Source: Terriglobia bacterium (GTDB lineage Bacteria; Acidobacteriota; Terriglobia; Bryobacterales; Bryobacteraceae). Taken from it: 64,000 bases of DNA. Below are positions 1-64,000 of the stretch, one piece after another. Position numbers and translations under genes: made by a program. The notes below the pieces were generated by a model. It saw nothing but the letters and a program-made list of their open reading frames with translations. It was not told the origin of the DNA and searched no databases. Numbering within the stretch: position 1 is the stretch's first letter; every line of letters begins with the position of its first letter. The DNA lies in the NCBI GenBank assembly GCA_020073145.1, contig JAIQFS010000020.1:29879-93878 (forward strand), written 5' to 3'.

Positions 1-724
1 CGCCGAGCATCGACCCCGTCAGCACTCCCAGCATCACCGGCATGGCCAACCCGGGGTCGATGTAGCCGCGGCGGAGATAGATGCCGGCGCTGGCCGCCGC
101 CGTCACCCCGATCATAAAGTTGCTGGTGGTGGTCGAGACCTTGAATGGAAAGCGCATGATCTGGTCCATCGCGACCACTTTCATGGCGCCGGAACCGATG
201 CCCAGCAGACCGGAGAGCATTCCAGCGCCGAACATCAGGCCGAACCCGGATTTGATGCGAGAGACGCGATACCGAATGGGACCGTCCGGCCCCGGGTAGG
301 CGCCATTGATCTGAAGGCGGACGGCCAACGGGTCGGGAACTGCCTCTTTCACCAACGGCGGCCGCTGCAGCGAATGCCAGGCCGAGTACAGGAGCACAGC
401 ACCGAAGATCACGGCCAGGGCCGAGGTCGGGATCACGGCTGTCAGATGTGCTCCGGCCAAGGCACCCAAGGTGGTGGCGATCTCCAGGAACATGCCGGCC
501 CGGATATTCGAGAATCCCTCCTTGACATAAGCGGCTGCCGCTCCCGACGAGGTGGCAATCACCGATACCAGCGTGGCCCCGATGGCATAGTGGAAATCCA
601 CGCCTAACAAGAGCGTGAGGACCGGAGTCACGACCACTCCGCCGCCTAACCCCGTCAGCGAACCGAGAAAGCCGGCAACGACGGAAACGGCATAAACAAT
701 CCCCGAAAATACTAGGACGCTCAT
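1..724 (-). CDS. TauE/SafE (DUF81) family membrane transporter, 3' end outside window
   Basis: Partial gene: 241 codons are visible and the C-terminus runs off the left edge. The protein is strongly hydrophobic and carries the two glycine-rich repeats of the family: GSLTGLGGG near residues 21-29, and SGLLGIGSG in the second half. Members of TauE/SafE export or import small sulfur-containing or organic anions across the inner membrane; the substrate here cannot be read from sequence. The ATG at 722-724 begins directly with the first membrane helix. It is divergent from the sensor kinase gene and has a long, structured leader (see 796-845). Confidence 0.88.
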   Translation of the reverse strand, partial: MSVLVFSGIVYAVSVVAGFLGSLTGLGGGVVVTPVLTLLLGVDFHYAIGATLVSVIATSSGAAAAYVKEGFSNIRAGMFLEIATTLGALAGAHLTAVIPTSALAVIFGAVLLYSAWHSLQRPPLVKEAVPDPLAVRLQINGAYPGPDGPIRYRVSRIKSGFGLMFGAGMLSGLLGIGSGAMKVVAMDQIMRFPFKVSTTTSNFMIGVTAAASAGIYLRRGYIDPGLAMPVMLGVLTGSMLG

Positions 725-795
725 AATAATTTCAAGTTTAGTTTAGGCGGACAGCAGACGGCGGGAATCGAAGGATTCAGTGGGACAAAAAGAAC

Positions 796-845
796 AGGGC
801 AGGTCATAGACCTGCCCTCGTGCCGCCGCCCGGGAGGCAACGGCA
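796..845 (-). promoter_or_regulatory. Tandem hairpins in the tauE-like leader; possible attenuator or structured RNA
   Basis: Read on the minus strand, 845-821 folds into a 10-bp stem (two G-U pairs) with a 5-base loop. It is followed two bases later by 818-796, a perfect 10-bp stem (AGGGCAGGTC/GACCTGCCCT) with a 3-base loop, and then by GTTCTTTTTG. The second hairpin plus T-run resembles an intrinsic terminator placed about 70 bases upstream of the ATG, as in transcription attenuation. Further upstream AGCTGC/GCAGCT can also pair. I do not recognise a known riboswitch class; the fold is seen, the function is inferred. Confidence 0.42.
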
Positions 846-922
846 TTCGCTAAACCGGCCAAGCTGCCCCGGCGCCATTCGACGCAGCTCAAACCGTGTT
901 GTAACTACTGTATCCCACCCGA

Positions 923-954
923 TTGTCTTCGGAAATACAACAAATACTGTATTT
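923..954 (+). promoter_or_regulatory. Putative promoter with palindromic operator for the kinase/regulator pair
   Basis: TTGTCT (923-928) and TACTGT (945-950) are 16 bases apart, a plausible sigma-70-like pair about 75 bases upstream of the kinase start. The -10 element lies inside the perfect palindrome AAATAC-T-GTATTT (942-954), a good place for a repressor. An additional TACTGTAT copy lies 39 bases upstream. The regulator is unknown. Confidence 0.4.
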
Positions 955-1028
955 TAACCGTCGCCGTGTTACCCGGAGAATAGGATCTGTTCCCTCATTT
1001 AGGACTCGCGGCGCTAAGATGGTTCAGG

Positions 1029-2453
1029 ATGTCCTGGGGCGAACACGTCGGCTGGTGGGCGGGTATGGTCAGGAAACTGGGACGACGCTCCGTGCTGCGT
1101 TTGGGATACGCGGCGGTCATTGTGGTTCTGATTCTGTCGGCCATGGAGGCGTACCGGATTCAGGTGAACGTCTCCCAGCAGCACATCCAGATTTTTTACC
1201 GCTATGTGGATCAAGAGGAATCGCTGACCACGCTGCGGCGAAACCTCTGGCTGGCAGGGAACTATGTGCGCGATTTCTTTATCCAGTCGACTCCCGCGCA
1301 GGCGGCCGAGCTGGATTCTCAACTGAAGGCGCTCGAAACGGAAGATTCCCAGGTGTTCGACCATCTGAGCCGCGCCTTCCCCGAGAGCGACGCGTTTCGC
1401 AAGCTGCGCGCGAGCATGACGGACTTCTGGATACTGGTGAACCCGGTGCCGAAGACCATGCTTCATTCCACCGAGCAGGAGCAGGTCGAATTCGTCCAGC
1501 GTGTCATTGTTCCGCGGCGCGGCGATCTGTATGACGTCCTGCGCGGATTGAGTGTCACTGACGAAAAACGGGTCCAGGAGAGTTCCCAGCAGATCATCAA
1601 CGCGCGGCACGAAGCCGCCCAAAGGCTGCTGATCATGCTCGGGCTCGGTGTGCTGCTCAGCATCCTGGTGGCGCTGGTGAGCATCCATCATGCCGAGAAC
1701 CTGGAGCGGCGCGCGGCCAATCACTATGAGGCAGTGGAGCAGGCCCGTCGAGAATTGCAGCAACTCTCCGCGCGCTTGATCGAGATGGAAGAAGAAGGGC
1801 GGCGCCAGTTGGCTCGGGAACTGCATGACGAACTGGGTCAGACGCTGGCGCTGCTCCAGATCGAAGTGTCCCACGCCCAGGCCGCAATTTCAGAGCCCGC
1901 CGCCCTACGCGAGTATTTACAGAGGGCGCGTGCCCGGGCGGAAGAAACCGTTCAATCGGTCCGCGATATTTCGGTGCTCCTGCGGCCGGCACTGCTGGAC
2001 GATCTGGGTTTGGTGCCGGCCCTGCAGTACCAGATCGACCACTTTCAAAAACGCTCCGGCATGGCCTGCGAATTCGTGGAGGAGAACGTCGCCGAACATC
2101 TTCCTGACGGGCTCAAAACCTGCGTGTACCGCGTGGTGCAGGAGGCCCTGCACAACTGCGAGAAGCACTCGGGCGCAACCCGGGTAGAGGTGGCGGTGCG
2201 CCAGTTGTCCCACAACCTGGTGGCGGAGGTGCAGGATAACGGGCGGGGCTTTGAGGCGCGCGAGAAGGGCCTTCCCGGCAAGAACACGGGCTTGGGCCTG
2301 TTGGGGATGAGAGAGCGCGCCACTCTCGCGGGAGGTTCTCTGGTCATCGAATCGTCGCCCGGCCGGGGCACACGTGTCACCTTGCGGATCCCGGTTCCCG
2401 ATTCTGCCATCCCGGCGCCGGTGCCCGATGCTCCGGTGCAGGTGACCGCCTGA
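1029..2453 (+). CDS. Membrane sensor histidine kinase, NarX/LiaS-type (HisKA_3)
   Basis: A 474-residue transmembrane sensor kinase. TM1 is near residues 24-40 and TM2 near 200-219, enclosing a helical periplasmic domain of about 160 residues with no recognised ligand site. A coiled linker follows. The HisKA_3 box ARELHDELGQ carries the phospho-acceptor His266. The HATPase region has the N box (ALHNCEKHSGA) and glycine-rich boxes (DNGRGF, GLGLLGMRERA). The stop overlaps the regulator's start (TGATG), so the two are co-translated. An in-frame ATG at 1065 is a possible alternative start because it lies just after GGGCGGG. The pair sits next to the electron-transfer island and could sense redox state or an acceptor; that role is inference. 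Confidence 0.9.
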   Translation: MSWGEHVGWWAGMVRKLGRRSVLRLGYAAVIVVLILSAMEAYRIQVNVSQQHIQIFYRYVDQEESLTTLRRNLWLAGNYVRDFFIQSTPAQAAELDSQLKALETEDSQVFDHLSRAFPESDAFRKLRASMTDFWILVNPVPKTMLHSTEQEQVEFVQRVIVPRRGDLYDVLRGLSVTDEKRVQESSQQIINARHEAAQRLLIMLGLGVLLSILVALVSIHHAENLERRAANHYEAVEQARRELQQLSARLIEMEEEGRRQLARELHDELGQTLALLQIEVSHAQAAISEPAALREYLQRARARAEETVQSVRDISVLLRPALLDDLGLVPALQYQIDHFQKRSGMACEFVEENVAEHLPDGLKTCVYRVVQEALHNCEKHSGATRVEVAVRQLSHNLVAEVQDNGRGFEAREKGLPGKNTGLGLLGMRERATLAGGSLVIESSPGRGTRVTLRIPVPDSAIPAPVPDAPVQVTA

Positions 2454-3100
2454 TGGCCACCCGAATCCTCCTCGCGGACGACCACACGCTGATGCGGCAG
2501 GGACTGCGGCACATCTTAGAGAACCGCTCCGACTTCGACATCGTAGCCGAAGCCAGTTCGGGGACGGAGGCGGTCGAGGCAGCGCGCCAGCACAAGCCCG
2601 ATGTAGCCATCGTGGATGTGGCCATGAAGGAGATGAACGGCATCGAGGCCACGATCCAGATCCTCAAGCATTCTCCCGGCACGGCGGTGTTGATCCTCAG
2701 CATGTACAGCGACGAGCGGTACGTGCTGCGCGCCGTCAAAGCGGGCGCCCGCGGGTACCTTCTCAAGAATTCGGCCGGAGACGAGCTGATCCAGGCGATT
2801 CACGCGGTGGAGAAGGGCCTGGCCTTCTTCAGCCCGGCGGTGGCGGAGATTTTTCACAACGGGTTATCGCGCCTCAAGGATACCGGTGAGGCCCAGGACC
2901 GCTTCGAGCTCCTGACCGATCGCGAACGGCAGATCTACCAGCTCCTGGCGGAAGGCAACAGCAACAAAGACATTGCCAACCGGCTCAACCTCAGCCTTCA
3001 CACGGTGGAGACGCACCGCTGGCGCATCATGGACAAGCTGGACCTCCACAGCACCGCGGAGCTGGTTCTGAGCGCGGTCCGCCGCGGCGTGGTGAGCTGA
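2453..3100 (+). CDS. NarL/FixJ family response regulator
   Basis: A 215-residue regulator and the partner of the kinase immediately upstream. The receiver domain (about 3-120) has the acidic pocket DD at 9-10, phospho-acceptor Asp55 and conserved Lys105. The C-terminal LuxR-type helix-turn-helix spans about 153-212 (LTDRERQIYQLLAEG, then SLHTVETHRWRIMDKL). The length is normal. It should bind DNA as a dimer when phosphorylated. Targets are unknown; the adjacent electron-transfer operon is the obvious candidate. The gene converges with the Crp/Fnr gene with a 3-base gap. Confidence 0.93.
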   Translation: MATRILLADDHTLMRQGLRHILENRSDFDIVAEASSGTEAVEAARQHKPDVAIVDVAMKEMNGIEATIQILKHSPGTAVLILSMYSDERYVLRAVKAGARGYLLKNSAGDELIQAIHAVEKGLAFFSPAVAEIFHNGLSRLKDTGEAQDRFELLTDRERQIYQLLAEGNSNKDIANRLNLSLHTVETHRWRIMDKLDLHSTAELVLSAVRRGVVS

Positions 3101-3103
3101 ACT

Positions 3104-3781
3104 TCAGGCCTGGGCTTCCGCCTCGCGCTCCAAGCCGGCACGGTTCTGGATGCGGAGTTGGTGGCCCTGAATGCGAATGAGTCCTTCGGCCCGGAAGCGC
3201 GCCAGGTTGCGCGACACCACTTCGCGCACCGTGCCTAACCGCGAGGCCAATTCCTGGTGAGTGAGGGGAAGATCGAACTCCTCGCTCCCGGCCTGGCCGG
3301 CGGCGTCCAATAACAGACGCGCCAGGCGCTGCGTCACGCTCCCGAACGTCATCGATTCGACCACGCTCACCAGGTGCCGCAACCGTCGGCCGACGACTGC
3401 GAGCACCTTCAACGCCACGTCGGGATACTGCCGGCAGACGTGCTGGAAATCGCTCTTGTTGAGAAACAGCGAGACCACCGGGTCCACCGCCCGGACCGAT
3501 GCCGGATAGGGTCCGCCGTCAAAGAGCGGAAGCTCCGCCACCGTGGAGGGCGCGGTCTCCAATGCCAGCATCATTTCGCGCCCGCCGGGAGACGTTTTGA
3601 AGATCTTCACGCTGCCCTGGATGATGAGGAAGATGCCGGCGCAGGGCTCACCCTCCCAGAACAGCATCTCGTCGCCCGCAAACCGCCGCTCCACCGCGCG
3701 CTGAGCCAAGGCTTCCACTTCGCTCTCGCTCAGGCTGGCAAACAGCGGGATTTGCGATAGCAATGCGTTCTTTTGGGGCAA
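3104..3781 (-). CDS. Crp/Fnr family transcriptional regulator
   Basis: 225 residues. The N-terminal cyclic-nucleotide-binding-like beta-roll spans about 8-125, the dimerisation helix 126-160, and a winged HTH 173-203 contains LTHQELASRLGTVREVVSRN. Only two cysteines are present (47 and 116), so the N-terminal iron-sulfur cluster of true FNR is absent. The effector could instead be a nucleotide, heme/NO or another signal. It is transcribed divergently from the electron-transfer operon that starts at 4023, sharing a 241-base intergenic region, so control of that operon is plausible but inferred. I saw no clear TTGAT-N4-ATCAA site there. Confidence 0.92.
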   Translation of the reverse strand: MPQKNALLSQIPLFASLSESEVEALAQRAVERRFAGDEMLFWEGEPCAGIFLIIQGSVKIFKTSPGGREMMLALETAPSTVAELPLFDGGPYPASVRAVDPVVSLFLNKSDFQHVCRQYPDVALKVLAVVGRRLRHLVSVVESMTFGSVTQRLARLLLDAAGQAGSEEFDLPLTHQELASRLGTVREVVSRNLARFRAEGLIRIQGHQLRIQNRAGLEREAEAQA

Positions 3782-4022
3782 ATTGCTATGGTAATACGGG
3801 AAGCACCTGTTGAGGGTTCAAACAGCATGGGTGATTTCGCGCAGCGGTCGAAACAACAGGAGGGTAATGCCCCATTTCTTCGCGACGGCGGGCGGGTTCG
3901 ATTGGGCTCAGACGCCACGATATCAAGAGGATAGAATTTGTCCACATATCTGGCCCATCATCTGCTCCACAGGAGAATCCGGCCGGAGCACCAACCGGGC
4001 TCGCGCCGGAAGGGGGGGATCT

Positions 4023-5657
4023 GTGCGGAACTTGTTGAAGGTTGTTCCGGCGCTGGTGACGCTGGCGCTCGGCTCGCTTCTGCTCACTCAAAAAGGCCAG
4101 GCGATTCCAGCCTTTTCACGCCAATATGCCACCTCTTGCATGACGTGCCATATTGACTTTCCGAAGCTCAACGATTTCGGCAAGGCATTCAAGGATGCGG
4201 GTTTTCAGTTTCCGAAAGACGATGACACATACATAAAGGTTGCGCCGGTGATGCTGGGCGCGGAAGCGCAGAAGCAGACCTTTCCCAAGTCGGTCTGGCC
4301 GGGAACCATTCCGGGCATGCCGCCCATCGGACTGCGGTTCAATTCGTTCTTCCAGGCCACGGGGGCCAACCGGAAGCGTTTCGATCCGTTGGCCGGCCCC
4401 GGGGGCATTCCGCAAGTTATCCCCGGCACGGACTTTGCCAGCGGTCTGTTCAGTATCTTTACGGCCGGCAATTTCGGGAGCAGCATCGCGTTCTGGGTGG
4501 ACGACGATATCAGCGTGGCCGGCAGTAACGGAGCAGGCGGTCTGGGCGATGCGTACCTGAAGTTCGTCAACGTGAGCCGGTTTCTCAAACTACCAAAAGA
4601 CTCGCTCAGCGTCCGCGCGGGGCAGTTCGAGCTGGACCTTCCGGTGACGCAGGCGCGGAGCTACAACCTGAGCCCCTACGACATCTACCAGCAGGCCAAC
4701 GTCGGTGCCATGAACTCCTTGGTGTCGCTGCAGCAGAACGTGTCGAACCAGTTCACGTTTGCGGATGCCGCGAAAGGAGTGGAGATCAGCGGCGGGCATC
4801 AGTATGGCGGATATCACTATTCGGTGGCAGTCTTCGATCAGAACACCGCCGGCATCGATCAATCGGCCAATACCAGCCCGTACGTGCCCTCGCCCACCGG
4901 CGGCGCCAATGGCGGCGTCGGCTTCGGATCGAGCACCAGTTTCAAGAACGTCTACGGACGCCTCTCCTACCGTTTCAATCTGGAGCGCGATTCGGAAAGC
5001 CGGCACGACATTCAGGCCGCCGGGGCGACCGGGCCGCGCGATCACACCTACTTGAACTTCGGGTCTTTCTATTTGTACGGAAAGTCGCTCCAGCAATTTG
5101 TCGGCGCCGCTGCCGAGAACCCGGTCCTGCGCGCCGAAGAGCCCTACTTCCGCGCGGGCGGCGACTTCAATTTCAACTACCGCCGATTCAACGTCTATGG
5201 CGTGTACCTGTACGGCCGCGACCAGAACCTGCTGCCGGTAGACGACAACGGAATGCTGATCCCGCTTCCGCTCACGTCGGCTTCGCCGCTGCCGGTCAGC
5301 TTCATCAAAAGCGTACCGGCGCGGTTCAGCGGCGGCTTCGTACAGGCCGACTACATGGTGCATCCCTGGGTCATGGCGATCATGCGCTGGGATGGCGTCA
5401 ATTCCACCGCCGACCGGATCAACGGCCTGGCGCTGGCCACCGATACTCCCTTCTTCGGGCCGCTCCACTCCACGCGCACGCGATTCACGCCAGGAGTCCA
5501 GTTCCTGATTCATCCCAACATCAAGTTCTCCTTCGAATATCAGATCCGCCCGATACAGACCGCCATCGTCGAGACCGATCCGGCCACCGGCAAGCTGGTT
5601 GCAGTCGATCCGTTCCGGGTCAACACCGCGCTATTTGGTCTCGAATTTGTTTACTAG
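4023..5657 (+). CDS. Monoheme cytochrome c/outer-membrane beta-barrel fusion (Cyc2-like architecture)
   Basis: The GTG at 4023 is chosen because AGGGGGG lies 6 bases upstream and a signal peptide (about 1-24) follows directly; an upstream in-frame reading from 3810 is not protein-like. The mature protein begins with IPAFSRQYATSCMTCHIDFP: a CxxCH heme site followed by FPKLNDFGKAFKDAGF. This is the arrangement seen in fused porin-cytochromes of the Cyc2 class. The remaining 480 or so residues are rich in alternating aromatic/polar strands and end in Tyr (LFGLEFVY), as expected of a barrel. Cyc2 oxidises extracellular Fe(II); related fusions exist whose donors are unknown, so substrate and direction are not established. 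It is the first gene of the plus-strand operon. Confidence 0.72.
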   Translation: MRNLLKVVPALVTLALGSLLLTQKGQAIPAFSRQYATSCMTCHIDFPKLNDFGKAFKDAGFQFPKDDDTYIKVAPVMLGAEAQKQTFPKSVWPGTIPGMPPIGLRFNSFFQATGANRKRFDPLAGPGGIPQVIPGTDFASGLFSIFTAGNFGSSIAFWVDDDISVAGSNGAGGLGDAYLKFVNVSRFLKLPKDSLSVRAGQFELDLPVTQARSYNLSPYDIYQQANVGAMNSLVSLQQNVSNQFTFADAAKGVEISGGHQYGGYHYSVAVFDQNTAGIDQSANTSPYVPSPTGGANGGVGFGSSTSFKNVYGRLSYRFNLERDSESRHDIQAAGATGPRDHTYLNFGSFYLYGKSLQQFVGAAAENPVLRAEEPYFRAGGDFNFNYRRFNVYGVYLYGRDQNLLPVDDNGMLIPLPLTSASPLPVSFIKSVPARFSGGFVQADYMVHPWVMAIMRWDGVNSTADRINGLALATDTPFFGPLHSTRTRFTPGVQFLIHPNIKFSFEYQIRPIQTAIVETDPATGKLVAVDPFRVNTALFGLEFVY

Positions 5658-5678
5658 ATCGTGAAAGGACGAACCAAA

Positions 5679-6269
5679 ATGTTCTCGATACTATCGAAAT
5701 CTCAAGCGGTCATCGCGCTTTTGGCGGTTGCCGCCGGTGCGGTTCACGCCGGTGAGATCACGGGAAAAGTCACCGCCGGGAAGGGCATCTCCGTGGTCTG
5801 GGTGGAGGCTGTGCCCGGGAAGACCTTTCCCAAGCCGGATAAGCCGATCACGATGGATCAGAAGTCCTTGCTGTTCCAGCCGCACATCATGGTCGCGCCG
5901 GTGGGCGTCACGGTGGAGTTCCTGAATAGCGACAACGTGCAACACAACATCTTTTGGCCGGCCATCAGCGGCAACAAGAAGCTGAGCCATAACATGGGTA
6001 CCTGGCCCAAAGGCCAAACCCGCTCCTTTCAGTTCGACACCGTGGGCGTAGTGCCGCTCTTGTGCAATGTACATCCGGAGATGTCGGGCTACATCATCGT
6101 CACGCCCACTCCTCTCTACGCGGAAACCGACGAATCGGGCGCCTTCAAGATCGCCGACGTGCCGGACGGCAGCTATACGGTGACGGCGTGGCACGAAGGC
6201 TACAAGAACCAGTCCAAGCCCGTGACCGTCAAGGGCACGGCGGCGGCCGATTTCGCGCTGACCAAGTAA
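5679..6269 (+). CDS. Periplasmic cupredoxin with C-terminal carboxypeptidase-regulatory-like domain
   Basis: The ATG at 5679 is preferred over the GTG at 5661 because AAGGA lies upstream and a signal peptide of about 24 residues follows. The first domain is a type-1 copper fold: an N-side His in NVQHNIFW, and the C-x3-H-x3-M ligand loop in LLCNVHPEMSGY. The C-terminal part (from about residue 148; DESGAFKIADVPDGSYTV) is a small beta-sandwich of the CarboxypepD_reg kind. It is probably a soluble one-electron carrier between the outer-membrane cytochrome encoded just upstream (21-base gap) and the cytochrome b complex encoded downstream, a rusticyanin- or plastocyanin-like job. The domain calls are firm; the role is inferred. 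Confidence 0.82.
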   Translation: MFSILSKSQAVIALLAVAAGAVHAGEITGKVTAGKGISVVWVEAVPGKTFPKPDKPITMDQKSLLFQPHIMVAPVGVTVEFLNSDNVQHNIFWPAISGNKKLSHNMGTWPKGQTRSFQFDTVGVVPLLCNVHPEMSGYIIVTPTPLYAETDESGAFKIADVPDGSYTVTAWHEGYKNQSKPVTVKGTAAADFALTK

Positions 6270-6298
6270 AGGCCCTGCCAGCCGCCACGGGAGACCCT

Positions 6299-8199
<1,901 letters not shown>

Positions 8200-8203
<4 letters not shown>

Positions 8204-8694
8204 GCGGAAACGTCAGCACAACACCGACCGCCCAAACCGATCCCGGCTCCAGCCGCCGGCAAGCGTTTATCCAGCTCGGGGTTGGCTCCATCTGCGTGGC
8301 CTGTGCCGGGGCTTCGGTGTTCGGCTACGAATTCCTGGCGCCGAACGTTCTTTACGAGCCTTCGCCCATCACCAACGCCGGCAAGCCCGACCGCTATCCG
8401 CAAGGCACCGTGACCCAAGACCTGCAGGCGGGCATCTACATCGTGCACGGTCCGGAGGGCCTCTACGCTCTGTCGGCGGTCTGCACGCACCTCGGCTGCC
8501 TCACCGCCTGGAAGCCCGAGTTGGGAATCGTGGCGTGCCCCTGCCACGGCAGTAAGTTCCGCCGCGACGGCACCAAGATCGAAGGCCCCGCGCCCAATCC
8601 CTTGCCCTGGCTGAAAGCATGGATCAGCGACGAAGGAGATCTCCTGGTGGACCGTTCCGCGCCCCTCGAGCAGAAGCAGTTTGTGAGGACCTGA
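8200..8694 (+). CDS. Rieske [2Fe-2S] protein of a cytochrome bc-type complex
   Basis: 164 residues. An N-terminal Tat-like anchor (Arg19-Arg20 before a hydrophobic stretch, 21-40) precedes the Rieske fold. Cluster ligands are visible as C95-T-H97-LG-C100 and C113-P-C115-H116-GS, including the two extra disulfide cysteines typical of high-potential quinol-oxidising Rieske proteins. The start ATG at 8200 overlaps the flavoprotein stop; the upstream in-frame codons from 8131 lie inside that gene. With the two following genes it forms the catalytic core of a quinone:cytochrome oxidoreductase. Confidence 0.93.
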
Positions 8695-8695
8695 C

Positions 8696-9442
8696 ATGGC
8701 GAACTCCCTGGAGGCCCGGCTCACAAGCCTGCGCGATACCCGCGTCTGGCGGTCGATCTTCCGCAGCGGATCGGGAGCCACCAATCTGCGCCGCGCGCTC
8801 GCCGTCCAGCAGAACGTGTTCCTGCACCTGGCTTCGGTCAAGGTCCGGAAACGGTCGCTGGCCTTCCGCGTTACCTGGTTCCTCGGCACCCTCACTCTGG
8901 GCGCCTTCCTGATCCTAGTGCTGACCGGCATCCCGCTGATGCTGTATTACCATCCGTCGGTGCCGCAGGCGTACGCCGACATGAACGACCTGCGGTTTGT
9001 CGTCTCGGCGGGCGTCTTCCTCCGCAATCTCCACCGCTGGTCGGCGCACGCCATGGTGCTGCTGGTGTTCGCGCACATGTTCAAGGTGTTCTATCGCGGC
9101 GCCTACCGGCCGCCGCGCGAATTCAATTGGGTGATCGGGGTCGTGCTGTTGCTGATCACCCTGTTCCTGAGCTACACCGGCTACCTTCTGCCGTGGGACC
9201 AGTTGGCGTTTTGGGCCATCACCGTGGGCTCCAACCTGATTTCCGCGGTCCCGGTGTTCGGCGCTCGAATCCGGTTCCTGCTTCTCGGCGGCCACACTGT
9301 CAACGCCAACGCCTTGCTGCGGTTTTACGTCCTGCACTGCGTGATTCTGCCGCTGGCAGCCGTCACCTTCGTGGCCATTCATTTCTGGCGCATCCGCAAA
9401 GATGGCGGGATCTACTCCGGGGAGAGTAAGCGCCATGAGTGA
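8696..9442 (+). CDS. Cytochrome b, N-terminal (b6-like) subunit
   Basis: 248 residues with four predicted membrane helices. Bis-histidine heme ligands are His113/His127 (14 apart) in [11 protein letters not shown]...FAHMFK, and His214/His229 (15 apart) in YVLHCVILP...IHFWR. The wider second spacing is the b6f/Firmicutes form rather than the mitochondrial bc1 form. [16 protein letters not shown] is the conserved quinol-site segment. A hydrophilic N-terminal extension of about 55 residues precedes helix A. It lies 1 base after the Rieske stop and overlaps the next gene by 8 bases, so the three are one unit. Confidence 0.93.
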
Positions 9443-10142
9443 ACACAAAGACTTCGCCGCCGCCATGGACTCCGATAGCCGCAAGACTCCGGTCCGGGTG
9501 GCCTTCGTCACGCGGCGCACGTCTCCTCACGTGAAGCGTCAGGATGACGATTACGTCATGACGTTTCCGGAAGCGTTGTTCCGCGGCGTGGTGGCGGTCG
9601 AGGTGCTGGCTTTGGTCCTGGTGGTGCTGGCGCTGTTCTGGAACGCCTCTTTGGAACAGCTCGCCGACCCGATGCAGACCCCCAATCCGGCCAAGGCGCC
9701 TTGGTACTTCCTCGGCCTGCAGGAGCTGCTGCACTACTTTCCCCCGGTCGTGGCCGGCGTGCTGATACCGACCTTGGTGGTGATGGCCTTGATCGTCATC
9801 CCCTACTTCCGCATTAATATCGAAGCCGAGGGGCTGTGGACGCGCAACCGCGCCGGACGCCTCCGCATCCTCGCCGTGGTCATCGCGGTGTTCGTGGTCT
9901 TCCTGATCGTCTTTGACGTGTTCGCGGTGCTGATTCCCTCGCTGCTGGTGGCGGGATTGATGTTTTACTCCGCCACCAACCCGGCGGCCCCGGGCCGCTT
10001 CCATCGCTGGCTGGCATCCAAACCGCTCTCGTTCTGGATTATGTCTTGGTTCCTGCTGGAGGCGGGCGTGCTGACGCTGATCGGCACGTTCTTCCGCGGC
10101 CCCGGGTGGTCGTTCGTGATGCCGTGGAGTGGCCAGATATGA
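9435..10142 (+). CDS. Cytochrome b, C-terminal (subunit IV-like) subunit
   Basis: 235 residues. The ATG at 9435 lies inside the end of the b6-like gene. After a hydrophilic N-terminus, a helix (about 50-68) leads into [20 protein letters not shown] (84-101), the equivalent of the PEWY quinol-oxidation loop, here with Ala-Pro in place of Pro-Glu. Three further helices (about 104-125, 145-175 and 200-225) are more than in a minimal subunit IV. It pairs with the preceding gene to complete cytochrome b. The missing Glu of PEWY is notable because that residue normally takes part in quinol deprotonation. Confidence 0.87.
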
Positions 10143-12205
10143 GCCTGGGCGGAAAGATCGCGGCCGCCCGCCGGCTCCTGTTCGGAGACAGCGCGCGCAC
10201 TTTCGGCACGCTGAGCGTGGTGCTCCTGGCATTGCTCGCCGTCGTTCCGGCCAAGGATTACTTCCGCGAGTGGCGGACCTACCAGAAGGGGTATCTGCGC
10301 CTGGTCTCCAAGCGGAGCGACGCCACCTCCCTGGCCCGGCGCTTTGAGCCCGGCGTGCAGCAGGTCTGGCTGCCGGAACTGGGAGTGGTCGACCGTTGCG
10401 CCACCTGCCACGTCGCGCTCAAGGAATCCAGCCTGGCCGATGTGAAGACCCAGCCGTTCCGGCCGCATCCGTCGATTCCGCACAACCTCAGCGACTTCGG
10501 TTGTGCGTTTTGCCACCGCGGGCAGGGCGCGGCGACGACCGTCGAAGAAGCGCACCGCAGCACTAAGTCCTGGGAAGAGCCGATCCTGCCGGCCCGCTAT
10601 TTGGAGTCTTCCTGCGGCCAGTGCCACCTCGACCGGCCGGCCGGGACGCCGTTGCTGAATCAGGGACGCGACACGCTGGCCCAATATGGCTGCGTGCGCT
10701 GCCACACCATCAAAACGCTGGGCGGCGTCACCCTGGCCGGTACGGACGATCCTCCTTCGCTCGCGCACATCGCCGAAAAGACCAGCCGGGAGTGGATCGC
10801 GGCCTGGCTTAAGAACCCGCAAGCTTATGCTGCTTCGGCCACCATGCCGAACTTCCAGTTGCCGGATGAAGACATCCGCGACATCTCCGCCTTTCTGATG
10901 GCGCAAAGCACGCCCTATCGCGCCGGGACCGCCGCGGAGACCGCACCCGCTGCTGCGGCGGCCGATGCTGCCGCCCAGCAGGAAGGCGCCAGTCTGTACG
11001 GCGAATCCTTCTGCGCTTCCTGCCATGCCACGCAGAACGCCGCCGGCACCCTGGTGGGCGGAACGCTCGGGCCGGAGCTGACGCGCGTCGGCTCCAAGGT
11101 GAAAACGGCGTGGCTGGCGGATTGGCTGCGCAATCCCAAGGTCTACGACCCCGAAACCAAAATGCCGCATTACCGGCTCGACTCGAAACAAATCGGGCTC
11201 CTGCTGGGGTTCCTCGGCGGCAAGACGGATTCCGATTTCCTCGGCAACCGCCATTTCGACGCGGCCCCCAAGGCCGAAATCGAGCACGGCCAGAAACTGG
11301 TCATCGAGCGCGGCTGCGCGGCGTGCCACGACATCAACGGCGTCAAGAAGCCGGACGATTTCGCGCCCGAGCTGACGCTGGTGGGGAGCCGGCCGTTGGC
11401 GAAAATCCTGTTCGCGCCCGGCGTGCCCGAAACCCTGCCGGACTACATCGCGGCGAAGATCCGCCAGCCGCGGTCCTTCGGAAATGCCTTAAAGATGCCG
11501 CAGTACACCCTGGCGCCCCAGCAGGTGGACGGCCTGGTGACCGCCCTGCTCGCACAGACCGAAGGGGCGCAGACCGTGCCCGCCCGGCTCCGCGTGGCGG
11601 CGCGCCGGCCTTCCGATTACCACGCCGCGGGCAAGGCCGGGCAGCTCATCGAAGACATGTCCTGTTTCAGTTGCCACACCATCAACGGCCGGGGCGGCGA
11701 CATGGCGCCGGAATTGACCTGGGAAGGAACCTCCGTCCAGCGTGCCTGGCTGGTCAACTTTTTGAAGAATCCCAATACGTTGCGCCCGGCTTTGATCCGC
11801 CGCATGCCCAAGTTCAACGTAACGGATGCCGAAGCCAGCACTTTGGCCGACTACATCATGACGGTCTACCAGACGCCGGCCTTCGATCGCGACGCGCTCG
11901 ACGGCGCGCACTTCACGGCCGCCGACGGCGAACGCGGCAAAGAACTGTTCTACGGCAAGTACGCCTGCCAGTCCTGCCACATCGTGGACCCAAATCAGGA
12001 CAAGGGATACATCGGCCCGACTCTGACCCAGGTGGGCGTGCGGCTCAATGCCGCCTGGATCTTCCACTGGCTGAAGAACGCGCAGAGCCTGCGGCCGGGC
12101 ACGCTCGAGCCGGTGTGGAACATGAGTGACGACGATGCGCGGGCGATCGCCGCGTTCCTGATGGCACAGAAGACCGCGCCGCGGGCGGAGGCCGCCCGGA
12201 AATGA
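10139..12205 (+). CDS. Membrane-anchored octaheme c-type cytochrome
   Basis: 688 residues with one N-terminal membrane anchor (about 20-40) and a periplasmic body holding eight CxxCH motifs: CATCH, CAFCH, CGQCH, CVRCH, CASCH, CAACH, CFSCH and CQSCH, near residues 87, 122, 159, 185, 292, 393, 508 and 611. The later five sit in class-I cytochrome c modules, several separated by segments such as AWLxxWLKNPxxx-MPxF. The start overlaps the cytochrome b stop (ATGA). In this position it would be the cytochrome c1-equivalent acceptor of the complex, greatly enlarged, able to spread electrons over several periplasmic carriers. Heme count is read directly; function is from context. Confidence 0.85.
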   Translation: MSLGGKIAAARRLLFGDSARTFGTLSVVLLALLAVVPAKDYFREWRTYQKGYLRLVSKRSDATSLARRFEPGVQQVWLPELGVVDRCATCHVALKESSLADVKTQPFRPHPSIPHNLSDFGCAFCHRGQGAATTVEEAHRSTKSWEEPILPARYLESSCGQCHLDRPAGTPLLNQGRDTLAQYGCVRCHTIKTLGGVTLAGTDDPPSLAHIAEKTSREWIAAWLKNPQAYAASATMPNFQLPDEDIRDISAFLMAQSTPYRAGTAAETAPAAAAADAAAQQEGASLYGESFCASCHATQNAAGTLVGGTLGPELTRVGSKVKTAWLADWLRNPKVYDPETKMPHYRLDSKQIGLLLGFLGGKTDSDFLGNRHFDAAPKAEIEHGQKLVIERGCAACHDINGVKKPDDFAPELTLVGSRPLAKILFAPGVPETLPDYIAAKIRQPRSFGNALKMPQYTLAPQQVDGLVTALLAQTEGAQTVPARLRVAARRPSDYHAAGKAGQLIEDMSCFSCHTINGRGGDMAPELTWEGTSVQRAWLVNFLKNPNTLRPALIRRMPKFNVTDAEASTLADYIMTVYQTPAFDRDALDGAHFTAADGERGKELFYGKYACQSCHIVDPNQDKGYIGPTLTQVGVRLNAAWIFHWLKNAQSLRPGTLEPVWNMSDDDARAIAAFLMAQKTAPRAEAARK

Positions 12206-12939
12206 ACCGGTCCGGACTGGCGGGAATGATTGCGGCGCTGGCCCTGGCAGTGACGGGCGCGTGCGGGCGGCATGCTGCGGCTCCAGCGGAGCTCCAGCCC
12301 AAGGCATACGGCGCCGCCATTGTGCTGGTAAGCGGCGAGAAACAGGTGGCAGGCGTGGGCGCGGCGCTCGATCAGCCCGTGGTGGTCCAGGTGAACGATG
12401 CGAAGGGCGCCCCTGTGCCCGGCGCGTTGGTGCGCCTGGCCGCAGCCGGCAGTGTCCGCTTCCTGCCGGATCGCGGCCTGACGGGGTCCGACGGCCAGTT
12501 TACGGCCGGCGTGAGCCTCGGCTCCTCGGCCGGCCGCTACCAGATTGTGGCTTCCACCGCCGGCGGCTCCGGCAAACGCGCCGAGGTCCGTGTGGAGGAG
12601 ATCGCCCTCGGATACCGAGAAACGCTCGGCCAGCAGATCAACGCGATTCACTGCATCCGCTGCCACGATTCCGAGTCCACGCCGGAGCGCGTCTCCAACC
12701 ATGACAACCTCAAAGCCCAGCCCCATTCCTTCACGGAAGGTGCGATCATGAATTCGATGAGCGATGCGGCCCTCGTCGCTATGATCGGCCATGGCGGCGC
12801 CGCGCTCAACAAGTCAGCCGAGATGCCGCCCTACGGAAACACCTTGACGCCGGCAGAGATCGACGCGCTGGTGGCCTTCATTCGCGCCGTCGCCGATCCG
12901 CCTTACCGTCCTCAGGGAGTCTTCGATGCGAGCAACTAA
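12202..12939 (+). CDS. Exported Ig-like/monoheme cytochrome c protein
   Basis: 245 residues. The N-terminal hydrophobic signal ends in TGAC, a poor lipobox, so lipoprotein status is uncertain. Residues about 40-140 form a beta-sandwich of the Ig/invasin-like type (VVVQVNDAKGAPVPGALVRL...TGSDGQFTAGVSL). The C-terminal part carries one CIRCH heme site near 151 and a class-I cytochrome c ending (MPPYGNTLTPAEIDALVAFI) that supplies the Met ligand. It overlaps the octaheme gene by 4 bases (ATGA) and the next gene by 14 bases. Probably a periplasmic or outer-membrane-attached electron carrier; the fold combination is unusual. Confidence 0.78.
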   Translation: MNRSGLAGMIAALALAVTGACGRHAAAPAELQPKAYGAAIVLVSGEKQVAGVGAALDQPVVVQVNDAKGAPVPGALVRLAAAGSVRFLPDRGLTGSDGQFTAGVSLGSSAGRYQIVASTAGGSGKRAEVRVEEIALGYRETLGQQINAIHCIRCHDSESTPERVSNHDNLKAQPHSFTEGAIMNSMSDAALVAMIGHGGAALNKSAEMPPYGNTLTPAEIDALVAFIRAVADPPYRPQGVFDASN

Positions 12940-14158
12940 CGCCGCCATCGCGGCGTGTCTGTTCGCTGCGGCGTCGTCAGCTCAGGTGCTGGCGCCCGAG
13001 GAAATCCGCGATCCTCAGCTGCGCGGCCTGCAGGAAAAATACCTCAGCGATCTTAAGCTCATCACCCGCGCCGTGGCCGCGCACGAGTTCCCCTACCATT
13101 TCTATTTCAGCCGGAAGCTCGATCTCGATGAGAAAGAGCAGAAGCGAAGCGACCAGCGCTCCGTCCAGTTCGACCGGTATGAAGGTCAGGTCGTGCTCAA
13201 GATCACCGGCAATTACTTCGCGTCCTATTCGGCGGAATTGATGAAGCCGGAGGAGCGCGCCCGCTTGACGTATCAGGCCGTGATGCTGCCGCTGCTGCGG
13301 GCCGCCGTCCCTGCGATGGAAAAAGCGGACGGGCCGCAGGCATTTGCATTCGAGATCTCGCATCACGTGCGCAAGAAGGTGCTGGGGGTATCCAACGAGG
13401 CCGTCGAAAACCTGGTGCTGATTCTGCCCAAGGCCTCGGCCCAGCGCCTAGTGGCGTCATCCGACCCCCAGGCACAACAAGCAGCCGTCTCCGAAGGCGA
13501 AGTGTTTCTGAATGCCGCTCCGATTTCGCTGTGGCCGCGGCCGGATGAGGAAGCCGCGGCGCGGCCAGCCGCCCCGGCCGGGGCGGCGCCGGCTCCCAGC
13601 TTCCCCACCCCGGCGGCCAAGGTCCGCGTTGAGACACCGGCTCCGCCGGCGGCCGCGCGAGACACCTCGCCGGAGGCCGTCAAAGGCCTGCAGAAGGCGT
13701 ATCAGACCAGCCTGGACCGGATGGTCCAGGAAATGGAACCGCAAGCGCACTTTGTCCGGTACGCCCCGCCTGCTTTCATCCCGTTCCATAACGGTTTGTA
13801 CCTGCAGTTGTCCCTGACCACCACGCTGCCGCCGGCCGCGGCGGGTTCTCAGTACCGGCTGGCCGCGCTGGCGTTCGACCAGCACATCGCCCATCTCATC
13901 CGTCCGGCGCTGGCCTATTTCAAAGACCGCGACGACTTTGACGGAATCGATTTCAGCGCCACCGTCCGGCTCGCCGCCGACAGCGCCGACGCCGGTGCAC
14001 TGGCCGTCGAGTTCTTCTTCCCACTCAAGCTTTTACGCGCGTATGCGGACTTCGATACCACGGGACAGCAGTTGATTGACCCTAGCTTCGTGCTCATCAA
14101 TGGCGAGCGGGTCAGTCTGAACCTGCAGGTAGCGGAAGCTGGAGCCCCAAGCAAGTAG
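12926..14158 (+). CDS. Exported protein of unknown function with internal duplication
   Basis: 410 residues with a signal peptide (cleavage near SSAQ, residue 20). I recognise no family. Two halves look like copies: one starts at RGLQEKY (33-39) and the other at KGLQKAY (about 253-259). Each continues with a long helix, a beta-rich stretch, and an ending of the form ...NAAPISL/NGERVSLNL. They are joined by a Pro/Ala-rich linker at about 206-250. There are no CxxCH or obvious metal motifs. Its place between a monoheme cytochrome and the CtaA-like protein, overlapping the former by 14 bases, ties it to the electron-transfer operon, perhaps as an assembly or scaffold factor. Confidence 0.72.
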   Translation: MRATNAAIAACLFAAASSAQVLAPEEIRDPQLRGLQEKYLSDLKLITRAVAAHEFPYHFYFSRKLDLDEKEQKRSDQRSVQFDRYEGQVVLKITGNYFASYSAELMKPEERARLTYQAVMLPLLRAAVPAMEKADGPQAFAFEISHHVRKKVLGVSNEAVENLVLILPKASAQRLVASSDPQAQQAAVSEGEVFLNAAPISLWPRPDEEAAARPAAPAGAAPAPSFPTPAAKVRVETPAPPAAARDTSPEAVKGLQKAYQTSLDRMVQEMEPQAHFVRYAPPAFIPFHNGLYLQLSLTTTLPPAAAGSQYRLAALAFDQHIAHLIRPALAYFKDRDDFDGIDFSATVRLAADSADAGALAVEFFFPLKLLRAYADFDTTGQQLIDPSFVLINGERVSLNLQVAEAGAPSK

Positions 14159-14160
14159 GC

Positions 14161-14961
14161 ATGAACAACCCTTGGCTGCATCGTGGCGCGGTGCTTCTGG
14201 CGTTGTGCACGCTGTTGCTGGTGGCGACAGGGGACGCGGTGACCAGCAATGACCAGCGGCCGATGTACTCGTTCGGGCAGATCCATTTCTGGACGGCGGC
14301 GGCGGCGGGCATCCTCACAATCGGTCTGGCGATTGGGCTGTCGCGGGCCGACCCTCGCGCGTGGCTGCGGCGATTGGGCTGGACCGCCGTCGGAGCCGTC
14401 GCGGTTCAAGCGGTCCTGGGGCTCCAGAGCGAGCCGCTGCCGCCCGCGGTGCGTTTCTGTCACGCCTTTCTGGCCCAGTTGTTCTTCACGGCTGTGGTGG
14501 CGATTGCCGTGTGCACCTCGAGCGGTTGGATGGAAGGTCCGGGGCTGCCCGAGAGCCGTTCCTTCCTGCGGTTCATGGCGAAGGTGACACCCGCCCTGGT
14601 GTTGCTGCAGGTGACGCTGGGGCTCGCGTTCCGGCACGGGTTGATGGGCGTGGGGCTGCACATCGCGGGCGCTTTCGCCGTGCTGTTCTTCATCCTGGGG
14701 CTGACGTTGCCCGTGATTTACGCTCCGGAGCCCGGCCGCCTGTCCGCCGCGGCCAAGACGTTGCTGGCCGTCGCATCCCTGCAGGTATTTCTGGGGCTTG
14801 CGTTGTTCATCATCCGATCGATGGATGAGATCGACCCAGTGGTGGTGATTGTGGCGACCATGGTTCACGCCGCAGTGGGAGCCCTGACGTTGGCGGCCAG
14901 CCTGGCGATGGCGCTCCTGGTCTTGCGTGGAGTCGGCGAACCCGCGGCGAGCCCGTTCTGA
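14161..14961 (+). CDS. CtaA/COX15-like heme-binding membrane protein
   Basis: 266 residues with about eight predicted membrane helices, arranged as two four-helix halves. Four membrane histidines are visible (QIHFW, FCHAFLAQ, GLHIAGAF, MVHAAVGA), matching the heme-ligand pattern of heme A synthase. The protein is shorter than typical CtaA and no oxidase genes are nearby, so it may be a heme-handling or quinol-linked paralog rather than a true heme A synthase. It lies 2 bases after the preceding gene, is the last gene of the plus-strand operon, and faces the convergent tetraheme gene across 49 bases. Confidence 0.72.
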   Translation: MNNPWLHRGAVLLALCTLLLVATGDAVTSNDQRPMYSFGQIHFWTAAAAGILTIGLAIGLSRADPRAWLRRLGWTAVGAVAVQAVLGLQSEPLPPAVRFCHAFLAQLFFTAVVAIAVCTSSGWMEGPGLPESRSFLRFMAKVTPALVLLQVTLGLAFRHGLMGVGLHIAGAFAVLFFILGLTLPVIYAPEPGRLSAAAKTLLAVASLQVFLGLALFIIRSMDEIDPVVVIVATMVHAAVGALTLAASLAMALLVLRGVGEPAASPF

Positions 14962-15010
14962 GCCGGCTACCGAAGCGCGACGGTTCGCAAGGTACTGCCT
15001 CTTGCCGCGT

Positions 15011-16126
15011 CTACCGTGCGCCGGGCTTATTCAGGTAAGCGATCAAATCAGACATCTGCGGCGCCGTGAAGCGCGGCCAGGCGATGTTGTTTTGCTTCAT
15101 CCGGTCCAGCATTGCCGGCCCGTGTTCCCACAGCACGGAGACCATGGTGATGTCCGAATAGGATCCGGCCCCCTTGCTCAAAGACGGAGCGCCGCTGGAT
15201 GGATCGTTATGGCAGGTGGCGCAGCCTTTCTCCGCGAACACGTCCTTGCCCTTGGCGGCATCCCCGCCTCCGCGGAAATACTGACGCGCCCAGACATACC
15301 CGAGAATCTGCCGCATCTCTTCCTGCGAGAGGTTCGGCGACGGTTGCTTCATGCTGGCCTGGTGGTTCCACATGGCCACGGCAATGCTGGTCAGGGTCAG
15401 GTTCCGTAGCCGCTCTTCGAGCGCCAGCTTGCCTTTATGACAATCCGCGCAACCCTTCGACTGGAACAGCGTGGCCCCGGATTCCGAAGGTGGAAACTCG
15501 AAGGCCGACACCAATGCCTTGTTCTGAGGCAGGTTTTGGAGATAGACCAGCATGTCGGTGAGTTCCTGGGCCGTCAACGGAGACCACCGCAGCTTGCGTT
15601 CGGTGTACGCCTGGCGCATCTTTGCGCCGTGGTTCCACATCTGCTGGGCCAGCACGATCGGGTCGGCCAGGGATTCCCACTTCACGACCGGAGGCGCTCC
15701 GGCGGCGTTGGACTGCGTGATCCCGTGGCATTCGAAGCAGTTCTTCGCCATCATGGCCCGCTTGCCGCGCGCCGCATCGCCCGCTTTTTCGAAATAACGC
15801 GCCGACACAAAATAGGCGAACAGGTCGGCCGCGGCTTCCGGCGAAAGCGCGGGCGGCGCCACCCCCTGGGTCCTCATCGCCTCCCACATTTCGGGTGCAT
15901 GGTTCCACATCAGGCTCACCATGATGGTGGGAGTGAAGTCCCGCCCGATGTGCGTGCCCAGATCCGGCGCGCGGTTGCCGCCCTTGCCATTGATGCTGTG
16001 GCACTGCACGCAGCGCTCGGTCAGAAAGAGCTGCTCCCCGCGCCGCGCGTCTCCGACAATTTCGCCGGCTCCCAGCGCGCTCCCGGCCAGGAGTGCGCCC
16101 GCCAGTATCACTCGAAGCTTGTTCAT
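15011..16126 (-). CDS. Tetraheme cytochrome c made of four repeated modules
   Basis: 371 residues. A signal peptide (about 1-20) precedes four class-I cytochrome c modules with CVQCH, CFECH, CADCH and CATCH. Each module also has a second motif about 45-60 residues later: MWNHAPEM, MWNHGAKM, MWNHQASM and LWEHGPAM. The invariant His and Met there look like distal ligand or interaction residues. The repetition indicates internal duplication twice over. AGGAGAAC lies upstream of the ATG. It is the last gene of the minus operon, 10 bases after the barrel gene, so it is probably a periplasmic carrier linking the outer-membrane conduit to the inner membrane. Confidence 0.85.
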   Translation of the reverse strand: MNKLRVILAGALLAGSALGAGEIVGDARRGEQLFLTERCVQCHSINGKGGNRAPDLGTHIGRDFTPTIMVSLMWNHAPEMWEAMRTQGVAPPALSPEAAADLFAYFVSARYFEKAGDAARGKRAMMAKNCFECHGITQSNAAGAPPVVKWESLADPIVLAQQMWNHGAKMRQAYTERKLRWSPLTAQELTDMLVYLQNLPQNKALVSAFEFPPSESGATLFQSKGCADCHKGKLALEERLRNLTLTSIAVAMWNHQASMKQPSPNLSQEEMRQILGYVWARQYFRGGGDAAKGKDVFAEKGCATCHNDPSSGAPSLSKGAGSYSDITMVSVLWEHGPAMLDRMKQNNIAWPRFTAPQMSDLIAYLNKPGAR

Positions 16127-16136
16127 GGCTGTTCTC

Positions 16137-18116
16137 CTACCGCGTGATCCGCAGCCCGGTCATGAAGACGTGGGTCCGGAACCCCTCGTAGAGATAGAAT
16201 CCCTCCCCCATTCCATACCACCGCCATTCGGTGTTCCAGGATACATTCTTTCTCACGGGAAGGGAAAGCCGCCCCAAGGGCTCGTAGAACCGCGTAGGCC
16301 GGCTTCCGTTTGAAATGAAGAGCGAACCGCCCACGGTCACTTGGGGCGTCATCCCGCCGTAACCGGGCAACATTAGATCGACGGCCGAGCTGGCCTCATG
16401 GGCATTTTCACGGTAGCCGGAAACCGCCGGGTTGAAAAACGGCAGCGACAGATATCCGATGTTGGAGCGAAGCGTGGACCGGTCATACTCACCGGTCACG
16501 GTGATCCGCTTGCCGCCGTTCGGAGTCCAGTAGACCGCCAGCGAGTTGTCCCGGCTCTGGAAATCGGACTGTACGCCCGCCGCCGGGTTCTGATTGTTCA
16601 GCAACAAGAAGTTGGCCTGGACCGAAAGCGATGCCGTAGCCTGATACCGCGCCCGCGCCCGCACCTTGTGATAGTCGTTCAAGCTGGTGCGAAAGTAAAC
16701 GCGATCGCTGCCCGCGGCCTCATAGTCGAGGTTCATCGACAGCTTCTCCGAAGGCCGGAACGTGAGGCCCGCCAGCCCTACGCTGCGCCGCAGGTCTCCG
16801 GAGGCGAAGCTGCCAATCTGGCTGAGCTGCCCGGCGCGCACGACCGCGTCGCCCCAGACGTAGCGGTAGCCCCCGCGCAGCGTGAGTTTTGCGGGGAGGT
16901 CCACGGTCACGTCCACCTGCTGCTGGTTGTAGTTCACCACCTGTTCGGTCAAAAGCGCGGTATCGACCGTCGTGGCCGCTGTCTTGACGTCCAACAGTTG
17001 CGAGAACAGGCCGAAGGCCGCGTCGTGATAGCGGTCGGTCATCCACGATTCGACGATGCGCACGCGGCGGAACGGCCGCATCTCAAACCCGGCGTTGCCG
17101 CTCACGTGCGGTTGTTTGGCCGTGCCGGTGGCCTGGCTGAGCTCGCCGCTGTAGAACAGCAGCGGGTTGGCTAGCGCCAGATTGCCGCCCGCCAGGTCCG
17201 TGTAAGTGACGTCAACCTTGGGCTGGCTGAAGAGAAATTGGCCGGAGAAGTCGATCCAGGACATCGGACTGGCGGTGAACAGCGCGCGTTCGTAGATGCC
17301 CTGGCCGCGAATCCCATAGGCCTGCTGCAGACTGTTGAGAACCAGACCCTGGCCGAGAAAGGGCGTCGTGCGGTCTCCCGGATTCGCCTGGTTGTTGTCA
17401 GCCTGATCGTCATTCTTGAACGTGGTGCCGCCCTGCTCCAGCGTGCCGTGGAAACGGTTGTACTCGAACCGCACACCACCGCGGTAGTTGTTCGTGCTGT
17501 CGCGCAGCAGAGACGCAACGGGGTACTCATTGGCCGCATCCGTCAGCCAGGTATCGATGCCGTGCCCGTAGCCGGAGTTGCGGTCGAACACCAGGTAGGG
17601 AACGATGCGCTTGCCCGGAAACAGGTCCAGGGAAACGGTGGTCATGCGGCGCCGCACATCGAACGCCTGTTCGTCGAAGCCTCCCGGGGCTCCCGGATTG
17701 GCGAACGAGGGCAGGGCGTTGAAGTACGCGAGGTTCCGGTAATCGAAGCTCAACCGGTACAGCCCGGATTTGCGGACATCCACGTGGGCCGTGTTGTAGG
17801 GATCGCCTCCCCATCCGGAGCCGCGTGCGTCCAGCCGGTCGAACAGGCGTTGCTTGGGGTCTAGAATCGTGAAGTCCAGGCCGAACAGCTTGGGCCCTTC
17901 GCCCAGATTGATGACGCTGCGGTAGGCCTGAAAATTCCCGTTCATGCCCGTGAGCCAGCGATACCCCAGGTCGACGCTGCCGGTCAGCCACTCGTCGGTG
18001 GAGGGCGCGGGATTGGCCGCCGGCTCCTGCGCCGGGCTCGGTGCGGCGGCTTCGGTTGGCGCTGGAGCTTGCGCCACAGCGGACGCGGCTACCAGGAATG
18101 AGAGAAGAAATCTCAT
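16137..18116 (-). CDS. MtrB/PioB-like outer-membrane beta-barrel
   Basis: 659 residues. A signal peptide and a Pro/Ala-rich segment (about 17-40) precede a large barrel domain full of alternating strands with tyrosine/arginine turns. The segment DEWLTGSVDLGYRWLTG...YRSVINLGEGPKL near 41-77 is typical of the decaheme-associated barrel family. In MtrCAB/PioAB systems the barrel sheathes the decaheme cytochrome across the outer membrane. There is no cysteine at all, so the CXXC found in Shewanella MtrB is absent. The C-terminus (GLRITR) is not the usual aromatic residue. The start overlaps the decaheme gene's stop by 4 bases, supporting a stoichiometric partnership. Confidence 0.86.
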   Translation of the reverse strand: MRFLLSFLVAASAVAQAPAPTEAAAPSPAQEPAANPAPSTDEWLTGSVDLGYRWLTGMNGNFQAYRSVINLGEGPKLFGLDFTILDPKQRLFDRLDARGSGWGGDPYNTAHVDVRKSGLYRLSFDYRNLAYFNALPSFANPGAPGGFDEQAFDVRRRMTTVSLDLFPGKRIVPYLVFDRNSGYGHGIDTWLTDAANEYPVASLLRDSTNNYRGGVRFEYNRFHGTLEQGGTTFKNDDQADNNQANPGDRTTPFLGQGLVLNSLQQAYGIRGQGIYERALFTASPMSWIDFSGQFLFSQPKVDVTYTDLAGGNLALANPLLFYSGELSQATGTAKQPHVSGNAGFEMRPFRRVRIVESWMTDRYHDAAFGLFSQLLDVKTAATTVDTALLTEQVVNYNQQQVDVTVDLPAKLTLRGGYRYVWGDAVVRAGQLSQIGSFASGDLRRSVGLAGLTFRPSEKLSMNLDYEAAGSDRVYFRTSLNDYHKVRARARYQATASLSVQANFLLLNNQNPAAGVQSDFQSRDNSLAVYWTPNGGKRITVTGEYDRSTLRSNIGYLSLPFFNPAVSGYRENAHEASSAVDLMLPGYGGMTPQVTVGGSLFISNGSRPTRFYEPLGRLSLPVRKNVSWNTEWRWYGMGEGFYLYEGFRTHVFMTGLRITR

Positions 18117-19129
18117 TTGAGCAACGCCCGATCCACATAGGATCCATGCACCTTCTGGTGACAGAGAGTGCAGTTCTGGAAGCGCGGACTGCGCAGATCA
18201 TGGAAGGCCGGAGGAATCGTGGCCAGCGTCCCGTCGGCCGGCGGCGTGGGCAGCGGCAGGTTGGCGTGGCACTCCAGACAAACGAAGCGCACTTCGTGCC
18301 GCGTCAGCATGTGCGGATTCGCCGAGCCGTGGGGAACGTGGCAGGCTGTGCAGCCTTCCAGGCGGACGGCCGCGTGTTCGAATGGAAACGGGCCGGCTTT
18401 GTCGCCATGGCAGTTGAAGCAGCCGGGCTCGTTGGCGCGGGACGTCTGCATGGACCGTGGCAGGAAGCTGCCGTGCGGATTGTGGCAGTCCACGCACGAC
18501 ATGCTGGCCGGCGCGAACGCGCCGCCTTTGGCCAGCGGGTGGCTATAAGGCCGCTGGAAGCTGGCCCAAACTGCGGTGTGGCACCCGGCACAGAGCTGGT
18601 TGACGGCGTCCGGCTTGCGCGCCACTAGCCCATTGGGCCCATTCTTGTGAATCGAGTGGCAGGTCACGCAGCTCACCTGGTTCTTGGCGTGGCTACCATT
18701 GATGCGCCCGATTTGCGTAGGCTGGTTGCGATGGCAGGTCAGACAAATGCGGTCGGCTTCCGCCGCCGGCAATTTGGCCGGCTGCCGGATATCGGCCGCC
18801 GACACCGACTCGGCGTGCTTGCCGGCCGGACCGTGACAGGCTTCGCAGGCGCGGTTCTCAAAGCCGCGCTTTTTGTCGGTCTCCACGGCGTGATGTGGAT
18901 TTTTCTGGAAGGCCTTATAGATATCCTCGTGGCACACCTGGCACATTTCGGAACCGATGTAGGCCGGCTGGCCGGCTGCGGGCGGAGCAGGCGCGGGCGG
19001 AGCGGGAGCGCCCGGTGTCGGCTGGGCGCTCCCGGAAGCGAGGCTGAAGAGGGATACCGCTGCGAGCACCGCGGGGAGCGGTGCTCTGCGGGTCAAACGA
19101 GTTGCGGACCGCCGGTGCGCAAAGACCAT
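18113..19129 (-). CDS. DmsE/MtrA-like periplasmic decaheme cytochrome c
   Basis: 338 residues. An N-terminal signal (about 1-37) and a Pro/Ala-rich spacer are followed by ten CxxCH motifs: CQVCH, CEACH, CLTCH, CVTCH, CAGCH, CVDCH, CFNCH, CTACH, CLECH and CTLCH. Heme number, spacing and size match the MtrA/DmsE/PioA family, whose members form a wire inside an outer-membrane barrel. It is flanked by the OmcA/MtrC-like gene (3-base gap) and the barrel gene (4-base overlap), the classic conduit set. It should accept electrons from, or give them to, periplasmic carriers. Confidence 0.92.
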   Translation of the reverse strand: MVFAHRRSATRLTRRAPLPAVLAAVSLFSLASGSAQPTPGAPAPPAPAPPAAGQPAYIGSEMCQVCHEDIYKAFQKNPHHAVETDKKRGFENRACEACHGPAGKHAESVSAADIRQPAKLPAAEADRICLTCHRNQPTQIGRINGSHAKNQVSCVTCHSIHKNGPNGLVARKPDAVNQLCAGCHTAVWASFQRPYSHPLAKGGAFAPASMSCVDCHNPHGSFLPRSMQTSRANEPGCFNCHGDKAGPFPFEHAAVRLEGCTACHVPHGSANPHMLTRHEVRFVCLECHANLPLPTPPADGTLATIPPAFHDLRSPRFQNCTLCHQKVHGSYVDRALLK

Positions 19130-19132
19130 CCC

Positions 19133-21340
19133 CTATTTTCCGGCGTGTTCTTTGTCGACGTCAAAATCCGCCCCGGTCGAATGGCAGATATCGCACGTCT
19201 CTCCGAATGTCGGACTGGTGTTCAACAAAGCGTGCCCCATGGCCGACCGCGTAAAGTGGCAGGCCGTGCAGGCTGAGGTCGTGGGCTGAACCGGGCTCAC
19301 CAGCCCTTGCGTGTCCAACACGGCGTTCTTGCCGATCGGGAAATTTGCTTCCGAGGTGTTGACGTGGCACATGTAGCATTTCGCCGTGTCGGCCACCGAG
19401 CCCGTGGGGCCCATGGCCGGGTAGCGGACGCCTGTGTTGGGAATGGAAGCCGGTACGGAAGCGAACGTCGCGCCAAAGTCATTGTGGCTGCCGCCGAAGC
19501 CGACGATGGTATAGGTCAGCCCGGCCGCTCCCAATTCCTCGCCCGTGTGAATCTTGTGCACCATGAGGGCGAAGTTCACCGACTGCGGAGGCAGGGCCTT
19601 GTCCGCCGCCACCACGGCGTTACCGCGCACCGAACTGTCGTTCTCGCTCGGATTATGGCACAGAACGCACATTTCGATCTGGTTCCGGTTCTCGCCATGG
19701 ACCGACAAACGTGAGTGGCATTGATTGCAGTTATTGATGCTCGCCACGGTGCGGCGCGGCACGACCGGACTGCCGTCCACCGAGAAGGGGAATACCACGT
19801 TATTAGCGCCATAGTTAACGCTCACCGGCGTTGTGGTGGTGGGATTGATGACAAAGGTGCGCCGACCTTCAATTCCGACCGCGTAGGTGCCCGTGGCGGT
19901 GGCCGGAATGGCATGCGTGAACGTGTACGAGCAGGTGCCATCCGGACTGCAGCTGGCCGTGGAAACCGGGTTTTCGGAGACGTAGCCCGGAGTGGTCGCG
20001 CCGAAGTTGGTGTAGCCGTAGTCCGAGGCCGGACCAGCCAGGACCAGCGCCAGGCGATTGGACCCGCCCGTCAACTGGGCCATGGAAACTCCGTTGCCTT
20101 TGGCATCCTTCACCGTAAAGGTGACGGTCGGTTTTTGCCCGGCGCTGCCGTTGACGACTTTGAGAATACTGAAGACCAGTCCCGGATTGGCCGCCGACTC
20201 TTGCGGGTAGACGTGCGCGCCCTTGATCGAAGTGTCAAACTCCAATTCGCCCTGAGGGAAGTGGCATTGGGCGCACTGATTGTCGGAGACTTGCGGCAGA
20301 TTGACGTGGTTCGCCCCGGTCGCGAAATTGACGTTGTCGTGGCAGGAGCCGCACGCCGCGCGGGTTGGATTCTGCAGCCAGGCGTTGGATTGCGTGGCAC
20401 CGGTGGTGGACTCGTGGCAGAACGCGCAGCGCCTCGGATCGGACGGCAGTTCCACGGTGGACCAGTCCGAGACCGCTTGGTTGAAGCCGATGATCTGATA
20501 AGGGGTCCCGGCCTGCACGCTCGGCAGTTCGCTGCCCATGTGAATCTTATGGATGAAGACCTTCATGTCCACCGTGTTACCGGTGTCGGGATCGGTGGTC
20601 TGCGGTGTATGGCACATGATGCACAGTTCCATGCTGCGGCGCGAACCGCCGTGGAACGCCAGTTGGTCGTGACACTTGTCGCAGGTCTGGGTGCGAATGA
20701 TGTCGCGCGGCGCAGCGGTGCCGCCGGCCGGCACGAAGTCATAGGTGGCATCGTCATAATTGGTGCCCAGGTCGAACTCTGTCAGGTTGCGCGAGCCATA
20801 GACCCCCACGCGGTGCGTGGCCGTTGGATCCCAAGCCCCGCCCCCTTGCGCCAAGGCCTTGGTCTTGAACGTATAGATGTACTCTCCGAGCGCCACCGCC
20901 TGCGTCGTCCCGCCCGAATCGGCCCCGGCCTGCACAGCCGTATTGTGCGTGATCGGACTGGTTTGCGATCGGGTGGCATACGAAACGTACTGCGCTTGCC
21001 CCTTCGGAATGTACGCCGCCAGGAAGCTCACGCTGATCGGACCGGGTGTGACAATTCCATCCTTGTCCAAGGCCAATCCCTTGGGATCCATCAGCTTGTA
21101 GTCCACGCTAATGGTACCGTCCGCGGCAATGTTGGCGGACACGATTTGAATGTTCAGCCCCGGGCGGATAAAGCTCAGGGTACTCGATGCCAGGTAATAC
21201 TCTTTGTCGTACACCGTATATCCGTTGTTCCCAAAGAATCGGCTCCGTTTGGCCGCGCTCATCAGGACTACGGACCCGGCAACCACAATCAGGGCCACGA
21301 GATAGCGGCGTGACCGAAGGACCGAAGTAAGAATCCGCAT
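19133..21340 (-). CDS. OmcA/MtrC-like extracellular decaheme cytochrome c
   Basis: The ATG at 21340 is chosen because GGAG sits 6 bases upstream; an in-frame ATG at 21346 lies directly on that site. 735 residues with ten CxxCH motifs in two pentaheme groups: CDKCH, CIMCH, CAFCH, CGSCH, CAQCH, then CNQCH, CVLCH, CYMCH, CTACH and CDICH. They are separated by a beta-sandwich domain near 370-500. The motifs CDKCHDQLAFHGGSR and FIHKIHMG (and the second-copy VHKIHTG) are typical of the family, which docks on the outer face of an MtrAB conduit and exchanges electrons with minerals or partner cells. The N-terminus is a hydrophobic signal without a lipobox cysteine, unlike Shewanella MtrC/OmcA. It is the first gene of the minus operon. 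Confidence 0.92.
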   Translation of the reverse strand: MRILTSVLRSRRYLVALIVVAGSVVLMSAAKRSRFFGNNGYTVYDKEYYLASSTLSFIRPGLNIQIVSANIAADGTISVDYKLMDPKGLALDKDGIVTPGPISVSFLAAYIPKGQAQYVSYATRSQTSPITHNTAVQAGADSGGTTQAVALGEYIYTFKTKALAQGGGAWDPTATHRVGVYGSRNLTEFDLGTNYDDATYDFVPAGGTAAPRDIIRTQTCDKCHDQLAFHGGSRRSMELCIMCHTPQTTDPDTGNTVDMKVFIHKIHMGSELPSVQAGTPYQIIGFNQAVSDWSTVELPSDPRRCAFCHESTTGATQSNAWLQNPTRAACGSCHDNVNFATGANHVNLPQVSDNQCAQCHFPQGELEFDTSIKGAHVYPQESAANPGLVFSILKVVNGSAGQKPTVTFTVKDAKGNGVSMAQLTGGSNRLALVLAGPASDYGYTNFGATTPGYVSENPVSTASCSPDGTCSYTFTHAIPATATGTYAVGIEGRRTFVINPTTTTPVSVNYGANNVVFPFSVDGSPVVPRRTVASINNCNQCHSRLSVHGENRNQIEMCVLCHNPSENDSSVRGNAVVAADKALPPQSVNFALMVHKIHTGEELGAAGLTYTIVGFGGSHNDFGATFASVPASIPNTGVRYPAMGPTGSVADTAKCYMCHVNTSEANFPIGKNAVLDTQGLVSPVQPTTSACTACHFTRSAMGHALLNTSPTFGETCDICHSTGADFDVDKEHAGK

Positions 21341-21499
21341 ACGCATCTCCAGTAAAAATCCGCTTCCGCCCACCCCAGTCAACCAAGAGGCAACTCGCTC
21401 GCCGGGGTGGAGCTCTGCCTCATCTACGAGCTAAAGGATCAAAGCACTCGCCAGTCCAAATCTCCAAACCAGGCAAAACGGACTCAGAGATCCTTTATT

Positions 21500-21543
21500 A
21501 TCTTAATGTTGGAAATTCCTACATGCAAGGAAGTTTCCTACAT
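21500..21543 (-). promoter_or_regulatory. Tandem operator-like repeats and weak promoter upstream of the decaheme operon
   Basis: Read on the minus strand, ATGTAGGAA occurs twice (21543-21535 and 21524-21516), 19 bases apart. Each copy continues into TTCC/TTTCC, giving GGAA-N1-2-TTCC half-palindromes. The helically spaced tandem pair resembles a two-dimer operator. A weak promoter can be drawn as TTGCAT (21528-21523), 17 bases, TAAGAT (21505-21500), with the second repeat in the spacer. It is about 160 bases upstream of the OmcA/MtrC-like start. The repeats are seen; regulation is inferred. Confidence 0.42.
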
Positions 21544-21614
21544 TCAGGTACCGATTTGGGTGAAAAGGCTGGAGTCCTGGGTGAAAACGCACCGGGGCGG
21601 GTTCTGCCACGCAG

Positions 21615-22142
21615 CTAGCTGTTGACGGGAATATTCTCGGAGGGGTAGGTGATCGACGTGCTTTCCACGCGCGCGAAGGGTGTCAGCCGGTGGGGCTGGC
21701 TCTTGGTCGCACTCAAGATGTGGAAGACGGGGACCCCGCGCACCGTCAAGGTGTCTGCAATCAACGAGCGATGACAGCGCCAGGGTACGGATTCCGCGCA
21801 CATGATGGCGGCCTGGGCAAGGGGCGCGACAGCCAGCAGGAGCTCCAGACTACGGGCGAACTCCTCGGTCTGCATGTAGTCGGCGTAACCCCGGAAACTG
21901 AGGTTCTTCCAGCCCGTGTTGGGCGAGTCTTTCCGCGTGTGGCGCAGACCTCCCAACCCGGGCATGTGGCGGTAGCCGATCCGTTCCGCTTCGAGAGCCA
22001 GGGGAAGGGTATCGAGATTGAACTGCGGATTGTGCCGCGAGCGCGGAACCGTCCGTACGTCCACCAGAAATTCCACGCCGTGCGCCTTCAGGATGTGAAG
22101 GAACTCGGCCAGGGGCCGATTGGAGTGTCCAATGGTCAGCAC
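21615..22142 (-). CDS. DUF488 family protein
   Basis: The GTG at 22142 is preferred: it sits 1 base after the ClC stop codon (TGAcGTG, translational coupling) and gives the family's normal N-terminus, LTIGHSNRPLAEFL. A longer reading from 22205 would lie inside the ClC gene. 175 residues. The motifs LVDVRTVPRSR (Asp/Arg) and the cysteine segment AAIMCAESVPWRCHRSLIA are the conserved features of DUF488. Its biochemical role is not established; nucleic-acid or stress roles have been suggested. It is co-transcribed with the channel gene. Confidence 0.85.
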   Translation of the reverse strand: MLTIGHSNRPLAEFLHILKAHGVEFLVDVRTVPRSRHNPQFNLDTLPLALEAERIGYRHMPGLGGLRHTRKDSPNTGWKNLSFRGYADYMQTEEFARSLELLLAVAPLAQAAIMCAESVPWRCHRSLIADTLTVRGVPVFHILSATKSQPHRLTPFARVESTSITYPSENIPVNS

Positions 22143-22143
22143 G

Positions 22144-23979
22144 TCACTTTCGCAAGGCCGAGTCGCGCGGACCAAACGGCAGGCGAATCCGCAGCACGCG
22201 TTCACGTTTGCGCTCGTCTTCGAGCGACCGGGTCCGAGCCTGCAACAAATCGGACAACGAGATCATGCCCACCAGTTTGCGCGCATCGCGGCCCTCGACA
22301 ACCGGCATGCGCGTGAATCCGCTTTCGGCCATCCGATTGACCACGACGCGCAGCGGTTCGTCGGCATAAGCCACCATCGGGTCGGTCTGGGCGAGTTCGG
22401 AGAGCGAACGTTCCGAGGTCGCCGCTCCTTCTTGTAAGATTCGATGGAGATTGCTGCGCGTGATGACCCCCAGTAGGCACTTCTCATCGTCTACGACGGG
22501 ATAGAGGGGTTGGCGTGGGTGATCACTTGCCAGTCGGCCAGCGGTCATGTTCCCGGGCAGGGCCACGATCTTGCTCCGCATCACCTCACGCACGAAAAGA
22601 ATCTCGAGCGGATCGACGGCATATTCACGGCTCAGGTGATAGCCGTGCCGGGCGATTTTCTCGGTCAGGATCGAACGCCGGAGCGTGAGGACAGAGAAGC
22701 CATAAGCGACGGTCACCGCCAGCAGAAGCGGCACCAGCATATTGACATCATGGGTGAGCTCCAGGGCGAAGATAACACCGGTCAGCGGGGAGCCCATGGC
22801 GCCTCCCAGGATCGCGCCCATGCTCACCAGCGGCCAGAAGCCGGCGCCTTCGTGGGGCAGGAACATGGCTTCGAGCCCGCCCAGCGCGCCGCCCATCATC
22901 AGCAGGGGCGCGAGCACACCGCCCGAGGTTCCGGACCCCAGCGACACGGCCCAGATCACCGACTTGACCAGCAGAATGCCCAGGAGCATGTTGCGCGCCA
23001 CCGAGCCCTGCAGCAGAGCCCCGATGGTGTCATAACCGACTCCTAATGCCTGGGGGAAGACCAGACCGCCCAATCCAATGACCAGCCCGCCGACCATCGG
23101 CCACCACATCCAGTGAATGGGTAGCTTCAGGAAGGCATCTTCGGAGGCATACACCATGAGGGTCACGACGGCCGAGAGAGCCCCGGCGAGCACTCCGGCC
23201 AGAAGGCACCCCAAAAGCCCGTCGGGCCCGATAAACACCGGGTGTTGGGGCACTGGAAACAAAGGGCCGATTCCGAGTACGTAACGGCGTGCCGCGCCGG
23301 CTGTGACACTGGCCAGCGCGACGGGAATGAGGCTCCGCGGCTTCCATTCGAACAAGAGCAGCTCCACGGCCAGCAACACACCGGCCACGGGGGCCGCGAA
23401 GGTAGCGGACATGCCCGCAGCTGCCCCAGCGACCAGCAGCGTCTTGCGCTCGACGCTCGACAAGTGGAAGAGCTGGGCGATCATAGAACCGACCGCGCCC
23501 CCAGTCATGATGATCGGTCCTTCGGCTCCAAACGGTCCGCCCGAGCCGATTGAGATGGCGCTCGAAAGCGGCTTCAGAATCGCCAGCTTTGGCGCCACTT
23601 TGCTGCCATTGATCAGGATGGCCTCGATGGCTTCCGGAATGCCGTGCCCGCGGATCCGCTCCGAGCCGTAACGCGCCATCAGCCCGACAATCAATGCGCC
23701 CACCACCGGCACGGCGATTTCCCAGGCTCCCAACTGGTTCGCCGCCGGCGAGACCAACGCGGTGCCCCAGCGCTGGAAGAAGAAGAGATTGGTGAAAATT
23801 CCGATCAACCGCAGGAGCGCGAACGCGATATAGGTCGTGACCACGCCGATGCCTATGGCGAGGGTCGAGATCATCAGCATGCGAGGCGTGGCGGTGAAGT
23901 CTCCCAACTTCTCCGCCCCGGCCGACGCCTGCCGGTGGGCATTCTTCTGCGTGTCATCGTCGTTAGGCTGCTGGAACAT
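22144..23979 (-). CDS. ClC-family chloride channel/antiporter with C-terminal CBS pair
   Basis: 611 residues. The membrane domain (about 35-440) has the selectivity motifs GSGGPFGAEGP near 146-156 (gating Glu present) and GMSATFAAPVAGVLLAVELL. The C-terminal cytosolic CBS pair (about 455-600; LYPVVDDEKCLLGVI and FTRMPVVEGRDARKLVGMI) would sense nucleotides or ionic strength. It transports chloride or a similar anion across the inner membrane, as a channel or in exchange for protons. It lies directly downstream of the MarR gene (8-base gap), so it is probably a MarR target. Confidence 0.92.
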   Translation of the reverse strand: MFQQPNDDDTQKNAHRQASAGAEKLGDFTATPRMLMISTLAIGIGVVTTYIAFALLRLIGIFTNLFFFQRWGTALVSPAANQLGAWEIAVPVVGALIVGLMARYGSERIRGHGIPEAIEAILINGSKVAPKLAILKPLSSAISIGSGGPFGAEGPIIMTGGAVGSMIAQLFHLSSVERKTLLVAGAAAGMSATFAAPVAGVLLAVELLLFEWKPRSLIPVALASVTAGAARRYVLGIGPLFPVPQHPVFIGPDGLLGCLLAGVLAGALSAVVTLMVYASEDAFLKLPIHWMWWPMVGGLVIGLGGLVFPQALGVGYDTIGALLQGSVARNMLLGILLVKSVIWAVSLGSGTSGGVLAPLLMMGGALGGLEAMFLPHEGAGFWPLVSMGAILGGAMGSPLTGVIFALELTHDVNMLVPLLLAVTVAYGFSVLTLRRSILTEKIARHGYHLSREYAVDPLEILFVREVMRSKIVALPGNMTAGRLASDHPRQPLYPVVDDEKCLLGVITRSNLHRILQEGAATSERSLSELAQTDPMVAYADEPLRVVVNRMAESGFTRMPVVEGRDARKLVGMISLSDLLQARTRSLEDERKRERVLRIRLPFGPRDSALRK

Positions 23980-23987
23980 CGTCCTCC

Positions 23988-24437
23988 TTACGGGCGGGCC
24001 TCGGCTTCGGGAGGCAGGCTCCGAAGCAGTTCGCCGAGTGCGTTCACCAATCGGGGTCCGGAATTGCGCAACTCATCGCGGTGAATGAGCGAGAGGCGCT
24101 TCAGGATCTCTTCTCCCTTGGCCGTGAGTTTCACTCGGACTTGCCGCCGATCATCCCTTCCGCGAGCTCGTTGGACCAGGCCGTGCTCGACCAGCCGGTC
24201 GATCAGACCCACGGCGCTATTGTGGCGCACCAGAAGGTAATCGGCGATCTGGCGGACGGTGGGACCGTCCGGCTCGTCCAGGGTGCGCACCGCCAGCAAA
24301 AACTGATGCTGCTGAGGTTCCAGCCCCTCTTGACGGGTGGCCAGTTCACTGAACCGCAGAAAGTGACGGATCCGGTAGCGAAACTCTCCCAACGCCAGAT
24401 AGTCTCGGGGCGACAGCGCGGGGGACTCTCCAGGCAT
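23988..24437 (-). CDS. MarR family transcriptional regulator
   Basis: 149 residues from the ATG at 24437; a GTG at 24455 in the same frame is possible but lies inside the operator. A winged HTH is visible: VRQIADYLLVRHNSAVGLIDRL as the recognition region, and ARGRDDRRQVRVKLT as the wing. These proteins bind palindromes as dimers and are released by small ligands or oxidation; there is no cysteine here to suggest redox sensing. It leads an operon with the ClC channel and DUF488 genes and probably represses itself through the palindrome at 24441-24463. Confidence 0.9.
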   Translation of the reverse strand: MPGESPALSPRDYLALGEFRYRIRHFLRFSELATRQEGLEPQQHQFLLAVRTLDEPDGPTVRQIADYLLVRHNSAVGLIDRLVEHGLVQRARGRDDRRQVRVKLTAKGEEILKRLSLIHRDELRNSGPRLVNALGELLRSLPPEAEARP

Positions 24438-24440
24438 CAA

Positions 24441-24463
24441 CTTATATCGTAGCACGATATAAG
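24441..24463 (-). promoter_or_regulatory. Perfect palindrome, probable MarR operator
   Basis: CTTATATCGT-AGC-ACGATATAAG on the plus strand: 10-base arms with a 3-base centre, ending 4 bases before the MarR ATG. Location and symmetry are those of an autoregulatory MarR site; binding here would block transcription and initiation. No good Shine-Dalgarno is present between it and the start. Confidence 0.65.
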
Positions 24464-24595
24464 CGCAGGAGCCTTGAAATTTAGACTACGGAATTTTCCT
24501 AATCTCGATCAGATTTCTCTTGATTCCGATGGGTGAGGTTGTTTACATTAGAGAACGTCCGAGAAATCCGAACCCGACTAGGAGAATTCTGGTAG

Positions 24596-24829
24596 ATGAT
24601 GCCGCTCCCGCTGCCCTCCCCCGCTTCTGCCGAACGAAGCCGCCTCATGCCTGTGGAGGTTCTGCGCCGACAGGCGCTGGAACGCCTCTATGAACGCCGC
24701 GACACGGTGGAGAACCTGATCCGCTCTCTAGAAGACTATCAGCGTACGCAGGTTGAAACTCGACCCACTTGTGTGGAGATCAGTTCTCGCCGGATGTGTT
24801 CGTCAAGTTTCGCTCAATCGCGAATTTGA
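24596..24829 (+). CDS. Small helical protein of unknown function
   Basis: 77 residues. AGGAGA lies 12 bases upstream of ATGATG. The middle (about 19-53, VEVLRRQALERLYERR...LIRSLEDYQRT) is a strongly charged amphipathic helix or coiled coil. The C-terminal 20 residues overlap the 3' end of the convergent response regulator and are less convincing. It resembles in style the small protein at 27220 (helix with an IQSLERL/LIRSLED core). I recognise no family. Confidence 0.5.
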   Translation: MMPLPLPSPASAERSRLMPVEVLRRQALERLYERRDTVENLIRSLEDYQRTQVETRPTCVEISSRRMCSSSFAQSRI

Positions 24830-25436
24830 CCAATCCCACGAGATCGTGGACATTCAGTTTACGCATCAGGCTAGCTTTGTAAGTGTCCACGGTCTTAGGG
24901 CTGATCTCGAGCAGCTCGGCGATGTCTTTGGGCCGCCGCCCGTTGACCAGGAGGGAAAAGACCTCCATCTCTCGAGGGCTCAGGCTGGCCAGAGGGTCGG
25001 GGCCGGTGTCGCCATGAGTGAAGAACCCCGCCCCCTTAAGAAGAGGCGAGATATAGGTTCCTCCGTCGCGGACGTAATTGATGGCGTCCAGCAGGTGACG
25101 GAAGAGCCCGTCTTTCAGCAGGTAGGCGTCGGCGCCGGCCCGGAAGGCCTCGGTCACGGTGGTGGCCTGGCGGGTGATCGACAGGATCATCAGCTTGGAA
25201 GAGCACCCGGCGGCGCGGATCCGGCGAATGGCCTCTACGCCGGTCATTCCGGGCATGTTCATGTCGAGCAGGGCGAAGTCGGGTTTCAGGGATGTGATCA
25301 TCTCCACCGCGGCGGCCCCGTCGGAACATTGCCCCACCACCCGCAGACCTTCCTTGGCGAGCAGCGCCGCGAACCCTTCGCGCACGATGTTGTGGTCATC
25401 GGCGAGGACCACAGTGGCTTCTGGCGATTCCGGCAT
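24780..25436 (-). CDS. NarL/FixJ family response regulator
   Basis: 218 residues from the ATG at 25436, preceded by GAGAGGAGGAG; a GTG at 25457 overlapping the kinase stop (GTGA) is an alternative. The receiver has acidic DD in VVLADDHN, phospho-acceptor Asp in FALLDMNMPG (near residue 58), and Lys in YLLKDG. The LuxR HTH is at the C-terminus (LSPREMEVFSLLVNG...SPKTVDTYKASLMRKL). It is downstream of and coupled to its kinase partner. Targets are unknown. Confidence 0.92.
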   Translation of the reverse strand: MPESPEATVVLADDHNIVREGFAALLAKEGLRVVGQCSDGAAAVEMITSLKPDFALLDMNMPGMTGVEAIRRIRAAGCSSKLMILSITRQATTVTEAFRAGADAYLLKDGLFRHLLDAINYVRDGGTYISPLLKGAGFFTHGDTGPDPLASLSPREMEVFSLLVNGRRPKDIAELLEISPKTVDTYKASLMRKLNVHDLVGLVKFAIERNLTNTSGEN

Positions 25437-25453
25437 ACTCCTCCTCTCGGGTG

Positions 25454-26500
25454 TCACGGTTCCGTCTGAGTCAACGGCACGGTTACTTCCAGTGTAGTGC
25501 CGATGGCCCCGCTGTCCACTACCAATCTACCTCCCAAGGCTTCGGCTTCGTCCCGGATCGACCGAAGGCCAATGCCACCGGCGACGCTGGCGGGGGCGCT
25601 AAAGACCAGGCCGGCATCAAACCCGACACCGTCGTCCCGAAAGGTCAGGATGATCTGCCCGTTGTTTTCGGTGAGTTCGGCTTCCACTCGAGTGGCGCGC
25701 GAGTGCCGGATCAAATTGGAGATGGCCTCTTGCGCCGCGCGATAGAGCACCACCTTGGCATCCAACTCGGGCTCTTGCGACAGCGGGCCCAGCCGGAGTT
25801 CGGCCTGGAACCGTTGCGGCAGGCCGCTGAGTGACCAGAGCTGCTGCAAAGCGGCTTCGAGCGTGAGCCTCTGCCATTCCGGCGGATGCAAGCGCTTGGA
25901 AATGGAGCGTACCTGCTCCAGGGCGTCGGCGGTAAGAGCGGAAATGCGGTCGAGGGCCTCCCGCACCGGGCCGCCCGGCGCGGGGAAGTTGCTCGAGATG
26001 ACTTCGGTTTGCAGCTGGATGGCGGAGAGCTGCTGTCCCACACTGGTGTGCAACTCCTGGCCCAAGCGTTGGCGCTCCAGTTCGATTTGCCGCAGGGCGC
26101 GGCTGCGGACGGGGCGCTGGCGGGTGCGGCGCGACAACCGCCGCTCGGCTTGCTGCAGGCGGAAATAGTGCCAGAGCAATCGGGCTTGCAGGCGGAGCAG
26201 CTCGATCTCGTGCTCCCGGGCGAGGTCCCCGTCGGCCGGCGCCGGACGCAAGCCGACCAGCACCGTCGCCCCCAACTCCAGCAGGCGCGAATAGCACAGT
26301 TCCCCACGAGCGCCCGGCGGCGCCGCGGCCCCAGCGGGCAGCCAGCGCGGGATGGTCCCTATCAGGTTCTCGGCCGGGCCCAGCGCCGCCCTGGCCTGTT
26401 CACTCATCCAGAGCACACGTCCAGTCCGGTCGCATTCCACCAAGAATGGATACGACAGTCTTCGGTCACGAAAAGGCTTTACGGGTGCGCCAGGGCTCAA
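25454..26500 (-). CDS. Soluble sensor histidine kinase (HisKA_3)
   Basis: 348 residues, with no membrane helix. The N-terminal region (about 10-90) is PAS-like in appearance (YPFLVECDRTGRVLWMSEQA). A basic helix (about 100-140) leads to the HisKA_3 box GQELHTSVGQQL with phospho-acceptor His151. HATPase motifs follow: AAQEAISNLIRHSRA and DDGVGFDAG. The start appears to be TTG and is uncertain. A cytoplasmic signal, such as a redox cofactor or ligand bound to the PAS-like domain, is expected. It is followed by its response regulator. Confidence 0.88.
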   Translation of the reverse strand: MSPGAPVKPFRDRRLSYPFLVECDRTGRVLWMSEQARAALGPAENLIGTIPRWLPAGAAAPPGARGELCYSRLLELGATVLVGLRPAPADGDLAREHEIELLRLQARLLWHYFRLQQAERRLSRRTRQRPVRSRALRQIELERQRLGQELHTSVGQQLSAIQLQTEVISSNFPAPGGPVREALDRISALTADALEQVRSISKRLHPPEWQRLTLEAALQQLWSLSGLPQRFQAELRLGPLSQEPELDAKVVLYRAAQEAISNLIRHSRATRVEAELTENNGQIILTFRDDGVGFDAGLVFSAPASVAGGIGLRSIRDEAEALGGRLVVDSGAIGTTLEVTVPLTQTEP

Positions 26501-26648
26501 CCCCGATATCTCCGATGGTGCAGGACGTTTGCTTAGAAATCATGGCAGGTTGTTCCGTAACCTTCAATGTGCATCCGTACCTAGTACGTTGGTTAATAAC
26601 CGAAGTACTTGCACCAAGATGCGTAGATGTATTATAAGTAAATTACTG

Positions 26649-27119
26649 ATGGCACGTGTCCTCAGTTACGTACCACGGGCAGCCATTTTCCTAGCTGGCG
26701 TGGCGGCTGGTGTTCTTACCAGTACTCGCCGCGAAGGGACAGGTGTCGATTCCGGCGCGGTCCAGGACTTGAAGCGGTCCTTGGCGGAGCTAGAGGCGCG
26801 CGTAGCGTCCCAGGAGGCAAGCCAGGCCGGCCGGTTCAGCCAGATCGAAACGCGGCTGGAGGAACACGCGGCCAAGCTTTCCGAGATCCCATCCACAACC
26901 CAGATTGTGGCGGCTATGGAGCAGTTGCTCTCCAAGACAATGGCTTCGCTGGACGAACGTCTCAGCACCCAGGCGCACTCAATCGAGGTTCTGAAGACCA
27001 CGGTGTCCCAGACCGACAGCCTGCTCGAGCGCGTGCTGGAGTCCCTCGACTCCCTTCAGAGTTATTCCGAGACATCCGATCAGCCGGTCGATTCGTTGCT
27101 CGAACGTCCAGCTGTCTAG
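26649..27119 (+). CDS. Membrane-anchored coiled-coil protein, unknown function
   Basis: 156 residues from the ATG at 26649 (an in-frame ATG at 26619 is an alternative). One membrane segment (about 9-25, AAIFLAGVAAGVL) is followed by long heptad-like helices (LKRSLAELEARVASQE; FSQIETRLEEHAAKL; SLLERVLESLDSLQ). It looks like a single-pass inner-membrane protein with a coiled-coil tail. No family is recognised. It is divergent from the kinase, with an AT-rich upstream region at 26560-26640 that could hold its promoter. Confidence 0.6.
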   Translation: MARVLSYVPRAAIFLAGVAAGVLTSTRREGTGVDSGAVQDLKRSLAELEARVASQEASQAGRFSQIETRLEEHAAKLSEIPSTTQIVAAMEQLLSKTMASLDERLSTQAHSIEVLKTTVSQTDSLLERVLESLDSLQSYSETSDQPVDSLLERPAV

Positions 27120-27219
27120 CGATCGCGTGCCTGTCGCCCGAGGCGATATTCTGATCGAGCTCTAAGCGCAATCTGATTTGATTTACTCCTGAAAAGTTTT
27201 ATTCTCTCTAGAACGATCC

Positions 27220-27426
27220 ATGGAATTGGAGAAGGTCTTAACCCAACTGCGTCATGAGTTGCACCATCTGGATTTGGCGATCCAGAGCCTGGAGCGGCTT
27301 CACCAGAGCATTCGCCGGCGGGGCCGGCCGCCTTCGTGGCTGTCCGGCGGGAAAAAGATGGCCAAGAGAAAGCGCGGGCCGGGCGGGAAGCCGCACGGTC
27401 CAGGCGCGGGAAAGAAACCCGAGTAA
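27220..27426 (+). CDS. Small basic helical protein, unknown function
   Basis: 68 residues. The N-terminal amphipathic helix (LEKVLTQLRHELHHLDLAIQ, 3-22, then SLERLH) is followed by a Lys/Arg/Gly-rich tail (RRRGRPPSW, KKMAKRKRGPGGK) that suggests nucleic-acid binding. No clear Shine-Dalgarno. The helix core resembles that of the small protein at 24596. Compositional bias makes a chance reading less likely but does not exclude it. Confidence 0.5.
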   Translation: MELEKVLTQLRHELHHLDLAIQSLERLHQSIRRRGRPPSWLSGGKKMAKRKRGPGGKPHGPGAGKKPE

Positions 27427-27581
27427 AGACGTGGGCCCGTTCGATGAGCACGGGCGGCTCACAAACCGCTCGTCGGTAGGAACACGAACCGCCTGACCCA
27501 ACCGCACAACTGCAGGCGCCGCGGGAGAGCGGCCCTCGGTCGCGTGAACGGGACGATCCCTTCAATGAGAGAGAACTGGTC

Positions 27582-28049
27582 CTAGAACGGAACGTCGTCG
27601 TCCGTGATGCCTTGGCTGAAATCGTCGGGCGCGGAAGCGGAGGCTTGGGCGCGCGGCGCGGATGCGGTGCGCGGCATCGAAGCCGGTTGCGCGAACTCGC
27701 CGCCGGCGCTGTCGCCGCGACTGCTCAGCAGAATCAAGTCGTCGCAGACGACTTCGGTGGTGTAGCGCTTCTGGCCGTCCTTGTCTTCCCAGCTGCGCGT
27801 CTGCAGGCGGCCTTCAATGTAGACCTGTTTGCCCTTGAGCAGGTAGTTGGAGACGTTTTCGGAGCGCCACAAAACCACGCGGTGCCATTCCGTCTCTTCT
27901 TTCCATTCGCCCGATTGCTGATCCTTCCAACGGCGGGAAGTCGCCAGGGTGAAATTCGTAACCGCCACGCCGCTCGGCGTGAACTTGGTCTCGGCGTCCT
28001 TGCCGAGATGCCCCAGCAGGATCACCTTGTTGACGCTTCGGGATGCCAT
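27582..28049 (-). CDS. ssb: Single-stranded DNA-binding protein
   Basis: 155 residues from the ATG at 28049; codons further upstream in this frame lie in the neighbouring TPR gene's antisense. An OB-fold of about 110 residues ([16 protein letters not shown] at the start; [17 protein letters not shown]) is followed by a flexible Ala/Ser/Pro-rich linker and the acidic tip DDDVPF that binds partner proteins. It coats single-stranded DNA in replication and repair. It lies just downstream of the TPR gene on the same strand (16-base gap). Length and ends are normal. Confidence 0.96.
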
Positions 28050-28065
28050 AGTAACCTGCAATGTA

Positions 28066-29370
28066 TCATATGCCGGAGGTGCTGAGCGGACAGCCCGCCG
28101 CAGCGGCGCGCGCTTCGACCTTGGGGAAGTACGGCGAAACCGAGGCCAAGGATTGCTCCAGCAGCGCACGGGACGACCCGCACCCGCCGCCTGCCACCCC
28201 GGCCAGGTACCTCCAGGCGATCGCGTCGGGACGCAGGGCATCCGGGATGTCGAAGTTGAGCGCGCTGGCAAATTCGCTTTCGGCCTGCGCTGGATCCTTG
28301 CGGCGATAGAGCAGAATACCGCGATAGAGGTGAGCCTCTCCCGATGCCAGGTCGTTGGCACTGGCCAGTGCCGCGCGGCTGGCCAGGCTGTAGTCGGCCA
28401 GCGCTTCGTCCATTCGGCCGGATAACTCTTTCGCTCGCGCCCGCAGATAGAGGGCGCGGGCCGGGTTGGTTGAGTCTTTGACCGCGCGATCGAGAGTGGC
28501 GATCGCGGCCCCGAAATCGCCGCTGAGCAGTTGCGCTCCGCCCCACTCCGCCAGCGCCTGCGCCCAGTCCGGTGGCGGCGAGAGGCGAGCCAACAGAGGG
28601 CCTGCGGGCTCGATCTGTGCCTGCATCCAGGCATCCGCCGCTTGACGGTATTGCGTGGCTGCCTCGCGATACTGGCGGTCGTGAAACGCTTGCTTACCTG
28701 CGGCCCAATGGCCCCAGGCCGAATCCCGCGGGCCGGAGAAATGCAGGTTGGCCCGGTACAGGTCCTCCTGCCGCAGGTCAATCCAGCCGAGCCACAAACT
28801 GCCGGTTGCCAGCAGTGCCGGGCAGGCGCTGTCGGGAAGCAGTCTGGCGGAGCACACGGGCAGATCGATGGCGGAAGTGAGGTCATTTCGCGCGTGATCG
28901 AGTTGCGCCCGATCAATGCCGGGAGCACCGAGGCCGGCCTCGAGCCGGGCAATTGATCGCAGCACGCGCAAGCTCGAAGGCACTGGGTCGGGCCGGGACT
29001 GCTTCGAGTGGCTGGAAGCGGCGCGCTCGGGCCAGGACTGGATTGCTTTTTCGAATTCGTCGGCAGCTTCTAAGAAATCCTCCGCCCGGCGCGTGACGAT
29101 GGCGCTAGCCAGCGTGCAATAGCCTTTCCGGAAGTGAATCACCGCAATTTCTTGAGGCAGGGCGACCGACAGTAAGGCCGCCTCGGATTGCTGGCAGCGC
29201 GCAGCGTCCGGAACTTCCTGGCCGGCTGCCTGCTCCAAGCGGTCAAAGTCGGCCTCCGCCCTGGCGACCAGCAAGAGCCGCTGCGGATCAACTGCCCAGA
29301 GACGGGACGCGCATCCCAGAAGCATGCAGCCAACGGTTACGACCGACCGGACCCGAGGATTGTAGCCCAC
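28066..29370 (-). CDS. Exported TPR-repeat protein
   Basis: 434 residues with a hydrophobic N-terminus (about 8-26) that could be a signal peptide. Several tetratricopeptide-like helix pairs follow, the clearest in the second half ([60 protein letters not shown]). TPR arrays are protein-binding scaffolds; the partner is unknown. The C-terminal [15 protein letters not shown] is unremarkable. An in-frame start at [11 protein letters not shown] would leave a shorter signal. Confidence 0.75.
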
Positions 29371-29547
29371 AACACCCTGAAGAGCAGTTGGCTTGCCAAA
29401 TCCGGGTCTCGTCCGTACTCCCGTTAACCGGCGTTTTTTCTATGATTCTAAAAGAGTTATTGATATCGAGAAGGGAATGCCCTGTTATCGTGGAGACAAG
29501 AGGAGGCGGTAACCAAGACGCTCTCCGGGAAGAAAGGAAATAGAACC

Positions 29548-29781
29548 ATGAAATGGGAAGTATGGCTTAGAGGATTGGCCGCCGCGGCGATCGGGGGTGC
29601 GGCAACTGGAGCAACGCATGCGGTGTCCACCAGTGGAACCGTCAATGTAGCAACCGCGGTGACTGCGGCCGCGGGTGCGCTGGTCACGGTGCTGGCGTAC
29701 CTGATGAAGTCACCCCTGGCCACGGCTGCGTCTCCGGCCGCAGACCCGCTACCAGCATCCCCGTCCCCCGCCCCCCAGTAG
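29548..29781 (+). CDS. Small two-helix membrane protein, holin-like in appearance
   Basis: 77 residues with a good AAGGAAA ribosome site. It has two Ala/Gly/Val-rich membrane segments (about 8-25 and 36-52) joined by a short polar loop, and a Pro/Ala/Ser-rich tail (56-77). The topology resembles phage holins, but no lysis or phage genes are nearby, so the similarity is only architectural. Monocistronic. No family recognised. Confidence 0.6.
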   Translation: MKWEVWLRGLAAAAIGGAATGATHAVSTSGTVNVATAVTAAAGALVTVLAYLMKSPLATAASPAADPLPASPSPAPQ

Positions 29782-29989
29782 CGCCTCGCGGATGCATGGA
29801 CCCCGGATGGGGGCAGGCGACTCGTCTGCCCCCGCTGGCGGTTGGCACGGTGCTTCGCGGCCCAACACTCAACCTCCCCGAACCCACCATCAGGAAACGT
29901 ACTCCTTTCAAAACCAACCTCGGCGCCAGGTTAGTACCCAGAGCGGCAACCCGCTTTTCGGATGAGATACACTTGAGTGCGGAGGGGCG

Positions 29990-32416
29990 GTGCAGAGACG
30001 TCGGCCGGTCATCAGCATCCCGCTGTGGCTCATGGCTGCGGCGGTCAGCGGACTGCAAGCCGCGCCCACTCCGTCGGTGTCCGGGGCGCCGGCCTACCGC
30101 GAAATCCTCGACAAGTATTGCGTCACCTGCCACAATCAACGCCTCAAAACCGCCGGCCTGATGCTTGACAACGCGGACCTGGGGCAGGTTCCGGGCAAAG
30201 CGGAAACATGGGAAAAAGTCGTGCGGAAATTGCAGGCGCGGGCCATGCCGCCGCAGGGTGCGCCACGGCCGGACGAAGCCACCTATCAGCGGGTGCTTTC
30301 GTGGCTGGAGGGGCAACTCGATGGCGCGGCGGAAGCCCATCCCCATCCCGGCCGGCCGGCGCTCCATCGCCTCAATCGCGCCGAGTACGCCAACGCCGTT
30401 CGGGATCTCTTGTCGCTGGACGTCGATGCCGCGTCGCTGCTGCCGCCCGACGATTCGGCGTACGGCTTCGACAACATCTCCGACGCCCTGGGCCTTTCGC
30501 CAGCGCTGCAGGAACACTATCTGTCCGCGGCCGTGAAGATCGGCGCGCTGGCGGTCGGCGATCCCCACGTCACTGCGGGCAGCGACACCTACCGGATTCC
30601 CCAGGACCTCTCACAGGACCAGCACATCGAAGGATTGCCGCTCGGAACCATTGGCGGAACCCAGGTGCGCCAGAACTTCCCACTGGACGGCGAATACGTC
30701 TTACAGGCCAAGCTCTATCGGACCAATCTGAACATCATGCGCGGCCTGGAATCCGGGCACCAGGTGGAATTCACCATCGACGGCCGGCGGGTCGGCGCCG
30801 CGCACCTTGGCGGGAAGGACGATCTCGCGAGCCTGTTCGAGCAGCCCACCGACACCGGCGACGCGGTTGACGCGCGCCTGCGGTTTCGCGTTCCGGTGAA
30901 GGCCGGTCCGCACACCGTTACAGTGGCCTTCGTACAGGAACCGCAAGTGGCCGAGCCGGACCGGCTCCAGCCGTACTTGCGGAGCTCTGTGGATAACTTC
31001 GACTGGGCGGGGCGGCCGCATCTCCAAACGCTGGTCATCACCGGCCCGTTCCAGGCTGCGGGCCCGGGCGACACGCCCAGCCGCCGCCGGATTTTCGTCT
31101 GTCGGCCTTCCACCCGCGACGAAGAGACGCCGTGCGCCCGGCGGATCGTATCCACATTGGCCCGCCGCGCGTACCGGCAGCCGCTGACGGCCGCGGATGA
31201 GCGGCGCGTGATGAGTTTTTACGAGGCGGGCCGCCACGATGGCGGCTTCGAAGCCGGCATCGAGTCCGCCCTCCAGCGGATCCTGGCCAGTCCCAAGTTC
31301 GTGTTTCGCGTGGAACGAGACCCGGCGGAGCTGCCGTCCGGTTCGGTTTACCGGATCAGCGACCTGGAGCTGGCTTCGCGGCTCTCGTTCTTCCTATGGA
31401 GCAGCATTCCCGATGACCAACTGCTCCAGACGGCGGAGCATGGCAAGCTCAAGGACCCGGCGGTGCTCGAGCGCGAGGTGCGGCGCATGCTAGCGGATCC
31501 GCGGTCGGAGGCACTGGTCGCCAACTTCGCCGGGCAGTGGCTGCACCTGCGGAATGTGCCGAACGTGCTGCCGAACTCCGACCTGTTTCCCGATTTTGAC
31601 GACAATCTCCGGCAATCGATGCGGCGCGAGACCGAACTGTTCTTCGAGAGCATCATGCACGAAGACCGCAACGTGCTCGACTTGCTGACCGCGGACTACA
31701 CCTTCGTCAACGAACGGCTCGCGCGGCACTACGGAATCCCCGATATTTATGGCAGCCGCTTCCGGCGCGTCACTTTGACCGGGGAAGCGCGCCGTGGATT
31801 GCTGGGGCAAGCCAGCATCCTGGCGGTCACATCGCACGCGGAACGCACGTCGCCGGTGGTTCGCGGCAAATTCATTCTCGAAAATATTCTGGGAACGCCG
31901 GTGCCCCCGCCGCCTCCGGATGTTCCGCAATTGAAAGGAAACGCGGATGGAGAAAAGCCGCGCACGATGCGGGAACAGATGGCGGAGCATCGCGCCAATC
32001 CGGCCTGCGCCACCTGCCACAAGATCATGGACCCAGTCGGCTTCGCGCTGGAGAACTTCGACGCGGTGGGCGCCTGGCGCACGCACGAAGCCGGCGGAGC
32101 GATCGATGCCTCGGGCGTGCTCGCGGATGGCAGTAAAGTGGACGGAGTCGCCGGGCTACGGCAGGCGATTGTCAGCCATCCCGATGTGTTTGTCGGAACG
32201 ATGACCGAGAAGTTGCTGACGTACGCCCTGGGCCGGGGGCTGGATGATCACGATATGCCGGCCGTGCGCGCCATACTCCGCGACGCGGCAGCGCACGGCG
32301 ACCGGTTTTCTTCGCTCATTCTGGGAATTGTGCGGAGCGTTCCATTTCAGATGAGAACCACAGCGGCGGACGACGGCGAAAGAGCGCCGGTCCAGACTGC
32401 GTCGGAGCGGCGGTGA
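29990..32416 (+). CDS. Secreted DUF1592/DUF1588/DUF1585 cytochrome-like protein
   Basis: 808 residues from the GTG at 29990, with GGAGGGG just upstream; the N-terminal signal ends near residue 25. First comes a planctomycete-type cytochrome c domain with CVTCH (near 44), then the DUF1587-1595-1592-1588-1585 series. A second heme-like motif, CATCH, appears in NPACATCHKIMDPVGFALEN near 672, the hallmark of DUF1588/1585. These large proteins are common in Planctomycetes and Acidobacteria and are always paired with a DUF1552 protein, as here. Their reaction is unknown; oxidative polymer breakdown has been proposed. Confidence 0.9.
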   Translation: MQRRRPVISIPLWLMAAAVSGLQAAPTPSVSGAPAYREILDKYCVTCHNQRLKTAGLMLDNADLGQVPGKAETWEKVVRKLQARAMPPQGAPRPDEATYQRVLSWLEGQLDGAAEAHPHPGRPALHRLNRAEYANAVRDLLSLDVDAASLLPPDDSAYGFDNISDALGLSPALQEHYLSAAVKIGALAVGDPHVTAGSDTYRIPQDLSQDQHIEGLPLGTIGGTQVRQNFPLDGEYVLQAKLYRTNLNIMRGLESGHQVEFTIDGRRVGAAHLGGKDDLASLFEQPTDTGDAVDARLRFRVPVKAGPHTVTVAFVQEPQVAEPDRLQPYLRSSVDNFDWAGRPHLQTLVITGPFQAAGPGDTPSRRRIFVCRPSTRDEETPCARRIVSTLARRAYRQPLTAADERRVMSFYEAGRHDGGFEAGIESALQRILASPKFVFRVERDPAELPSGSVYRISDLELASRLSFFLWSSIPDDQLLQTAEHGKLKDPAVLEREVRRMLADPRSEALVANFAGQWLHLRNVPNVLPNSDLFPDFDDNLRQSMRRETELFFESIMHEDRNVLDLLTADYTFVNERLARHYGIPDIYGSRFRRVTLTGEARRGLLGQASILAVTSHAERTSPVVRGKFILENILGTPVPPPPPDVPQLKGNADGEKPRTMREQMAEHRANPACATCHKIMDPVGFALENFDAVGAWRTHEAGGAIDASGVLADGSKVDGVAGLRQAIVSHPDVFVGTMTEKLLTYALGRGLDDHDMPAVRAILRDAAAHGDRFSSLILGIVRSVPFQMRTTAADDGERAPVQTASERR

Positions 32417-32446
32417 CTGATCGAATCGACACACGGAGCCGGACTT

Positions 32447-33775
32447 ATGTTCGTTGCTAAGAAATCCTTGCGGCGGCGGACCCTACTGAAGGGCATGGGC
32501 GCCACGGTGGCGCTGCCTTTGCTGGATTCGATGCTTCCCGCGTTTACTCCGCTGGCGCGGGCGGCCGCCAACCCGCCGCGCCGTTTCGGAATCTCCTATT
32601 TCCCGAACGGCGCCATTATGCAGCAGTTCACGCCGGCGGCCGCCGGTCCCGGATTCGAATTCACGCCGATTCTGAAACCGCTCGAACCCTTCAAAGAATC
32701 ACTCGTGGTGCTGACCAACCTGACTCGCTCGCACCCCGGCAGCCAGGTGGGCGATCACGCCGTCAGCGCCGCCGGATTCCTGACGGGAGTCTGGCCGAAG
32801 CGAACCGAGGGTGAAGACGTTCTGGCGAATACCACGATCGACCAGGTGGTGGTGCAACAGATCGGCCAGGATACGCCTCTGCCGTCGCTCGAATTGGCCA
32901 CCGAGGACTTTACCGGATATGTGGGCGGCTGCTCTCCGGGCTTCAGTTGCGCTTACATGAACACGCTCTGCTGGAGCACGCCCGGCACGCCGCTTCCCAT
33001 GGAGACCAATCCCCGCGCGGCGTTTGAGCGGATTTTTGGAGAAGCCGGCACGGCGGCGGAGCGGCTCGCGCGCACCCGCAAGCAGCAGAGCATTCTCGAC
33101 TCGGTGTCGGAAGACGCCCGCGATCTGGAACGCGGCCTGGGTGCCCGTGACCGTGCCCGGCTCAGCGACTATCTCGACAACGTCCGCGAGATCGAGCGGC
33201 GAATCCAGCGGGCCGAAGCCCGCAACCGGTCTGACGCGGCGACGCTGGACGCGCCCGTCGGCGTGCCCGATACCTTCGACGAGCATGTGGGGCTGATGTT
33301 CGACCTGGTGGCGGCGGCGTTCCAGGCGGACGTAACGCGCGTCTTCACCTTCATGATGTCGCGCGAACTCAGCCAGCGAACCTATCCGCAGATCGGGATT
33401 ACCGAGCAGCATCACACCATCTCGCACCATCAGAACAACCCGGAGAAGATGGCGAAGGTGGTTCGCATCAACACGTACTACGCCCAGCTCTACGCCAAAT
33501 TCCTGGACAAACTGCGGTCCACGAAAGATGGCGACGGGTCGCTGCTCGACCACTCACTGCTCTTCTACGGCGCCGGCATGGGCGACTCCAATTCGCATGC
33601 CAGCGATCCGCTGCCGATTGTGGCCGCCGGCGGCGGCGTGGGCCAGGGTCATCGTCACGTCAAGGTGGCTACGCGCACGCCGGTCGGCGATCTTTGGATG
33701 GCCGTGGCGGAGAAATTCGGTAAGCCAATGGATCGGTTCGGCGACGGCACGGAAGCGCTTCATGGCCTCTTTTAG
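32447..33775 (+). CDS. DUF1552 family exported protein
   Basis: 442 residues. The N-terminus has a twin-arginine-like signal (LRRRTLLKGMGATVALPLL, 6-24), so export in folded form is likely. The family pattern is visible in RRFGISYFPNGAIMQQFTP and near the end in YGAGMGDSNSHASDPLPIV. DUF1552 belongs to the alkaline-phosphatase/sulfatase-like DUF1501 relatives, and the His/Asp residues (EQHHTISHHQ) suggest a metal site; activity is unknown. It lies 30 bases downstream of its DUF1592 partner and overlaps the ankyrin gene by 14 bases. Confidence 0.9.
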   Translation: MFVAKKSLRRRTLLKGMGATVALPLLDSMLPAFTPLARAAANPPRRFGISYFPNGAIMQQFTPAAAGPGFEFTPILKPLEPFKESLVVLTNLTRSHPGSQVGDHAVSAAGFLTGVWPKRTEGEDVLANTTIDQVVVQQIGQDTPLPSLELATEDFTGYVGGCSPGFSCAYMNTLCWSTPGTPLPMETNPRAAFERIFGEAGTAAERLARTRKQQSILDSVSEDARDLERGLGARDRARLSDYLDNVREIERRIQRAEARNRSDAATLDAPVGVPDTFDEHVGLMFDLVAAAFQADVTRVFTFMMSRELSQRTYPQIGITEQHHTISHHQNNPEKMAKVVRINTYYAQLYAKFLDKLRSTKDGDGSLLDHSLLFYGAGMGDSNSHASDPLPIVAAGGGVGQGHRHVKVATRTPVGDLWMAVAEKFGKPMDRFGDGTEALHGLF

Positions 33776-35279
33776 AAAGCCCGGCCGGGCGGGCCACCGG
33801 CTGTTGCTGATCGTGCTGCTGCTGTTGACCCTGATGAGCGCCGGCGGAAGCCAAGGGCGGCTGGTCGATGCCGTCAAGTCGGGAGACCGTCAGGCCGTGC
33901 GGGCTCTGTTGAAAGATCGGGCCGGCGTGAACGTTCCTGAAGCCGATGGCACCACCGCGCTGCAGTGGGCCGTGCGCGCCGACGATCTCGATATGGCGCG
34001 GCTGCTGCTCGGCGCGGGCGCCAACCCCAATACTCCCAACCGCAACGGCGTCACGCCGCTTTCGCTTGGGGCCACCAACCGCAACCGGGCGATGGTGGAA
34101 GTGCTGCTCAAGGCCGGCGCGGATCCCAAAGCGAAACTGCCCGGAGGCCAGACCATCCTGATGACCGCCGCGCACACCGGGAATCCGGATGTGGTGCGGC
34201 TGCTGCTGGCCCGTGGCGTCGATGTGAACGCGCGCGAGGACAACTATGGCGAGACTGCGTTGATGGGGGCGGCCACGGAGAATCATCCGGACGCGGCCCG
34301 TTTGCTGATCGAGCATGGCGCGGAGATCAACGCCCGGTCGAAAGCGCTGGATTATTCCAAAGACCGCTTCGGCCTGGAAGGCGTGCTGACCATTCTGCCG
34401 CACGGCAGTTGGACGGCGCTGATGTACGCGGCCCGGCAGGGCTCGGTGGGCGTCGCCCGCGTGTTGGCCGACGCGCGCGCCGATCTGAATTTGACCGATC
34501 CTGACGGCACCACCGCCCTGGTTCTGGCGATCATCAACTCCCACCACGATACGGCCGCCTTGCTGGTCGAGAAAGGCGCCGATCCCAACATTGGCGATTC
34601 CACAGGAATGGCGGCCCTCTATGCCGCGGTGGATGAGAAGACGCTGGGTGAAGTCTATGGCCGGCCGGCGCGGCAGTTTTCCGACGAGCGCAGCGCCTTG
34701 GATTTGATCGGGCTGCTGCTCCAGCACGGAGCCAATCCCAACGCGCAATTGAAGCATGCCACGCTCTACCGCGCGCACACGCCGGGCGAGGGGACGCTGG
34801 GTGAGGGCACGACGCCCCTGATGCGCGCCGCCAAGAACGGAGACGCTGCCGCTATGCGCCTGCTCCTCGACCACGGCGCGGATCCGGCCATCCGGCAGAA
34901 GAACGGTACCACGGCGCTTATGCTGGCGGCGGGCCTGGGCCGCGGCTTGGGCGTGTTCGCCAAAGACTACGCCACCGAAGCGCAGATGCTGGAAGGCGTC
35001 CAGGTGCTAGTCACGCGCGGCGTCGACGTGAATGCCGTGGACGGGAAGGGCGACACCGCAGTGCACTTCGCAGCTCTATCCTCAGACTCGATTGTGAAGT
35101 ACCTGGCCGAACACGGCGCCAAGCTGGATGTCCGCGACAGCCGGGGCCGGACGCCGCTCGATATGGCGCTGGGAGCGGGCGGTCCAGGCCGGGCCGGAGC
35201 CGCGCCAGAAGTACGCCAAGGCACGGCGGCGCTGATTCGGGAGCTGCTGGCCGCAAATGCCTCGCCGGCGCGTCCGTGA
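33762..35279 (+). CDS. Exported ankyrin-repeat protein
   Basis: 505 residues from the ATG at 33762 (GGAAG upstream), which overlaps the DUF1552 end. A signal peptide or anchor (about 11-28) is followed by roughly ten to eleven ankyrin repeats (pattern DGTTALxWAxxxxxxxxARLLLxxGADxN). A longer non-canonical insertion lies near 285-345. Ankyrin arrays bind proteins. Companions of DUF1592/DUF1552 pairs often include such a repeat protein, which may organise the secreted complex. The reading is continuous with no broken repeats. Confidence 0.9.
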   Translation: MASFRKPGRAGHRLLLIVLLLLTLMSAGGSQGRLVDAVKSGDRQAVRALLKDRAGVNVPEADGTTALQWAVRADDLDMARLLLGAGANPNTPNRNGVTPLSLGATNRNRAMVEVLLKAGADPKAKLPGGQTILMTAAHTGNPDVVRLLLARGVDVNAREDNYGETALMGAATENHPDAARLLIEHGAEINARSKALDYSKDRFGLEGVLTILPHGSWTALMYAARQGSVGVARVLADARADLNLTDPDGTTALVLAIINSHHDTAALLVEKGADPNIGDSTGMAALYAAVDEKTLGEVYGRPARQFSDERSALDLIGLLLQHGANPNAQLKHATLYRAHTPGEGTLGEGTTPLMRAAKNGDAAAMRLLLDHGADPAIRQKNGTTALMLAAGLGRGLGVFAKDYATEAQMLEGVQVLVTRGVDVNAVDGKGDTAVHFAALSSDSIVKYLAEHGAKLDVRDSRGRTPLDMALGAGGPGRAGAAPEVRQGTAALIRELLAANASPARP

Positions 35280-35286
35280 GGCGCTC

Positions 35287-35311
35287 ACAGGCAAACCTGT
35301 TTCCTATTTTT
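35287..35311 (+). terminator. Weak intrinsic terminator after the ankyrin gene
   Basis: ACAGG (35287-35291), loop CAAA, CCTGT (35296-35300), then TTCCTATTTTT. The stem is short (5 bp) but is placed 7 bases after the ankyrin stop and faces a convergent gene. Confidence 0.38.
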
Positions 35312-36164
35312 CCTGAGATGGTGTTTTCGGCAGCGGGGGCGGCAACGGCGCCAGATTGTCGTAGCCGCGCGTCCCATCCTTGCGGATCGGGCCCGGACCA
35401 AATCCCAGGTGGCTCGAGTCCACGTTGTTTTCGCTGCACGAATACTCGTGCACTTCTTCATCCGGCTTTCCCGCGATCCACGTCCGTGTGTACCGGAACG
35501 GCTTGGTGTAGAACTTGGGGTCCTCGATCACCGCTTCGACATGGATGTGATCTGCATCCGGCCGCGTCCAGCGCTCGACCACATGCAGCGCGTCGCTGTG
35601 AGGATTGGCGTTCTCATCGATCCAAACCTTCTCGTCCTTGAATCCGGTGGAGTCGATCACCAGCGCATCGCCCTCCCAGTGGCCGAGTTCCTCTCCGAAG
35701 AAGGACGGCTCCGGATCCTCCGAGTGCTTCCGCCTGGCATCGATCGGAATCAGGCGATAGTAGCTGTACCAATAGAGAAACGCGACTTTATTGGCGCCCT
35801 GCAGGACTTCGAAGGGGAGGCCGCTGGCGTCGTGCCGCGGGATGCCCCCGATGATGCACAGGCTCTCGGGGTCGATGGTGGCTGTCAGGTTATGCTGCAA
35901 GGCAGCCTCTCCAGCAGGCGTCAACGGAAGCTTTAGGTCCGGAAGATCCTTCGCGATATTGCCCACCGGCTTGGTGTCGCGCGTGCCCTTCCAATACCCG
36001 CTGAAGTCGGGGTGGCCCTCGGCGGTGCGGGGCGCCGGTTTGGGCTTGACGGAGCGAACGTCCGGGGCGCTTAAGCGGTCGATATCCTGGCCGTGGGCCG
36101 GAAGGGAGGCTAAGGCCAGCCCGGCCAGTGCCGCTGTGAGCTGCGAGCAAGAATAGCGTTTCAC
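35304..36164 (-). CDS. Exported protein of an acidobacterial family with HPDFSGYW motif
   Basis: 286 residues with a signal peptide (cleavage near AHG, 24-26). The motif HPDFSGYWKG near 51-60 and the later beta-rich part (GHWEGDALVIDSTGF, DALHVVERWTR, FRYTRTWI) are typical of a family abundant in Acidobacteria, usually secreted beside esterases and amidohydrolases. I know no assigned function; the second half looks like a lipocalin-type barrel. It is divergent from the DUF6152 gene. Confidence 0.72.
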   Translation of the reverse strand: MKRYSCSQLTAALAGLALASLPAHGQDIDRLSAPDVRSVKPKPAPRTAEGHPDFSGYWKGTRDTKPVGNIAKDLPDLKLPLTPAGEAALQHNLTATIDPESLCIIGGIPRHDASGLPFEVLQGANKVAFLYWYSYYRLIPIDARRKHSEDPEPSFFGEELGHWEGDALVIDSTGFKDEKVWIDENANPHSDALHVVERWTRPDADHIHVEAVIEDPKFYTKPFRYTRTWIAGKPDEEVHEYSCSENNVDSSHLGFGPGPIRKDGTRGYDNLAPLPPPLPKTPSQEK

Positions 36165-36233
36165 GAGTCACCCTCCTGCGCTGTACACGAATCTGCCGCT
36201 ATTCTATCCGATCCCGCTCGAAGGGAGGCGCTC

Positions 36234-36270
36234 TTGACTCGGGCCGCAAATGATTCTAGGCTGAATCATT
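36234..36270 (+). promoter_or_regulatory. Sigma-70-like promoter with inverted repeat around the -10 box
   Basis: TTGACT (36234-36239) and TAGGCT (36257-36262) are exactly 17 bases apart, 34 bases upstream of the GTG at 36297. The -10 hexamer is framed by a perfect inverted repeat, AATGATTC (36249-36256) and GAATCATT (36263-36270). A dimeric repressor bound here would cover the -10 element. No cognate regulator is recognised nearby. Confidence 0.55.
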
Positions 36271-36296
36271 GATTCGCCTGGAAGGAGGAGATTCTC

Positions 36297-36710
36297 GTGA
36301 AATTTAGAATATCTCTCGGTCTGGCGGGCCTTTGCCTTCTGGCTGCGATCCCGGTCGCCGCGCATCACTCGTTTGCCGCCGAGTTCGATGGCAGCAAGGC
36401 CATCCGGCTCAAGGGCAGCCTCACAAAGATCGAATGGACGAATCCGCATTCGTATTTTTACATCGACGTGAAGGACGATTACGGCAAAGTGGTCAACTGG
36501 GGTTGCGAAGCGGGCGCGCCGGGCGCCCTGTCACGGCGCGGCTTCAAGCGCGGCGACATCAAGTTGGGGGATACGCTCATCGTCGATGGCTATCTGGCGA
36601 AGGACGGATCGCACCTGATCGACGCGCGCCGAGTGACGCTTCCCAACGGGCGGATCGTAGCCGGCGGATCGGCTGGCGATGGCGGTCCGGGCGACGGCAC
36701 GACCAATTAG
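36297..36710 (+). CDS. DUF6152 family exported protein
   Basis: 137 residues from the GTG at 36297, with AAGGAGGAG at ideal distance. The signal peptide ends at the motif AAHHSFAAEFD (about 20-30), the signature of DUF6152. A small beta-rich domain follows (GSLTKIEWTNPHSYFYIDV, WGCEAGAP, GDTLIVDGYLAKDGS), probably an OB-like barrel in the periplasm. The function is unknown. It heads a plus-strand run with the carboxylesterase and amidohydrolase. Confidence 0.88.
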   Translation: MKFRISLGLAGLCLLAAIPVAAHHSFAAEFDGSKAIRLKGSLTKIEWTNPHSYFYIDVKDDYGKVVNWGCEAGAPGALSRRGFKRGDIKLGDTLIVDGYLAKDGSHLIDARRVTLPNGRIVAGGSAGDGGPGDGTTN

Positions 36711-36783
36711 GATTCGCGGTCAACGGTCCGCCCGCGCAGCCGCCAGTCGGTGATGATAAAATCCTCCCCCGGAGGTCCTCCGA

Positions 36784-38430
36784 ATGATTTCCTACGATCC
36801 AGGTTTCTCTTGGAGTGTGAATCGTCGAGATTTCTTGCGAGCCGCGTCGGTGGCGGCGCTTTCGAGTTTCGATCCGCTCCGAGCACAGGATTCGAAGTTC
36901 GTGATCGCCGAGACGACCTTCGGAAAAATTCGCGGAATCGATCAAAACGGCATCAAAACCTTTAAAGGGATTCCGTATGGCGCGAGCACGGCGGACACCC
37001 ACCGCTTCATGCCGCCTGTCGATCCGGAAAAATGGGGCGGTGTTCGCGACGCGCTGGAGTATGGACACAGCGCGCCGCAGCGCAATCCCTCGGCCCCGCC
37101 GCCTGCCCCCGGGGCGCTGACCGTCTCGGGAGCAAGTCTGCCCGCCGAGGGAGAAGACTGCCTCGTGCTGAATGTGTGGACTCCGGCAGTCCACGACGGC
37201 CGCAAGCGTCCGGTCCTGTTCTGGTGTCATGGCGGAGGATTCGCCAGCGGGTCGGGGTCCTCGCCCGATAACGACGGCACCAACCTGGCGCGCCGTGGGG
37301 ATGTGGTGGTGGTCACCATCAATCATCGACTCAACGTTCTTGGCTTTGCGAACTTCAGCGAGTTCAGCACCGACTTCGCGGCGTCCGGGGACACGGGGAT
37401 GATGGACATCGTCCACGCGCTCCAATGGGTGCGCGCGAACATCGCGGAGTTTGGCGGCGACTCGAATACGGTGATGATCTTCGGCCAGTCCGGCGGCGGG
37501 CGCAAAGTCGAGACGCTTCTCGCCATGCCTTCCGCCAAAGGCCTGTTCCATCGCGCCATCATCGAGAGCGGCGCGGCGATCCAGGTCACCAGCCGCGAAA
37601 TCGCCATTCGCAATGCGGAGCAGTTGCTCGCCAAATTGGGCATCGCCAAGACGGATGTGCATGCAGTCCAGAAACTCCCGCTCGAACGGATTATGGCGGC
37701 TTACTTCGCCGTTGTCCGCGACGCTCGCGGTGTGGACCAGTCGATCGGTGGATTCGCGCCCACCGTCGACGGCAAAATCCTTCCCCAGCACCCCTTCCAC
37801 CCGACGGCGTCTCCGGTATCGGCCGATGTGCCGGTGATGATCGGCTGCACACGGACGGAAATGACGCTGTTCTCGCTCAATGATGCGGCTGCGTTTAGCC
37901 TGGACGACGACGGGTTGCGATCGCGGGTCAAGGATTTGCTCGGCGACCAGTCCCCGGGGATGATCGACCTGTATCGCAAGCTCAATCCCGGCGCCAAGCC
38001 TTCCGACCTCTACTTCCTGATTGCCAGCGACTACCGCTACGGTGCGCCGACGATGAAGGTTGCAGAACGCCGGGCGGCGCTTGGGAAGGGGCCGGTATAC
38101 CTGTATTACTTCACCTGGGAGACCCCCGTGCAAGGTGGCCGGCTGAAATCGCCCCACACCATGGAGATTCCGTTCGCCTTCGACAACGTCAAGATCTCGG
38201 CCCGCCTGACCGGAGGCGGCGCGGAAGCCATGGCTCTGGCGGATCGGGTCAGCGACGCCTGGATTGCGTTCGCCCGAACGGGGAATCCCAACACACCGAA
38301 GCTTCCCCGCTGGCCGGCGTTTACTGCCAAAGATCGCGCCACCATGGTCATCGATAACACCAGCAAAGTGATCAACGATCCGCTGCGGGAACAACGCCTT
38401 GCCATGTTTCGGGCTCTGAATCTGAGCTGA
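36784..38430 (+). CDS. Exported type-B carboxylesterase
   Basis: 548 residues. GGAGG lies upstream of the ATG at 36784. The N-terminus has NRRDFLRAASVAALSSF (12-28), a twin-arginine signal. An alpha/beta-hydrolase of the carboxylesterase/cholinesterase family: oxyanion-hole region FWCHGGGFASGSG, nucleophile elbow FGQSGGG (Ser near 237), probable acid in the segment TRTEMTLF, and His in SPHTMEIPFAFDN near 456. It should hydrolyse ester bonds of small organic substrates in the periplasm. Position between DUF6152 and an amidohydrolase suggests a catabolic operon; the substrate is unknown. Confidence 0.92.
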   Translation: MISYDPGFSWSVNRRDFLRAASVAALSSFDPLRAQDSKFVIAETTFGKIRGIDQNGIKTFKGIPYGASTADTHRFMPPVDPEKWGGVRDALEYGHSAPQRNPSAPPPAPGALTVSGASLPAEGEDCLVLNVWTPAVHDGRKRPVLFWCHGGGFASGSGSSPDNDGTNLARRGDVVVVTINHRLNVLGFANFSEFSTDFAASGDTGMMDIVHALQWVRANIAEFGGDSNTVMIFGQSGGGRKVETLLAMPSAKGLFHRAIIESGAAIQVTSREIAIRNAEQLLAKLGIAKTDVHAVQKLPLERIMAAYFAVVRDARGVDQSIGGFAPTVDGKILPQHPFHPTASPVSADVPVMIGCTRTEMTLFSLNDAAAFSLDDDGLRSRVKDLLGDQSPGMIDLYRKLNPGAKPSDLYFLIASDYRYGAPTMKVAERRAALGKGPVYLYYFTWETPVQGGRLKSPHTMEIPFAFDNVKISARLTGGGAEAMALADRVSDAWIAFARTGNPNTPKLPRWPAFTAKDRATMVIDNTSKVINDPLREQRLAMFRALNLS

Positions 38431-38460
38431 CACGTCTTCAGCGAACCCGGAGCGTCACCC

Positions 38461-39939
38461 ATGCCGATTCATTCGAAGGGCCGACTGGGGTACAGGATGC
38501 TGGCGAGCGGCCTCCTGGTCGCCTCACTCGGCCCGATTCCGGGTCGTTCGCAGGCCCATGCGGTGCTGTTTGATGGCGCACGTCTGATCATCGGTGACGC
38601 CAGACCTCCGATTGAACGCGGCGCATTCGTCGTCCAGCACGGGCACATCACTGCGATTGGGCCGCAAGGCTCCGTCAAGGCGCCTCCGGGAGCAATTCAC
38701 GTTGATCTGACCGGCAAGACGGTCATGCCGACACTGAACAACGTGCACGTCCACGTCGGATATGAGGGATATGTGAGCTGGGGCGTGGAGAACCACACAC
38801 CGGAAAATGTCCAAGACCACCTGGAACGAGAGGCCTTCTACGGTGTGGGCACCGCCATGACCATGGGCGACCAGCCGATCGACTTCGCGATTCGATTCCA
38901 GCGGGCCCAGCGGGCCGCGGCATTCCCCCCGGCAGCCCGGTTCTTTTTCGCGGCGGGGATGGCGCCGCCCGGAGGCGGCCCGGACGCGCTCCTGATTCAG
39001 GGGACCACCCCGTTGCACGCCGTGTCTGAAGTCTCAACGCCGGAGGAGGCCGTTGCCGCGGTTCGAAACTTTGCCGCCCGCAGAGTCGGCGAGGTCAAGT
39101 TCTGGGTGGATAACCGGGACAACACGCGAGGGGGCAGGAAGAAGATGCCGCCCGAAGTCTACACCGCTCTGATCGCGGAGGCGCACCGGCACGGCATGAT
39201 CGTTCATGCGCATGCGACCAACCTGCAGGATCAGAAAGGCGTGGTGAAAGCCGGGGTCGACGTGCTGGTCCACACCGTGGTCAACGAGCCGATCGACGAC
39301 GAGATGATGGCTCTGCTCCGGGAGAAGAAGCCCTACTGGGCTCCGGTGATGGGCCTGGCCGATCGCTCGGAGCTTTGCGACGACGCCAATCCGTTCATCG
39401 AGCAGGTGCTGCCGGATCGCGTGATCGCTGATATTCGGGCAGGCAAGACTTGGCTTCCGTCGAGCCCCTGCTCGGCGCCGCCCAATGCGCAGGCGGTCCA
39501 ACGCGAGGCGAACCTCCAATACAACTTTCCGAAATACATCGCAGCCGGGGCGCGGATCGTGCTCGGCACCGACGCCGGTGTTTCGGCCAAGTACTCGTAT
39601 GGCTTCGCGGAACACCACGAAATCGGGATGTACGTTCGTCTTGGGATGACGCCGGCGGAGGCGATCATCGTTTCCACTTCGCGACCAACCGAAGTGCTCC
39701 GGATCCAGGACACAGGGACGCTGGCAAAGGGCAAGCGCGCCGATTTCCTGGTGCTGAGCGCCAATCCGCTGGAGAATATCCGCAACACTCGCGAGATCGA
39801 CAGCGTTTATCTGGGCGGAGCCAGGCTCGATCGGGAGGCGCTCCAGGCCAAGTTCAAACGGGCCGTGGTCGACCGGGACGTGACGCACGCCAGACGGAAG
39901 CGAGACTACGTGCCCCACCCGGCTTCGCCGACGAAGTAA
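38461..39939 (+). CDS. Exported amidohydrolase-family protein
   Basis: 492 residues with a signal peptide (about 1-31). Metal-dependent hydrolase fold: small beta domain first (AVLFDGARLIIGDARPP, KTVMPTLNN), then VHVHV (first metal His pair), HAHATN, and GTDAG (the Asp of the TIM barrel) near 368. The end (GTLAKGKRADFLVLSANP) is typical of imidazolonepropionase/prolidase-like members. Substrate not predictable. It lies 30 bases after the esterase. Confidence 0.9.
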   Translation: MPIHSKGRLGYRMLASGLLVASLGPIPGRSQAHAVLFDGARLIIGDARPPIERGAFVVQHGHITAIGPQGSVKAPPGAIHVDLTGKTVMPTLNNVHVHVGYEGYVSWGVENHTPENVQDHLEREAFYGVGTAMTMGDQPIDFAIRFQRAQRAAAFPPAARFFFAAGMAPPGGGPDALLIQGTTPLHAVSEVSTPEEAVAAVRNFAARRVGEVKFWVDNRDNTRGGRKKMPPEVYTALIAEAHRHGMIVHAHATNLQDQKGVVKAGVDVLVHTVVNEPIDDEMMALLREKKPYWAPVMGLADRSELCDDANPFIEQVLPDRVIADIRAGKTWLPSSPCSAPPNAQAVQREANLQYNFPKYIAAGARIVLGTDAGVSAKYSYGFAEHHEIGMYVRLGMTPAEAIIVSTSRPTEVLRIQDTGTLAKGKRADFLVLSANPLENIRNTREIDSVYLGGARLDREALQAKFKRAVVDRDVTHARRKRDYVPHPASPTK

Positions 39940-40018
39940 GCGGGCGCCGGAGCGACCAAAATCTCTTGAGAACTTCGCCAGGCCCGGCGCACTTTCTAAT
40001 GATCGCGGTCGGGGAACC

Positions 40019-41539
40019 ATGGCGCTGTTCAAAACCAAAAGCGCCGCAGTGTATGGCATCGATGCCCATCTGATCGATATCGAGGTGGACCTGTACTCCT
40101 CCGGATCGGCGCGCGATTTCGTCATGGTGGGGATGCCCGATATTGCGGTGCGCGAGAGCCGTGAGCGCATCAAGTCGGCGTTGTATCATTCCGGCTTCGG
40201 CTATCCCAACAAAGCGGTGACCATCAACCTGGCCCCGGCCAACGTCCGCAAGGAAGGCGCCGGTTTCGATTTGCCCATGGCGCTCGGCATTCTGGGCGCG
40301 ATGGGCACGGTCACCGGGCTTGACCGCCACATGCTGGTGGGGGAACTGTCGCTCGACGGCGCCATCCGCCCGGTGCGCGGGGTGCTCTCGGTGGCGGTGT
40401 GCGCGCGCGACCTCGGCATTCGCAACCTGATCGTGCCGGCTGAGAATACGGCGGAGGCGGCCGTGGTGGAAGGCGTCGACGTCTATGGCATGCGGCACCT
40501 GGCGGAGGTGGTCGCGTTGATCGCGCGTCCCGCCGAATTCCAGCCGGCGGCGCATAATGGGACCCGCCCGGCGGAGGAGAGCGCCACCGCTCCGGATTTC
40601 CGCGACGTCCGCGGCCAGACCATGGCCAAGCGCGCGCTGGAGGTTGCGGCCGCGGGCGTCCACAACGTCCTCATGATTGGCCCGCCCGGCTCCGGCAAGA
40701 CCATGCTCGCCAAACGGCTGGCCGGCATCCTGCCGCCGCTCACATTCGAGGAGGCCATTGAGACCACCAAGGTCCATAGCATCGCCGGGTTGTTGCGCGG
40801 CGGCGCTGGCCTGCTGCACGACCGGCCGTTCCGCGCGCCGCATCACACCGTATCCGACGCCGGCTTGATTGGCGGCGGCAGCGGGATGCCGCGGCCGGGC
40901 GAAGTCAGCCTGGCCCACCACGGCGTGCTGTTTCTGGACGAGTTTCCGGAGTTTCCTCGGGATGTGCTGGAGATGCTGCGCCAGCCGATTGAAGAGGGAT
41001 CGGTGACCATTGCCCGCTCCGTGATGACGGTCTGCTTCCCCTCCGATTTCATGCTGGTGGCCGCCATGAACCCGTGCGGCTGCGGCTTCTATGGCGACGC
41101 CACGCGCGAATGCCGCTGCACGCCCGCCCTGATCCAGCGGTATCTCGGCAAGATCAGCGGACCGCTGCTCGACCGCATCGATATCCATGTGGAAGTCCCC
41201 GCCGTACCCTATAAAGAGCTGCGGGAGAACTCCTGCGCGGAATCATCGGCCGACATTCGCGGCCGCGTGGATTGCGCCCGCGCCCGCCAGCAGGCGCGCG
41301 GGTTCTACAACTCCCGGATGCCTTCCCGGCTGGTACGGAAGCACTGCGCCCTGAACGAGGCCGGCGAGCGAACTCTGGAGATGGCCATGCGGCGCATGGG
41401 TCTTTCGGCCCGCGCGCACGACCGCATCCTCAAAGTGGCGCGCACCGTCGCCGATCTGGATGATTCCGAAACCGTTTCCGCCAAGCACATCGCAGAAGCG
41501 GTGCAGTATCGCAGCCTGGACCGCAACTATTGGAGCTGA
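40019..41539 (+). CDS. comM: ComM/YifB family Mg-chelatase-like AAA+ ATPase
   Basis: 506 residues. An N-terminal Lon-like ribosomal S5-fold domain (about 1-170) is followed by the AAA+ core with Walker A GPPGSGKTM near 220-228 and Walker B VLFLDEFPEF near 308. A C-terminal Mg_chelatase_C helical domain (SARAHDRILKVARTVADL) completes it. ComM homologs are hexameric helicases that promote branch migration during natural transformation. The full-length gene is intact, but presence alone does not prove competence. Monocistronic. Confidence 0.93.
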   Translation: MALFKTKSAAVYGIDAHLIDIEVDLYSSGSARDFVMVGMPDIAVRESRERIKSALYHSGFGYPNKAVTINLAPANVRKEGAGFDLPMALGILGAMGTVTGLDRHMLVGELSLDGAIRPVRGVLSVAVCARDLGIRNLIVPAENTAEAAVVEGVDVYGMRHLAEVVALIARPAEFQPAAHNGTRPAEESATAPDFRDVRGQTMAKRALEVAAAGVHNVLMIGPPGSGKTMLAKRLAGILPPLTFEEAIETTKVHSIAGLLRGGAGLLHDRPFRAPHHTVSDAGLIGGGSGMPRPGEVSLAHHGVLFLDEFPEFPRDVLEMLRQPIEEGSVTIARSVMTVCFPSDFMLVAAMNPCGCGFYGDATRECRCTPALIQRYLGKISGPLLDRIDIHVEVPAVPYKELRENSCAESSADIRGRVDCARARQQARGFYNSRMPSRLVRKHCALNEAGERTLEMAMRRMGLSARAHDRILKVARTVADLDDSETVSAKHIAEAVQYRSLDRNYWS

Positions 41540-41695
41540 GGCCGTTGCCCGGACTGGGCTTCGAAACGACGGCGGGCCCATGAACCTCAGCGGCGATCGC
41601 ACGCTTGGGCGAGTTGGAGCTGCCGGATAGCCTGACCCGTTCACGCGACGGCTTCGGCGCGATGGCCGCAGAAATCGTGAGCCGAATATGGCGGG

Positions 41696-43183
<1,488 letters not shown>

Positions 43184-43305
43184 TCATGGGAAAAGTCCGG
43201 AGCCGAAAAAGCGAAGGCGAAGAGAAGGCCGGCGGGTATTTCGTTCCGCCCGGCGGGCGCCTGAACAGCGCTGACGCTGAGGCCGCCGGAGGCGGAGGGC
43301 TCCTG

Positions 43306-43743
43306 CTACCGTTTCACCTTAGCTCTGAGGCTTTTGACATCGTCCGTCTTGGTGTGCGACCGCAGTCCGGTCCAGTTCTCGGCGAGAACAATGGAGTTCG
43401 CTGGAATCTTGGGGTCGTACCGCACCGAGACGGGACCCACCAGAATGGAGAGGTCGCCCGGGAGATAGTCTTTCAGCAGAGCGAGATCCTGCGACGCGAC
43501 GTATTCCACGCCGCGCACGTCATAGGCGTAGAAAAGCAGATCTCCGCGGATCTCGGTGATATTGGCATCGCCCATCTTGCCGCGAGCCACCAGCGCCGCG
43601 CGCCGCCGGCGTTCGCGCTCTTCCGGCGTGACCTTGGATAACCTCCAAGCCCGGAACCCGAGAATGGCGGCGACGACGACCACCACTGCGACGAGGGCAA
43701 GCCCGAGTTCCTTCGCATTCGTGACCGACAACGCGCTCCACAT
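43306..43743 (-). CDS. Single-pass membrane protein of unknown function
   Basis: 145 residues. One membrane helix (about 12-30, LGLALVAVVVVVAAILGF) is followed by a basic segment (ERERRRRAALVARG) and a small domain (ITEIRGDLLFYAYDVRGVEYVASQDL) that looks beta-rich. No family recognised. It is downstream of the transaldolase gene on the same strand (14-base gap), so probably co-transcribed with it. Confidence 0.7.
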   Translation of the reverse strand: MWSALSVTNAKELGLALVAVVVVVAAILGFRAWRLSKVTPEERERRRRAALVARGKMGDANITEIRGDLLFYAYDVRGVEYVASQDLALLKDYLPGDLSILVGPVSVRYDPKIPANSIVLAENWTGLRSHTKTDDVKSLRAKVKR

Positions 43744-43757
43744 AACCAGAATGTTAG

Positions 43758-44420
43758 TTATCCTGCGACGGGAGTTTCTTGAAAAACTTTGGCGTAGTCT
43801 TTCAGGAACTGCTCCAGGCCTTTGTCCGTCAAGGGGTGGTTAAATAGCATGTCCAATACTTTGAAGGGCATGGTGCCGATATGCGCTCCCGCCTGCGCCG
43901 CATCGATCACGTGTGTGGGAGACCGCAACGACGCCGCCAGCACCTGAGTCTTGAAACCGTAATTCCGGTAGATCTGGGTAATGCTGCGAATCAGATCCAT
44001 GCCGGTGTAGCCGATATCGTCCAGCCGGCCCACGAACGGGCTGATGAAGTAAGCCCCCGCTTTCGCGGCCAGCAGCGCTTGTCCGGCGGTGAAGCAGAGC
44101 GTTACGTTGACCCGGATGCCCTCTTTGCTCAGCGTGGACGTGGCTTTGATGCCGTCGCGCGTGAGGGGGCACTTCACCACGATGTTTTTATGGATCTTAG
44201 CCAGCCGCCTTCCCTCCGGCAGCATGGCGGAATACTCGGTAGCGACCACTTCGGCGCTGATATCGCCGTCGACAATGTCGCAGATCATGCGAACCTGTTC
44301 GTCTAGAGGACGGCCTTCGCGGGCAATCAAGGTGGGATTGGTGGTCACGCCATCCACGATGCCCCAGTTGGCGCCCCTCTTCAGCTCATCCAGATTGGCG
44401 GTGTCGAGAAAGAACTTCAC
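43758..44420 (-). CDS. Transaldolase/fructose-6-phosphate aldolase family protein
   Basis: 220 residues from the GTG at 44420, with GGAGGGC upstream. The short MipB/TalC-type barrel starts [14 protein letters not shown] and contains [11 protein letters not shown], the Schiff-base lysine in [12 protein letters not shown], and [18 protein letters not shown]. It transfers dihydroxyacetone units in the non-oxidative pentose phosphate pathway, or cleaves fructose 6-phosphate; sequence alone does not separate the two activities. Divergent from miaB, with a perfect TATAAT upstream. Confidence 0.94.
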
Positions 44421-44449
44421 GCTCTTGCCCTCCAAGTACTGCGTCCACG

Positions 44450-44455
44450 ATTATA
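44450..44455 (-). promoter_or_regulatory. TATAAT -10 element upstream of the transaldolase gene
   Basis: A perfect TATAAT on the minus strand, 30 bases upstream of the GTG, giving a leader of about 20 bases that includes the ribosome site. No convincing -35 hexamer at 16-18 bases (CCGATT at 17). Confidence 0.4.
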
Positions 44456-44499
44456 ACATTCTGCATGTTTAGAATCGGCTCGTTTACAATAAGGCTATA

Positions 44500-45828
44500 G
44501 TGTCGGGGCGAACCTTTTACATCGAAACGTTTGGCTGTCAGATGAATGCGCACGACTCCGAGAAGGTGGTCGGCACACTCGTGGCGCAGGGCTACACGCA
44601 GGTGGAGACTCCCGAAGAGGCTCACCTGGTGCTCTACAACACGTGCAGCATCCGCGATAAGGCGGAGCAAAAAGTTTTCAACCGCCTCCAACAGTTCAAG
44701 CGCGATGCCGGCAAGGGCAAGGTCTTCGGGGTGCTGGGCTGTGTGGCGCAGCAGGAAGGCGAGAAGATCTTCGCCCGCGCTCCGCATGTCAGCCTGGTGG
44801 CCGGTTCGGCGAGCTACACCAAGCTGCCCCAGATGTTGGTGCAGCTCGAAGCCGGCAACCGGCGCGTCACGGGACTGAGTCTGGAGACGGACGAAACCTT
44901 CGACACGCCCCTGACCCGCCGCGACAACCCCCACCGGGCCTACATTACGATCATCGAAGGGTGCGACAAGTCGTGCGCGTACTGCGTGGTGCCGTTCACT
45001 CGCGGCCCCGAGCGCAGCCGCGCCGGCGAGAGCGTTCTGGCGGAAGCGCGGCGCCTGGCCGAGCAGGGCTATACCGAAATTCAACTGCTGGGCCAGAACG
45101 TCAACAGCTACCGCGATCCCTCCGCCGCGGGTTGGGACTTTGCCACGCTGCTGGGGCGCGTAGCCCAGGTCGCCGGCATCCGCCGCGTGCGCTACACCAC
45201 GTCCCACCCGCGCGATTTTGTGAAAGCGATTGTCGACGTGATGGACGAGAATTCCGTGCTCTGCGATCACGTGCACCTGCCGGTGCAATCGGGCTCGACT
45301 CGCCTGCTCGCCGCCATGGACCGGCAGTACACGCGCGATGAGTACCGGCGCCGGATCGAGTGGATCAAGACCGCCAAGCGGAAATACTCCATCACCACAG
45401 ACATCATCGTGGGCTTCCCCGGCGAGACCGACGCGGACTTTCAGCACACTCTCGACCTTCTGGACGAAGTGCAGTACGATTCGTTGTTCAGCTTCAAGTA
45501 TTCAGCGCGTCCCCACACCGCTGCCCTGGCCATGCCGGACGCCATTCCCGAAGAAGAGAAACAGCGGCGTCTCGCGATCGTCCAGGAGAAGCAGCGCGCC
45601 ATTCAGATCCGGCGGAATGCGGACCGCATCGGCACGCTGCAGGAGGTGCTGGTAGAGGGCCGCAACCAGGCGCTCGGCCAGTGGATCGGCCGGACTTCCG
45701 ACAATCGCCCGCTCAACTTCACTCACCGCGATGAGGGCGGCGCGAGCCTGCTGGGGCAATATCTCCCCGTGCGGGTGACGCGCTCCGGCCCCAACTCGTT
45801 GGTGGGTGAAAGCGCAACTGTGGAATAA
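44500..45828 (+). CDS. miaB: tRNA-2-methylthio-N6-dimethylallyladenosine synthase
   Basis: Radical-SAM methylthiotransferase modifying A37 of tRNAs that read UNN codons. 442 residues from the GTG at 44500. The N-terminal UPF0004 domain has Cys in TFGCQMN, NTCSIR and LGCVAQ; the radical SAM triad GCDKSCAYC is at about 154-162; a C-terminal TRAM domain (VLVEGRNQ...VRVTRSGPNSLVG) binds RNA. The start lies only 10 bases after a possible TACAAT -10 box (44485-44490), so the message may be nearly leaderless. Confidence 0.96.
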   Translation: MSGRTFYIETFGCQMNAHDSEKVVGTLVAQGYTQVETPEEAHLVLYNTCSIRDKAEQKVFNRLQQFKRDAGKGKVFGVLGCVAQQEGEKIFARAPHVSLVAGSASYTKLPQMLVQLEAGNRRVTGLSLETDETFDTPLTRRDNPHRAYITIIEGCDKSCAYCVVPFTRGPERSRAGESVLAEARRLAEQGYTEIQLLGQNVNSYRDPSAAGWDFATLLGRVAQVAGIRRVRYTTSHPRDFVKAIVDVMDENSVLCDHVHLPVQSGSTRLLAAMDRQYTRDEYRRRIEWIKTAKRKYSITTDIIVGFPGETDADFQHTLDLLDEVQYDSLFSFKYSARPHTAALAMPDAIPEEEKQRRLAIVQEKQRAIQIRRNADRIGTLQEVLVEGRNQALGQWIGRTSDNRPLNFTHRDEGGASLLGQYLPVRVTRSGPNSLVGESATVE

Positions 45829-45847
45829 TAGAGGCTGGGAGGGCGTC

Positions 45848-46333
45848 ATGGAAGTCGAAATGAAAATTCGCGGTCTCATGATGGATCCTGTCACCAACAT
45901 GCCCATCGTCATTCTCAAGGACGTGCAAGGCAGCATGGTGCTTCCCATTTGGGTGGGCGTTTATGAAGCCAACGCCATCGCCCTCGAGATCGAGAAAGTC
46001 TCGACACCGCGGCCCATGACCCACGACCTCATCAAGAGTCTGCTGCTCGGCCTCAACACGGGATTGCGCAAAATTGTGGTCAGCGAACTCAAGGACGACA
46101 CCTTTTACGCCGTGATCTGGCTCGACCGCGATGGTGAGCTGATCAGTGTGGATTCGCGCCCGAGCGACGCGCTGGCGCTGGCCTTGCGGCTCGACTGCCC
46201 GATCTACGTCGAGGAGACCGTTCTCAAGAACTCGAAGCTGGCCTCCACGGTCTCGGATAAAGCCAGCAATGACGAGCTCCGCCGCATGCTGGAAGGCCTC
46301 AACGACGAGGACTTCGGCCGCTACAAGATGTGA
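45848..46333 (+). CDS. Bifunctional nuclease (DUF151) family protein
   Basis: 161 residues from the ATG at 45848, which follows GGAGG. The DUF151 fold is evident: MEVEMKIRGLMMDPVTNMPIVIL-type start, LPIWVGVYEANAIALEIE, then SRPSDALALALRLDCPIYVEE. Family members have been described as nucleases acting on RNA or DNA; the physiological role is not settled. It lies 19 bases after miaB and overlaps the next small gene (GTGA). Confidence 0.92.
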   Translation: MEVEMKIRGLMMDPVTNMPIVILKDVQGSMVLPIWVGVYEANAIALEIEKVSTPRPMTHDLIKSLLLGLNTGLRKIVVSELKDDTFYAVIWLDRDGELISVDSRPSDALALALRLDCPIYVEETVLKNSKLASTVSDKASNDELRRMLEGLNDEDFGRYKM

Positions 46334-46629
46334 GCCCGGAAATCGCGGATCGTCTGGCAACTCTCCGTATCCAACTGCAGGCGGAAGCCAAAGGGCACTG
46401 CCTGTTCTCGCGCGATCTGTGCATGGCGCTCGTGGAGCGCACGGACTCCGGCTTCGGATCCATCGGCAGCACCGGCATCCTGACCGAAACCGGACTGGCG
46501 TACCTGATGTGGCGCGGTGACCGCGCCCTGTTGGCGGGCAAGGTTGGCGAAACCGCCGCCGAGCCGGCCCAGGTGGACGCGATCCGGAAGTTTTCAGAGG
46601 ACCTGAAGGCGGCGCTGGGGAATCCCTAG
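46330..46629 (+). CDS. Small conserved-looking protein, unknown function
   Basis: 99 residues from a GTG that overlaps the nuclease stop (GTGA), evidence for coupling. The content is mixed helix and loop (ADRLATLRIQLQAEAKGHCLF; RTDSGFGSIGSTGILTETGLAYLMWRGD; a final amphipathic helix AIRKFSEDLKAAL). No membrane segment and no recognised family. Confidence 0.6.
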   Translation: MSPEIADRLATLRIQLQAEAKGHCLFSRDLCMALVERTDSGFGSIGSTGILTETGLAYLMWRGDRALLAGKVGETAAEPAQVDAIRKFSEDLKAALGNP

Positions 46630-46730
46630 GGCCGCGCTAGTCAAGATGGAGCGACCAACTACCGTAGCCGAGGCAGGCCCTGCTCGCCGTTCCGGCTCGG
46701 TGGTCTGCGCGACGGGCGGCTCCGGCGGCA

Positions 46731-46919
46731 TTGCATGGCCTTGGGAATCGAAAACCCTCCCTTCCCTTCGTCGACCAGGCTGTTGCGATGGCTGCCGCTT
46801 ATGACCGCTCGGTCTACGACTGCATGTATGTCGCGATGGCGGTTGTTTCGAAGGCGCAAATGATTACCGCCGACCGGCGCCTCGCGAATACGCTGGCTGC
46901 GCATGATCCCGTCCGCTAG
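46731..46919 (+). pseudogene. Remnant of a PIN-domain (VapC-type) toxin gene
   Basis: Only the C-terminal third of a PIN domain is readable: AAAYDRSVYDCMYVAMAV carries the third acidic position, and MITADRRLANTLA matches the TADxRL strand. The first two acidic motifs are missing, and upstream codons in this frame are Arg/Ala-rich without PIN similarity. No antitoxin precedes it. It is almost certainly a decayed toxin-antitoxin locus. The TTG at 46731 is only the limit of the open reading. The flanking stretches (46630-46730 and 46920-47022) hold nothing I recognise. Confidence 0.6.
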
Positions 46920-47022
46920 CTGGGATCGTGGGCTCTTCACGAATGATTCTGAACGGGTGTGCGAAGATGGATGTTGCGGCAGACTCCGGCCGCGATGCCT
47001 GCCCGAAAATTCTGAACGATTC

Positions 47023-48309
47023 ATGCACAGCAGCACCAGCACATTCCTCGACGAACTTCGCTGGCGCGGCTTCTTGGAGGCCGCGACCAGCGACGACCTC
47101 GACGCCTATCTGGCGGAGGCCCGGCGCACCATCTACGTCGGCTTCGATCCCACCGCCGACAGTCTGCACCTGGGCAGCCTGATCCCGGTGATGGGGCTGG
47201 CCCACGCCCAGCGTCACGGCCACCGCCCGCTGGCCCTGGTGGGCGGCGGCACCGGACTGATCGGCGACCCCAGCGGCAAGGCCTCGGAGAGGACTCTGCT
47301 AACCCAGGAGAAAGCGGAGAAGAACGCGGCCGGCATCCGGGGCCAGCTCAGCCGTTTCTTCGACCTCTCCTCGGACCAGAAGGGGCTCGTGCTGAACAAC
47401 GCCGATTGGCTCGCGCCCTTGAACTTCATCGAATTCCTGCGCGATATCGGCAAGCATTTCTCGGTCAATGAAATGATCAAGCGCGATTCGGTGCGCATCC
47501 GGCTGGAGGAACGCGACCAGGGGATTTCGTACACCGAGTTCAGCTACATGCTCCTGCAGGCCTACGACTTCTTCCACCTCTTTCAGCACTACGGCTGCTC
47601 CATCCAGATGGGCGGCAGCGATCAGTGGGGCAACATTCTCTCCGGCCGGGAGCTGATTCGCCGCGTACTCGGCCAGCGCAGCGAAGGAATCACGTTCCCT
47701 CTGTTGACCACCGCGACCGGCAAGAAGTTCGGCAAGACGGAAGAAGGCGCGGTGTGGCTCGACGCCAGCCGCACCAGCCCGTATCAGTTGTATCAGTACT
47801 GGCTACAGACCGCGGACGCCGACGCGGTCCGCTACCTGCGCCTGTTCACCTTTCTCGATCGGAACCAGATCCAGGAACTGGAGCGGGAAGTGGAGACGCG
47901 GCCGGATCAGCGCGAGGCCCAGCACAGGCTGGCCGCCGAGTGCACCGCCCTGCTTCACGGGGAAGGCACCGTGCGCGCCGTGGAGGCCGCCAGCCGCATC
48001 CTGTTTTCCGCGTCGGAGGAGATTCCCACATCCGAGACCGTGGCCCTTCTGGCACGCGAAATGCCCGTCACGGAACTCACGCGTCCCGAACTGAACGCCG
48101 GAGTCGGCCTGGTGGACCTGCTGGTCCGCGCGAGCCTCGCCGAGAGTAAAGGCGCGGCCCGAAAGCTCATCGAGGGCGGCGGTGTTTACGTCAACAACCG
48201 CCGTCAGAACGATGCCCGGAAGGTGGTCTCCGCCACCGATTTGGAATGGCCCGGTGCTCTCCTGTTACGCGCGGGTAAGAAGAACTATCACCTGGTGCGT
48301 GTCGCGTGA
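47023..48309 (+). CDS. tyrS: Tyrosyl-tRNA synthetase
   Basis: Charges tRNA-Tyr. 428 residues from the ATG at 47023; upstream in-frame codons from 46903 are not conserved-looking. Class-I fold: YVGFDPTADSLHLGSL contains the HIGH-equivalent HLGS near 50, and KKFGKTEEG near 232-240 is the KMSKS-equivalent of the bacterial TyrRS subtype. QMGGSDQWGNI is the tyrosine-binding segment. A C-terminal S4-like RNA-binding domain (ASLAESKGAARKLIEGGGVY) ends the protein. Length is normal. Confidence 0.97.
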   Translation: MHSSTSTFLDELRWRGFLEAATSDDLDAYLAEARRTIYVGFDPTADSLHLGSLIPVMGLAHAQRHGHRPLALVGGGTGLIGDPSGKASERTLLTQEKAEKNAAGIRGQLSRFFDLSSDQKGLVLNNADWLAPLNFIEFLRDIGKHFSVNEMIKRDSVRIRLEERDQGISYTEFSYMLLQAYDFFHLFQHYGCSIQMGGSDQWGNILSGRELIRRVLGQRSEGITFPLLTTATGKKFGKTEEGAVWLDASRTSPYQLYQYWLQTADADAVRYLRLFTFLDRNQIQELEREVETRPDQREAQHRLAAECTALLHGEGTVRAVEAASRILFSASEEIPTSETVALLAREMPVTELTRPELNAGVGLVDLLVRASLAESKGAARKLIEGGGVYVNNRRQNDARKVVSATDLEWPGALLLRAGKKNYHLVRVA

Positions 48310-48313
48310 CTTC

Positions 48314-49159
48314 ATGAGAAAACTCTCGTACTGGAAACTGAAGCAGAGGGAGATCCAACTCGGGGAGCGGACCGTCCTGGTGGGTGTATTGAACGTGACC
48401 CCCGATTCGTTCTCCGATGGCGGCCGGTATTCCGATCCCGACCGCGCCTTCGCCCGCGCGCTCGAGATTGAAGAGCAAGGCGCCGATATCCTCGACGTGG
48501 GCGCGGAGTCCACCCGCCCTGGCTCGGAACGGATCTCCGCCGCCGAGGAGATGCGGCGGCTGATTCCGGTGCTCAAGCGCCTGAAGGACAGGTTGAGCAT
48601 TCCGATCTCGGTGGATACCTACAAAGCTGAGGTGGCCGAGCGGGCACTGGAATTGGGCGCAGAGATCATCAACGATCCTTCCGGGCTCACCTTCGAGCCG
48701 CAATTGTCGCGCGTGGTCTCCAATCACAATGCCGGCCTGATCGTAAACCATATGCGGGGGCGGCCGGAGACCTGGGCGAAGCTCGCTCCCATGCCCGATC
48801 CCATGGGCACCATTCTGCGCGACTTGGACGCGGCTGTCAGCCGGGCGCGCCATGTAGGCATCGACAAAAGCAAGCTGGTGGTGGACCCGGGCCTCGGCTT
48901 CGGGAAGCGCAAGGAGCAGAATTCGCTTATTCTGGGCCGCTTGGCGCAACTGGCCGCTTTGGACGTGCCGATCCTGGTGGGACCGTCACGCAAGGCCTTC
49001 CTGGCGCACGAAACTCCAGAGGAGACCGAATTCGCCACGGCGGCGGCGGTGGCCGCCAGCATTCTCGGCGGCGCCCACCTGGTCCGCGTGCACCGTGTGC
49101 GCGAGATGCGGGCCGCGGCCGATGTGGCCGACGAAATCCTGCGCGCCACGGCGGGCTGA
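48314..49159 (+). CDS. folP: Dihydropteroate synthase
   Basis: Condenses p-aminobenzoate with dihydropterin pyrophosphate in folate synthesis; target of sulfonamides. 281 residues from the ATG at 48314, 4 bases after tyrS. TIM-barrel motifs: GVLNVTPDSFSDGG at about 28-41, DVGAESTRPGS, SVDTYK, IINDPSGL, DPGLGFGKRKEQN and GPSRKAFL. No Shine-Dalgarno is obvious, suggesting coupling to tyrS. Length is normal. Confidence 0.96.
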   Translation: MRKLSYWKLKQREIQLGERTVLVGVLNVTPDSFSDGGRYSDPDRAFARALEIEEQGADILDVGAESTRPGSERISAAEEMRRLIPVLKRLKDRLSIPISVDTYKAEVAERALELGAEIINDPSGLTFEPQLSRVVSNHNAGLIVNHMRGRPETWAKLAPMPDPMGTILRDLDAAVSRARHVGIDKSKLVVDPGLGFGKRKEQNSLILGRLAQLAALDVPILVGPSRKAFLAHETPEETEFATAAAVAASILGGAHLVRVHRVREMRAAADVADEILRATAG

Positions 49160-49217
49160 TTGGGCCAAAATTCCAGGCCCTGTTCCCGCCGGGCCGCGCC
49201 GGACGTGCGGCGTTCGT

Positions 49218-49223
49218 TATAAT
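49218..49223 (+). promoter_or_regulatory. TATAAT -10 element upstream of greA
   Basis: A perfect TATAAT 25 bases before the greA ATG in the 89-base folP-greA gap. No clear -35 hexamer upstream in the GC-rich sequence. It would give greA its own promoter. Confidence 0.4.
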
Positions 49224-49248
49224 GTGACGCGGGGGCTGTCCGGGTTCG

Positions 49249-49719
49249 ATGAACGATATCAAGAAAAAGCTCCAGGACGAAATCGCGGCTCTCGAATACG
49301 AACTGCGCAACGAACTGCCCAAGGAGATTCTCAAAGCCCGAGCCCATGGCGACTTGAGCGAAAACGCGGAGTACCACGCCGCCAAGGACCGGCAGGGCCT
49401 GGTCAATGCCCGCCTGAACCAGCTCAAAAAGCGCATGGCCGAAATGTCGATGATCAATTTCGCGCAGATTCCCCACGGTAAGGTCGGACTGGGTTCGACC
49501 GTGGTGGTCCTGGACGTGAAACGCGACGAGGAAATCACATACAATCTGGTTACGAGCGAAGAGGCCGATGCGGCCAACGGAAAGATCTCAACGACGTCGC
49601 CCATCGGGCGCGCCTTGTTGGGAAAGGAAGTGGGGGACGTGGCCCGGGTGCAGAGCCCCGGCGGCCTGAAGGAAATGGAAATCCTGAAGCTCACCACCAT
49701 CCACGACCTGGCGAACTAA
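49249..49719 (+). CDS. greA: Transcription elongation factor GreA
   Basis: Rescues backtracked RNA polymerase by stimulating transcript cleavage. 156 residues. N-terminal coiled-coil with the catalytic acidic tip GDLSENAEYHAAKDRQ (Asp and Glu present); C-terminal FKBP-like domain with GSTVVVLD...SPIGRALLGKEVGD. Length and both domains are normal. The following gene starts 1 base after the stop, so they are likely one transcript. Confidence 0.97.
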   Translation: MNDIKKKLQDEIAALEYELRNELPKEILKARAHGDLSENAEYHAAKDRQGLVNARLNQLKKRMAEMSMINFAQIPHGKVGLGSTVVVLDVKRDEEITYNLVTSEEADAANGKISTTSPIGRALLGKEVGDVARVQSPGGLKEMEILKLTTIHDLAN

Positions 49720-49720
49720 T

Positions 49721-50443
49721 ATGACTTATACTCGCCTGATCGGCGTGGTTTGCGGTGCGATTATCGACCGCATCGTGCGCTGGCTGGCGCTCTCCCGGAT
49801 CCACCCCAACGTGCTCACGTTTCTGGGGCTGGTGATCAACATCGTGGCTGCGTTTCTCTTCGCGGAGGGCCGCTTCCGGGCAGCCGCCGGGGTGGTGATC
49901 GGCGCCGGGTTGTTTGACATGGTGGATGGCCGGGTGGCCCGCGCCACCGACCGCGTCACCAAATTCGGCGGTTTCTTCGACTCCGTCTTGGACCGCTACT
50001 CCGATCTGGCTTTATTCATGGGCCTGCTGGTCTATTACGCTTCCATCAACCGGTTCTTCTACATCGTGCTCACGGCGATCGTGATGACCGGGTCGGTGCT
50101 GGTGAGTTACGCCCGGGCGCGCGCCGAGTGTACCATTCCCAAGTGCAAGGTGGGTTTTCTCGAACGTCCGGAGCGGGTTGTCCTGATCATCATTGGAGCT
50201 CTGTTTGGGAGGATGGCGGCGGCCTTGTGGGTGATTGCGGTGCTCTCGAATCTTACCGTGGTTCACCGCATGATTTACACCTGGCAGGCCACCAAAGATC
50301 AGAGCCGCCCCGGGAGCGATCGCGGCCCTTTTGAACCTCCTGCTACCCGTCCGCTACCCGGAAGCGGTCCCGAACCGGCAGATGAAGTCTTCCTGGCCGG
50401 AAGCCAGCCGATTCGAAGGCGTGCCGCGGCCGGCGGACCCTAG
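49721..50443 (+). CDS. CDP-alcohol phosphatidyltransferase family protein
   Basis: 240 residues with about five membrane helices. The CDP-alcohol motif is complete: DMVDGRVARATDRVTKFGGF then FDSVLDRYSD (D-x2-D-G-x2-A-R-x8-G-x3-D-x3-D), the site where Mg and the CDP-diacylglycerol substrate bind. It makes a phospholipid by joining CDP-alcohol to an acceptor, possibly inositol phosphate, glycerol phosphate or serine; I cannot choose. A Pro/Arg-rich hydrophilic tail (about 195-240) is unusual. Confidence 0.88.
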   Translation: MTYTRLIGVVCGAIIDRIVRWLALSRIHPNVLTFLGLVINIVAAFLFAEGRFRAAAGVVIGAGLFDMVDGRVARATDRVTKFGGFFDSVLDRYSDLALFMGLLVYYASINRFFYIVLTAIVMTGSVLVSYARARAECTIPKCKVGFLERPERVVLIIIGALFGRMAAALWVIAVLSNLTVVHRMIYTWQATKDQSRPGSDRGPFEPPATRPLPGSGPEPADEVFLAGSQPIRRRAAAGGP

Positions 50444-50467
50444 CTGGTGATGCGCGTTAGGCCTGGC

Positions 50468-50845
50468 TCAGTCTTCCAGGATCACGTGCGCCATCGCCAG
50501 TTCCGAGGTGTGGGTGAGCGAAAGCGCGATGCGGCGCACGCCCATCTTCTCGGCAATCTGTGCCGCCACGCCATGCAATCGGAGAGTCGGCTGGCCGGAT
50601 GGAAGATTGGCCACTTCCAGATCGCGCCACCGCACACCGTGGTCCCACCCCGTTCCAATCGCCTTCATGCCGGCTTCTTTGGCCGCGAACCGCGCCGCGT
50701 ACCGCTCGAACCGGTTGGCCTTGCGCTCCACATAGGCGATTTCGGTGGACGTATAGATGCGCTCGATGAAACGGCTGCCGTAGCGTTCGATGGACGCCCG
50801 AATGCGCGGCACCTCGGCTAAGTCCACTCCGGTTCCAACAATCAT
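50468..50845 (-). CDS. acpS: Holo-[acyl-carrier-protein] synthase
   Basis: Transfers 4'-phosphopantetheine from CoA to apo-ACP. 125 residues. The signature GTGVDLAEVPRI at the N-terminus (Asp for Mg) and RFAAKEAGMKAIGTG in the middle (Glu and Lys) are both present; the end LSLTHTSELAMAHVIL is typical. Length is normal. The start overlaps the nikR stop by 4 bases, an unusual operon partner. Confidence 0.95.
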   Translation of the reverse strand: MIVGTGVDLAEVPRIRASIERYGSRFIERIYTSTEIAYVERKANRFERYAARFAAKEAGMKAIGTGWDHGVRWRDLEVANLPSGQPTLRLHGVAAQIAEKMGVRRIALSLTHTSELAMAHVILED

Positions 50846-51261
50846 TTGAGATCGGCACCCGAGGTGCTCAGGGTGAGGCGGCCGTGCTTAACCCCCTTGG
50901 TGCTGATCAAGGCATCGGCCACTTTCCGCACTTCCCCGGACTTGCCGCGCACCACCAGAACTTCCAGGCAGTTGTCGTGGTCCAGGTGCACGTGCAGCGT
51001 GGAAAGGATCGACCGGTGGAAGTCATGCTGAATGTCGGTGAGCTTTTCGTTCAGCAGGCGCACATGATGGTTGTACACCAGGGTGACAGTGCCGACCACC
51101 GGGCTGTCGGGAGATTCCCAGGCCTTCTCCACCAGTTCATCGCGGATCAAATCGCGAAAGGCCTCGGAGCGGTTGGAATAGCCGCGTTTGGCGATCAACC
51201 GGTCGAACTGATCGAGAAGGTCGGAATCGATCGCCACGCCAATCCGGCTCAAGGCGCTCAT
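50842..51261 (-). CDS. nikR: NikR-like nickel-responsive ribbon-helix-helix regulator
   Basis: 139 residues from the ATG at 51261. The N-terminal ribbon-helix-helix (SRIGVAIDSDLLDQFDRLIAKRG, about 4-26, then SNRSEAFRDLIRDEL) binds DNA. The C-terminal ACT-like domain holds the square-planar nickel ligands in NHHVRLLNEKLTDIQHDF and LHVHLDHDNCLEVLVV (His, His, Cys). Nickel-loaded NikR represses nickel uptake genes. The cbiM-cbiQ-cbiO transporter lies about 0.9 kb away on the other strand and is the natural target. It also heads an operon with acpS. Confidence 0.93.
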   Translation of the reverse strand: MSALSRIGVAIDSDLLDQFDRLIAKRGYSNRSEAFRDLIRDELVEKAWESPDSPVVGTVTLVYNHHVRLLNEKLTDIQHDFHRSILSTLHVHLDHDNCLEVLVVRGKSGEVRKVADALISTKGVKHGRLTLSTSGADLK

Positions 51262-51324
51262 CGGTACACATCTTAGCACCGGGCCGTTCCCGGCTCTTGG
51301 CAGCCAGCCGACGGGCCGGTGCGT

Positions 51325-52058
51325 TTATTTCGGATGGCAGTCATCGCATTGCGGCCACGTATCCTTGTGAGACTTCCACCAGGCCTGTGCCGCGAGCGTG
51401 TCAGGCCGTGGGTAGCCGATCAGGCCCGGCGTGCTGGGTCCGAGAGTGACGCCGGCCAATTCCTCGATGGCTTCCACAGCTGCCATGTCATTCGGTATCT
51501 CGTCGAGGTGGCAATCAAGGGCACATCAGCGGCGCTTCCCGGCGCACCTAACGCCTGAATCACCCAGGAGCGGGTCTGCCTTGCGATGTAAGGCGCGGCG
51601 GCCTTGACGTCAAGCATGCGAAGGGCGAGGGAAGCTTGTTGAATCGCCGGCGGTTCCTGCTCGGCGCCAAACAGGGCCAGCAACGGGGCGGCTGCGTTCC
51701 TGATTCGGAGATCTCCCAGGGATCGAGCAGCGTTAGCTCGAACCGGGGCGTCGGAATCCTTGAGGGATGCCTCAAGAAACGGAGCACAAGCTGTATAGCA
51801 GAGAGTCGCCATTCCCAGCATAGCCATCCAACGAGTGTCTGTGTTCGTCGTGGATTGTGCGAGGCGGAGCAATGCCGGGCCCGCTTCCGCACCCTGACCG
51901 GTCACGGCGAGGAGCAGTTGCTCCTTCTCGGGGAGATGGTGCTCGTTGTCGAACCGAAGCAGTAGACTCCCGATCGGCTGTGACGGCTGAGTGAAGACAG
52001 ATGGCGTCAGAGGCGTTATCAGCAACGCCATCGCGACCATCCGACTGGTCGGATTCAC
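51325..52058 (-). pseudogene. HEAT-repeat exported protein, frameshifted, ending in a CxxCH motif
   Basis: The open frame from the GTG at 52058 gives a signal-like N-terminus and three or so HEAT repeats (RWMAMLGMATLCYTACAPFL; VRANAARSLGDLRIRNAAAPLL), then becomes non-repeat-like and stops at 51420. In the adjacent frame the repeat continues in register: CHLDEIPNDMAAVEAIEELA, then YPRPDTLAAQAWWKSHKDTW and PQCDDCHPK before a TAA at 51325-51327. A single missing base near 51505-51516 explains it. It may be a true mutation or a sequencing error; if repaired, the protein would end in a heme-type CDDCH motif. Confidence 0.65.
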
Positions 52059-52189
52059 ACCTCATTCCACTGCGCGGCGAAAACTGAACGCGGAACAGGT
52101 CCGTATAGTCGCAGGCTGAAAACTCGCCCGCTCGCGCTTTTCTCCGCCGGGTGGCACGATTCTCGCAATCGTGATACCGTGTGTACACC

Positions 52190-53041
52190 GTGCACATACC
52201 GGACGGATTTCTGTCCACCCCCGTATGGGTGTCGCTGGACGCGGCGGCAGCGCCGGCCGTAGCCTGGATGTCGCGCCGCGCCCAACGCGGTTTCGATCAG
52301 GCGCAGGCACCGTTGCTCGGCGTGATGGGGGCGTTTGTGTTCGCCGCCCAGATGGTCAATTTTCCGGTCGGCGCCGGCACCACCGGCCACCTCCTGGGCG
52401 GCGCGCTCCTGGCCATGACGCTCGGCCCGGTATCCGCCAGCGTCGTCATGACGGGCATTCTGGCCATTCAGGCGCTGGTGTTTCAGGATGGCGGCCTGCT
52501 GGCGCTCGGCGCCAACGTCGTGAACATGGCGGTGCTCGGCGTGCTGGCCGGCTACCTGCCGTATGCGCTCTGGGGCGGCACCCGGTGGCGCAAGGTTTCC
52601 ATTTTCGCGGGCGGCGCGCTTTCCGTCCTGGTCAGCGCCGTGCTGGCTCTTTCCGAATTGTTGTTCTCCGGCGTGCGCATGCCCGCTTCGGTCCTGAGCG
52701 TTTCTCTCGTGCTCTTTCTGGTGTCGGCCGTCCTCGAAGGAGCCATCACGCTGGCCGTGCTCGAAAGCCTGGAACGGTTGCAGCCGCGATTGGTACGCCA
52801 GCCGGAGGCGGGCGGCTCGCGAGCTGTTGGCGTGGTAGCGGTGGTGGCGGTGCTGCTGGCGTCGGTCGGGGTGTTGTTCGCGTCCAGCGCGCCGGACGCC
52901 ATCCAGCAGATCACCCATCAGTCCGCGGCTGGCACCGGAACCTGGCTGAGCAAATCGGGAGCCGGCCTGGCGGGCATCGCGCTCATCTACGGTGCCTGCC
53001 TGGCGATCGGCCGCGTGGCCTCGCGCAACAGGAGCGCCTGA
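52190..53041 (+). CDS. cbiM: CbiM/NikM-type nickel/cobalt ECF transporter substrate subunit with CbiN-like C-terminus
   Basis: 283 residues from the GTG at 52190, chosen because it yields Met-His-Ile-Pro-Asp-Gly at the N-terminus. In this family the free N-terminus and His2 ligate the metal, so the GTG at 52181 (three residues longer) would spoil the site. Seven or so membrane helices; FAAQMVNFPVGAGTTGHLLGG supplies the other metal His. The last 90 residues add two helices around FASSAPDAIQQ, a degenerate PDGLE/CbiN-like module, so no separate CbiN is needed. Ni or Co is indicated by the nearby nikR. Confidence 0.9.
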   Translation: MHIPDGFLSTPVWVSLDAAAAPAVAWMSRRAQRGFDQAQAPLLGVMGAFVFAAQMVNFPVGAGTTGHLLGGALLAMTLGPVSASVVMTGILAIQALVFQDGGLLALGANVVNMAVLGVLAGYLPYALWGGTRWRKVSIFAGGALSVLVSAVLALSELLFSGVRMPASVLSVSLVLFLVSAVLEGAITLAVLESLERLQPRLVRQPEAGGSRAVGVVAVVAVLLASVGVLFASSAPDAIQQITHQSAAGTGTWLSKSGAGLAGIALIYGACLAIGRVASRNRSA

Positions 53042-53042
53042 G

Positions 53043-53777
53043 TTGCATCACGTCGTCCTGGACCGTTGGAGCCGCGGCAATAGCCCGGTCCACCGGCGCG
53101 ATCCCCGAGCGAAGATTCTCGCCCTCGCCGTCTTCTTGATCGCCGTCGCTACCGCGCATCGCGCTCTCCTCCTGCTGGCCCCGGGCCTGCTTCTCTTGCT
53201 GGCTGCGACGTTGATCTGGGCGCGCTTGCCTCTGGCCGGTGTTCTGGCACGCGCGGCCGTGGTCGTGCCATTTGCCGGAGTCTTCGCCCTGATCTCCGGG
53301 CTGGCCGGTGACCCGGCGCGCGGCCTCTCGCTCATGGCGAAGAGCTATCTCTCGGCGCTGGCCGTGCTGGTGGTGGGGGCCACCACGCCGCTGCCCGCGC
53401 TGTTGAGAGGATTCGAAATGACCGGCGTGCCGCGGTTCTTACTGATCGTCGGACAGTTCCTCTACCGGTATTTGTTTGTCATATCCGAAGAGGCGCAGCA
53501 CATGCGCAAGGCGGCTGCGGCGCGCGGCGCGGCCGCCCGGGATTGGATGGCGCGCGACTTGCGTTTCCGCGCCGCGGCTGGGGCTCTGGGTGTGCTCTTT
53601 GCCCGCTCCCACGCGCGCGCCGAGGACATTCATCGCGCCATGCTCTCCCGCGGTTTCGTGGGTCATTTTCAGCCCCTGGAGCCGATCCGATTTCGCCGAA
53701 GCGACGCTGCCTTCGCCGTGCTCGCTTCGCTCGCCCCCATCCTGGTCCGGATTGCTGTGGAACGGGCCGCCAGATGA
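53043..53777 (+). CDS. cbiQ: ECF transporter transmembrane subunit (CbiQ family)
   Basis: 244 residues from a TTG 1 base after the cbiM stop (TGAgTTG), giving the typical beginning HHVVLDRWSRGNSPVHRRDPRAK. Several membrane helices; the cytoplasmic coupling motifs AARGAAARDWM and AMLSRGF (the ARG-type helices that contact the ATPase) are present. It links the metal-binding CbiM to the ATPase. It overlaps cbiO by 4 bases (ATGA). Confidence 0.9.
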   Translation: MHHVVLDRWSRGNSPVHRRDPRAKILALAVFLIAVATAHRALLLLAPGLLLLLAATLIWARLPLAGVLARAAVVVPFAGVFALISGLAGDPARGLSLMAKSYLSALAVLVVGATTPLPALLRGFEMTGVPRFLLIVGQFLYRYLFVISEEAQHMRKAAAARGAAARDWMARDLRFRAAAGALGVLFARSHARAEDIHRAMLSRGFVGHFQPLEPIRFRRSDAAFAVLASLAPILVRIAVERAAR

Positions 53778-54490
53778 CCCCACTGATCGAAGTCCGCGGT
53801 CTGTGCTTCCGCTATGAGGACGGAACCGCCGCGCTCCGGGGCGTGGATTTCCGCCTGGATCCGGGCGAGACCGTGGTGCTCTTTGGGCCGAACGGCAGCG
53901 GCAAGACCACCTTTGTTCTGCACCTCAACGGATTGCTGTCGGGCGAGGGCACGGTCCGCGTCTGCGGGTTGCCGGTGGACAAGCGGAATATTCCCGAGAT
54001 CCGGCGCAAGGTGGGAATCGTCTTTCAGGATTCGGACAGCCAGTTATTTATGCCCACGGTCCTGGAGGACGTCGCATTCGGACTGCTGAACCGGGGTTTC
54101 GATCGCGCCGCCGCGATCTCGCGGGCTCAGGCCGCGCTTGCCACCGTGGGCATGTCGGCCGCGGCTTCCCGCGCGCCCTATCATCTGAGCGCTGGCGAGA
54201 AGAAGCGCGTAGCCGTCGCCGGCATCGTCGCCATGGAGCCGGAGGTTCTGGTTCTCGACGAACCTACCGCGAGCCTCGATCCTCCCGGACAGCGCTCTTT
54301 GGCTGAGTTGGTGTCCCACTTACCGCAAGCTAAGATCCTAGTCACCCACGACATTCCCTTCGCGCTCGCGCTCTGCCAAAGAGCTGTCTTCTTCCAAGGC
54401 GGAGTCATCGCCGCGGAGGGAACCGTGGAAGACATCGTCTCCCGCTTTGACTGGGACTTTAGCTTTGGGGGAAGTAAGTTGCGACACTAA
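53774..54490 (+). CDS. cbiO: ECF transporter ATPase (CbiO family)
   Basis: 238 residues. Walker A GPNGSGKTT at about 38-46, Q-loop VFQDSDSQLF, ABC signature LSAGEKKRVAVAG, Walker B VLVLDEPTASLDP, and switch His in VTHDIPFA. Hydrolyses ATP to drive nickel/cobalt uptake with CbiM and CbiQ. One ATPase gene implies a homodimer. Last gene of the operon; a terminator-like hairpin lies 24 bases downstream. Confidence 0.95.
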   Translation: MTPLIEVRGLCFRYEDGTAALRGVDFRLDPGETVVLFGPNGSGKTTFVLHLNGLLSGEGTVRVCGLPVDKRNIPEIRRKVGIVFQDSDSQLFMPTVLEDVAFGLLNRGFDRAAAISRAQAALATVGMSAAASRAPYHLSAGEKKRVAVAGIVAMEPEVLVLDEPTASLDPPGQRSLAELVSHLPQAKILVTHDIPFALALCQRAVFFQGGVIAAEGTVEDIVSRFDWDFSFGGSKLRH

Positions 54491-54495
54491 GAAGC

Positions 54496-54774
54496 TTACT
54501 CTTGCTTCGCAGCCTGGGCGGCCCGCCTGCGGTGCTCGGCCCAGCGTTTTTTTTGTGCCGCGGCGATGCGCCGCCGGGCGCCCGGGCTGAGTACGCGCTT
54601 CACGCCCGCGCTCTTGGCAGCCGCGCCGGACGGCAGAGCGATTCTCTTCCCTCTGAGCTGACCTTGGATCTCGCGGATCTTATCCTCGATTTTTTGCTTC
54701 TCTAATTGGTAACCGACCAGTGCCATCTGGAGTGTGGTTAGGTCCTGTGTGCTGCGTCTTCCTCTTGCCATCAT
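54496..54774 (-). CDS. Small basic protein, unknown function
   Basis: 92 residues from the ATG at 54774, preceded by GGAGGTGAA; a longer reading to 54951 would overlap dtd. An N-terminal amphipathic helix (LQMALVGYQLEKQKIEDKIR) is followed by a basic C-terminal motif ARRRIAAAQKKRWAEHRRR. This motif recurs at the ends of many small bacterial proteins and probably binds nucleic acid. The family has no assigned role that I know. Convergent with cbiO and divergent from dtd. Confidence 0.68.
   Translation of the reverse strand: MMARGRRSTQDLTTLQMALVGYQLEKQKIEDKIREIQGQLRGKRIALPSGAAAKSAGVKRVLSPGARRRIAAAQKKRWAEHRRRAAQAAKQE
54514..54554 (+). terminator. Intrinsic-terminator-like hairpin after cbiO
   Basis: CTGGGC (54514-54519) pairs with GCCCAG (54539-54544) across a 19-base loop and is followed by CG and eight T residues (54547-54554). 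It would end the cbiMQO transcript. It lies inside the coding end of the convergent small gene, where the T-run encodes a Lys-Lys pair. Confidence 0.45.
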
Positions 54775-54838
54775 TTCACCTCCGCATACTATAACATGAG
54801 AGAACTCGGGGTGTAAGAGAATTGAGCCGAACGGAATC

Positions 54839-55315
54839 ATGAAGCTTGTCATCCAGCGTGTGAAAGCAGCCAGTGTCACCGCAGAGGGCCGGACCTCCGG
54901 GATTATCCAGGCTGGTCTGCTTGTCTTTGTCGGCATTGGCAAGGGGGACACTTTCGCGGATGCCGACTATCTGGTCGACAAACTATTGGGTTTGCGGATC
55001 TTTCCCGATGACACCGGAAAGATGAACCGCAGCGTCAGCGAGGCCGGAGGTGCTCTGCTGTTGGTCTCCCAATTTACTTTGTACGGAGACTGCCGGCGTG
55101 GTCGACGGCCGAGTTTTGACCAGGCTGCGGCGCCCGAACAGGCGATGGCTCTTTATAGCTATTTCGTCGAGCGGTCGCGGCGCGGGCCAGTTCCCGTGGA
55201 AACCGGAGTGTTTCAAGCCTCCATGCAGGTTCACTTAGTCAACGACGGGCCGGTCACGATCCTGATGGACTCCACCGACCGTTCCAAACGGGATGCCGAA
55301 CCCCACGTATACTGA
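54839..55315 (+). CDS. dtd: D-aminoacyl-tRNA deacylase
   Basis: Removes D-amino acids (and glycine from tRNA-Ala) from mischarged tRNAs. 158 residues. Complete DTD motifs: SQFTLYGD (with the catalytic Thr region) near 78-85, and the Gly-cisPro site in the segment [16 protein letters not shown]. Length is normal. purM starts 3 bases downstream, so the three genes to purN may form one transcript. Confidence 0.96.
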
Positions 55316-55318
55316 AAT

Positions 55319-56362
55319 TTGTCCATTCCGCCACAAATCCGTTACCGCGACGCCGGCGTCGATATCGATGAAGCCGACCGCGCCGTCTCGTCCATCAAGC
55401 AAATGGCGCGCCGCACCTTTACTCGCGGCGTGCTCACGGACATCGGCAGCTTCGGCGCCTCTTACCAGCTTTCCGGGCTGCGCAGGCCGGTGCTGGTGAG
55501 TTCCGCCGACGGCGTCGGAACCAAGCTGAAGATCGCGTTTCTGACCGGCCGCCACGACACCGTGGGTGAGGACCTGGTCAACCATTGCGTGAACGACATC
55601 GCGGTTCAAGGGGCGGCTCCGCTCTTCTTCCTCGATTACTTCGCCGTCGGCAAGCTGGATGCGGGCGTGGCGGCGTCGGTCGTATCGGGCATCGCCCGCG
55701 GATGCCGGCAGAACGGTTGCGCCCTGATCGGCGGCGAGACTGCCGAAATGCCCGGAATGTATACCGAAGGCGAATACGACCTGGCCGGTTTCATCGTCGG
55801 AGCCGCTGAGCGGTCGGAGTTGCTCACCGGCAAGGGGATTCGCGCCGACGATGTCTTGTTGGCTCTTCCATCAACTGGCCTCCACACCAATGGGTACTCG
55901 CTGGCCCGCAAATTGCTGTTTGATCAAGCCGGATACCGCTGCGAGACAGTGCTCCCCGAGTTGGGCGGCTCGCTGGCCGATGCCCTGCTTGCGGTTCACC
56001 GCAGTTACCTCAAACCCATTCGCGGTTTGCTCAAGGCTGGTCTCCTGCGAGGCGCTGCGCACATCACCGGCGGCGGCATCACCGACAACACGCCGCGTAT
56101 GCTCCCGAAGGGATTGGCGGTGGCGATCGAGACCGGGTCATGGCGGATTCCGCCGCTGTTCGAATTACTCCGGCGCATCGGGAACATCCCCACGGACGAC
56201 TACTTCCGCACGTTGAACCTGGGGATCGGGATGATCCTGGCGGTTCCGGCGCGGACCGCGGGCAAAGCCGAAGCCATGCTCCGCCGACTGGGGGAATTTC
56301 CTTTTCGTATCGGCTCGGTAGTGGCGCACCGCCGCGGACGCCCGCGCGTGGCCTACCAATGA
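55319..56362 (+). CDS. purM: Phosphoribosylformylglycinamidine cyclo-ligase
   Basis: Makes aminoimidazole ribonucleotide (fifth step of purine synthesis). 347 residues from a TTG at 55319; a weak ribosome site and a close dtd stop suggest coupling. AIRS motifs: YRDAGVDIDEAD at the start, SSADGVGTKLKIA, VNHCVNDIAVQGA, GGETAEMPGMY, and ITGGGITDNTPRML. Length is typical. Overlaps purN by 4 bases. Confidence 0.96.
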   Translation: MSIPPQIRYRDAGVDIDEADRAVSSIKQMARRTFTRGVLTDIGSFGASYQLSGLRRPVLVSSADGVGTKLKIAFLTGRHDTVGEDLVNHCVNDIAVQGAAPLFFLDYFAVGKLDAGVAASVVSGIARGCRQNGCALIGGETAEMPGMYTEGEYDLAGFIVGAAERSELLTGKGIRADDVLLALPSTGLHTNGYSLARKLLFDQAGYRCETVLPELGGSLADALLAVHRSYLKPIRGLLKAGLLRGAAHITGGGITDNTPRMLPKGLAVAIETGSWRIPPLFELLRRIGNIPTDDYFRTLNLGIGMILAVPARTAGKAEAMLRRLGEFPFRIGSVVAHRRGRPRVAYQ

Positions 56363-56958
56363 AGCGCCTGGCCATCTTGCTCTCCGGCCGCGGCTCCAAT
56401 TTTGAAGCCATTGCCGCCAACATCGCTCGCGGATCCATCGACGCCTCCATCGCGGTAGTCCTGAGTAACCGACGCGACGCCCGGGGACTGCAGATCGCCC
56501 GTGAGCGGGGACTGAACGCGGTCGCCCTGCCGTCGAAAGGAATGGACCGGGAGGCTTACGACCGCGGCTTGATTGCTGAGCTGCGGAAATACAGCGTCGA
56601 TCTGGTGTGTCTCGCGGGTTACATGCGTCTGTTGAGCGCTTCCTTCATTCGCGAGTTTCCCAACCGAATCTTGAATATTCACCCGTCCCTGTTGCCTGCT
56701 TTTCCGGGCCTCGACGCGCAGCATCAGGCGTTAGCTTACGGGGTGAAGGTCACCGGCTGCACGGTTCACTTTGTGGATGAGTATCTGGATGCCGGCCCGA
56801 TTCTCCTCCAGGCCGCCGTGCCCGTCCTGGACCAGGACACCGAGGAAACGCTGTCAGCGCGCATCTTGGCAGAGGAACACCGGATTTACTCCGAAGCCAT
56901 CCGGATCGTGTTGAGCGGCCAGTACCGCATCGAAGGCCGCCGCGTGATCCTTGGCTAG
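56359..56958 (+). CDS. purN: Phosphoribosylglycinamide formyltransferase
   Basis: Transfers a formyl group from 10-formyl-tetrahydrofolate to GAR (third purine step). 199 residues from the ATG overlapping purM's stop. LLSGRGSNFEAI at about 7-18 binds the phosphate; LAGYMRLLS and NIHPSLLPAFPG contain the catalytic Asn-His region; HFVDEYLDAGPIL contains the catalytic Asp. The 203 bases after it to 57161 are GC-rich, with no gene, tRNA or terminator that I can recognise. Confidence 0.96.
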   Translation: MKRLAILLSGRGSNFEAIAANIARGSIDASIAVVLSNRRDARGLQIARERGLNAVALPSKGMDREAYDRGLIAELRKYSVDLVCLAGYMRLLSASFIREFPNRILNIHPSLLPAFPGLDAQHQALAYGVKVTGCTVHFVDEYLDAGPILLQAAVPVLDQDTEETLSARILAEEHRIYSEAIRIVLSGQYRIEGRRVILG

Positions 56959-57161
56959 GGCCGCGCCCGCGGCCGGTACCCCACGGTCGACCGTTCCTTC
57001 AGCCGCGCCCGTGAAGGGCGGCGGGTCCGTCACCCGATTGCTGAGCCTAGCGCCCGATTGCGCGACGATGAAGGCCGCTCGCTCACGCTCGCGGTTCGTG
57101 TCCGACACGGAACCTAACCGTCAGGGAGCGGTAGTCTCCAAACGACTTCGGAGGCACCACC

Positions 57162-57446
57162 CTAGAAATTCGAAACCTTCTTCTGCGCGCGAAGCGCCAG
57201 GTACTCCGACAGCTTCATCGGCGGCCCGAAGCCGCCTTCCAACTGGCGTTCCACGGTTTTCTCGTATTGCCGCAACGTTTCCGTCCAGCGCCGGGATTGC
57301 ACCTGGCAGGATTCCAGGTCGAGGAGGATCTCGATCTCCCACGGCTCGAAGTTGTTGCGGTTGATCGTGCCGCTCTGCAGTTCCGCCATCAGCCGGCGAA
57401 ACCGGTTCAGCATGAGTTCGATCTGGATGACATCGTCTACGGCCAT
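57162..57446 (-). CDS. Small helical protein, unknown function
   Basis: 94 residues. Mostly amphipathic helix (VIQIELMLNRFRRLMAELQS; PWEIEILLDLESCQ; WTETLRQYEKTVERQLEGG), ending in MKLSEYLALRAQKKV. The composition is not that of a random GC-rich frame. No family recognised; similar small proteins occur in Acidobacteria. It is divergent from rpiB, with 82 bases between them. Confidence 0.68.
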   Translation of the reverse strand: MAVDDVIQIELMLNRFRRLMAELQSGTINRNNFEPWEIEILLDLESCQVQSRRWTETLRQYEKTVERQLEGGFGPPMKLSEYLALRAQKKVSNF

Positions 57447-57528
57447 TCAGTCCAGTCATCGGCAGATCCGCTCCGTAACTTTAGAGAGCCCGGTCGGCAC
57501 TCGACGGCCGGAGGTATGATGGATTGCA

Positions 57529-57981
57529 ATGAACCTGGTGGTGGCGAGCGATCACGCCGGATTTCCGCTGAAAGCGCAGGTGATCGAAGAACTCCTCAAA
57601 GTCGGCCATCTGGTGGCCGATCTAGGCACCGATTCCACGAATCCCGTGGACTATCCCGACTATGCCCGCGCGGTTGCGCAAGCCATCTTGACCGGCCGGG
57701 CCGAGCGCGCCGTGCTCCTTTGCGGCAGCGGCGCCGGCGCCAGCGTGGCCGCCAATAAGTTCCGTGGCATCCGCGCCGCCACCTGCCACGACAGCTTTTC
57801 CGCCCGGCAGTGCGTGGCGGATGACGACGTCAATGTCCTGTGCCTGGGCGCGCGCGTCATCGGACCCGAGCTGGCCCTCGACCTGGTCCGCGATTATGTC
57901 AGCGCGCGTTTTTCGGGCGCCGAGCGCCATCGCCGCCGCCTGGGCAAGATCGCGGCCTTCGAAGCCGATTTCGGCAAATAG
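57529..57981 (+). CDS. rpiB: Ribose-5-phosphate isomerase B
   Basis: Interconverts ribose 5-phosphate and ribulose 5-phosphate. 150 residues. VASDHAGFPLK at the N-terminus, the catalytic Cys segment LLCGSGAGASVAANK, HDSFSARQCVADDDVNVLCLGARVIG and a C-terminal Arg/His region complete the RpiB fold. Length is normal. yjbQ follows after 3 bases. Confidence 0.96.
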   Translation: MNLVVASDHAGFPLKAQVIEELLKVGHLVADLGTDSTNPVDYPDYARAVAQAILTGRAERAVLLCGSGAGASVAANKFRGIRAATCHDSFSARQCVADDDVNVLCLGARVIGPELALDLVRDYVSARFSGAERHRRRLGKIAAFEADFGK

Positions 57982-57984
57982 CCC

Positions 57985-58416
57985 GTGCCTGTCTTCCAGA
58001 AGGAGGTTCGCCTCTCCACCCGCGGCCGCTGTAACGTGCGGGATATCACCCGCGAGGTCGCCGACATCGTGGCCGCCAGCGGCATTGACGCCGGCATTGT
58101 GAATGTCTCCGGCGTCGGTTCCACGATTGGCATCACGACTTTGGAGTTCGAGCCCGGCTGCGTGGCCGACCTCCAGCGGGCTCTGGAGCAGATCGCCCCT
58201 TCCAACCCCGCCTACGCCCACAACGCGCGCTGGGGCGACGAGAACGGCTATGCGCATCTGCGCAGCGCGTTGATTGGAACGGCCAAAACATTCCCCGTGT
58301 CTGCCGGCAAGCTGGCCCTCGGCACTTGGCAGCAGATTGTGTTCTGCGATTTCGACGACCGCCCGCGCGACCGCCAGGTGGTCGTTACCGTCGTGGGAGA
58401 GAAGCCGGGCTCGTGA
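57985..58416 (+). CDS. YjbQ/UPF0047 family (secondary thiamine-phosphate synthase-type) protein
   Basis: 143 residues from a GTG. The UPF0047 fold is recognisable by INVSGVGS-like core VNVSGVGSTIGITTLEFEPG, then NGYAHLRSALIG, and GTWQQIVFCDFDDRPRDRQV. The usual histidine-Thr-Thr-Ala segment is changed to GSTIGITT. Family members show weak thiamine-phosphate synthase activity; the physiological role is unclear. The last 32 bases overlap the end of the convergent ggt gene. Confidence 0.85.
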   Translation: MPVFQKEVRLSTRGRCNVRDITREVADIVAASGIDAGIVNVSGVGSTIGITTLEFEPGCVADLQRALEQIAPSNPAYAHNARWGDENGYAHLRSALIGTAKTFPVSAGKLALGTWQQIVFCDFDDRPRDRQVVVTVVGEKPGS

Positions 58417-60073
58417 AATACGGATGCGGCTCCGGAACCGCTGCGCCGTCCTTGCGGGCATCGGAAGCGCCGTACTTCACTTTCGTCGCTGAGTCGTACA
58501 GCACGGCCTGCCCGCCGCCGACCGTGTCGGAAAAATCTCCCACCACGCGGAGCTGATGGCCGCGCGCCTCCAGCCCCTTTCGCACCTCGGCTTCGACCCG
58601 GTTCTCGATCGCCACCTGGCAGCCGGCCTGCGTCTCCTTCCGGAAGCGGGGTGTTTCCATCGCCAGCTGGATGTTCATGTCCTGATCGGCGATGTTGGAG
58701 ACGAACTGCGCGTGGGCCTGCGCCTGGTTCAGCCCTCCCATGATTCCGAATCCGATGTGCAGGTTCCCTTTTTCCATGAACCCCGGGATGATCGTGTGAA
58801 ACGGGCGCTTGCGCGGCGCCAGCGCATTGGGGTGACGCGCGTCGAGCGTGAAGAGCCCGCCCCGGTTGTGCAGCGCAAACCCGTAATCGTCCACCACCAC
58901 GGCCGAGCCGAAATCCGAAAACAGGCTTTGGATCAGTGAAACAATGTTGCCTTCCCGGTCCACCACCGAAAGGTAAATCGTGTCGCCCGCGCCCGGCAGC
59001 GGCTTGCCCGGGGGCACATCGCAGTTGGCCTTGGCCGGGTCGATGAGTTTGGCCCGCTCGCGCGCGTAGCTCAGGGAGAGCATTCCATCCACCGGGACTT
59101 TGGCGAACCGCGGGTCCGCCACATACCGCTGCAAGTCGGCGTAGGCCAGTTTCTGAGCCTCGATCTGGATGTGCAGCTCGTCAGCGCTGCGCGACATGTA
59201 GTCGCGCAGCGGAAACTGCGCGAACAGATTCAACATCTCCAAGGCCGCAATGCCCTGGCTGTTGGGCGGCATCTCGTATACCTTCCAGCCGCGGTACTCG
59301 GTGGAGATCGGCTGCACCCATTCGGCGGAAAAGTCGCTCAGGTCATCGGCCGCCATGGTTCCGCCCAGCCGCTTGCTGGTCTTCAGCAGCGCCTGCGCGA
59401 TGGGGCCGCGGTAGAACGCTTCCGGCCCCTGAGCCGCGATCAGCTTCAGCGCGGAGGCCATCTGCGGGTTGCGGAATATCTCGCCCAATTGCGGCGCATT
59501 TCCGTTGCGCAGGAAGACGCGGCTGGCATTTTCGTTCTCCTGCAGTTTACCCGTGTTGAGCCGCCAGTTCTCCTGAATGAGTTCGGTTAGCGGATAACCG
59601 TGCTCGGCATAGTAGATGGCCGGCTGGAACAGGTCCGCCCACGGCAGTTTGCCGAACTTCCCGTGCAGCTTGGCCCAGCCGTTTACCGCTCCGGGCACCG
59701 TAACCGACTGGATGCCGCGCTGCGGCATCGTCGTATGGCCCAGCGATTTGAGGAATTCAATGGTGAGCGCCCGCGGCGCCCAGCCGCTGGCGTTCAGCCC
59801 GGTCAGCTTGCCGGTTCGCGCGTCCCAATAAATTGCGAACAGGTCGCCGCCGATCCCGTTCATCATCGGCTCCACCACGCCCAGCGTCGCGTTGGCGGCG
59901 ATGGCAGCGTCGATGGCCGAGCCTCCGCGCGCCAGGATCTGGGCGCCGGCCTGCGACGCCAGCGTCTGGCTGGTGGCGACAATGCCGCGGTCGGAAATCA
60001 CCATCGACCGCGCCTGGGTCCGGTCCTGAGCCAGTGCGGGCATTACCAAAGCCAGAAGCAGCAGAATGCGCAT
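58385..60073 (-). CDS. ggt: Gamma-glutamyltransferase, exported
   Basis: 562 residues from the ATG at 60073, which starts a signal peptide (MRILLLLALVMPALAQ). The Ntn-hydrolase precursor has the large subunit, then the autoprocessing site GAGDTIYLSVVD with nucleophile Thr near 364, and the small subunit ending in SDTVGGGQAVLYD. It hydrolyses or transfers the gamma-glutamyl group of glutathione-type substrates in the periplasm. The usual active-site region NDEMDDF is replaced by SLFSDFGSAVVVDDYG. Convergent with yjbQ, overlapping by 32 bases. Confidence 0.92.
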   Translation of the reverse strand: MRILLLLALVMPALAQDRTQARSMVISDRGIVATSQTLASQAGAQILARGGSAIDAAIAANATLGVVEPMMNGIGGDLFAIYWDARTGKLTGLNASGWAPRALTIEFLKSLGHTTMPQRGIQSVTVPGAVNGWAKLHGKFGKLPWADLFQPAIYYAEHGYPLTELIQENWRLNTGKLQENENASRVFLRNGNAPQLGEIFRNPQMASALKLIAAQGPEAFYRGPIAQALLKTSKRLGGTMAADDLSDFSAEWVQPISTEYRGWKVYEMPPNSQGIAALEMLNLFAQFPLRDYMSRSADELHIQIEAQKLAYADLQRYVADPRFAKVPVDGMLSLSYARERAKLIDPAKANCDVPPGKPLPGAGDTIYLSVVDREGNIVSLIQSLFSDFGSAVVVDDYGFALHNRGGLFTLDARHPNALAPRKRPFHTIIPGFMEKGNLHIGFGIMGGLNQAQAHAQFVSNIADQDMNIQLAMETPRFRKETQAGCQVAIENRVEAEVRKGLEARGHQLRVVGDFSDTVGGGQAVLYDSATKVKYGASDARKDGAAVPEPHPYFTSPASLPRR

Positions 60074-60141
60074 GACCGCGATCATAACAAGTGCCGCCGG
60101 GCCTCGCATTCGTACTTGTTACAATAAGGGCTCAACCACTC

Positions 60142-61167
60142 ATGCTGGACGGACGTATCCAGGAACTGGAATCCAGTCTCCTCGCGCGCATTACATCCGC
60201 TCGCTCCGCCGAAGAGCTGGAAGCCGTGCGGGTGGAAGCGCTCGGCCGCAAGGAGGGCGCGCTTACCCTGATCGGCAAGGAGATGGGCAAGCTTGCGCCC
60301 GAGGACCGGAAACGCGTGGGCGCGCTGCTCAACGGCGCGAAGCAGAAGATCGAAGCGGCGCTCGAATCCAAGGGGCGGCAGATGGCGGACGCCGGGCTCC
60401 GCGTCCGCCTCGATGCCGAGTGGATCGACCTCACCCTGCCCGCGCCTGGCCCGCGCCGCGGCCACCTGCACCCTATGACCCACATCCAGCGCGAGCTGGA
60501 AGAGCTGTTCGTCTCCATGGGCTTCACGGTGCTCGACGGCCCCGAGGTCGAAACCGAATACCGGAACTTCGATGCGTTGAACATCCCCGCCACCCATCCC
60601 GCGCGCGACGCCCAGGATACGTTCTGGCTGGAAGGCGGCAACTTGCTGCGCACCCACACGTCGCCCGTCCAGGTGCGCGGCATGGAGAAGCTCGGCCCGC
60701 CGCTGCGCATGATCGCGCCCGGTCGCGTCTTCCGCAATGAGAGCGTCGACGCCTCGCACGAGCATACCTTTTACCAGATCGAAGGCATGATGGTGGATCG
60801 CAATATTTCCGTCGCGCACCTCCTGTACTTCATGAGGATCATGCTGACCGCCATTTTTCATCGCGACGTCAACGTCCGTCTGCGCCCCGGATATTTTCCG
60901 TTCGTCGAGCCGGGCTTCGAGCTGGACTTGCAGTGCCTGCTCTGCGGCGGCTCGGGATGCCCGGTGTGCAAGCAAAGCGGCTGGGTCGAGCAGATGGGGT
61001 GCGGCCTGGTCCATCCCAACGTGCTGCGCATGAGCGGCATCGATCCCGAGGAGTGGAGCGGATTCGCCTTCGGCCTGGGGATTACGCGCCTGGCCATGAT
61101 GCGCTACGGCATCGACGACATCCGCCTGCTGCAAGGCGGCGATCTCAGGTTTCTGGAGCAGTTCTAG
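60142..61167 (+). CDS. pheS: Phenylalanyl-tRNA synthetase alpha subunit
   Basis: 341 residues from the ATG at 60142. N-terminal coiled coil (IQELESSLLARITSARSAEE), then the class-II catalytic core: HPMTHIQRELEELF, motif 2 RVFRNESVDASHEHTFYQ, and motif 3 GLGITRLAMMRYGIDDIR. Forms an alpha2-beta2 enzyme with pheT, which begins 2 bases after the stop. A TACAAT box at 60120-60125 may be the promoter -10 element. Confidence 0.97.
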   Translation: MLDGRIQELESSLLARITSARSAEELEAVRVEALGRKEGALTLIGKEMGKLAPEDRKRVGALLNGAKQKIEAALESKGRQMADAGLRVRLDAEWIDLTLPAPGPRRGHLHPMTHIQRELEELFVSMGFTVLDGPEVETEYRNFDALNIPATHPARDAQDTFWLEGGNLLRTHTSPVQVRGMEKLGPPLRMIAPGRVFRNESVDASHEHTFYQIEGMMVDRNISVAHLLYFMRIMLTAIFHRDVNVRLRPGYFPFVEPGFELDLQCLLCGGSGCPVCKQSGWVEQMGCGLVHPNVLRMSGIDPEEWSGFAFGLGITRLAMMRYGIDDIRLLQGGDLRFLEQF

Positions 61168-61169
61168 CT

Positions 61170-63503
61170 TTGAAATTTTCTTACAACTGGATTCGGGAAT
61201 TCGTAGAGGACCTCGATTGCGCCCCGGGCGCGCTCGAGAAGCTTGTCACCATGAAGACCGCCGAGTGCGAGGGCATCGAGGTGGCGGGCGCGCTGCTCGA
61301 CCGCGCCTGTGCCGCCCGCGTCGAGTCCGTCGAACCGATCCCCAATAGCCACAACGTCAAGGCCGTGGTCGACGCCGGCCGCTACGGCCGCAAAACCGTG
61401 GTGTGCGGCGCACCCAACTGCCGCGCCGGCCTGATCACGGCGTATGCTCCCATCGGCAAGAAGGTGGTCAACGGCGTCGAAAGCGACGGCATGCTGGCCA
61501 GCGGGGCCGAGCTTGGCCTCAACCGCGATCACGCCGGGATCCTCGAACTCGACGCCCAGGTAGGCGCGCCTATTGGCGGCTGCGTTCCCGACAGCATCAT
61601 CGAAATCGACAACAAGTCGATCACCCATCGTCCCGACCTGTGGGGCCATCTCGGCATGGCGCGGGAAGTGGCGGCAATCCTCGGCCACGCGCTGAAAGAC
61701 CCCGTGCGGCCGGACCTCCTGCCGCAAGGCGCGGGCGGCATCCGGATCCAGATCGAAGACCTCGATCTCTGCCCCCGGTACAGCGCCCTGGTGTTCGAGA
61801 ACGTGACGGTGCAACCGTCGCCGCTCTGGCTGCAGTACCGCCTGACCGCCATCGGGGTGAACCCCATCAACAACATCGTCGACATGACGAACCACGTGAT
61901 GGCGGAGCTGGCGCAGCCCATGCACGCCTTCGACGCGGATCTGCTGAAAGGCGGCACGATCTTCATCCGCCCCGCCAAGGCCGGCGAGCGCTTCCGCGCG
62001 CTGAATGAAGAGGAATACACGCTCGACCCGTCGAACCTGGTGATCGCCGATGCCGCGGGCGCCATTGCGCTCGGCGGCGTCATCGGCGGCCTGGACAGCG
62101 CCATCGGCGACAAGACCACGCGGGTCGTGCTCGAGAGCGCGAATTTCCTCGGCTCGTCCATCCGCAGGACCTCGTCCGCGATCAAACTGCGCACCGATGC
62201 TTCCATGCGTTTCGAAAAGGCGCAGGACCCGGCCAACACCGTCCGCGGCCTCGCCCGCGCCGTGGAACTGCTGCAGGAACTCTCGCCCGGAATCCGCGTG
62301 GCGGGCGGCGTCGCCGATCAAAAGAAGGACATCCCCGCGCCGCCGCCCATCGAGCTGCCGCTCGACTGGCTGGAGCGAAAGCTGGGCCGCGCCGTCGAGC
62401 CCGCCGAAGTGCGCCGGATTCTCGGGCAACTCGCATTCGGTGTGTCGGAGCCGAAGCGCGGCGTCTTCTCCGTGACGGTGCCGTCCTGGCGCGCCACCAA
62501 GGACATCTCGATCAAAGACGACCTGGTGGAAGAAGTCGGCCGCATGGTCGGATACGATTCCATTACCCCGCAGGCGCCGCTGGTCCCCACCGCCGTGCCG
62601 CCCGAGAACGCCGAGCGCCGTTTCCAGCACCAGGCCCGCCAGATTTTCGCCGACCAGGGATTCACCGAAGTCTACAACTACTCGTTTCTCAGCGAGGACA
62701 CGGCGCGCATTTTCGGCTTCGACCCTGCGGCGCACGTGCGCGTGACCAATCCGATTGCCTCCGACCAGGCGCTGCTGCGGACTTCGCTGCAGCCCGGGAT
62801 CTGGAAGAACATCACCGAAAACCAGAAGCACCGGGACACCTTTCGCGTTTTCGAAATCGGCTTGGAGATCCACAAACCGGAGGTGGACCTGACTGCGGAA
62901 GGGATCCTGGATTTGCCGGACGAGATCGTGCACCTCGTGGCCGCCCTCTATGATCGCGACAGCGATGGTGTCACAGGCTTGTTCGAGATCAAGCGCGCGG
63001 CCGAGTGTCTCCTGCCCGGCGCCCGCGTGTGTCCTGCGGAAGCGCGCTCGTTCGAGCATCCCGCGCGCGCCGCCGACGTTCAATGGCGCGGCGAAACCGT
63101 GGGGCGCCTGTTCGAGCTGCATCCCTCGCTGGTAGAAGCCGGCCGGGCCGCTGTACTGGATCTCGATCTCCAGGCCGTCGAGAGGCTGGCGGCGGTCGAG
63201 ACGAAGTACACGCCCATTCGCCGCTACCCTTCGAGCGCGTTCGATCTTTCGGTGATCGCCGGGTTACGCGAGCAAGTCGGCAAGCTGGAGTCGGCCATCG
63301 CCTCCTTCGCCGGCCCGCTGCTCGAATCCATCCAGTTCGTGCGGGAATACTCCGGTCCGCCTTTCGAAGCCGGCCGCAAGAGCGTCACCTTCCGGCTGAC
63401 GGTCGGCTCTGCGGAGCGCACGCTTTCCTCTGAAGAAGTGGGGACGATTCGCGGTGGCATCATCGACGGCATGCGCGAACTCGGCTACGAACTCCGCGTG
63501 TGA
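61170..63503 (+). CDS. pheT: Phenylalanyl-tRNA synthetase beta subunit
   Basis: 777 residues from a TTG at 61170 that gives the typical start KFSYNWIREFVE; GGAG lies 11 bases upstream. Domains in order: tRNA-binding/EMAP-like (about 40-150; NSHNVKAVVDAGRYG, CGAPNCRAG), B3/B4 editing region, B5, a catalytic-like core, and the anticodon-binding ferredoxin-like domain at the end (RRYPSSAFDLSVIAG...FRLTVGSAERTL). Partner of PheS. Length is normal. Confidence 0.96.
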   Translation: MKFSYNWIREFVEDLDCAPGALEKLVTMKTAECEGIEVAGALLDRACAARVESVEPIPNSHNVKAVVDAGRYGRKTVVCGAPNCRAGLITAYAPIGKKVVNGVESDGMLASGAELGLNRDHAGILELDAQVGAPIGGCVPDSIIEIDNKSITHRPDLWGHLGMAREVAAILGHALKDPVRPDLLPQGAGGIRIQIEDLDLCPRYSALVFENVTVQPSPLWLQYRLTAIGVNPINNIVDMTNHVMAELAQPMHAFDADLLKGGTIFIRPAKAGERFRALNEEEYTLDPSNLVIADAAGAIALGGVIGGLDSAIGDKTTRVVLESANFLGSSIRRTSSAIKLRTDASMRFEKAQDPANTVRGLARAVELLQELSPGIRVAGGVADQKKDIPAPPPIELPLDWLERKLGRAVEPAEVRRILGQLAFGVSEPKRGVFSVTVPSWRATKDISIKDDLVEEVGRMVGYDSITPQAPLVPTAVPPENAERRFQHQARQIFADQGFTEVYNYSFLSEDTARIFGFDPAAHVRVTNPIASDQALLRTSLQPGIWKNITENQKHRDTFRVFEIGLEIHKPEVDLTAEGILDLPDEIVHLVAALYDRDSDGVTGLFEIKRAAECLLPGARVCPAEARSFEHPARAADVQWRGETVGRLFELHPSLVEAGRAAVLDLDLQAVERLAAVETKYTPIRRYPSSAFDLSVIAGLREQVGKLESAIASFAGPLLESIQFVREYSGPPFEAGRKSVTFRLTVGSAERTLSSEEVGTIRGGIIDGMRELGYELRV

Positions 63504-63925
63504 GCACCGCTCGCGTCAAACCCGGCGGCTGGGTCGAGCGCAAGCGCGGCCCCTGCCGCTGGTGCGGCGCGGAAGTTCCCCGCGGCCGATTCACCTTCTG
63601 CGGCCCGGCCTGCGTGCACGAGTGGAAACTGCGCACCGATCCAAGCTACCTGCGTGAAGAGGTCTTCGCCCGCGACCACGGCGTCTGTGCGCAATGCGAC
63701 CTCGACACCGAAGCGCTCCGCCGAGACAAACGGAAGCTCGACTACGCCGCCCGCCGCCGGTTTGAGAAAGAGTGGGGCGGCCGCCGCCATCTGTGGGACG
63801 CCGACCACATCGTGCCCGTCGTCGAAGGCGGCGGCGAATGCGACCTCTCCAACATGCGCACCCTATGCCTCCGGTGCCACCGCGCGGCGACCACCGCGCT
63901 ACGAAAACGCCTCGCGGCCAAATAG
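63500..63925 (+). CDS. HNH endonuclease-like protein
   Basis: 141 residues from a GTG overlapping the pheT stop (GTGA). A first zinc-type pair CRWCG...CGPACVHEW is followed by VCAQC and the HNH core: DADHIVPVVEGGGECDLSN and MRTLCLRCHRAAT, with the DH and N/H residues present. HNH domains cut or nick DNA. No methyltransferase or phage genes are nearby, so a repair or orphan-nuclease role is possible. The bases from 63926 to the window end hold nothing I recognise. Confidence 0.87.
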   Translation: MSTARVKPGGWVERKRGPCRWCGAEVPRGRFTFCGPACVHEWKLRTDPSYLREEVFARDHGVCAQCDLDTEALRRDKRKLDYAARRRFEKEWGGRRHLWDADHIVPVVEGGGECDLSNMRTLCLRCHRAATTALRKRLAAK

Positions 63926-64000
63926 TCGATCCCTGGACTTGACACATACTCGTTTGCGAGGATCAAGGAAAGCGCGCGTTTCCGGAATACCGGAAGTCCC

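What the first reader, a model, noticed from the sequence alone, without database searches (positions are those of the whole stretch)
4023..21340. Compact electron-transfer island joining a Cyc2-like fusion, a Rieske/cytochrome b complex and an MtrCAB-like conduit
Two convergent operons meet at 14961/15011. One encodes a monoheme-barrel fusion, cupredoxin, flavoprotein, Rieske protein, split cytochrome b and octaheme cytochrome. The other encodes OmcA/MtrC-like, MtrA/DmsE-like and MtrB/PioB-like proteins plus a tetraheme cytochrome. Together they carry 34 CxxCH motifs. Having a Cyc2-type and an Mtr-type outer-membrane route beside a dedicated quinone complex suggests one complete pathway from outside the cell to NAD(P)H or quinone. 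In an acidobacterium this arrangement looks unusual. Direction is undetermined.
Basis: partly seen in the sequence, partly recalled or inferred. Interest (0 to 1): 0.9.

Follow-up and report, generated by a model that had tools for sequence, protein, structure and literature searches.

The report
Cyc2-like barrel wired to NADPH complex
A soil acidobacterium carries an operon, found in the same order in scattered relatives across its phylum, that joins an outer-membrane cytochrome resembling known iron oxidases to a Rieske/cytochrome b complex with its own NAD(P)-type flavoprotein, so it likely moves electrons between iron outside the cell and NAD(P)H inside; genes for a second, Mtr-type conduit stand beside it in this genome but beside none of the copies examined in relatives.

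Summary
In detail: two convergent operons at 4023-14961 (+) and 15011-21340 (-) with 34 CxxCH motifs. They are not one evolutionary unit. The + operon (Cyc2-like monoheme barrel, cupredoxin, flavoprotein, Rieske, split cytochrome b, octaheme cytochrome and more) recurs in order in 55 of 80 named GTDB loci (22 more are too short to tell), in Geothrix and in other acidobacterial families; none has MtrCAB beside it. The - operon belongs to a resident Bryobacteraceae MtrCAB locus; a CRP-type regulator that adjoins it in 7 of 40 relatives is cut off from it here by the + operon. The inner-membrane part is closest to the NAD(P)-linked Rieske/b complexes of the anammox bacterium Kuenenia (Rieske best PDB hits 9rk4/9rk3). 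In a phylum sample of 22 octaheme-complex loci, all 20 whose contig covers the site have a Cyc2-type barrel; four use a different barrel subfamily. I read it as a dedicated route from a Cyc2-like barrel to quinone/NAD(P)H, likely Fe(II)-fed. Direction is unproven: the genome has no RuBisCO, and Geothrix, an iron reducer, carries it too. New variant of a known kind.

The parts
4023..5657 (+). Cyc2-like monoheme outer-membrane barrel (GTG start, signal peptide by eye, AIPAFSRQY-ATS-CMTCH-IDF-PKL)
5661..6269 (+). exported cupredoxin with C-terminal carboxypeptidase-regulatory-like domain; type 1 copper ligands H95, C135, H138, M141 invariant in 83 of 83 distinct homologues
6299..8203 (+). GltD/NfnA-type FAD and NAD(P)-binding protein with N-terminal and C-terminal Fe-S cysteines, no hydrophobic segment found
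8200..8694 (+). Rieske 2Fe-2S protein; best PDB matches are the two Kuenenia Rieske proteins
8696..9442 (+). b6-type cytochrome b half, heme ligands plus invariant H44 before the first helix
   Evidence: (ExtP model 256 bits, cut-off 290)
9435..10142 (+). subunit IV-like half; Qo motif reads KAPWYF, not PEWY
10139..12205 (+). octaheme cytochrome c with one N-terminal hydrophobic segment
   Evidence: 8 CxxCH
12202..12939 (+). Ig-domain plus monoheme cytochrome c, exported
12926..14158 (+). exported 410-aa protein of unknown function, downstream of the complex in Terriglobia and more distantly in other lineages
   Evidence: no Pfam or NCBIfam match over cut-off
14161..14961 (+). polytopic membrane protein, weakly CtaA/COX15-like; not a conserved operon member
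   Evidence: seen elsewhere on one contig only (L088, the same contig as L198), upstream of the barrel and on the other strand
15011..16126 (-). tetraheme cytochrome, the common last gene of the family's MtrCAB locus
16137..18116 (-). MtrB/PioB-like outer-membrane barrel
   Evidence: Pfam MtrB_PioB 18.0 bits, below cut-off 23; relatives, distant ones included, in 94 of 101 family genomes
18113..19129 (-). MtrA/DmsE-family decaheme cytochrome
   Evidence: TIGR03508 over cut-off; 6r2q_A
19133..21340 (-). OmcA/MtrC-family decaheme surface cytochrome
   Evidence: TIGR03507 over cut-off
3104..3781 (-). CRP-type regulator; adjoins the 3' end of MtrCAB in 7 of 40 relatives, here separated from it by the + operon

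Best explanation
The + strand operon encodes a Cyc2-like outer-membrane cytochrome together with a Rieske/cytochrome b complex that has its own NAD(P)-type flavoprotein, and it likely works as one electron route that takes electrons from dissolved Fe(II) or another outside donor to quinone and NAD(P)H. Shown: the gene set and order recur across Acidobacteriota; the cofactor-binding residues are intact; the complex keeps a Cyc2-type barrel partner even where the barrel is of another subfamily. Inferred: the barrel heme takes electrons from outside; cupredoxin and the monoheme cytochrome carry them to the membrane-anchored octaheme cytochrome; that cytochrome shares them between terminal oxidases (downhill) and the Rieske/b complex (uphill), which feeds quinone and, on the cytoplasmic side, NAD(P)+ through the Fe-S/FAD protein. 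The neighbouring MtrCAB operon is a separate resident of this locus, probably a conventional metal or electrode conduit; the Cyc2-like operon interrupts its neighbourhood in this genome, and no functional link between the two is shown.
Against: Direction is not shown. No RuBisCO in the genome, so it is not a Calvin-cycle lithoautotroph. Geothrix, known to me as an anaerobic iron reducer (recalled), carries the operon; I expected it to lack oxygen reductases, but all four genomes of that genus tested have COX1-family genes, so this does not decide the matter. The window barrel departs from the Cyc2 consensus at one residue (Ser for Ala); 23 of 87 distinct homologues fit it exactly. Nine named loci have a short form (barrel, mostly with cupredoxin, and the 410-aa protein) without the Rieske/b complex, as has L041, and L147 has only barrel and cupredoxin, so the barrel can occur without the complex. 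One locus with the complex shows no detectable flavoprotein (L192). Of six loci with the second barrel type, two lie outside such an operon. The full octaheme complex is in only 21 of 247 phylum genomes. The heme-binding segment of the barrel model has pLDDT under 50, so heme placement is unresolved. No PEWY glutamate at the Qo site (0 of 65 distinct).
Confidence: 0.6

Rival explanations
1. The same operon runs outward: the Rieske/b complex oxidises quinol (or NADPH through the flavoprotein) and the octaheme cytochrome, cupredoxin and barrel pass electrons to an outside acceptor such as Fe(III) or Mn(IV); quinol oxidation may be bifurcated, with the low-potential electron making NAD(P)H.
For: Geothrix has the operon. 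The best NCBIfam matches of the b halves and octaheme are Geobacter ExtP, ExtQ and, for part of the octaheme, ExtS, all below cut-off; that cluster is linked to selenite/tellurite reduction and reported as more abundant with Fe(III) (PMC5877670, passages). Bifurcating NAD(P)H formation is the published proposal for the Kuenenia complexes (PMC12954380, passages). No RuBisCO.
Against: Only one heme at the outer membrane and no surface multiheme cytochrome in the operon; Cyc2 proteins tested in print are Fe(II) oxidases. The cupredoxin suits a high-potential chain (inference).
Confidence: 0.33
2. One integrated island: Cyc2-like and Mtr conduits beside each other act together as a single pathway.
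For: They are adjacent and convergent here, with matching base composition. Both kinds of gene occur in many of the same genomes: 27 of 30 operon-bearing genomes tested (30 chosen from the 80 named loci) also have an MtrA-family match, 11 of 30 at 50% identity or more.
Against: Not adjacent in any other locus examined; in eight family genomes where both genes have a listed place, they lie on different contigs (draft contigs, so weak evidence alone). MtrB-like genes are in 94 of 101 sampled family genomes while the barrel is in 21 of 237, so co-occurrence is expected without a link. CRP next to Mtr elsewhere points to an interrupted locus.
Confidence: 0.07
3. The barrel is a porin for a metal or oxyanion with a structural heme, and the redox operon serves detoxification (as proposed for Geobacter ExtI) rather than energy or NAD(P)H metabolism.
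For: OprP/OprO-like fold; Porin_O_P match of the Geothrix homologue just under cut-off (20.3 against 20.9); ExtP/ExtQ/ExtS-like subunits.
Against: Exactly one CxxCH in 86 of 87 distinct homologues; replacement by another Cyc2-type barrel in four operons.
Confidence: 0.1

Closest known systems
Cyc2 fused cytochrome-porin (Mariprofundus PV-1, Acidithiobacillus ferrooxidans)
   Same: single CxxCH at the N terminus, AxPxF(A/S)R[QK][TY] before it and PxL after it, 16-strand OprP/OprO-like barrel
   Different: one motif residue differs in the window protein; sits in one operon with a Rieske/b complex and NAD(P)-type flavoprotein; in a genome without RuBisCO
Kuenenia NAD(P)-linked Rieske/cytochrome b complexes (Kuste4569-4574, Kustd1480-1485)
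   Same: b6-type cytochrome b, subunit IV-like protein, Rieske (best PDB hits), octaheme cytochrome, NAD(P) oxidoreductase-type protein with Fe-S cysteines
   Different: no b6f-type cysteine for heme cN seen in cytochrome b (its only Cys is C215, beside heme ligand H214); no HAO-like octaheme noticed in the operon; joined to an outer-membrane Cyc2-like barrel and cupredoxin
Geobacter extHIJKLMNOPQS cluster
   Same: outer-membrane barrel gene clustered with Rieske (ExtO), cytochrome b (ExtP), ExtQ and c-type cytochromes
   Different: ExtI is described as a porin without a cytochrome domain and is paired with a rhodanese; the published gene list has no flavoprotein or cupredoxin; cytochrome b is below the ExtP cut-off here
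Shewanella-type MtrCAB
   Same: OmcA/MtrC, MtrA and MtrB-like genes together, in the - operon
   Different: followed by a tetraheme class I-like cytochrome; MtrB-like barrel below the Pfam cut-off; not part of the + operon

Membership tests
Cyc2 | AXPXFAR[Q/K][T/Y] upstream of CXXCH | tested here: not met
   window AIPAFSRQY, one substitution; exact in 23 of 87 distinct homologues, 73 of 87 with Ser and Trp allowed; exact in the Geothrix barrels and in two of the four replacement barrels. So called Cyc2-like, not filed as Cyc2
Cyc2 | single CXXCH and PXL four residues after it | tested here: met
   CMTCHIDFPKL; PXL in 85 of 87 and one CXXCH in 86 of 87 distinct homologues
Cyc2 | 16-strand OprP/OprO-like porin, over 365 aa | tested here: met
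Cyc2 | oxidises Fe(II) | not testable with these tools
   needs biochemistry
Kuenenia-type NAD(P)-linked Rieske/b complex | Rieske, b6-like cytochrome b, SUIV-like, octaheme (or hexaheme) cytochrome and NAD(P) oxidoreductase in one cluster | tested here: met
Kuenenia-type NAD(P)-linked Rieske/b complex | heme cN on cytochrome b (needs a b6f-type cysteine) | tested here: not met
   only Cys in the window protein is C215, beside H214; not aligned to the Kuenenia protein
Kuenenia-type NAD(P)-linked Rieske/b complex | His of cytochrome b for a bridging heme b on the cytoplasmic side | tested here: inconclusive
   H44 invariant in 67 of 67 distinct; equivalence to the Kuenenia His not aligned
canonical bc1/b6f complex | PEWY/PDWY Qo motif (recalled) | tested here: not met
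   0 of 65 distinct; KAPWYF in 63 of 65
Geobacter ExtP | NCBIfam NF040969 score of at least 290 | tested here: not met
   256 bits
MtrCAB | MtrA/DmsE decaheme | tested here: met
   TIGR03508 252 against 192; 6r2q_A
MtrCAB | OmcA/MtrC decaheme | tested here: met
   TIGR03507 562 against 209
MtrCAB | MtrB barrel | tested here: inconclusive
   PF11854 18.0 against 23; no PDB sequence hit; position fits

The most novel reading that the evidence does not exclude
Acidobacteriota evolved a single-operon Fe(II)-to-NAD(P)H pathway: a Cyc2-type outer-membrane iron oxidase feeds a Rieske/b complex whose built-in flavoprotein makes NAD(P)H directly, bypassing complex I, in heterotrophs without RuBisCO; soil and bog bacteria would thus use iron as a source of reducing power, not of carbon fixation.
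Probability: 0.3. Interest if true: 0.85.

Novelty: new variant of a known kind. Interest (0 to 1): 0.62.

Why it matters
Cyc2 is used as a marker of iron oxidation, and the uphill branch to NAD(P)H is usually assigned to separate bc1 and complex I genes (recalled). Here a Cyc2-type barrel is tied in one operon to a NAD(P)-linked Rieske/b complex of the kind described in anammox bacteria. It occurs in Acidobacteriota from bog and palsa metagenomes (record titles) and in Geothrix, some of whose species are cultured (recalled). That makes two open questions directly testable by knock-out or heterologous expression: what these Rieske/b complexes do, and whether acidobacteria exchange electrons with iron. 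It also corrects the picture of a joint Cyc2/Mtr island.

Tried and rejected
Rejected: that Geothrix carriers lack oxygen reductases (all four genomes tested have COX1-family genes). Rejected: recent foreign origin of the + operon by composition; GC and GC3 are in the range of the flanks. The first barrel model (15 sequences) had pLDDT 57 and was not used; the deeper one was. PDB sequence search of the barrel and of MtrB gave no real hit. CtaA-like identity stays weak. I fetched no characterised Cyc2 sequence, so the Cyc2 comparison rests on the published motif and fold, not on a tree. Literature: the listings (open-licence PubMed Central papers only; other searches) showed no paper whose title or abstract start describes this operon; only passages of PMC10654088, PMC8406198, PMC12954380, PMC5877670, PMC6148476 and PMC7399161 were read. 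Rows set aside: tblastn hits covering under 30-35% of a query were dropped (20%); genome matches aligned over fewer than 600 of 688 residues were not counted as full-length octaheme (90 of 247 genomes match at any length). In the downstream test, named loci reach only about 10 kb past the barrel, so MtrCAB further on could be missed there; the longer stretches reach up to about 8 kb past the operon. G133 was scored by coordinates only; its operon was not read. Partial hits of the tetraheme protein to single class I cytochrome domains near barrels (L037, L089, and inside octaheme genes) were not counted as Mtr genes.
Full report
Observation. The window lies in one contig of a 6.3 Mb genome in 88 contigs, 100% complete by the tool's estimate. 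Names of the closest barrel relatives place it in Bryobacteraceae/Bryobacterales of Acidobacteriota (inference; the genome itself is unnamed). The genes, coordinates and the 34 CxxCH are as stated.

Two modules. Family-wide, barrel orthologues are patchy (21 of 237 genomes at E 1e-60), while MtrB-like barrels match in 94 of 101 sampled family genomes, distant paralogues included. None had OmcA, MtrA or MtrB next to the barrel operon; the only MtrA-like hit near a barrel is 32% identical and on the other side (L125). In 40 family MtrCAB loci the order OmcA-MtrA-MtrB-tetraheme is common, and a CRP-type regulator follows on the same strand in 7 of 40 (L079, L167, L168, L170, L176, L179, L180; 1.5 kb away in L167, without a tetraheme gene between in L176, L179 and L180). 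Two of these are 78-82% identical to the window's CRP, the others 61-64%. HK and RR orthologues follow in one (L069), and HK2-RR2-MarR-ClC-DUF488 precede in L077. Several of the 40 are cut off by contig ends. In the window, CRP and tetraheme keep this relative orientation but stand 11.2 kb apart with the whole + operon between them. The simplest reading is that the + operon was inserted into a resident Mtr locus. Base composition does not mark it as foreign. A same-genus genome (G467, the contig of L085) has an 86% barrel in a short form elsewhere, and three other same-genus genomes have no match at that threshold.

The + operon. The order barrel, cupredoxin, flavoprotein, Rieske, cytochrome b N half, C half, octaheme is kept in 55 of 80 named loci, mostly followed by the Ig-monoheme and the 410-aa unknown; 22 of 80 are too short to tell, two clearly are the short form, and L147 has barrel and cupredoxin only. 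Counting the shorter contigs as well, nine named loci (L085, L086, L097, L112, L114, L123, L128, L135, L153) show the short form. Genes outside the operon are shared with at most two other loci of the 20 compared, chiefly among the Geothrix loci, so the operon behaves as a self-contained cassette.

Pairing test. In 247 genomes drawn evenly from the phylum there are 22 full-length octaheme loci in 21 genomes. Sixteen have a window- or Geothrix-type barrel close by on the same contig. Of the other six, four (L185, L186, L189, L190) hold a barrel of another subfamily in the same operon, and two contigs end at the site. The N terminus of that second type fits the published Cyc2 consensus exactly in L186 and L189 and with Tyr for Phe in L185 and L190; the Geothrix barrels and those of L191-L196 fit it exactly. 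The two barrel groups are homologous by profile (97.9%, 414 columns). Conversely, four of six loci with the second barrel type lie in such an operon. Replacement of one Cyc2-type barrel by another while the complex stays is good evidence that the complex needs a Cyc2-type partner. One locus (L192) shows no flavoprotein, and its octaheme frame holds a stop.

The complex. The Rieske protein matches best the two Rieske proteins of Kuenenia's unusual complexes (E 7.7e-23 and 3.1e-21, next 1.1e-17). That paper describes b6-like cytochrome b, a subunit IV-like protein with five helices, a hexa- or octaheme cytochrome and a putative NAD(P) oxidoreductase with Fe-S clusters, and supports NAD(P)H formation as the likely role (passages only). 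Parts of each of these kinds are here; the helix count of the subunit IV-like protein was not settled. Conserved among distinct homologues: Rieske motifs with Ser in 68 of 68; cytochrome b ligands H113 and H127 (67 of 67), H214 (66 of 67) and H229 (65 of 67), plus H44 (67 of 67); six N-terminal and eleven C-terminal cysteines of the flavoprotein each in at least 67 of 69; cupredoxin H95, C135, H138 and M141 in 83 of 83. Differences: KAPWYF instead of PEWY, and no b6f-type cysteine for heme cN.

The barrel. The model (mean pLDDT 75.7) has 16 long strands; its best structural matches are OprP and OprO, though the other porins listed score within 2 Z units. The heme segment is not modelled with confidence. 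The window motif differs from the Cyc2 consensus by Ser for Ala; 23 of 87 distinct homologues fit exactly.

Direction. For inward flow: Cyc2 precedent, cupredoxin, and five heme-copper oxidase genes. Against: no RuBisCO, Geothrix, Ext-type relatives. I commit to inward flow as most likely, at about even odds, and hold the conserved coupling itself as well supported (about 0.85). The confidence of 0.6 given is for the combined statement. The recount and motif corrections did not require a change of odds.

Noticed in passing
L041, L042, L086, L135, L085: Short form of the operon: barrel, mostly cupredoxin, and the 410-aa unknown without the Rieske/b complex; in L041 (G268) the barrel copy holds three stops while a full operon with an open barrel frame stands elsewhere in that genome (L040).
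   Followed up: partly
L044:12506-13318, L045:18401-19036, L100:18975-21557: A second cupredoxin upstream of the barrel in two genomes, and a second cupredoxin-Rieske-cytochrome b set directly after the operon in L100.
   Followed up: no
window 12926-14158: Exported protein without a Pfam match over cut-off that stays with the barrel even when the Rieske/b genes are absent.
   Followed up: partly
window 21615-26500: DUF488, ClC channel, MarR and a HK/RR pair beside OmcA: all five recur beside MtrCAB in L077, the HK/RR pair also in L065, L071, L072 and L078.
   Followed up: partly
G000:C46:25629-27152: A second, distant MtrB-like barrel in the same genome (24% identity); similar second copies in many family genomes.
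   Followed up: no
L156, L161, L162 upstream of barrel: A CRP-type regulator (30-31% to the window's) begins about 1 kb upstream of the barrel in three other acidobacterial loci.
   Followed up: no
L192: Octaheme/Rieske/b operon of G005 without a detectable flavoprotein and with one stop inside the octaheme reading frame.
   Followed up: no
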